23,612 nucleotides of DNA from Candidatus Hydrogenedentota bacterium (GCA_003697085.1 RFFU01000061.1:1-23612), one strand, 5' to 3'; shown: positions 1 through 23,612, numbered from the stretch's first letter. Made by a program: numbers and translations. Notes: generated by a model not told the origin, from the letters alone.

Positions 1-123
1 GGAACGAGGAAGTGGCCCTTCGGCCTCCATTCGTTGCGCCAAACCCGGCCGTGAGACCGCCGGCTGCTCCCACCACGGGTGGCCCATGTACGTGTGCTTT
101 TCCAAAATCTTTCGTTCTCCCTC

Positions 124-155
124 TTGACTCTGTACCAAGGTACGGGGTTTAGAAT
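124..155 (+). promoter_or_regulatory. MerR-type promoter of the merR-merTP operon
   Basis: A -35 box TTGACT (124-129) and a -10 box TAGAAT (150-155) are separated by 20 bp. That is longer than the usual 17 bp and is the hallmark of promoters that MerR-family activators untwist. The expected start of transcription, about 7 bp after the -10 box, falls on or next to the merR ATG at 162, so the mRNA would be leaderless or nearly so. Nothing recognisable was seen upstream in 1-123. Confidence 0.85.
127..148 (+). promoter_or_regulatory. MerR operator (imperfect palindrome)
   Basis: The core GTACC-AA-GGTAC (132-143) is a dyad lying inside the over-long promoter spacer, and weaker symmetry extends outward to 127 and 148. 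Known mer operators have GTAC half-sites in this position between the -35 and -10 boxes. The site therefore supports autoregulation of merR and mercury-induced expression of the downstream transporter. Confidence 0.8.
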
Positions 156-161
156 GCGATT

Positions 162-632
162 ATGAACAAGGAAAGAAAGCGGAAATCGGGGTTGGGCCAT
201 AAGGAAGAGTGGTTGTCGAGCGGAGGCGTGGCGTGCGCGGCATGGGTGTCCGTCGAAACGTGGCGGTATTATGAACGGAACGATCTGCTGCCACCCCCGC
301 CGCGGTCCTCCTCCGGATACCGTCGCTATCCGCTCGACGCCGTGCGGCGTCTCCACTTCGTGAAGAAGGCGCAGGTCCTAGGGTTTTCGCTTCGTGAAAT
401 CCGGGAGTTGTTGGGACTGCGGGGCGTTTCGGGAAAGAAACGTTGCGGAGAGGTTCGAAAGAAGGCGGAAGCGAAGATTGCGGAGATCGATGAGAAACTC
501 CGGCTTTTGAGGCCGATAAAACGAACGTTCGAGAAACTGGCGCGGGCCTGCCGGGAACGCCGACCGACGGTACCGTGCCCGGTCCTCGAGGCTCTCGACG
601 GCTCCCGGAGCGGAAAGGAGAGGGAAAGATGA
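162..632 (+). CDS. merR: Mercury-responsive MerR-family transcriptional regulator
   Basis: A 156-residue regulator that binds the spacer of its own promoter and activates it when Hg(II) binds. The N-terminal winged HTH is recognisable (VETWRYYERNDLLPP, then SGYRRY and FVKKAQVLGFSLREI), followed by a dimerisation helix at about 95-130. The three Hg(II)-ligand cysteines of MerR are present as Cys95 (KKRCGEV), Cys130 (ARACRE) and Cys139 (VPCPVLEAL), with spacing matching characterised MerR (82, 117, 126 in Tn501). This distinguishes it from copper, zinc or redox sensors of the family. Oddities are Trp28 where the HTH turn is normally Gly, and an extra Cys25. The ATG at 162 has no Shine-Dalgarno because it sits at the predicted transcription start. 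It overlaps the transporter gene by 4 bp (ATGA), so the two are one operon. Confidence 0.92.
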   Translation: MNKERKRKSGLGHKEEWLSSGGVACAAWVSVETWRYYERNDLLPPPPRSSSGYRRYPLDAVRRLHFVKKAQVLGFSLREIRELLGLRGVSGKKRCGEVRKKAEAKIAEIDEKLRLLRPIKRTFEKLARACRERRPTVPCPVLEALDGSRSGKERER

Positions 633-1282
633 AGAAGGAACGCCTGGCCGATTCCGCCTCCTTGCTGGCGGCTTTGGGAGCTTCGCTGTGCTGTGTGGGA
701 CCGTTCGTCCTGGTCGCGCTCGGCTTCGGAGCGGCCGCCGGCGCGGTCTCGGCTTTCTTTGCTCCGTGGCGGCCCTACCTGCTGGTAGTGGCCTTCGGAA
801 TCGTGGGCTGGCGTCTCTTCGTTCTTTATCGGCCCCGCCGGTTCTCCGCGCGGGCGTGTTCCGGGACGAAGGGAGAGTGTGGACCAGAGAAACTGTCTCG
901 AGAGAGGTCGTTGACGTGGGGTATTTTCGGGCTGGTTGTCCTTTTTGCCGCCGCGCCGTATCTTTTGGTGTTTATTCCTATGCTGAGCCCGCCTCTTTCC
1001 TCCGGAATCTCGCTGCCAACGTCCCAACCGGAATCGCCGGCGACACCGGCGTCCCGGCTCTGTTTTGCGATCGAAGGGATGACTTGCCCCGCGTGCGCGC
1101 GGCGAATCGAGGAAGCATTGAGGGAGATGCCCGGAGTGGAATCGGCGCGTGTCGATTACGGCAAGGCCGAAGCGTGCGTGGAGCCGACCGGAGAAACCGG
1201 GATTACGGAAGAGAAGGTAATCGCGGTGATCGGCACTTCCGGCTATGCCATACCGATAGCGTCCCCGGCGCCGTCCGGATGA
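629..1282 (+). CDS. merTP: MerT-MerP fusion, mercuric ion transporter
   Basis: A 217-residue inner-membrane protein that takes up Hg(II). Residues 1-120 are MerT-like: a first helix with the paired cysteines Cys21-Cys22 (SLCCVGPF), two further hydrophobic segments (about 48-67 and 97-118), and a cytoplasmic loop with Cys77 and Cys84, as in MerT. A Pro/Ser-rich linker (about 128-143) leads to a C-terminal heavy-metal-associated domain with the GMTCPAC motif (Cys153, Cys156), equivalent to MerP. Such MerT-MerP fusions are known. The start at 629 is chosen over an in-frame start at 575 because AAGGAG (615-620) is well spaced and the ATG overlaps the merR stop. No merA, merB or other mercury gene follows; the downstream DNA is degraded mobile-element sequence. 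Confidence 0.9.
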   Translation: MKKERLADSASLLAALGASLCCVGPFVLVALGFGAAAGAVSAFFAPWRPYLLVVAFGIVGWRLFVLYRPRRFSARACSGTKGECGPEKLSRERSLTWGIFGLVVLFAAAPYLLVFIPMLSPPLSSGISLPTSQPESPATPASRLCFAIEGMTCPACARRIEEALREMPGVESARVDYGKAEACVEPTGETGITEEKVIAVIGTSGYAIPIASPAPSG

Positions 1283-1307
1283 CGGAGTAAGGAAGCCACG
1301 GAAGACA

Positions 1308-1400
1308 GTAGAGTAGACGCTGGCCGGAGGCGTGACGCTCTCGGCTCTCCGCCCCCTCTTCGAACCGGACGTGCGGTTTTTCCGCATCTGGCTCTCTCGG
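1308..1400 (-). mobile_element. Group II intron 3' remnant (domains V and VI)
   Basis: Read on the minus strand, 1394-1362 gives a group II domain V hairpin: GAGCC at the 5' side, an UGCGG/CCGCA upper stem with a five-A loop, the CGU bulge, and the closing GGTTC. It is followed by GAAGAGGGGG, a domain VI-like segment, and CTACTCTAC ending near 1308, typical of bacterial group II intron 3' ends. One base of the lower stem (A where G is expected) mismatches. No reverse transcriptase ORF and no 5' end are found, so this is a dead fragment. Sequence on to about 1480 may also be intron (domain IV tail), but I cannot prove it. Confidence 0.72.
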
Positions 1401-1486
1401 AATCTCTCGCCTTGGGCATTCACAAAGGAATTTCGGTTCCTGTTTCGCCTTTCGGCCAAGTTTTGTCCTTAAATCGCCCGATGTAC

Positions 1487-1561
1487 ATGACTCCTTTGTT
1501 TCCCAGAGCGCGGCGCCTGGGCATCTCCCGCCCCCGCCTCGACCGCATCCTGAAACGCTGA
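1487..1561 (+). pseudogene. Possible relic of a Fis-type HTH C-terminus
   Basis: A short open frame ends in ARRLGISRPRLDRILKR and a stop at 1559-1561. This resembles the last helix-turn-helix of Fis/NtrC-type regulators, where A-x-x-LGISRxxLxRxLK is common. No body of such a gene precedes it. It lies beside the intron fragment, so it looks like the tail of a deleted gene. The match is short and could be chance. Confidence 0.3.
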
Positions 1562-1563
1562 CG

Positions 1564-1584
1564 AAAAAACCCCGGTTTCCGGAA
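1564..1584 (-). terminator. Rho-independent terminator of the methyltransferase-SDR-HlyIII operon
   Basis: On the minus strand, CCGG-AAA-CCGG (extended by two G-T pairs) is followed by six T residues. It lies about 50 bp downstream of the HlyIII stop codon, in the right orientation to end that operon. Confidence 0.6.
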
Positions 1585-1634
1585 CAATTATCCTTTCACA
1601 GATGGGGAATCCGGTCTTCAAGTATTGAACTGTA

Positions 1635-2354
1635 TCAGTGGGCCGGGGGAGGTATTACATAGAGAAAAACCGCGAGAAAGTGAAGGATGCTTCCGGCAAG
1701 AACGAAGAGGTGCCACAGAGCGTGGGAAAGCGGGACGCGCGGGTTGTCATAGAAAACGACTCCGACGGTATAGGATACCCCTCCGGCGAAAAGCAGTGCG
1801 ATCCCCGTTGTCCCGACTGCCGCCTTGATCTCACCGATTCCAAGAAGGCAGAGCCACCCCATAACGATATAGACGAGGACAGCGGTCTTCTCATAGCGAT
1901 CGATTGCAATCGCCTTAAAAAGGATGCCGATAAGCGCCAGAGCCCAAACGACTCCAAAGAGCGACCAGGCGAGCGCGGCGTTGGAACGGATCGAGACGAG
2001 CAGGACAGGTGTATAGGTGCCGGCGATAAGGAGATAGATGGCGGAATGGTCGAGGATGCGGAAGATGCGTGTCACGCGCGGTCCGGGAAGACTGTGGTAG
2101 AGGGTGGAGGCGGCATAGAGAAGGATGAGAGAGGCACCGAAGACGCTTCCGCTTACGATACTCCACGGATCACCGGAGCGTGAGGCTCGGACAACAAGAA
2201 GGACGGTGCCGGCGATGCCAAGGAGGAGGCCGAGTCCATGGGTGATGGCGTTGGCGATCTCGTGAAGAAGAGAGTAGCGTGGAGGCAGGCTTTGCCTCGA
2301 GTCGGTTTTCGGTTCGGAAGACGAAGGAAACTCCGGGCTCGCGGTTTCATCCAT
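1635..2354 (-). CDS. Hemolysin III (YqfA/PAQR-like) family membrane protein
   Basis: A 239-residue integral membrane protein with about seven hydrophobic helices. Family signatures are visible: HEIANAITHGLG near the N-terminus, LYAASTLYHSLPG, RILDHSAIYLLIAGTYTPVLL split over helices 3-4, and a C-terminal ALWHLFVLAGSILHF. The conserved Glu/His/Asp/His set forms the putative metal site of this CREST/PAQR-related superfamily. Despite the name, haemolysis is not established for most members; roles in membrane homeostasis are suggested, and I make no functional claim beyond the family. The ATG at 2354 overlaps the SDR stop by 8 bp. An upstream extension to 2525 in the same frame merely shadows the SDR and is rejected. 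It is the last gene of a three-gene minus-strand operon ended by the terminator at 1564-1584. Confidence 0.85.
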   Translation of the reverse strand: MDETASPEFPSSSEPKTDSRQSLPPRYSLLHEIANAITHGLGLLLGIAGTVLLVVRASRSGDPWSIVSGSVFGASLILLYAASTLYHSLPGPRVTRIFRILDHSAIYLLIAGTYTPVLLVSIRSNAALAWSLFGVVWALALIGILFKAIAIDRYEKTAVLVYIVMGWLCLLGIGEIKAAVGTTGIALLFAGGVSYTVGVVFYDNPRVPLSHALWHLFVLAGSILHFLAVFLYVIPPPAH

Positions 2355-3174
2355 AGCGAAGGCAGAGTTCGTGAAGGCGCCGGAGAGCGGAGCGGTCGCG
2401 GGAAAAGGGACAAAAAGCCTCGCGGCAATTGGAGAAGTAGCGCCCGGTGATTCCCTCCACCTCGGAAGAGAGGGCGAGAAAGAGGGGAGTCCGCGCTCCC
2501 TGCTCCGGCGTCTCGTGTCCTCCAAAACCCAGATCGTTGCTCAAACGCGAGTTGACATCACCCGGATGGCAGGAATTGATCGTGATCCCTGTTGAGGAAA
2601 GGGCTTCGGCGTGAGTGACGGTGAGCATTCGGTTGGCCTGCTTCGACTGGCGATAGGCGGTTCCGTTGGAGTAGCGCCGGCGGCGGAATTCGACATCATC
2701 GATATCGAGGTCGCCGGCCCAATAACTGGCGACGTTGACGACGCGGCTCGGCGCGGCGGCCGCGAGGGCTTCTCGAAAGAGTTCGACGAGCCGGAAGTAA
2801 CTCAGGACATTGACCGCCCATTGGAGCTCGATTCCGTCGGACGATTCCGTACGAGAGCGTGGGGCGATCGCGGCCGCATTGACGAGGAGTGAGAGGGGAT
2901 CGGCCCAATTTCGGGCGAGTTCACGAAGAGCAGAGGCGGAGGAGAGATCGATCGGAACGAAACGGATGGTAGCGGTCGGGGTTCTTCGGCGAAGCGATTC
3001 GAGCAATTCTTCCGCGCGGCCGCGGTTCCGCCCGAGTAACGTCACCTCACATCCGGCTTCCACGAGCCCCGCGACGATCGCTTGACCGATCGCCCCCGTT
3101 CCTCCGGTAACGAGGGCGCGTTTGGGAGAGCGGGGCGAAGAGGATAGGGGCGGGACAGCGGCGGAGAAATTCAT
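2347..3174 (-). CDS. Short-chain dehydrogenase/reductase (retinol-dehydrogenase-like)
   Basis: A 275-residue NAD(P)-dependent oxidoreductase. The Rossmann glycine motif TGGTGAIG is at 23-30, followed by LLGRNRGRAEELLESL, where the arginine after the second strand favours NADP(H). The acidic stretch VPIDLS, a variant NAA, catalytic Ser150 (VNVASYWAG) and Tyr174-x3-Lys178 (YRQSKQAN) follow. The long insertion between Ser and Tyr (DLDIDDVEFRRRRYSNG) and the later HPG are typical of the retinol dehydrogenase/WW-domain oxidoreductase branch rather than FabG. The substrate cannot be inferred. The ATG at 3174 overlaps the methyltransferase stop (ATGA); a longer open frame up to 3450 only shadows the methyltransferase. 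Being sandwiched between a methyltransferase and HlyIII suggests a lipid or small-molecule role, which is inference. Confidence 0.87.
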   Translation of the reverse strand: MNFSAAVPPLSSSPRSPKRALVTGGTGAIGQAIVAGLVEAGCEVTLLGRNRGRAEELLESLRRRTPTATIRFVPIDLSSASALRELARNWADPLSLLVNAAAIAPRSRTESSDGIELQWAVNVLSYFRLVELFREALAAAAPSRVVNVASYWAGDLDIDDVEFRRRRYSNGTAYRQSKQANRMLTVTHAEALSSTGITINSCHPGDVNSRLSNDLGFGGHETPEQGARTPLFLALSSEVEGITGRYFSNCREAFCPFSRDRSALRRLHELCLRYG

Positions 3175-4037
3175 GGCAGGTCCAAGGGTTTTCTGCGCGC
3201 GACGAGGAGAAGGTTCGCGCTGGCACGAATATCGCTCTCCGCAGGATCGGAGGAGACCCAACGAAGAATGGCGGGCGCCGGGAGGTGCCAGCGCCGGGGA
3301 AAAAGCACAGCGGACCCGAGGAGACGTTCGAGAAGGCGCGAAAGGAGCACGAAGGGGAGAAAGAGATCCATCAACATCTGGCGCCGTTTGCCGACATAGG
3401 CGACGAGTCCCGTGACATCGAACCCTTGTTTCTCGAGACGGCGCGTCCACGCGGCCGGAGGATCCTGGTGGACATGGTGGAAGGTTTTTCGAAGGAAGGA
3501 GAGGTAAAACCGCCGGAGCGGATCGAGCCGAATTATTCTCAATAGCCGTGCCCAGAAGAGAAGGGGTTCGTAGTGATCGGAGATCGTCGTTGCAAGAAAG
3601 GGCCCTCCGGGAATCAGAACCCGGGCCGTCTCGAGTAATGCGGTATCGATGTCATCCACGTGCTCGAGAACACAGTTGGAGACAGCGCCCTGAAACGTCC
3701 CGTCTCGAAACGGGAGCCGCGTCATATCAGCGACGACGAGATGGGGCGAGGTTCTCGAACGGGCGCGTTGGAGTTCTTCGAAGGAGCGGTCGATTGCGGC
3801 GAAGAACCGTTTTCCGTTTTTCTCGAGGAGCGCGGCGAAGCGACCGTCACCATGGCCGAGGTCGAGGATACGCCCGTTCGGGAAGCGGGGGAGAAGCAGA
3901 GCGGCTTCCCGACTTCGAATCAACGCGCGACTGAGCGGCGCGAAGAGAAGATAATCGAGAAAGAGAGGCAGGTCCGGCGGACGATATCCGGCGGCGTCCT
4001 CATCCTCCCGGATGTGCGCTGTCATCGGCGAAGTCAT
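3171..4037 (-). CDS. Class I SAM-dependent methyltransferase
   Basis: A 288-residue Methyltransf_11-type enzyme. SAM-binding motif I LDLGHGDGRF is at 58-67, a motif II acidic residue at AAIDRS, motif LVVADMTRLPFRDGTF next, then SNCVLEHVDD at 121-129 and ARVLIPGGPFLATT. The C-terminal part carries a hydrophobic stretch (MLMDLFLPFVLLSRLLERLL) that may contact membrane. The start at 4037 is preferred because GGAAGAAG lies just upstream; the open frame continues to 4136 without a ribosome-binding site, and that extension is judged untranslated leader. It is the first gene of the operon with the SDR (4 bp overlap) and HlyIII. The substrate is unknown. Confidence 0.83.
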   Translation of the reverse strand: MTSPMTAHIREDEDAAGYRPPDLPLFLDYLLFAPLSRALIRSREAALLLPRFPNGRILDLGHGDGRFAALLEKNGKRFFAAIDRSFEELQRARSRTSPHLVVADMTRLPFRDGTFQGAVSNCVLEHVDDIDTALLETARVLIPGGPFLATTISDHYEPLLFWARLLRIIRLDPLRRFYLSFLRKTFHHVHQDPPAAWTRRLEKQGFDVTGLVAYVGKRRQMLMDLFLPFVLLSRLLERLLGSAVLFPRRWHLPAPAILRWVSSDPAESDIRASANLLLVARRKPLDLP

Positions 4038-4414
4038 GTCTTCTTCCAAAACCATTTCAAAGAAACAGAAAGTGAGAAATCCGCACAGAGCCATCGTTCC
4101 GAACGTCCGAATCGCCGGCACACGGCCCCGCGGCAAAACGTACCGACACGGCGAATGGGTCGAGATAGATCACCCCTTACGATTCTCCTCTCTCACGGGG
4201 GCAACGTAGCCATAAGGAGTTCCCTTGTCAAGCAAGGCTGATTTCTTCCCGGGCAAAGAGAAAAAAAACGGATTTTTTTCGTGGACATTCTTCGCTTGAA
4301 TTCCATTTTATTCTCCGTGTTCCCTGTGTCCCTGTAGCGAATCTCCTTTTTCACGTTTCCGGTGAAAAGACGAAAAACTGGATAGACCCCCTCTTCCCGT
4401 TTACTCTGTCGCGG
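4038..4414. other. Divergent intergenic region
   Basis: This is the leader/promoter region between the minus-strand methyltransferase operon and the plus-strand glycosyltransferase. It contains the minus-strand promoter at 4203-4231. No plus-strand promoter with both boxes convincing was found, although the 4255-4320 segment is notably AT-rich. The glycosyltransferase start has no clear Shine-Dalgarno. Confidence 0.6.
4203..4231 (-). promoter_or_regulatory. Sigma70-like promoter for the methyltransferase operon
   Basis: On the minus strand a perfect TTGACA (4231-4226) is followed after 17 bp by TACGTT (4208-4203), a weak -10. Predicted transcription would begin near 4196, giving a leader of about 160 nt before the methyltransferase ATG. 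Confidence 0.45.
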
Positions 4415-6638
<2,224 letters not shown>

Positions 6639-6686
6639 AAAGAAGAAAGATGGTGACCTCGTGAAAGACGGTGAAAGCGGATCGGA

Positions 6687-7067
6687 TCAGGCGAGACGAA
6701 GGTAGGACGTGCGGAGAGCCGTGAGGTTGTTTCTCAGGAGCGCGTCTTCCTCGGGCGTGAGATTACCAGCCGTCTTTTCCTGAAGAACTCCCAGAACATC
6801 GATGAGATAGCGGGCCTGGGAGAGATTCTTTTTCGTCTCACCGGTGGAGGGATGAGGCATCTCCCCGAGTGCGATGTGCGCTTCCATTACGAGTGTGGCA
6901 ATGAAGAAATCGAAACGCGCCGGCGGGACCTTGGTTTCATTTCCCGTTTCGTCCTCCGCAACCTGGGCCTTCTTCCCGAAGGCTTCGCGCGCCTCGCGAT
7001 CCTTCTCCTCCTGGACCGTTCCGGTATCCGGAGCGGATTCCCGCGGAGGCGTCGAATCTTCCGCCAT
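6687..7067 (-). CDS. DUF1844 domain protein
   Basis: A 126-residue small soluble protein. The N-terminal third (about 1-50) is acidic, low-complexity and rich in Glu/Asp/Pro/Lys. The C-terminal part matches the DUF1844 pattern: FDFFIATLVMEAHIALGE, then a conserved Pro-x-T-G-E, ARYLIDVLGVLQEKTAGN, LTPEEDALL and a closing LRTSYL. The family's function is unknown; it occurs widely in diderm phyla, often beside translation or metabolism genes. The start at 7067 is preferred over 7145 because of a strong GGAGGTG six bases upstream. It is convergent with leuB (48 bp apart, no obvious terminator) and divergent from the sugar transporter operon. Confidence 0.8.
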   Translation of the reverse strand: MAEDSTPPRESAPDTGTVQEEKDREAREAFGKKAQVAEDETGNETKVPPARFDFFIATLVMEAHIALGEMPHPSTGETKKNLSQARYLIDVLGVLQEKTAGNLTPEEDALLRNNLTALRTSYLRLA

Positions 7068-7073
7068 AATGCT

Positions 7074-7080
7074 CACCTCC
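7074..7080 (-). promoter_or_regulatory. Strong ribosome-binding site fixing the DUF1844 start
   Basis: Minus-strand GGAGGTG lies six bases before the ATG at 7067-7065, so the longer open frame beginning at 7145 is not the likely protein. Confidence 0.75.
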
Positions 7081-7300
7081 AACGAACGGATAATATCGGA
7101 TTTCCGTCCGAAGAAAAGATCAAGAACCTCGAAGAGATATTTCAACCGCCTCGTCTTTCCATCTCCGGGAGGCTGAGTCCCTTTCTACCTCCCAAAACAC
7201 CAAAATCATAGTGCTCCGACAGGCGACAGGCCGAGGCCGCGCAACAACGAGTTTTTTCGGACGGCTCCGAAAAAAAACAATACAACGTTTTCTTCTTTCC

Positions 7301-7330
7301 TTGACGCAAGCGAGAAAACACTGTTATACC
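7301..7330 (+). promoter_or_regulatory. Sigma70-like promoter of the sugar transporter operon
   Basis: TTGACG (7301-7306) is followed by TTATAC (7324-7329, spacing 17) or TATACC (7325-7330, spacing 18). The expected transcript start, about 7336-7337, coincides with the first usable ATG of the transporter gene. Confidence 0.6.
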
Positions 7331-7336
7331 TTTGTT

Positions 7337-9763
7337 ATGCTTTTTTTCTGTTTGAAACCGCTTACACGTTATGTCGGCACTCTAAAGGATTCCTGCTGCA
7401 TCGTCTGGAAAAGGAGTTCGTCCGCGCGAGATCGGATTTCACCGATCCGCCGCAGGCGCAGCCGACTCCGAAGACATATCGGCTTCGTTTCCACCTTCTT
7501 TCTCTTTTCCCTTCCTCTTTCTTTTTTCCTAACACCGTCTCTCGCGTCTGCGGGAACGGGGCCCCGGAGCAATCCGACCTCTTCCCCGCCGGTCACCATC
7601 AAGGTCTGGGTGATGGGGGAAGAAGGAAAGAAACTCGCGGCTCTTCTCGACCGTTTCCACTCTTCCCATCCTTCGATCCGTATCCAACCTCAAACGATTC
7701 CCTGGGGCGCGGCCCACGAAAAACTCATCACGGCCGTGGTCGGCGACATCCCTCCGGACGTCGCGCAGATGGGAACGACCTGGATGCCGGAATTCCAGGG
7801 GATGGGAGCGCTGGCCGATCTTTCCCGGAACATCCAGGCCGATCCCTCGATCAAGTCCGAGTTCTTCTTTCCCGGAGCCTGGAAGACGGTTGAATACGAA
7901 AACGGAGTCTTCGGCATTCCGTGGTATGTCGAGACGCGCTGTCTCTTTTACCGAAAGGATGTCTTAAAGAAGTGCGGCTTCGAACACCCCCCGCGAACCT
8001 GGGAGGAACTGCGTGAGATCGGAGCAGTACTGGCAAAGCGGCCGAACGGATTCGGAATCTCCCTCTCCCCGACTGATCCTCTCCTTTTGGCTCCCTTCAT
8101 CTGGCAGGCCGGAGGTTTCATCCTGGACTCAAAAAAGGACTTGGGAATACTTGAACCTTCTTTTCGGCGCGGACTCGAGTTCTTCGCCTCCCTCTTCCAC
8201 GACGGTATCGCCCCGCTGGGTGATGCAGCCGATCTCGATCCCGTCCAGGCCTTTTCCGACAAGACCGCGACCCTGCCCCTTTTCATTTCGGGGCCGTGGT
8301 CCGTGGAGCAATTGAACCGCCAGGCTCCGCATTTGAAAGGGAAGTGGGGAGTCGCTCCTTTGCCGAGGGGAAAGACGGGGGCCTCGTTTCTCGGTGGAAG
8401 CGATCTCGTCGTCTTTCGGAAAGCAAAACATCCGCGGGAAGCCTGGGAATTCGTGCGGTTTATGGCGCAAGCCGAAACACAAAGGGATTGGTACGTGATT
8501 AGCAACGGTCTTCCTTCCCGACGTGACGCCTGGCGATTACCGCCGCTGAAGGGCAATGCGGACCTGAAACCCTTCGGTATTCAACTCAAATCGGCTCGTC
8601 CCACCCCGATGGTTCCCGAATGGGAACAGATCGGCGCGGTGCTGGCGCGTTTCACGGAGCGAGTCATTCATCGAACGATCGACGTACCGACGGCGCTTCA
8701 AAAAATGGATGATCAGATCCGCCGGATTCTCGAGCGCGACGAACGCCCCCAAAGCTGGCTCTACAAGGGAGGAATTCTCCTTGCGGCGGCTCTTTTGTTC
8801 GGTTTCCTCTTCTTCGGATATCTCCTTCGAACACCGAAAACCTCCGGGAAACGTTCAGGAGATCTGACGGGGATCGATCTGCGGGAACATCCCGCCTATA
8901 AAAAGTCGCTCCTCCTCTTCCTCTCGCCCGCCCTTATTCTCCTCACCATCTTCCTCTTTCTCCCCGTGCTCGCTTCCTTTCTGATGAGCCTGACCAATTA
9001 CGACATCTACTCCATCGCCGACATCGACCGAATGCGGGTCGTCAATCTCGAAAACTACAAAACGATCTTGACCGATCCGCTCTTTTGGACCTCGGTCAAG
9101 AACACCCTCATCTTCGCCGGAATCGGTGGGCCTCTGACGATCTGCGTTTCGCTGGCCGCCGCGTTGGCCTTGGAACGACTTCACACTCTGCGCGCCGTTT
9201 TCCGAACCGGTTTTTTTCTCCCTGTCGTTACGACGCTGGTTGCGGTCGCGGTTGTTTGGAAATGGATCTATCACCCGCGATACGGTCTTCTCAACGCCGT
9301 TCTCGAATTGCTCGGGGATTCCCCGAGGGATTGGTTGGCGGATCCGAGCACGGCGTTGGGATGCCTGATCGCGATGGCCGTCTGGAAGAATTTCGGCTAC
9401 AATATGGTGATTCTCCTGGCGGGGCTTCAGGCGATCCCTCGCCGGTACTACGAGGCGGCCGAGATCGATGGGGCGAACGGCTTGCGCCGCTTCCTCGATA
9501 TCACTCTCCCTCTTCTCTCCCCGACGCTCCTGCTTGTGACCATAATGACAACGATCGGATACCTTCAGTTCTTCGCGGAACCCTACATTATGACGGACGG
9601 CGGCCCGGTCGATTCCACGCTCTCCGTCGTCCTTTATCTCTACCGGAAAGGCTTTCGTTTCTATCGGCTTGGTGAGGCGGCGGCCACGTCCTACATCCTC
9701 TTCTTGATGATCTTCTTCTTCTCGATGGGACAGATTCTATGGGCGCGAAAGAAGGAAGCGTAA
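7337..9763 (+). CDS. Fused sugar-binding protein and MalF-like ABC permease
   Basis: An 808-residue fusion. Residues about 48-71 form a hydrophobic signal/anchor after an Arg-rich stretch. Residues about 86-470 are a family 1 extracellular solute-binding protein (VTIKVWVMGEEG at the N-lobe, WGAAHEKLITAVVGDIPPDV, GIPWYVETRCLFYRKD, then LFISGPWSVEQL and LGGSDLVVF). One transmembrane segment (about 476-498) returns the chain to the cytoplasm. The MalF-type permease follows from about 520, with the EAA loop at 706 (EAAEIDGANGLRRF) contacting the ATPase. The topology is coherent: binding domain outside, permease inside the membrane. It probably imports a di- or oligosaccharide. The start is uncertain: ATG 7337 coincides with the predicted transcript start and no better ATG/GTG/TTG precedes the signal segment. 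The N-terminal 45 residues look atypical. The open frame extends upstream to 7211 but crosses the promoter. Confidence 0.85.
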   Translation: MLFFCLKPLTRYVGTLKDSCCIVWKRSSSARDRISPIRRRRSRLRRHIGFVSTFFLFSLPLSFFLTPSLASAGTGPRSNPTSSPPVTIKVWVMGEEGKKLAALLDRFHSSHPSIRIQPQTIPWGAAHEKLITAVVGDIPPDVAQMGTTWMPEFQGMGALADLSRNIQADPSIKSEFFFPGAWKTVEYENGVFGIPWYVETRCLFYRKDVLKKCGFEHPPRTWEELREIGAVLAKRPNGFGISLSPTDPLLLAPFIWQAGGFILDSKKDLGILEPSFRRGLEFFASLFHDGIAPLGDAADLDPVQAFSDKTATLPLFISGPWSVEQLNRQAPHLKGKWGVAPLPRGKTGASFLGGSDLVVFRKAKHPREAWEFVRFMAQAETQRDWYVISNGLPSRRDAWRLPPLKGNADLKPFGIQLKSARPTPMVPEWEQIGAVLARFTERVIHRTIDVPTALQKMDDQIRRILERDERPQSWLYKGGILLAAALLFGFLFFGYLLRTPKTSGKRSGDLTGIDLREHPAYKKSLLLFLSPALILLTIFLFLPVLASFLMSLTNYDIYSIADIDRMRVVNLENYKTILTDPLFWTSVKNTLIFAGIGGPLTICVSLAAALALERLHTLRAVFRTGFFLPVVTTLVAVAVVWKWIYHPRYGLLNAVLELLGDSPRDWLADPSTALGCLIAMAVWKNFGYNMVILLAGLQAIPRRYYEAAEIDGANGLRRFLDITLPLLSPTLLLVTIMTTIGYLQFFAEPYIMTDGGPVDSTLSVVLYLYRKGFRFYRLGEAAATSYILFLMIFFFSMGQILWARKKEA
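7353..7366 (+). promoter_or_regulatory. LacI/GalR-type operator
   Basis: TGAAACCGCTTACA fits the LacI-family/cre consensus TGWAANCGNTNWCA at every defined position, including the central CG. It lies about 16-30 bp after the predicted transcription start of the sugar transporter operon, an ideal roadblock or repressor position. No LacI-family gene is in the window, so the cognate regulator must be elsewhere. Confidence 0.65.
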
Positions 9764-10599
9764 TGCGCACCGACTCCTCCGAGGGACGCCGCACCGACTT
9801 CCCGCTGCTCTACGCCGCCGCGACGCTCTGCTTGATCATCACTGTGGCTCCTTTCGCCTGGATGTTCCTCTCGTCGATCAAGCCGACCTCCGAGATTCTC
9901 AAGATGCCCCCCGTCTGGCTTCCCTCCACGATCACATTCGAACACTATCGCCGACTCTGGTCCTCGGCATTCGCATCGAGTATGGTGAATTCGGCCGTCG
10001 TAAGCATCAGCATCACGCTCACAACGATTCTCGTCAACTCGATGGCCGGTTTCGCCTTCGCGAAATACCGTTTTCCGGGACGGGAACGGCTCTTCACCTT
10101 GCTTCTGGCCACGATGATGATCCCCGGACAGGTTACGATGATCCCGGTCTTCATCCTTCTCAAGTATCTCGGCCTTCTCAACTCTTACACGGGCCTTGTC
10201 CTACCGGGAACCGCCAGCGTCTTCGCGATCTTTTTGATGCGCCAGTTTATGATGGGGATCCCGGATTCGGTACTCGAGGCAGCGCGGCTCGACGGGGCTT
10301 CCGAACCGCGCCTCTTCGCTCAAATCGTTCTTCCCCTGGCAATGCCCGCCATCGCCACGCTCGTCATCTTCACCTTTATGGCCTCGTGGAACGAGTTCCT
10401 CTGGGCTTTGATCATTATGCTCGATGAATCCAAGTACACCGTTCCGGTTGCACTGGCGGCGCTCAACGGCCAATACGGAACCGATTGGGGACTCTTGATG
10501 GCCGGCTCCGTCGTGACGATCCTCCCCGTTCTCGGAGTCTTTCTCCTTATGCAGAAACATTATATCCGCGGCATCGCCACTTCAGGGTTGAAGGGATGA
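9763..10599 (+). CDS. MalG-like ABC sugar permease
   Basis: A 278-residue inner-membrane permease, partner of the upstream MalF-like domain. There are about six transmembrane helices, the first at about 12-35 (PLLYAAATLCLIITVAPFAW), followed by SSIKPTSEI, typical of MalG/LacG proteins. NSMAGFAFAKYRFPGR and the EAA loop at 172 (EAARLDGASEPRLF, then LPLAMPAIATL) match the family, as does the cytoplasmic C-terminal tail ending in a Gly-rich segment. The ATG at 9763 shares one base with the upstream stop (TAATG) and has AAGGAAG before it; an in-frame start at 9739 would overlap the permease fusion. It overlaps the GH94 gene by 4 bp. Confidence 0.92.
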   Translation: MRTDSSEGRRTDFPLLYAAATLCLIITVAPFAWMFLSSIKPTSEILKMPPVWLPSTITFEHYRRLWSSAFASSMVNSAVVSISITLTTILVNSMAGFAFAKYRFPGRERLFTLLLATMMIPGQVTMIPVFILLKYLGLLNSYTGLVLPGTASVFAIFLMRQFMMGIPDSVLEAARLDGASEPRLFAQIVLPLAMPAIATLVIFTFMASWNEFLWALIIMLDESKYTVPVALAALNGQYGTDWGLLMAGSVVTILPVLGVFLLMQKHYIRGIATSGLKG

Positions 10600-13073
10600 A
10601 ACGACCAAAGGCCAAATCCCTCCGAAATCGTAACTCTCTTCGAGAAAAGATCGTCACTCCCCGCCGGAAAACCACCCGCTCCTCCCCCTCTCCGAAACAT
10701 CTTCGCTATTCCTTTGAGGGAAACGGAGAGGAATTCGTCTTCCACGGTCGGCCGAAGGTCCCTTGGAGCCACGTCCTCACCAACGGACGATTCGGCTCCG
10801 TCTGGACGGACCAGGGCGGCGCCTTCGCATGGTGTGGAAACAGTGTCCTTGACCGGATCACCCGTTGGGAACAGGACCTCGTTCTCAATCGGGCCTGGCG
10901 GACCGTCTATATCGTGGACGGAAGCGGCACGATTCGGAGTCTGACGCCTTCCCCCGCGGGTGAGGAAGCGGAATGGACGATTCGTTATGCTCCCGGAATC
11001 GCACGCTATATCGGGAGGTACGACCGCTATACGACCAGCCTCGAGGTGATCGTTCTTCCCGACTTGAATGCGGAGGTCTGGTATGCCAGTGTCGCTTTTC
11101 ATCGCCCGCCGAACGGGAACAAAACCCTGCGTTTCTTCTCCGCACAGGACATTCTTCTGGGATCGTGGCCGGACACCCACCGGGAATTTCACCGTCTCTT
11201 CATCGAATGTGGTTTGTCGAAGGGACGCGGCCGGCCGGACGTGTTAACGTTTTCGAAGAAGATCCATCCTGCTCCGGGAGTCTCGGAACCCTGGAATGAA
11301 TCGTATCCCGGCGTTGCCGCCCATGCCGCCAGGCCGAAACCGGCGGGATTCGAGACGGACCGGCGGCGATTCTACGGATATGCCGGTTCCTTCAAGCAGC
11401 CGGCCGCACTGCTCGAACCTCCCCGAAAAGGGCTTCTGGGCCCCTGGGGAGACGCCATGGCGGGTTGGGATGTTCCTCGACGAGTCGGCCGGGACGGGAA
11501 GGTCTCCGCCGTTTTCGTTACAACCTTTGGAAGAAAGGAAAGGAGCGCCGTTCACACCGCAGTCAAAGCCCTTCGAGTCCCGCAAGCCGCCGCCGAAGAG
11601 TCCGTCCGTCGTTTCTGGATACGAGAACTGGGAGAAGGAAGCGCTGAGACTCCGTCCGCCGATCTCAATCCGATGATCTCGATCTGGCTCAGACTCCAAG
11701 CCATTGCCAGCCGTCTCTATGGTCGCTGCGCGCTCTATCAGGCCTCGGGAGCAATCGGTTACCGCGACCAACTTCAGGACAGCCTCGTCCTCCTTCCCGC
11801 CGCTCCGGAGCGGACATTGGAGCAGATTCGGATTCACCTCGAACACCAGTTTTCCGCCGGTGATTCTCTTCATTGGTGGCATCCGAAAACGAATTCGGGC
11901 CCGCGCGACAACTGTTCTGATGATTATCTTTGGCCGATCCTAGCGGCTGGAGAGTATTTCCGAGAGACTGGTGACCCTCGTTTTCTCGACCGTAAATGTC
12001 CCTTTCTCGATGCCGGCCCCGCTCCCTATTGGGATCACTTACGGCGAGCAATCGACCGAGCATGGCGAAACCGTTCCCCGCGTGGTCTGCCTTTGATGGG
12101 CTCCTGCGATTGGAACGACGGACTCTCCTCGGCGGGAGACGAGGGGCGCGGAGAATCGGCGTGGGTTGCCCATTTTCTCCATTTTCTCCTCAAGGAAATG
12201 GCCCTTCTGGCCGAGGCGCGGGAAGAAAACCCCGAGGAATTCCTTGGCCGGGCGCGAGAACTCTATCGCCTCGTCAATCGCTATGCCTGGGACGGCGCCT
12301 GGTATATCCAAGGAACGACGGACGGCGGAGCGCCGATTGGAAGCCACCGCTGCCGCGAGGGAAAGATTCACCTCAACCCGCAAACCTGGAGCCTGATCAG
12401 CGGAACGGGGCGGGGGGCGTACGCGGAACGCGGAGAACAGGCACTGTGCTCCGTGGAAAAACATCTCCTCGTCGATTGGGGAGTGTTACTTCTCGCCCCC
12501 GCCTATTCTCGTCCTGATCCCACGATCGGTTACCTCACGCGCTATGCTCCAGGCCGAAGGGAAAACGGAGGTGTCTATACGCATGCAGCCGTTTGGGCGG
12601 CCCGAGCGGCGCGTATCGCGGGGAAAGCGGACCTTTGCCGGCGGATTCTTTTTTCGCTTCTGCCTCCCGTCCGTGGACGCGATCCGCGTTACGAAGCGGA
12701 ACCTTATGTCACTCCTGGAAATATCGACGGACCAGCAACACCCACTCCCGGAAAAGGCGGCTGGACGTGGTACACCGGATCAGCGGCGTGGCTTCAACGC
12801 TGTCTCTTCGAGGACCTTCTCGGAATTCGGAGCCAACCGGAAGGAATCGAGTTCGAGCCGACCGTGCCGCCGGACTGGGTGGGGTTTTCGGTGAAGAGGC
12901 CTTGGCGGGGAAAACTCCTCGAGATTCATCTGATACGCTCCGAGGATGAGGGCGTTGAGGTGAAGGGAAGCCGAGGCGGGATCGCCTCTCTTCCCGGTTC
13001 TTTTCTTCCGGCACGAATTCTTCACGGACGAGGGCCTTTCCGAATCCGCGTGTCTTACAGACCGCGATCATGA
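10596..13073 (+). CDS. GH94 family glycoside phosphorylase
   Basis: An 825-residue cytoplasmic enzyme (no signal peptide; a Lys/Arg-rich start) that should cleave a beta-linked gluco- or GlcNAc-disaccharide with phosphate, giving a sugar 1-phosphate. The N-terminal beta-sandwich contains GRFGSVWTDQGGAFAW. The (alpha/alpha)6 domain has GYRDQLQDSL, LHWWHPKTNSGPRDNCSDDY and DWNDGLSSAG, with the general acid Asp at 508 by homology with cellobiose phosphorylase. ENGGVYTHAAVWAARAA and GWTWYTGSAAWLQR follow as phosphate/substrate-site motifs. Most GH94 members read GDWNDGMNRVG here; this one has SCDWNDGLSSAG, so substrate specificity is open (cellobiose, chitobiose, laminaribiose and others are possible). 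ATG 10596 overlaps the malG stop (ATGA). It sits inside the transporter operon, matching import of its substrate. Confidence 0.87.
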   Translation: MKRPKAKSLRNRNSLREKIVTPRRKTTRSSPSPKHLRYSFEGNGEEFVFHGRPKVPWSHVLTNGRFGSVWTDQGGAFAWCGNSVLDRITRWEQDLVLNRAWRTVYIVDGSGTIRSLTPSPAGEEAEWTIRYAPGIARYIGRYDRYTTSLEVIVLPDLNAEVWYASVAFHRPPNGNKTLRFFSAQDILLGSWPDTHREFHRLFIECGLSKGRGRPDVLTFSKKIHPAPGVSEPWNESYPGVAAHAARPKPAGFETDRRRFYGYAGSFKQPAALLEPPRKGLLGPWGDAMAGWDVPRRVGRDGKVSAVFVTTFGRKERSAVHTAVKALRVPQAAAEESVRRFWIRELGEGSAETPSADLNPMISIWLRLQAIASRLYGRCALYQASGAIGYRDQLQDSLVLLPAAPERTLEQIRIHLEHQFSAGDSLHWWHPKTNSGPRDNCSDDYLWPILAAGEYFRETGDPRFLDRKCPFLDAGPAPYWDHLRRAIDRAWRNRSPRGLPLMGSCDWNDGLSSAGDEGRGESAWVAHFLHFLLKEMALLAEAREENPEEFLGRARELYRLVNRYAWDGAWYIQGTTDGGAPIGSHRCREGKIHLNPQTWSLISGTGRGAYAERGEQALCSVEKHLLVDWGVLLLAPAYSRPDPTIGYLTRYAPGRRENGGVYTHAAVWAARAARIAGKADLCRRILFSLLPPVRGRDPRYEAEPYVTPGNIDGPATPTPGKGGWTWYTGSAAWLQRCLFEDLLGIRSQPEGIEFEPTVPPDWVGFSVKRPWRGKLLEIHLIRSEDEGVEVKGSRGGIASLPGSFLPARILHGRGPFRIRVSYRPRS

Positions 13074-13181
13074 TCGTTTTCCTCACCAACCACCGAATTC
13101 ACGGAACCAAGATTCTCCCGAAACTTACAGGAAGCAGCGAGGGGAATTTAAAAATGCCACCTGGAGTTTTTTAAGATAAGA

Positions 13182-13189
13182 GGAGGTGA
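13182..13189 (+). promoter_or_regulatory. Strong ribosome-binding site of the ATPase gene
   Basis: GGAGGTGA ends four bases before ATG 13194 and fixes that start. The 120 bp between the phosphorylase stop and this gene contain no convincing promoter or terminator. An A/T-rich patch (13145-13176) precedes the site. Confidence 0.75.
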
Positions 13190-13193
13190 AGAC

Positions 13194-14306
13194 ATGGCGG
13201 AGATCATCTTTGATTCGGTAGGCAAAGTTTATCCGAACGGCCAGCGCGCCGTAACGAACGCATCGTTCACGGTTCCCGACGGTTCCTTCACGGTTCTGGT
13301 CGGACCTTCCGGGTGCGGCAAATCGACGCTGTTGAGAATGACGGCCGGGCTCGAAACCATCTCTTCCGGTTCGATCTCGATCGAAGGCGTCCGAATCAAC
13401 GAGGTTCCGCCCAAGGATCGGGATATCGCAATGGTTTTCCAGGATTACGCGCTCTACCCGCATATGACGGTTGCGGAAAATATGGCATACGCATTGCGAT
13501 TACGCGGCTTGGCGCGGGACGAGATCGACCGGCGGATTCGAAATGCGGCCGAGATCCTGGGCCTGACGGCTCTGCTGAACCGAAAGCCGGCACAGATGTC
13601 GGGGGGACAGAGACAACGCGTCGCGGTCGGCAGGGCCATCGTCCGTCATCCCAAGGCCTTCCTCTTCGATGAACCGCTCTCGAACCTCGATGCAAAACTT
13701 CGCGTGCAGATGCGCAGTGAACTCTCGATGCTTCATAAGCGTCTCAAGGCCACGATGATTTATGTCACGCACGATCAAGTGGAGGCGATGACGATGGGGG
13801 ACCAGATCGTGGTTCTCAACGAGGGAAGGATTCAACAGATCGATACTCCGATGAACCTTTATCTTCGACCTCGCAATCGCTTCGTTGCCGGTTTTATCGG
13901 GAGCCCGGCGATGAATTTTCTGGAGATGAGATTGGATGAAGACGGCCGCACGGCCCTCGGGCGAGGGTTTTCACTGGGGTGTTCTGACGCGTTGGCGCGG
14001 GCTCTGGCGCGGACCCCCGAAAAGCGCGGCATTGTCGGAATACGCCCTGAAGACCTGCACGACCGTTTGGAATGGCCCGATGCACCTTCCGACAGGATTC
14101 TGACGGCGGTGGCGGTCAATGTCGAACCGCTTGGTGCCGAGGTCTTCGTCGCCGCGGCCGTCGGTGAAGAACAGATTACGGCCCGATTCCGTGGAGACTT
14201 CATTCCCGAAACCGGTTCCCGCCTCGAACTCGTCCCCGACTTTTCTCGGATTCATGTCTTCCATCCGGAGACCGGAGAACGAATCGAAATTCCGGACGAG
14301 ACATAA
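13194..14306 (+). CDS. MalK/UgpC-type ABC transporter ATPase
   Basis: A 370-residue cytoplasmic ATPase that powers sugar import. Walker A GPSGCGKST is at 37-45, the Q-loop at Gln83 (VFQDYALYPHMTV), signature MSGGQ at 135-139, Walker B FLFDEP with Asp159-Glu160, a D-loop SNLDAKLR and H-loop His193 (YVTHDQ). FIGSPAMNFL introduces a C-terminal TOBE/OB regulatory domain (about 235-370, with GIRPEDL), characteristic of MalK, UgpC and MsmK. Length is normal for the family. It lies downstream of the permeases and phosphorylase and likely serves them. UgpC/MsmK-type ATPases often serve several transporters, so shared use is possible. Confidence 0.92.
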   Translation: MAEIIFDSVGKVYPNGQRAVTNASFTVPDGSFTVLVGPSGCGKSTLLRMTAGLETISSGSISIEGVRINEVPPKDRDIAMVFQDYALYPHMTVAENMAYALRLRGLARDEIDRRIRNAAEILGLTALLNRKPAQMSGGQRQRVAVGRAIVRHPKAFLFDEPLSNLDAKLRVQMRSELSMLHKRLKATMIYVTHDQVEAMTMGDQIVVLNEGRIQQIDTPMNLYLRPRNRFVAGFIGSPAMNFLEMRLDEDGRTALGRGFSLGCSDALARALARTPEKRGIVGIRPEDLHDRLEWPDAPSDRILTAVAVNVEPLGAEVFVAAAVGEEQITARFRGDFIPETGSRLELVPDFSRIHVFHPETGERIEIPDET

Positions 14307-14330
14307 AAGGCCGTTCGCCGTCCGCCAAAA

Positions 14331-14359
14331 TTGTTTCATCCCATCACGGCGGTTATTCT
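14331..14359 (+). promoter_or_regulatory. Possible promoter for the GGDEF gene pair
   Basis: TTGTTT (14331-14336) and TATTCT (14354-14359) are separated by 17 bp, downstream of the ATPase stop and upstream of the leader ORF and GGDEF genes. Both boxes are imperfect. Confidence 0.35.
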
Positions 14360-14409
14360 CTTTCGAGACATCCCGCGATGGACTATGAAAGGAAGGAGGA
14401 GGAGGAAGA

Positions 14410-14505
14410 ATGCCGGCCGAAAACTCGTTTCCCTCATCATTTCGTTTGCCCGTTCGCAACTCGGCGCCCCTCTTCTTCCTTCCTGAAAAAAGGCGGCCCG
14501 ATTGA
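14410..14505 (+). CDS. Possible 31-residue leader ORF upstream of GGDEF genes
   Basis: An ATG at 14410 is preceded by an unusually strong purine-rich site (AAGGAGGAGGAGG, 14393-14405). It opens a 31-residue frame (MPAENSFPSSF... ending in KRRPD) whose TGA abuts the GGDEF ATG at 14506 with no gap. The arrangement would couple translation of the GGDEF protein to the small ORF. The peptide resembles nothing I recognise. Coding evidence is only the ribosome-binding site and position, so this could be an untranslated leader. Confidence 0.3.
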   Translation: MPAENSFPSSFRLPVRNSAPLFFLPEKRRPD

Positions 14506-15735
14506 ATGAACGGTTCCTGGGACATCCTTTTCTTCGCCGCTGCAGGGGGAATCGCGCTTCTTCTTCCCGCAATCAAAAACGACCGCTTTTCCTGGAGAGT
14601 GGCGCTCCCGGCCGGCGGTGCGGCGTTTCTTCTTTCCTTGGGTCTTCACGGCGTCGGAGCGCTTCTTCCGGGAATCGGCTTCACGACGCTCGTCGCGTTC
14701 TCCGGTCTGATCGGCGCCATTATCGGTGAACAAATTCTAAACCGAACACTCTCCCTCGATGATCGAAAGCATGCGATGGAGAAAGAAGTCCATGAGTTGA
14801 GGCAGGAGATTCAAACCATTCGCAAAAGGGAGCGGACGCTTCACCAGCAGATCGAATCGCACCGGGAACTGAACGAACTGGCCGGCCGCTTCGGGCTGTG
14901 CGAGAGCATCGAGGATGTCGAGCGGACTCTTCTCCGATCCGCGCGGACGATCCTCCGCACCGACGGCGTACGCCTACTTCGCCCGGACGGCAGCGGTCCC
15001 GGGTCGGATTTGCCGGAGCCGCTGCGCTTCGCTTCCCGATTGACAAATCCGACCCGCCGCTCGGAAGGAGGCTATCATATGATGGCGGTGCCGGTGCGTC
15101 GGTTGAAGAGCCGCGACACGGCCGTGCTCGTCGTTTTCCGCAGGAGGGAATGGAACCTCAATGAATTCCGGCTCCTCTTCACCATCTGCGAGATCGCGCA
15201 CCAAGCCTTGCTTGCCGCCGAGTTAGCCGACGAAATCAAGTACGCCGCGACTCACGATGCGCTCACCAACCTCTACACGCGCCTCGAGATCGAACGTATT
15301 CTCGGCCGGGAATTTCTCCTCGCCCGCCGCGCACGGCGTTCCATCGCCGTCGCCATCATCGACATCGACCGTTTCAAGCGCATCAATGATTCCTTCGGTC
15401 ACAAGGTGGGAGACGAGGTTCTTGAACGACTCGGCGGTTTGATTCTCGATCGTCTTCGGCTTCCGGCGGGACGATGGGGCGGCGAAGAGATCGTGATCGC
15501 CCTGCCGGGAGGAAAGGCTCGAAACCTTCGCGACGAGCTGCGGAAGTTCCTCCGGTTCGTTTCCTCGGAAATCTTTCTCCCTGACGGTTCGCCCGTGCGC
15601 TTCTCCGGCGGCGTGGCGGAATTTCCTCGAGACGGCGACATGATCGCCGACGTGATCGCCGCCGCCGACGCGGCGCTCTATCGCGCCAAGGACTCCGGAA
15701 GAAACAGAATTGTCTCCTTCGAAGAGGAAGCGTGA
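14506..15735 (+). CDS. Membrane GGDEF protein with probable GAF domain, GGEEI variant
   Basis: A 409-residue putative diguanylate cyclase. Two to three N-terminal hydrophobic segments (about 7-24, 33-52, 55-78) are followed by a coiled coil (about 85-128, KEVHELRQEIQTIRKRER). A GAF-like region (about 125-235) comes next and a GGDEF domain (about 243-405) last. Substrate-binding IDIDRFKRINDSFGHKVGDEVL is intact. The signature reads GGEEI (325-329): the catalytic Glu is kept, the final Phe is replaced by Ile. The inhibitory RxxD site is lost; the aligned segment is RLRLPAGRWGG. If active, it would make c-di-GMP without product inhibition; alternatively it is a degenerate sensor. Weak AAGGCGG supports the start. 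It overlaps the next GGDEF gene by 1 bp. Confidence 0.85.
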   Translation: MNGSWDILFFAAAGGIALLLPAIKNDRFSWRVALPAGGAAFLLSLGLHGVGALLPGIGFTTLVAFSGLIGAIIGEQILNRTLSLDDRKHAMEKEVHELRQEIQTIRKRERTLHQQIESHRELNELAGRFGLCESIEDVERTLLRSARTILRTDGVRLLRPDGSGPGSDLPEPLRFASRLTNPTRRSEGGYHMMAVPVRRLKSRDTAVLVVFRRREWNLNEFRLLFTICEIAHQALLAAELADEIKYAATHDALTNLYTRLEIERILGREFLLARRARRSIAVAIIDIDRFKRINDSFGHKVGDEVLERLGGLILDRLRLPAGRWGGEEIVIALPGGKARNLRDELRKFLRFVSSEIFLPDGSPVRFSGGVAEFPRDGDMIADVIAAADAALYRAKDSGRNRIVSFEEEA

Positions 15736-16997
15736 TGGCCTCTCTCCCGCTTCTCTTTTGGCTCGTCACGCTCGCTCTCAATCTCTTCCTGCTCTTCAAT
15801 GGAAAGATTCACGGCCCATGGAGTGTTCTCCTCGACGGCAAGGCGGCGACGGGGGCCTTTCTCCTGGAAGCCCTGCTCTTCCAGGCAGCCGTGCTCCACG
15901 AAACATGGAAGCATGCCTTCGATATCGCGGAGGGACGGGTTCGTCCTCATCGGAAACGGATTCTCCTCTTCTTCCTCCTTTCGGGAGCCATCCTGACCGA
16001 CCCTGCGGCCTGGACAACGGTCGGTATCATTCTTTTGCTCGGCCGCTTTACCGTTTCCCGCGCGAGGAACATCGAAACCTATGAAAGAAACGACGCGTTG
16101 CGATTCCAAAGAATCCGCGAAAAGATCGCCGTGGACCACAGCGCCGCGGCAAAACAGGAGGAATACCTCCGGCAGGTCCTTCAAGACTACGTGGAGCAAC
16201 TGACGCTGATTCAAGAACTTCTCGTTATTCAGGATCGCGATACCTTGGTGGATCGACTTTCGTCCATCGGTCGGCGCCTCCAGATCGAGCCGCGGTTTCT
16301 CGAGAAAATCCGAGAGCGGATTCTTGAGAGCAGACCGGCCGCGAGTGATTCGCCGGAGGAATTCCAGTCGTTTTTCGGAACGGATAGCCTGGGAAGCGCG
16401 ACTTTCTCTCTCGATGGAATCGAGATTCCGCCGGAGAAAAAACGTTCCTGGAAGAATTTTCTTGCGATTGTGAGATTGGCCCAACTCATCCTCCTTCGAA
16501 TCCATCGGCTCAAGAAGGCGCAGGAGATCGCGCGGAAGGATTATCTCACGGGTTTGCCGAATCGCCGCGCCTTCGAGAACATGATGAAGGCGGAATCCGA
16601 ACGCACCCGACGCCTCGAACTTCCCTGTTCCTTTATGATGATTGACATCGATCACTTCAAATCCTTCAACGATACGTACGGCCATCTTGTCGGGGATATC
16701 GTCCTCAAGGCCGTCGCGAACGCCATTCAGAACTCCTCCCGCCTCTCCGATTTCGTAGCGCGGTATGGCGGGGAGGAATTCGCCGTTCTTTCGCCCGAGA
16801 CGCCTTTGGAGGGAGCCATGATTCAAGCCGAACGAATCCGCAGAGCGGTGGAGCACTTGGAAGTACTACCCGCCGGACACCAACGCCCTCTTTCCGTCAC
16901 CGTTTCGATCGGGGTTTCCGACGTGGATATCGACACCGCCGATGAAGCGCTCTACGCGGCGAAGAAAAAGGGCCGCAACCGCGTCGAAACTTCCTAA
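15735..16997 (+). CDS. Membrane diguanylate cyclase (GGEEF)
   Basis: A 420-residue protein with an N-terminal membrane region (about 4-22, 36-55 and 75-104), a helical/coiled-coil middle (about 110-260), and a C-terminal GGDEF domain (about 258-420). DYLTGLPNRRAF, MIDIDHFKSFNDTYGHLVGD, a canonical GGEEF (345-349) and an intact RxxD inhibitory site (RLSD, 336-339) predict an active, product-inhibited diguanylate cyclase making c-di-GMP from two GTP. SIGVSDVDIDTADEALYAAKKKGRN closes the domain. No known sensor domain is recognised in the middle. The ATG shares one base with the upstream TGA (TGATG); a GTG three bases earlier is less likely. GAGGAAG precedes it. The pair clearly form an operon. 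Confidence 0.9.
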   Translation: MASLPLLFWLVTLALNLFLLFNGKIHGPWSVLLDGKAATGAFLLEALLFQAAVLHETWKHAFDIAEGRVRPHRKRILLFFLLSGAILTDPAAWTTVGIILLLGRFTVSRARNIETYERNDALRFQRIREKIAVDHSAAAKQEEYLRQVLQDYVEQLTLIQELLVIQDRDTLVDRLSSIGRRLQIEPRFLEKIRERILESRPAASDSPEEFQSFFGTDSLGSATFSLDGIEIPPEKKRSWKNFLAIVRLAQLILLRIHRLKKAQEIARKDYLTGLPNRRAFENMMKAESERTRRLELPCSFMMIDIDHFKSFNDTYGHLVGDIVLKAVANAIQNSSRLSDFVARYGGEEFAVLSPETPLEGAMIQAERIRRAVEHLEVLPAGHQRPLSVTVSIGVSDVDIDTADEALYAAKKKGRNRVETS

Positions 16998-17014
16998 GGA
17001 ATAGCACAATCTCT

Positions 17015-17043
17015 TTGCTTGCAAAACTTGATTTCGTTATTCT
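17015..17043 (+). promoter_or_regulatory. Weak candidate promoter before the AT-richer insert
   Basis: TTGCTT (17015-17020) and TATTCT (17038-17043) are 17 bp apart in the 175 bp gap after the second GGDEF gene. The match is weak and there is no second line of evidence. Confidence 0.25.
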
Positions 17044-17172
17044 GGGAACTGCAGGGAGGATGGGGCCTTCCGTGCAAGGTTTTTGCAGCGTCTTCAGCGG
17101 AAATTTTTCCTGTTGAAGAACGTTATTGTTCCGGTGAAATGATTTTTGCTGGGATTCGGAAAAAGGTGAATC

Positions 17173-18162
17173 GTGAAGGAATTCGATATTCGGCCGCAGG
17201 AACTTTTCGATAGGTTCCTAAGAATAGTTGAAGAAGACAACAAGACCTTTTTTCGTGATCGGTCTCGTTTTCGAGAATTGGCTTGTCCGGCGTGCCGGTC
17301 GAAGAAAATCGACACCGCCTTTCAAAAAAATGGATTTCGTTATTCTCAATGCATAAAATGTGGGTGCCTCTATTTGAATCCACGGCCTCCCGCGGCCCTC
17401 TACCGGCGATACTACCAAAATTCCAAGACCTCTCGTTTCTGGGCGGAAAAATTTTATCCGGCTGTTGAAGACAAGCGGCGGCGTAATCTTTATCGCCCCA
17501 AAGCCCGCCGCGTTCAAAAACTGCTCGCGCGAGTCGGTTCTCTCGTTGATATCGGCTCTGGTTACGGAACTTTCTTGGAGGAACTGCAACGAACGGGAAC
17601 AGCGAAGAAATATTACGGAATAGAACCCTCAACCCACCTCGCCGAATGCTCCCGAAAAAAGGGGTTTGATATTTTTGAAACCACTGTGGAAACATATGCT
17701 CGCCATCCGAAGATAAAATTCGATGCGGCGGTTTCCTTGGAGTTATTTGAACATGTGGTAAATCCTTTCAAGTTTATGAGTTCCGTCAACGCAATCCTCA
17801 AGAAAAACGGAACTCTCATTCTGACGACTCTTCAGGCGGATGGTTTCGACATAAAACTCCTTGGTCCCTATTCCAAATCTATTTCGCCTCCAATCCACAT
17901 CAATTTCTTCACAGAACGCTCCTTTCAACACCTCTGGAGGCGCACCGGATTTGAAATACAAAAAGTCTTTACACCCGGGGTTCTCGATGTCGACATCGTT
18001 CGCAATACTTCCCTTCAGTACCATCTTTCCCATGATCCCTTTATTGAACAGATCATCTTCGATGAGACGCTTTCAAAATCATTTCAGCGATTTCTCTCAA
18101 ATCATCGCTTGAGCAGCCATATTTGGATCGTCGCCAAAAAGATTCGTGAGATCTCATTATGA
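17173..18162 (+). CDS. Zinc-ribbon class I SAM methyltransferase
   Basis: A 329-residue protein. A short N-terminal helix region precedes a zinc ribbon (Cys38-x2-Cys41 ... Cys60-x2-Cys63, in ACPACRS and QCIKCGC) followed by YLNPRP, an arrangement common in methyltransferases of surface-polysaccharide clusters. The Methyltransf_23-type domain has VDIGSGYGTF (125-134), YYGIEPS, DAAVSLELFEHVVNPF and LKKNGTLILTT. The substrate is unknown; a nucleotide sugar or glycan is plausible but inferred. The start is GTG 17173, the first start after an in-frame stop at 17167, with AAGGTGA just upstream. Base composition is clearly more AT-rich than neighbours (sample 60-base lines count 45-47% G+C), suggesting transfer. 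It overlaps the following SDR gene by 4 bp. Confidence 0.84.
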   Translation: MKEFDIRPQELFDRFLRIVEEDNKTFFRDRSRFRELACPACRSKKIDTAFQKNGFRYSQCIKCGCLYLNPRPPAALYRRYYQNSKTSRFWAEKFYPAVEDKRRRNLYRPKARRVQKLLARVGSLVDIGSGYGTFLEELQRTGTAKKYYGIEPSTHLAECSRKKGFDIFETTVETYARHPKIKFDAAVSLELFEHVVNPFKFMSSVNAILKKNGTLILTTLQADGFDIKLLGPYSKSISPPIHINFFTERSFQHLWRRTGFEIQKVFTPGVLDVDIVRNTSLQYHLSHDPFIEQIIFDETLSKSFQRFLSNHRLSSHIWIVAKKIREISL

Positions 18163-18887
18163 ACTGGGCTGTGATCACCGGAGCGTCGGGTGCTATCGGA
18201 CGGGCCATTTCGGCCTGCCTCGCCCAACGTGGCTTTTCTCTTGTTCTTCACTACCATTCTGCAGAAGAACCTATGCAGAAATTTTCTTTTGAGATCTCCA
18301 GACGATATAATGTTGACACAAAGATTCTTCCCGCCGACTTTACTTCCGAAAATTCAACGCGTGCTTTTTGCGAAACTCTTGAATCACTAAAGGTCCCCCT
18401 TCAATGTTTAATCCATTGTGCCGGCGGCGTCCCCTCTCCAAACTCGCTTTCTCGAATCACCCCCTCAGACTGGAATACAATCTTTTCACTTAATGCGACC
18501 GCACCGTTTTTCATCACTCAAGCCGCTCTCCGTCTTTTTGTTCCAAATTCCGATATCATTTTTATCAGTTCGATTTCGACAAAATATGGTGGAGGAGAGA
18601 ACACGCTTCACTATGCCGCTGCTAAAGCGGCAGTGGAGAGCATCGCCCGCGGATTGGCGCGCCGGCTGGCCGCCGAAACAATCAAAGTAAACGTGATCCG
18701 GGCCGGTTTCATTTTAACCGGCGCCCATAAAAAGATGGGGAGGACTCGTGAGGATATTCAAGAAAGAATTTCAAAAATTCCTCTCCGAAGAGTTGGAACT
18801 CCCGACGATATCTCCCGAGCAGTATCGTTCCTTTTGGACAGTCCTTTTGTAACGGGAAGCGTTGTCGAAGTCACCGGGGGCGATTGA
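18159..18887 (+). CDS. FabG-like short-chain dehydrogenase/reductase
   Basis: A 242-residue classical SDR. The glycine motif TGASGAIG is at 7-14, ADFTSE marks the adenine site, HCAGG replaces the usual NNAGG, and catalytic Ser137/Ser138 (FISSIS), Tyr152 and Lys156 (YAAAK) are present. IKVNVIRAGFILTG, RRVGTPDDISRAVSFLLDS and the final GSVVEVTGGD are the normal end of FabG-type proteins. It may be a 3-oxoacyl-ACP reductase-like or sugar/polyol dehydrogenase; the pairing with a zinc-ribbon methyltransferase favours a glycan-modification role, by inference only. ATGA overlap with that gene. It shares the low G+C of its partner (18301-18360 counts 25 of 60). It is convergent with the transketolase genes, 30 bp apart. 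Confidence 0.87.
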   Translation: MNWAVITGASGAIGRAISACLAQRGFSLVLHYHSAEEPMQKFSFEISRRYNVDTKILPADFTSENSTRAFCETLESLKVPLQCLIHCAGGVPSPNSLSRITPSDWNTIFSLNATAPFFITQAALRLFVPNSDIIFISSISTKYGGGENTLHYAAAKAAVESIARGLARRLAAETIKVNVIRAGFILTGAHKKMGRTREDIQERISKIPLRRVGTPDDISRAVSFLLDSPFVTGSVVEVTGGD

Positions 18888-18917
18888 CGCTCTCGATCCT
18901 GTACCGTTACTATTTCA

Positions 18918-19934
18918 TTACTCCTCGCTCAATTCTCTTCTCTTCCGCCCCAGAACTCTTTCCACCGCGATTACGATCTCGCGCCAGGTGAGACCATAGA
19001 GTTTCTTCAGTTCCTCCGGCTCCCCCGACTTCGCGAAGGTGTCCCGCAAGGCCACGTGTTCGAGCGGGACGGGATGGTTTCGGCCCAACACCGAGGAGAC
19101 GATCGCCCCGAGTCCTCCATAGATCTGGTGCTCCTCGGCGGTCACGACCGCGCCGCACTCCCGCGCGACCAGCACCAGCAATTCCTCGTCGATCGGCTTG
19201 ACCGTGTGCATATCCACGACCGTACAGGAGACTCCTTCGGCCTCGAGAACCTGCGCGGCATAAATCGCCTCGGCCACCATAATCCCGCACGCGACCAACG
19301 CCACATCGCCGCCCTTCCTTAAAACCCGCCCTTTGCCCAACTGGAAATCCGTATCTCCGGGATCGTAGATGCGGGGAACCTTGTTGCGACCCGTTCTCAA
19401 AAAAACGGCGCCCGGGTGCGCATAAACTTGCGGCACCAATGCACCGGTACTCACTTCGTCCGCTGGAACCACGACGGTCATACCCGGTAAAGACGCCGCC
19501 AACGCGATATCCTCGATCGACATCTGGCTCACTCCATCCGGGCCCAGCGTTATTCCACCGTGCGACCCCACAAGTTTGACCGGCAGTTTCGAATAGGAAA
19601 CACCGAGGCGTAACTGGTCGAAGGTCTTGCAAATGAGAAAGGAAGCGAAAGAGGAGATGAAAGGAATCTTCCCACAGGCCGCCAAGCCGGACGCGATTCC
19701 CGCCATATTCGCTTCCGCGATCCCCGCATTGAAGAAACGATCCGGAAACCGTTCGGCGAAAACGGCCGACTTCGTCGATTTCGCCAGATCTCCATCCAAA
19801 ACGACAATCTCCGGATGGTCCGCGCCAAGCGCCGCCAGAACTTCTCCGTAGGCGTCCCGTGTCGCCCGCCCGATCGGAAATCGTTCCAACCGTCCCTCCC
19901 GTTCCGTCCAATTGGTTTTCTCTTCCGGAGTCAC
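18918..19934 (-). CDS. Transketolase, C-terminal subunit
   Basis: A 338-residue second half of a two-subunit transketolase, combining the pyrimidine-binding and C-terminal domains. IGRATRDAYGEVLAAL, LDGDLAKSTK and FFNAGIAEANMAGIASG (catalytic Glu74 in GIAEANM) are pyrimidine-domain signatures; GSHGGITLGPDG and VPADEVS follow. The C-terminal domain has VVDMHTVKPID and VTAEEHQIYGGLGAIVSSVL. It works with the adjacent N-terminal subunit in the pentose phosphate pathway, moving two-carbon units between sugar phosphates with thiamine diphosphate. The start is GTG at 19934, overlapping the partner's TGA (GTGA), with GGGAGGC upstream; the open frame to 20108 shadows the partner gene. Confidence 0.9.
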   Translation of the reverse strand: MTPEEKTNWTEREGRLERFPIGRATRDAYGEVLAALGADHPEIVVLDGDLAKSTKSAVFAERFPDRFFNAGIAEANMAGIASGLAACGKIPFISSFASFLICKTFDQLRLGVSYSKLPVKLVGSHGGITLGPDGVSQMSIEDIALAASLPGMTVVVPADEVSTGALVPQVYAHPGAVFLRTGRNKVPRIYDPGDTDFQLGKGRVLRKGGDVALVACGIMVAEAIYAAQVLEAEGVSCTVVDMHTVKPIDEELLVLVARECGAVVTAEEHQIYGGLGAIVSSVLGRNHPVPLEHVALRDTFAKSGEPEELKKLYGLTWREIVIAVERVLGRKRRELSEE

Positions 19935-20806
19935 AAAAACGCCTCCCGCTCCGGGTGCGCCCCCAGTTCCTTCATCGCGTGCTCGAATTCCTCGTCCGTG
20001 GGAGCCCGACCATGAAAATCGTTGTTTCCTTCCATAAAACTTACTCCCTTTCCCTTGACGGTACGAGCCACGATCACGGACGGTTTTCCCCGAACTCCGT
20101 CGGCCCAACGGATGGCCTCCTCAATCTCTCCCAAACTATGACCGTCGATCTCACGCACGGCCCAGCCGAAAGATTCCCATTTCTCCGCAACCGGTTCGAT
20201 CGAGAGAATCTTCTCGACGGCATCGTCGAGTTGAAACCCATTACAATCGATAAAGGCCGTGAGATTGTCGAGGCGATGAGCGGAGGCGAAGAGGGCCGCT
20301 TCCCAAACCTGACCTTCCTGAATCTCGCCGTCACCGAGGATCACAAAGGTGCGATAGGTACGTTGATCGAGCCGACCGGAAAGTGCGTGGCCGATTCCGA
20401 TCGAAAGGCCTTGCCCCAGAGAACCTGTCGAGGCCTCGATCCCAGGAACGCGACAGCGGTCAGGATGGCCCTCGAGCCGCCCGTCGGTCCGGCGCAACGT
20501 CAAGAGCTCCTCCTTGGGAAAGTATCCGTACCATGCCAGCGCGGCGTAAAGCGCCGGAACGCCGTGTCCTTTCGAGAGAATAAGGCGGTCGCGATCGGGC
20601 CAATCCGGGTGCTCCGGATCGAAACGCATTCGACGGGCGTAAAGTTCAGCCAGGATTTCCACGAGCGACAGTGCTCCGCCGGGATGCCCCGAACCGGCCC
20701 TGTGAATCATCCGAAGGATCCAGATTCGCCACTGACGGCATATCTCTGATAATTCCTCCGTGGAGACAGTGCTCCCGGAACGTTCTTGTTGAAGGATCTT
20801 TGTCAT
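19931..20806 (-). CDS. Transketolase, N-terminal subunit
   Basis: A 291-residue thiamine diphosphate-binding half. SGHPGG (His41), LSKGHGVPALYAAL (His81), STGSLGQGLSIGIGHAL and the diphosphate/Mg2+ motif GDGEIQEGQVWEA, ending in the DCNG Asn189, are all present. VARTVKGKGVSFMEG and the final FHGRAPTDEEF are typical. Split transketolases are common in archaea, clostridia and several bacterial phyla. The ATG at 20806 has no Shine-Dalgarno; a -10-like TACACT (minus strand, 20825-20820) would place transcription start within about 7-8 bases of it, so a near-leaderless mRNA is possible. It follows the FecR-domain gene by 58 bp on the same strand. Confidence 0.9.
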   Translation of the reverse strand: MTKILQQERSGSTVSTEELSEICRQWRIWILRMIHRAGSGHPGGALSLVEILAELYARRMRFDPEHPDWPDRDRLILSKGHGVPALYAALAWYGYFPKEELLTLRRTDGRLEGHPDRCRVPGIEASTGSLGQGLSIGIGHALSGRLDQRTYRTFVILGDGEIQEGQVWEAALFASAHRLDNLTAFIDCNGFQLDDAVEKILSIEPVAEKWESFGWAVREIDGHSLGEIEEAIRWADGVRGKPSVIVARTVKGKGVSFMEGNNDFHGRAPTDEEFEHAMKELGAHPEREAFL

Positions 20807-20864
20807 AACAAGAGGCGGAAGTGTAGCAAAAGTTACTCCGCGGAAAAGGAAAAAAAGGGAGTGT

Positions 20865-21803
20865 TTATCGGTGCCTTCGTTCCCGCCGTTCGTGTCGGCG
20901 TTCCTGACGACGCTCCCGGAGATGCTCCTGGCGGCGCTCCTTGAAATGCCTTCGGAACTCCTCCCTTCGACCCTTTCGTTTCTCGTGAATCGCTTCTAAT
21001 TTCTTCTTCCGAATCTCGCGGGCCCGTTTCAAATGCTCCCAAACTTTTCTGTGGTGTTCTTTCACCCTCTCGATCAGCCTCTTTCTCTTCTCCGGATCGA
21101 GGTTCTTGAGAAAGTTCCTGAGTTTCTTCTTGTCGAATTCCTTTCCGAAACGCTTCTCGAACCGTTTTATCAGGAACTCGCGCCGTTTTTGCCATCGGGA
21201 ACGAATCTTCTCGAGAATCTCCCGCCGCCGAACACGACGGCGTTCGATCGAGGCACCTCGACCGGCCTTCAAGTCCTCCACTTTTCCCCCTACATTCACC
21301 TCCACCTCGCCATCGAAAACATCCACGTCCGCCGACCCGTCTCCCGCATTGATGGCGGTCGCCGAACCGGGATCATAGGCAACGGAAAAGTCCGTTCCGC
21401 GAACGCCCGCCACGGCCACCGGTGTCGCCACCTGATATTTCACGCGACGAAGGCCAGACAAATGCGGCACCGCACTCCGCACGGCCCCCTTCTTGAGATA
21501 GATTCGAGTAATCCTGCCGGTCCTCGTATCGCCGAACCGCTCGAAAATAACCTGACTCCCCGCATCGAGCTCGACATCGGAACCGTCCGGAAGTTCAACC
21601 GTAACGCCGTTCGTCGTGACCAACGACTCCCCCTCGGAAATCAATCTTCCCTCTTCCAAATTCTCATCCCCCGAAAGATACACCACCGCCTTCGCGGGTG
21701 ACGCTGGAGTCGCGGACACGACCGGATACACTGTCATAATCGGAAAGAATGCAAGAAAAGCCAGCGAACCGGTGGCTAAAGCGCCTCTTGTCAGAACCCT
21801 CAT
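20865..21803 (-). CDS. Exported FecR-domain protein with highly basic C-terminal tail
   Basis: A 312-residue protein. Residues about 1-31 are a signal peptide (hydrophobic LATGSLAFLAFFPIMTVYP, likely cleavage after VSA). Residues about 40-165 match a FecR domain: GRLISEGESLVTTNGVTVELPDGSDVELDAGSQ spans the typical polar strands (split here over several motifs), then YQVATPVAVAGVRGTDFSV and DVFDGEVEV. From about 185 to the end it is helix-prone and very rich in Arg, Lys, Glu and His, with RERRQE-type repeats and a final RRHERRERR segment. That tail is not part of the usual FecR sigma-regulator layout, and no sigma factor is adjacent. It is more like a stand-alone envelope FecR protein; the tail may bind nucleic acid, lipopolysaccharide or peptidoglycan (inference). 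ATG 21803 is preferred (GGAGGG 11 bases upstream) over a TTG at 21833. Confidence 0.78.
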   Translation of the reverse strand: MRVLTRGALATGSLAFLAFFPIMTVYPVVSATPASPAKAVVYLSGDENLEEGRLISEGESLVTTNGVTVELPDGSDVELDAGSQVIFERFGDTRTGRITRIYLKKGAVRSAVPHLSGLRRVKYQVATPVAVAGVRGTDFSVAYDPGSATAINAGDGSADVDVFDGEVEVNVGGKVEDLKAGRGASIERRRVRRREILEKIRSRWQKRREFLIKRFEKRFGKEFDKKKLRNFLKNLDPEKRKRLIERVKEHHRKVWEHLKRAREIRKKKLEAIHEKRKGRREEFRRHFKERRQEHLRERRQERRHERRERRHR

Positions 21804-21870
21804 TCTTTTTTCCGCCCTCCGTTCCTTCCCCAACCCCCTACGGTTGGAAAAATCCGCTCTCCTTTTTCAT

Positions 21871-21899
21871 TTGACAGTCCCGCCGGGAAAACGTTTAGT
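21871..21899 (+). promoter_or_regulatory. Sigma70-like promoter for radA
   Basis: A perfect TTGACA (21871-21876) is followed after 17 bp by TTTAGT (21894-21899). The transcript would start near 21906 and carry a leader of about 155 nt before the radA GTG. Confidence 0.5.
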
Positions 21900-21918
21900 G
21901 CTTTCCACCAAAAAGGAG

Positions 21919-21946
21919 ATTATCAGACGTGATTCGTATTTGCAAA
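21919..21946 (-). promoter_or_regulatory. Promoter for the FecR-domain gene
   Basis: On the minus strand TTTGCA (21946-21941) and GATAAT (21924-21919) are 16 bp apart. Predicted start near 21912 gives a leader of about 110 nt. It faces the radA promoter. Confidence 0.42.
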
Positions 21947-22062
21947 CAACGTGCCGAAAGGGAGGACATCGGGAGGGAGGACATAACAGATTATGGTGCA
22001 GCGGGAGATTTCGGTTTTTGTTCCGGGAATGAAAGCAAAGGCGGGAGGAGGAGTGAGAACTC

Positions 22063-23400
22063 GTGAGTCGTAAACGAACGAATTTCATCTGTTCGGATTG
22101 TCAGACTCCACAACCCCGCTGGTACGGGCGTTGTCCGGCCTGCGGATCCTGGAACACTCTTCATCCTATCGAGGAATTCGGCGAGCAATCGGCGGCGAAC
22201 TCCCCGCCGTCTCTGATTCCCCTTCGGGAGGTCACGGCCGGTTCCCATCCCCGCCGGCTCGCTCCTCACGCCGAACTCAACCGCGTCCTCGGAGGAGGGT
22301 TCGTTGCGGGGGGAACGGTGTTGATCGCAGGAGATCCCGGCATCGGAAAATCGACCTTGGCGCTCCAGACCGCGGCGGGTTTCGGAAATGTTCTCTATGT
22401 CTGCGGTGAGGAATCTCCCTCCCAACTCAAACTCCGCGCCGAACGCCTGGGCCTGGCCGACGCCGCACTCCATCTCATCGATGATACCCGCGCCGACGCG
22501 ATCGAGCCCATCCTTCGCTCAACCCCTCCCGAATTCGTTGTTGTGGATTCCGTCCAGACGCTCAACTTTTCCCAGTCGCTCCGCGCCACCGGTTTCCTCG
22601 GTTCGGTCAGTCGAATCCGCGAGACTTCCTCCCTGCTTATCCAAGCCGCCAAAGCCGCCGACGTGACGCTTCTTCTGATCGGCCACGTGACGAAGGGCGG
22701 AGATGTTGCGGGACCGATGGCCCTGGAACATCTCGTCGATACGGTGCTAGTGATGGAACAGGACGTCTCGGGAGAATTTCGCCTTCTGCGCGCCACCAAG
22801 AACCGTTTCGGGCCCACGGATATGGTCGGGCTCTTTCGAATGACGGAATCGGGCCTCGAGGACGTCTCGAATCCTTCCGAGATATTGCTGCCGCGGGATC
22901 GGCGGGCGGTCCCCGGCGCGGCCGTCACCGCCTCTCTCGAGGGAAAACGCCCCTTGCTGGTGGAACTTCAGGCTCTGACTGTCAAAACGACTTACGGAAT
23001 GCCGAAACGCGTATCGACGGGTATCGATCCCAATCGCCTCTCGATGCTTCTGGCGGTGCTCGAACGGAAGGCGGGACTTTCCTTTTCGCAACACGACGTC
23101 TATCTCAACTCGGCCGGCGGCTTCCGGCTCCGGGAAACCGCCACTGATCTCGGCGTCGCGGCCGCAACCGCCTCCTCACTCCGCAACCTCGCCGTACCGC
23201 CGGACACGCTTTTCTGCGGAGAAATCAGTCTCAGCGGCGAAATCCGGCCCGTAAGTCGCCTCGGAACGCGTCTGGCCGAGGCGGCGGGCTTGGGATTCCG
23301 CCGAGCCGTCGTTCCTTATCAACCTCTTTCGGAAGAACCGGAGATTGCGATCCACCCCGTCCGAAACATCGAGGACCTGCTGTGCCGGCTCCCATCGTAA
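22063..23400 (+). CDS. radA: DNA repair protein RadA
   Basis: A 445-residue cytoplasmic RecA-like helicase that promotes branch migration in recombination and repair. The N-terminal zinc finger (Cys10, Cys13, Cys24, Cys27, in FICSDCQ and GRCPACGSW) is followed by the RecA core with Walker A GDPGIGKST (90-98), YVCGEESPSQ, VVVDSVQTL (Walker B) and the RadA-specific KNRFG (246-250). A C-terminal Lon-protease-like domain (about 285-445) holds LVELQALT, GIDPNRLSMLLAVLERK and VYLNSAGGFR, and lacks protease catalysis as usual. Length fits RadA (about 450). GTG 22063 has GGAGGAGG-type sequence upstream at good spacing. It overlaps hisH by 19 bp. Confidence 0.95.
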   Translation: MSRKRTNFICSDCQTPQPRWYGRCPACGSWNTLHPIEEFGEQSAANSPPSLIPLREVTAGSHPRRLAPHAELNRVLGGGFVAGGTVLIAGDPGIGKSTLALQTAAGFGNVLYVCGEESPSQLKLRAERLGLADAALHLIDDTRADAIEPILRSTPPEFVVVDSVQTLNFSQSLRATGFLGSVSRIRETSSLLIQAAKAADVTLLLIGHVTKGGDVAGPMALEHLVDTVLVMEQDVSGEFRLLRATKNRFGPTDMVGLFRMTESGLEDVSNPSEILLPRDRRAVPGAAVTASLEGKRPLLVELQALTVKTTYGMPKRVSTGIDPNRLSMLLAVLERKAGLSFSQHDVYLNSAGGFRLRETATDLGVAAATASSLRNLAVPPDTLFCGEISLSGEIRPVSRLGTRLAEAAGLGFRRAVVPYQPLSEEPEIAIHPVRNIEDLLCRLPS

Positions 23401-23612
23401 CCGTCATCGATACCGGAACAGGGAACCTCCATTCCGTCACTAAAGCCCTCGCCGCCGTCGGCGCGGAGACGCGGGTCGCATCGCGTCCCGACGACGTGAA
23501 CGAGAAGAGCGCACTGATTCTTCCGGGACAAGGCCACTTCGGAACGGCGATGGAACGCCTCCATTCGCGCGGGTTTGTCTCGTATCTGCGACATCGTCTT
23601 GGAAGAGAAAAC
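23382..23612 (+). CDS. hisH: Imidazole glycerol phosphate synthase, glutamine amidotransferase subunit (partial)
   Basis: The first 77 codons of a gene running off the right edge. GTG 23382, with GAGGA seven bases upstream, starts a frame reading PIVTVIDTGTGNLHSVTKAL and later ALILPGQGHFGTAMERL. This is the HisH opening, where V-I-D-Y-G-x-G-N-L-x-S and LPGVGAFG are usual. HisH hydrolyses glutamine and channels ammonia to HisF for histidine and purine synthesis. The catalytic Cys-His-Glu triad lies beyond the window. Thr replaces the common Tyr after the first Asp (DTGTGN for DYGxGN). The 19 bp overlap with radA suggests co-transcription. Confidence 0.82.
   Translation, partial: MPAPIVTVIDTGTGNLHSVTKALAAVGAETRVASRPDDVNEKSALILPGQGHFGTAMERLHSRGFVSYLRHRLGREN

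What the first reader, a model, noticed from the sequence alone, without database searches (positions are those of the whole stretch)
7337..14306. Sugar uptake cassette with binding protein fused to a MalF-like permease and a GH94 phosphorylase inside the operon
Seen: a solute-binding domain, a linking transmembrane segment and a full MalF-type permease with its EAA loop occupy one 808-residue frame. MalG (1 bp overlap), GH94 (4 bp overlap) and a MalK-type ATPase follow. Known: MalE-type proteins are normally separate and free or lipid-anchored; fused binding proteins are known for GlnP- and OpuA-type importers but are uncommon for the MalF family. Inference: one tethered receptor per transporter, coupled to phosphorolytic cleavage, would suit scavenging of scarce beta-linked oligosaccharide.
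Basis: partly seen in the sequence, partly recalled or inferred. Interest (0 to 1): 0.7.

Follow-up and report, generated by a model that had tools for sequence, protein, structure and literature searches.

The report
Tethered beta-1,2-glucan importer with signalling genes

Summary
One unbroken frame (7337-9763) encodes a solute-binding domain, a linking helix and a complete MalF-type permease. MalG, a GH94 phosphorylase and a MalK/UgpC ATPase follow.

The fusion is neither an artefact nor unique. Twenty independently assembled genome records encode the same fusion, and they form one clade. In a broad sample, 26 of 386 genomes carry an unbroken SBP-MalF fusion, and unrelated ones arose separately.

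The likely substrate can be named. The binding domain's best sequence and structure match is Listeria Lin1841, the beta-1,2-glucooligosaccharide-binding protein. [quoted passage not shown] Related loci often carry GH144, the endo-beta-1,2-glucanase family.

GH94 is as frequent beside unfused relatives (27/58) as beside fused ones (10/20). So the suggested functional link between fusion and phosphorolysis is not supported.

MalK is followed by two tandem GGDEF (diguanylate cyclase) genes. In this genome all four MalK genes have such a pair, and ten genomes from nine families have a GGDEF gene directly after MalK. This suggests transporter-linked c-di-GMP signalling, which is untested and which I did not find described.

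Verdict: a new variant of a known transporter kind, plus an unexplained conserved MalK-DGC-DGC module.

The parts
7337..9763 (+). SBP-MalF fusion gene, 808 aa (start codon uncertain)
   Evidence: single frame; Pfam SBP_bac_1 + BPD_transp_1; 20 fused homologues in other genome records
7445..7528 (+). signal-like helix, residues 37-64, preceded by an Arg-rich stretch and followed by a possible ASA|G cleavage site
   Evidence: AlphaFold helix 37-64; sequence; cleavage inferred
7580..8746 (+). solute-binding domain, residues 82-470, Lin1841-like
   Evidence: best PDB hit 5ysb, E 1.8e-86; the seven best Foldseek hits are all beta-1,2-glucooligosaccharide-binding protein chains, TMt 0.87-0.93
8756..8827 (+). 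linking transmembrane helix, residues 474-497, followed by a basic cytoplasmic loop
   Evidence: AlphaFold helix; hydropathy maximum 2.38 over 19 residues in the linker
8891..9760 (+). MalF-type permease domain, residues 519-808, with the EAA loop at about 704-729
9763..10599 (+). malG-type permease gene, 1 bp overlap
10596..13073 (+). [quoted passage not shown]
13194..14306 (+). malK/ugpC-type ATPase gene with OB_MalK and TOBE_2 domains
   Evidence: over the UgpC subfamily cut-off
14506..15735 (+). DGC-A: membrane GGDEF protein (motif GGEEI, no RxxD I-site), 409 aa
15732..16997 (+). DGC-B: membrane GGDEF protein (motif GGEEF, I-site RLSD), 421 aa; GTG start gives a 4 bp overlap with DGC-A

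Best explanation
This is a CUT1-type ABC importer for beta-1,2-glucooligosaccharides (sophoro-oligosaccharides). The receptor domain sits in the periplasm and is anchored by an extra transmembrane helix to the N-terminus of its own MalF. Each SBP-MalF/MalG/MalK2 complex therefore has exactly one captive receptor and does not depend on a soluble pool. After ATP-driven import, the cytoplasmic GH94 enzyme releases glucose 1-phosphate from the chain using phosphate. Shown: the gene order, the single frame, the domain make-up, the extra helix, the clade of fused homologues, and the relationship of receptor and phosphorylase to proteins of known beta-1,2-glucan specificity. Inferred: the substrate, the direction of the enzyme reaction, complex stoichiometry, and co-transcription. 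Also inferred and unproven: that the two diguanylate cyclases behind MalK couple transporter status to c-di-GMP.
For: Receptor: best solved relative is Lin1841 (E 1.8e-86; seven best structural hits), described as a Sop(n)-binding protein in PMC8861115 and in the PDB titles. [quoted passage not shown] It lacks the short insertion with the subsite +2 arginine of chitobiose/cellobiose phosphorylase, and has RENGG and WYTGS where those enzymes have KEN and WLTG. This fits the open +2 site and residues R916 and Y1004 reported for LpSOGP (PMC5309861); I mapped those residues by motif. Context: GH144 lies in 12 of 20 fused and 33 of 58 split homologous loci; GH35, the family of the characterised beta-1,2-glucosyltransferase, lies in two more fused loci. 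The Ignavibacterium cluster in PMC8861115 has the same parts. The same genome has a GH144 gene near a second Lin1841-like receptor gene. The sister genome keeps orthologues of GH94, MalK, DGC-A and DGC-B together with a GH35-like gene. Fusion: one clade of 20, support 0.84.
Against: No binding or enzyme data for this protein. The second-best solved receptor is Xanthomonas MalE 3uor (E 6.8e-76), deposited as a maltose-type protein. There is no GH144 in this 23.6 kb contig. The GH94 is not in the Listeria-type SOGP clade, and I found no report of a characterised stand-alone enzyme of the CGS type. The clade support is moderate.
Confidence: 0.75

Rival explanations
1. The importer and GH94 handle another beta-linked or maltose-type disaccharide (cellobiose, chitobiose or maltodextrin); the similarity to beta-1,2-glucan proteins reflects ancestry only.
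For: 3uor (MalE-like) is nearly as close; receptor specificity changes easily within this family; a Bdellovibrionales member of the fused clade has no GH94 or GH144 within its locus.
Against: Both receptor and enzyme point independently to beta-1,2; GH144 is frequent next to homologues; the cellobiose-phosphorylase-type GH94 of this genome is a different gene (C106, motifs RGMGFRDSAQD, KENGG, SWLTG); the Bdellovibrionales locus has a GH35 gene beside MalK.
Confidence: 0.15
2. Ordinary uptake cassette in which the fusion has no functional consequence: a neutral gene fusion fixed once and inherited.
For: GH94 and GH144 frequencies do not differ between fused and split relatives; split relatives have short gaps or overlaps between the SBP and malF genes, so loss of one stop codon plus gain of a helix is an easy step.
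Against: Every fused clade member examined keeps a hydrophobic linker segment, and similar fusions arose elsewhere (L041 and L043 fall outside the clade), which hints at a recurrent benefit of tethering.
Confidence: 0.35
3. The diguanylate cyclases are chance neighbours with no link to the transporter.
For: A 199 bp gap separates MalK from DGC-A; no functional data; MalK genes of most other genomes examined lack them (33 of 43 genomes).
Against: 4 of 4 MalK genes in this genome, 2 of 2 in the sister genome and 2 of 3 in G030 are followed by such a pair, although this genome has only 17 GGDEF matches; 10 genomes in 9 families show a GGDEF gene directly behind MalK.
Confidence: 0.1

Closest known systems
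Listeria innocua beta-1,2-glucan cluster (Lin1839 SOGP, Lin1840 GH3, lin1841-lin1843 transporter genes; PMC3960220)
   Same: receptor family, two permeases, a GH94 phosphorylase in one cluster
   Different: receptor is a separate protein there; SOGP is a distant, longer GH94; no ATPase-DGC module was seen there
Ignavibacterium album beta-1,2-glucan cluster (IALB_1177 CGS-type GH94, IALB_1185 GH35, IALB_1187 receptor, GH144; PMC8861115)
   Same: same kind of stand-alone GH94 and the same receptor family; GH35 and GH144 also occur in relatives of the window locus
   Different: related Ignavibacteria loci have a split receptor and MalF; GH144 and GH35 are not in the window contig
Bdellovibrio bacteriovorus MalE-MalF fusion maltose transporter (Licht et al. 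2019, recalled, paper not held)
   Same: binding domain fused to the MalF N-terminus
   Different: reported for maltodextrins; direct comparison not done here. A Bdellovibrionales fusion (L089) does fall in the same clade as the window protein
GlnPQ and OpuA importers with fused binding domains (PMC8025302 for GlnPQ)
   Same: binding domain covalently linked to the permease
   Different: other permease families; GlnPQ carries four binding domains per transporter (title of a reference seen), where one is expected here
[quoted passage not shown]
   Same: closest solved relative of the phosphorylase; same catalytic and subsite motifs
   Different: there it is the C-terminal domain of a very large membrane synthase; here it is a free enzyme in an uptake cassette

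Membership tests
CUT1 (MalFGK2-type) ABC importers | SBP_bac_1/8 receptor, two BPD_transp_1 permeases with EAA loops, ATPase with OB/TOBE C-terminus | tested here: met
   EAA loops read directly in both permeases
Lin1841-type beta-1,2-glucooligosaccharide receptors | closest sequence and structure among solved receptors | tested here: met
Lin1841-type beta-1,2-glucooligosaccharide receptors | binds sophorotriose to sophoropentaose; ligand-contacting residues conserved | not tested
   structure paper not held; binding needs an assay
1,2-beta-oligoglucan phosphorylase, Listeria/Lachnoclostridium-type SOGP | falls in the SOGP clade with the extra N-terminal domain | tested here: not met
   825 aa against 1086-1168; BLAST 49-62 bits to SOGP homologues against 437-906 to CGS-type enzymes of similar length
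[quoted passage not shown]
Enzymes with beta-1,2-glucan phosphorolysis | open subsite +2 (no arginine), Arg at +1, Tyr at +2 | tested here: inconclusive
   motif comparison fits (with PMC5309861), but residues were mapped by motif without the LpSOGP sequence; no activity data
SBP-MalF fusion clade | unbroken frame with a transmembrane linker; grouped with other fusions | tested here: met
Active diguanylate cyclases | GG[DE]EF signature | tested here: inconclusive
   DGC-B has GGEEF and an RxxD I-site; DGC-A has GGEEI; activity not testable

The most novel reading that the evidence does not exclude
MalK-DGC-A-DGC-B is a conserved signalling module: the sugar-importer ATPase, or its working state, controls two membrane diguanylate cyclases, one without and one with the product-inhibition site, so that oligosaccharide uptake sets c-di-GMP levels and hence attachment or motility.
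Probability: 0.4. Interest if true: 0.8.

Novelty: new variant of a known kind. Interest (0 to 1): 0.5.

Why it matters
It puts a probable substrate (beta-1,2-glucan) on a widespread clade of receptor-permease fusions from little-studied phyla, giving a natural system for testing what tethering a receptor does to an importer of the best-studied maltose type. The repeated MalK-DGC-DGC arrangement makes a direct, testable link between sugar import and c-di-GMP signalling, which I did not find described in the papers searched.

Tried and rejected
Assembly join or frameshift as the cause of the fusion: rejected, since 20 other genome records share it. Fusion tied to the phosphorylase: rejected. 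Some long 'open frames' looked like fusions but were separate genes (L016, L034), so fusions were recounted by ORF or by absence of internal stops. L124 looked fused but is a probable frameshift and was set aside. A cellobiose-phosphorylase identity for the window GH94: rejected by motifs and score, while the GH94 at C106 does have that type. No sigma-70-like promoter was found in front of the run by the consensus scan, nor a plus-strand terminator-like site in the gaps between the genes, so operon limits stay open. Literature searches for the MalE-MalF fusion and for MalK with diguanylate cyclases found nothing on point.

Full report
What is there. The window is the whole of contig C91 in a 3.2 Mb draft genome (95% complete by the tool's figures); only one other held genome shares its order. 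Bases 7337-9763 form one frame of 808 codons. Pfam finds SBP_bac_1 at residues 95-382 and BPD_transp_1 at 614-797. AlphaFold, fed with 20 fused homologues, gives a confident binding domain, a helix at 474-497, a disordered loop and the permease bundle. By sequence the topology is consistent: signal-like helix, periplasmic receptor, one extra helix going in, a basic loop, then the usual MalF start on the inside. MalG overlaps by 1 bp, GH94 by 4 bp; MalK follows after 120 bp. The exact start codon is not settled.

The fusion is real and shared. A scan of named genomes returned 80 loci. Twenty of these besides the window encode an unbroken fusion, from records labelled Elusimicrobia, Riflebacteria, Wallbacteria, Lindowbacteria, Hydrogenedentes (the sister genome), UBP16, Chlamydiae and Bdellovibrionales, among others. 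On a tree of receptor, MalF and MalG together, all 20 fused members that could be placed (window included) form one clade with support 0.84, among split relatives from Listeria, Paenibacillus, Thermotogae, Ignavibacteria and Proteobacteria. Other fusions (L041, L043) lie outside, so fusion happened more than once. In 386 broadly sampled genomes, 26 have a frame without internal stops spanning both domains at E <= 1e-100. This genome has two more fused importers, C55 (cut by the contig end) and C106.

The substrate. The receptor's closest solved relative is Lin1841 of Listeria innocua by sequence (E 1.8e-86) and by structure (seven best hits, with sophorotriose to sophoropentaose complexes among them). 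PMC8861115 describes it as a Sop(n)-binding protein. [quoted passage not shown] Compared with chitobiose and cellobiose phosphorylases it lacks the short insertion that holds the arginine filling subsite +2, and it has Arg and Tyr where those have Lys and Leu; PMC5309861 reports that small residues, R916 and Y1004 build the +1/+2 sites of a beta-1,2-oligoglucan phosphorylase. My residue mapping is by motif and should be checked. The enzyme does not belong to the Listeria-type SOGP clade itself. GH144, the endo-beta-1,2-glucanase family named in PMC8861115, lies in 12 of 20 fused and 33 of 58 split loci, detected with the GH144-like protein (PF10091) of this genome. That protein lies on C118 with a second receptor gene and a LacI-type regulator but no permease found on that contig. 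PMC8861115 describes a cluster in Ignavibacterium album with the same kinds of parts, including a CGS-type stand-alone GH94.

Does the fusion go with phosphorolysis? No. GH94 is found in 10 of 20 fused and 27 of 58 split loci (Fisher p 0.80; related loci and cut contigs make this rough). In at least seven fused loci GH94 lies within 100 bp behind MalG, as in the window, so the order is partly conserved, but the enzyme belongs to the substrate, not to the tether.

How it most likely works. Inferred: the captive receptor binds sophoro-oligosaccharides in the periplasm and hands them to its own MalF/MalG channel; MalK drives transport; GH94 cuts with phosphate in the cytoplasm and saves an ATP per glucose. 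Tethering replaces a soluble receptor pool with one receptor per channel. Why this was kept is unknown; a neutral fusion is a serious rival.

What lies just outside the given coordinates. MalK is followed on the same strand by two GGDEF proteins (14506-15735 and 15732-16997). The genome has only 17 GGDEF matches, eight of them in four tandem pairs. It has four close MalK homologues, and each is followed by one of these pairs; random placement would give this with a probability of about 2e-13 on a crude gene count. The sister genome has two of two, G030 two of three, and the pair was confirmed at six further loci in five genomes. Among 43 genomes picked for the most similar MalK, 10 genomes in 9 families have a GGDEF gene directly behind MalK; 33 do not. 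By score, first members mostly resemble first members and second members second members. In all second members read, the RxxD motif ahead of GGEEF/GGEEI/GGEEM/GGDEI is present, while first members lack it with one exception at C55. In the sister genome GH94, a GH35-like gene, MalK, DGC-A and DGC-B stand together on a contig separate from the fused gene and MalG. I found no description of such a module in the papers searched; that library lacks most subscription journals.

Novelty. The transporter is a new variant of a known kind. The MalE-MalF fusion principle has, as far as I recall, been described for Bdellovibrio (Licht et al. 2019, not held here). The beta-1,2-glucan assignment for the fused clade and the MalK-DGC-DGC module are, to my knowledge, undescribed; both remain inferences until tested.

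Noticed in passing
window 14506-16997: Tandem GGDEF pair behind MalK; all four close MalK homologues in this genome have one (C91, C20, C106, C55), as do relatives in several families.
   Followed up: yes
L139 (G000:C118) 6005-7951 and 11942-13228: GH144-like enzyme with a CBM9 domain near a second, separate Lin1841-like receptor gene and a LacI regulator, with no permease found on the contig; a second receptor for the tethered importer is conceivable.
   Followed up: partly
L050 (G000:C106) 6468-11454: An 887 aa SBP-MalF protein followed by a 772 aa MalG-type protein with a large unexplained N-terminal part.
   Followed up: partly
L047 (G000:C55) 1-7142: A third SBP-MalF fusion (cut by the contig end) followed by MalG, MalK and a GGDEF pair.
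   Followed up: yes
L138 (G000:C106) 8307-10778: A separate GH94 with cellobiose-phosphorylase-type motifs in the same genome.
   Followed up: partly
L181 (G001:C104) 901-8770: Sister genome: GH94, GH35-like, MalK, DGC-A and DGC-B in a row, apart from the fused gene.
   Followed up: yes
L212 (G174:C180) 3-6116: CGS-type GH94 beside a MalK-DGC-DGC module in an unrelated family.
   Followed up: partly
window 20865-21833: FecR-domain protein with a long basic, charged C-terminal tail.
   Followed up: no
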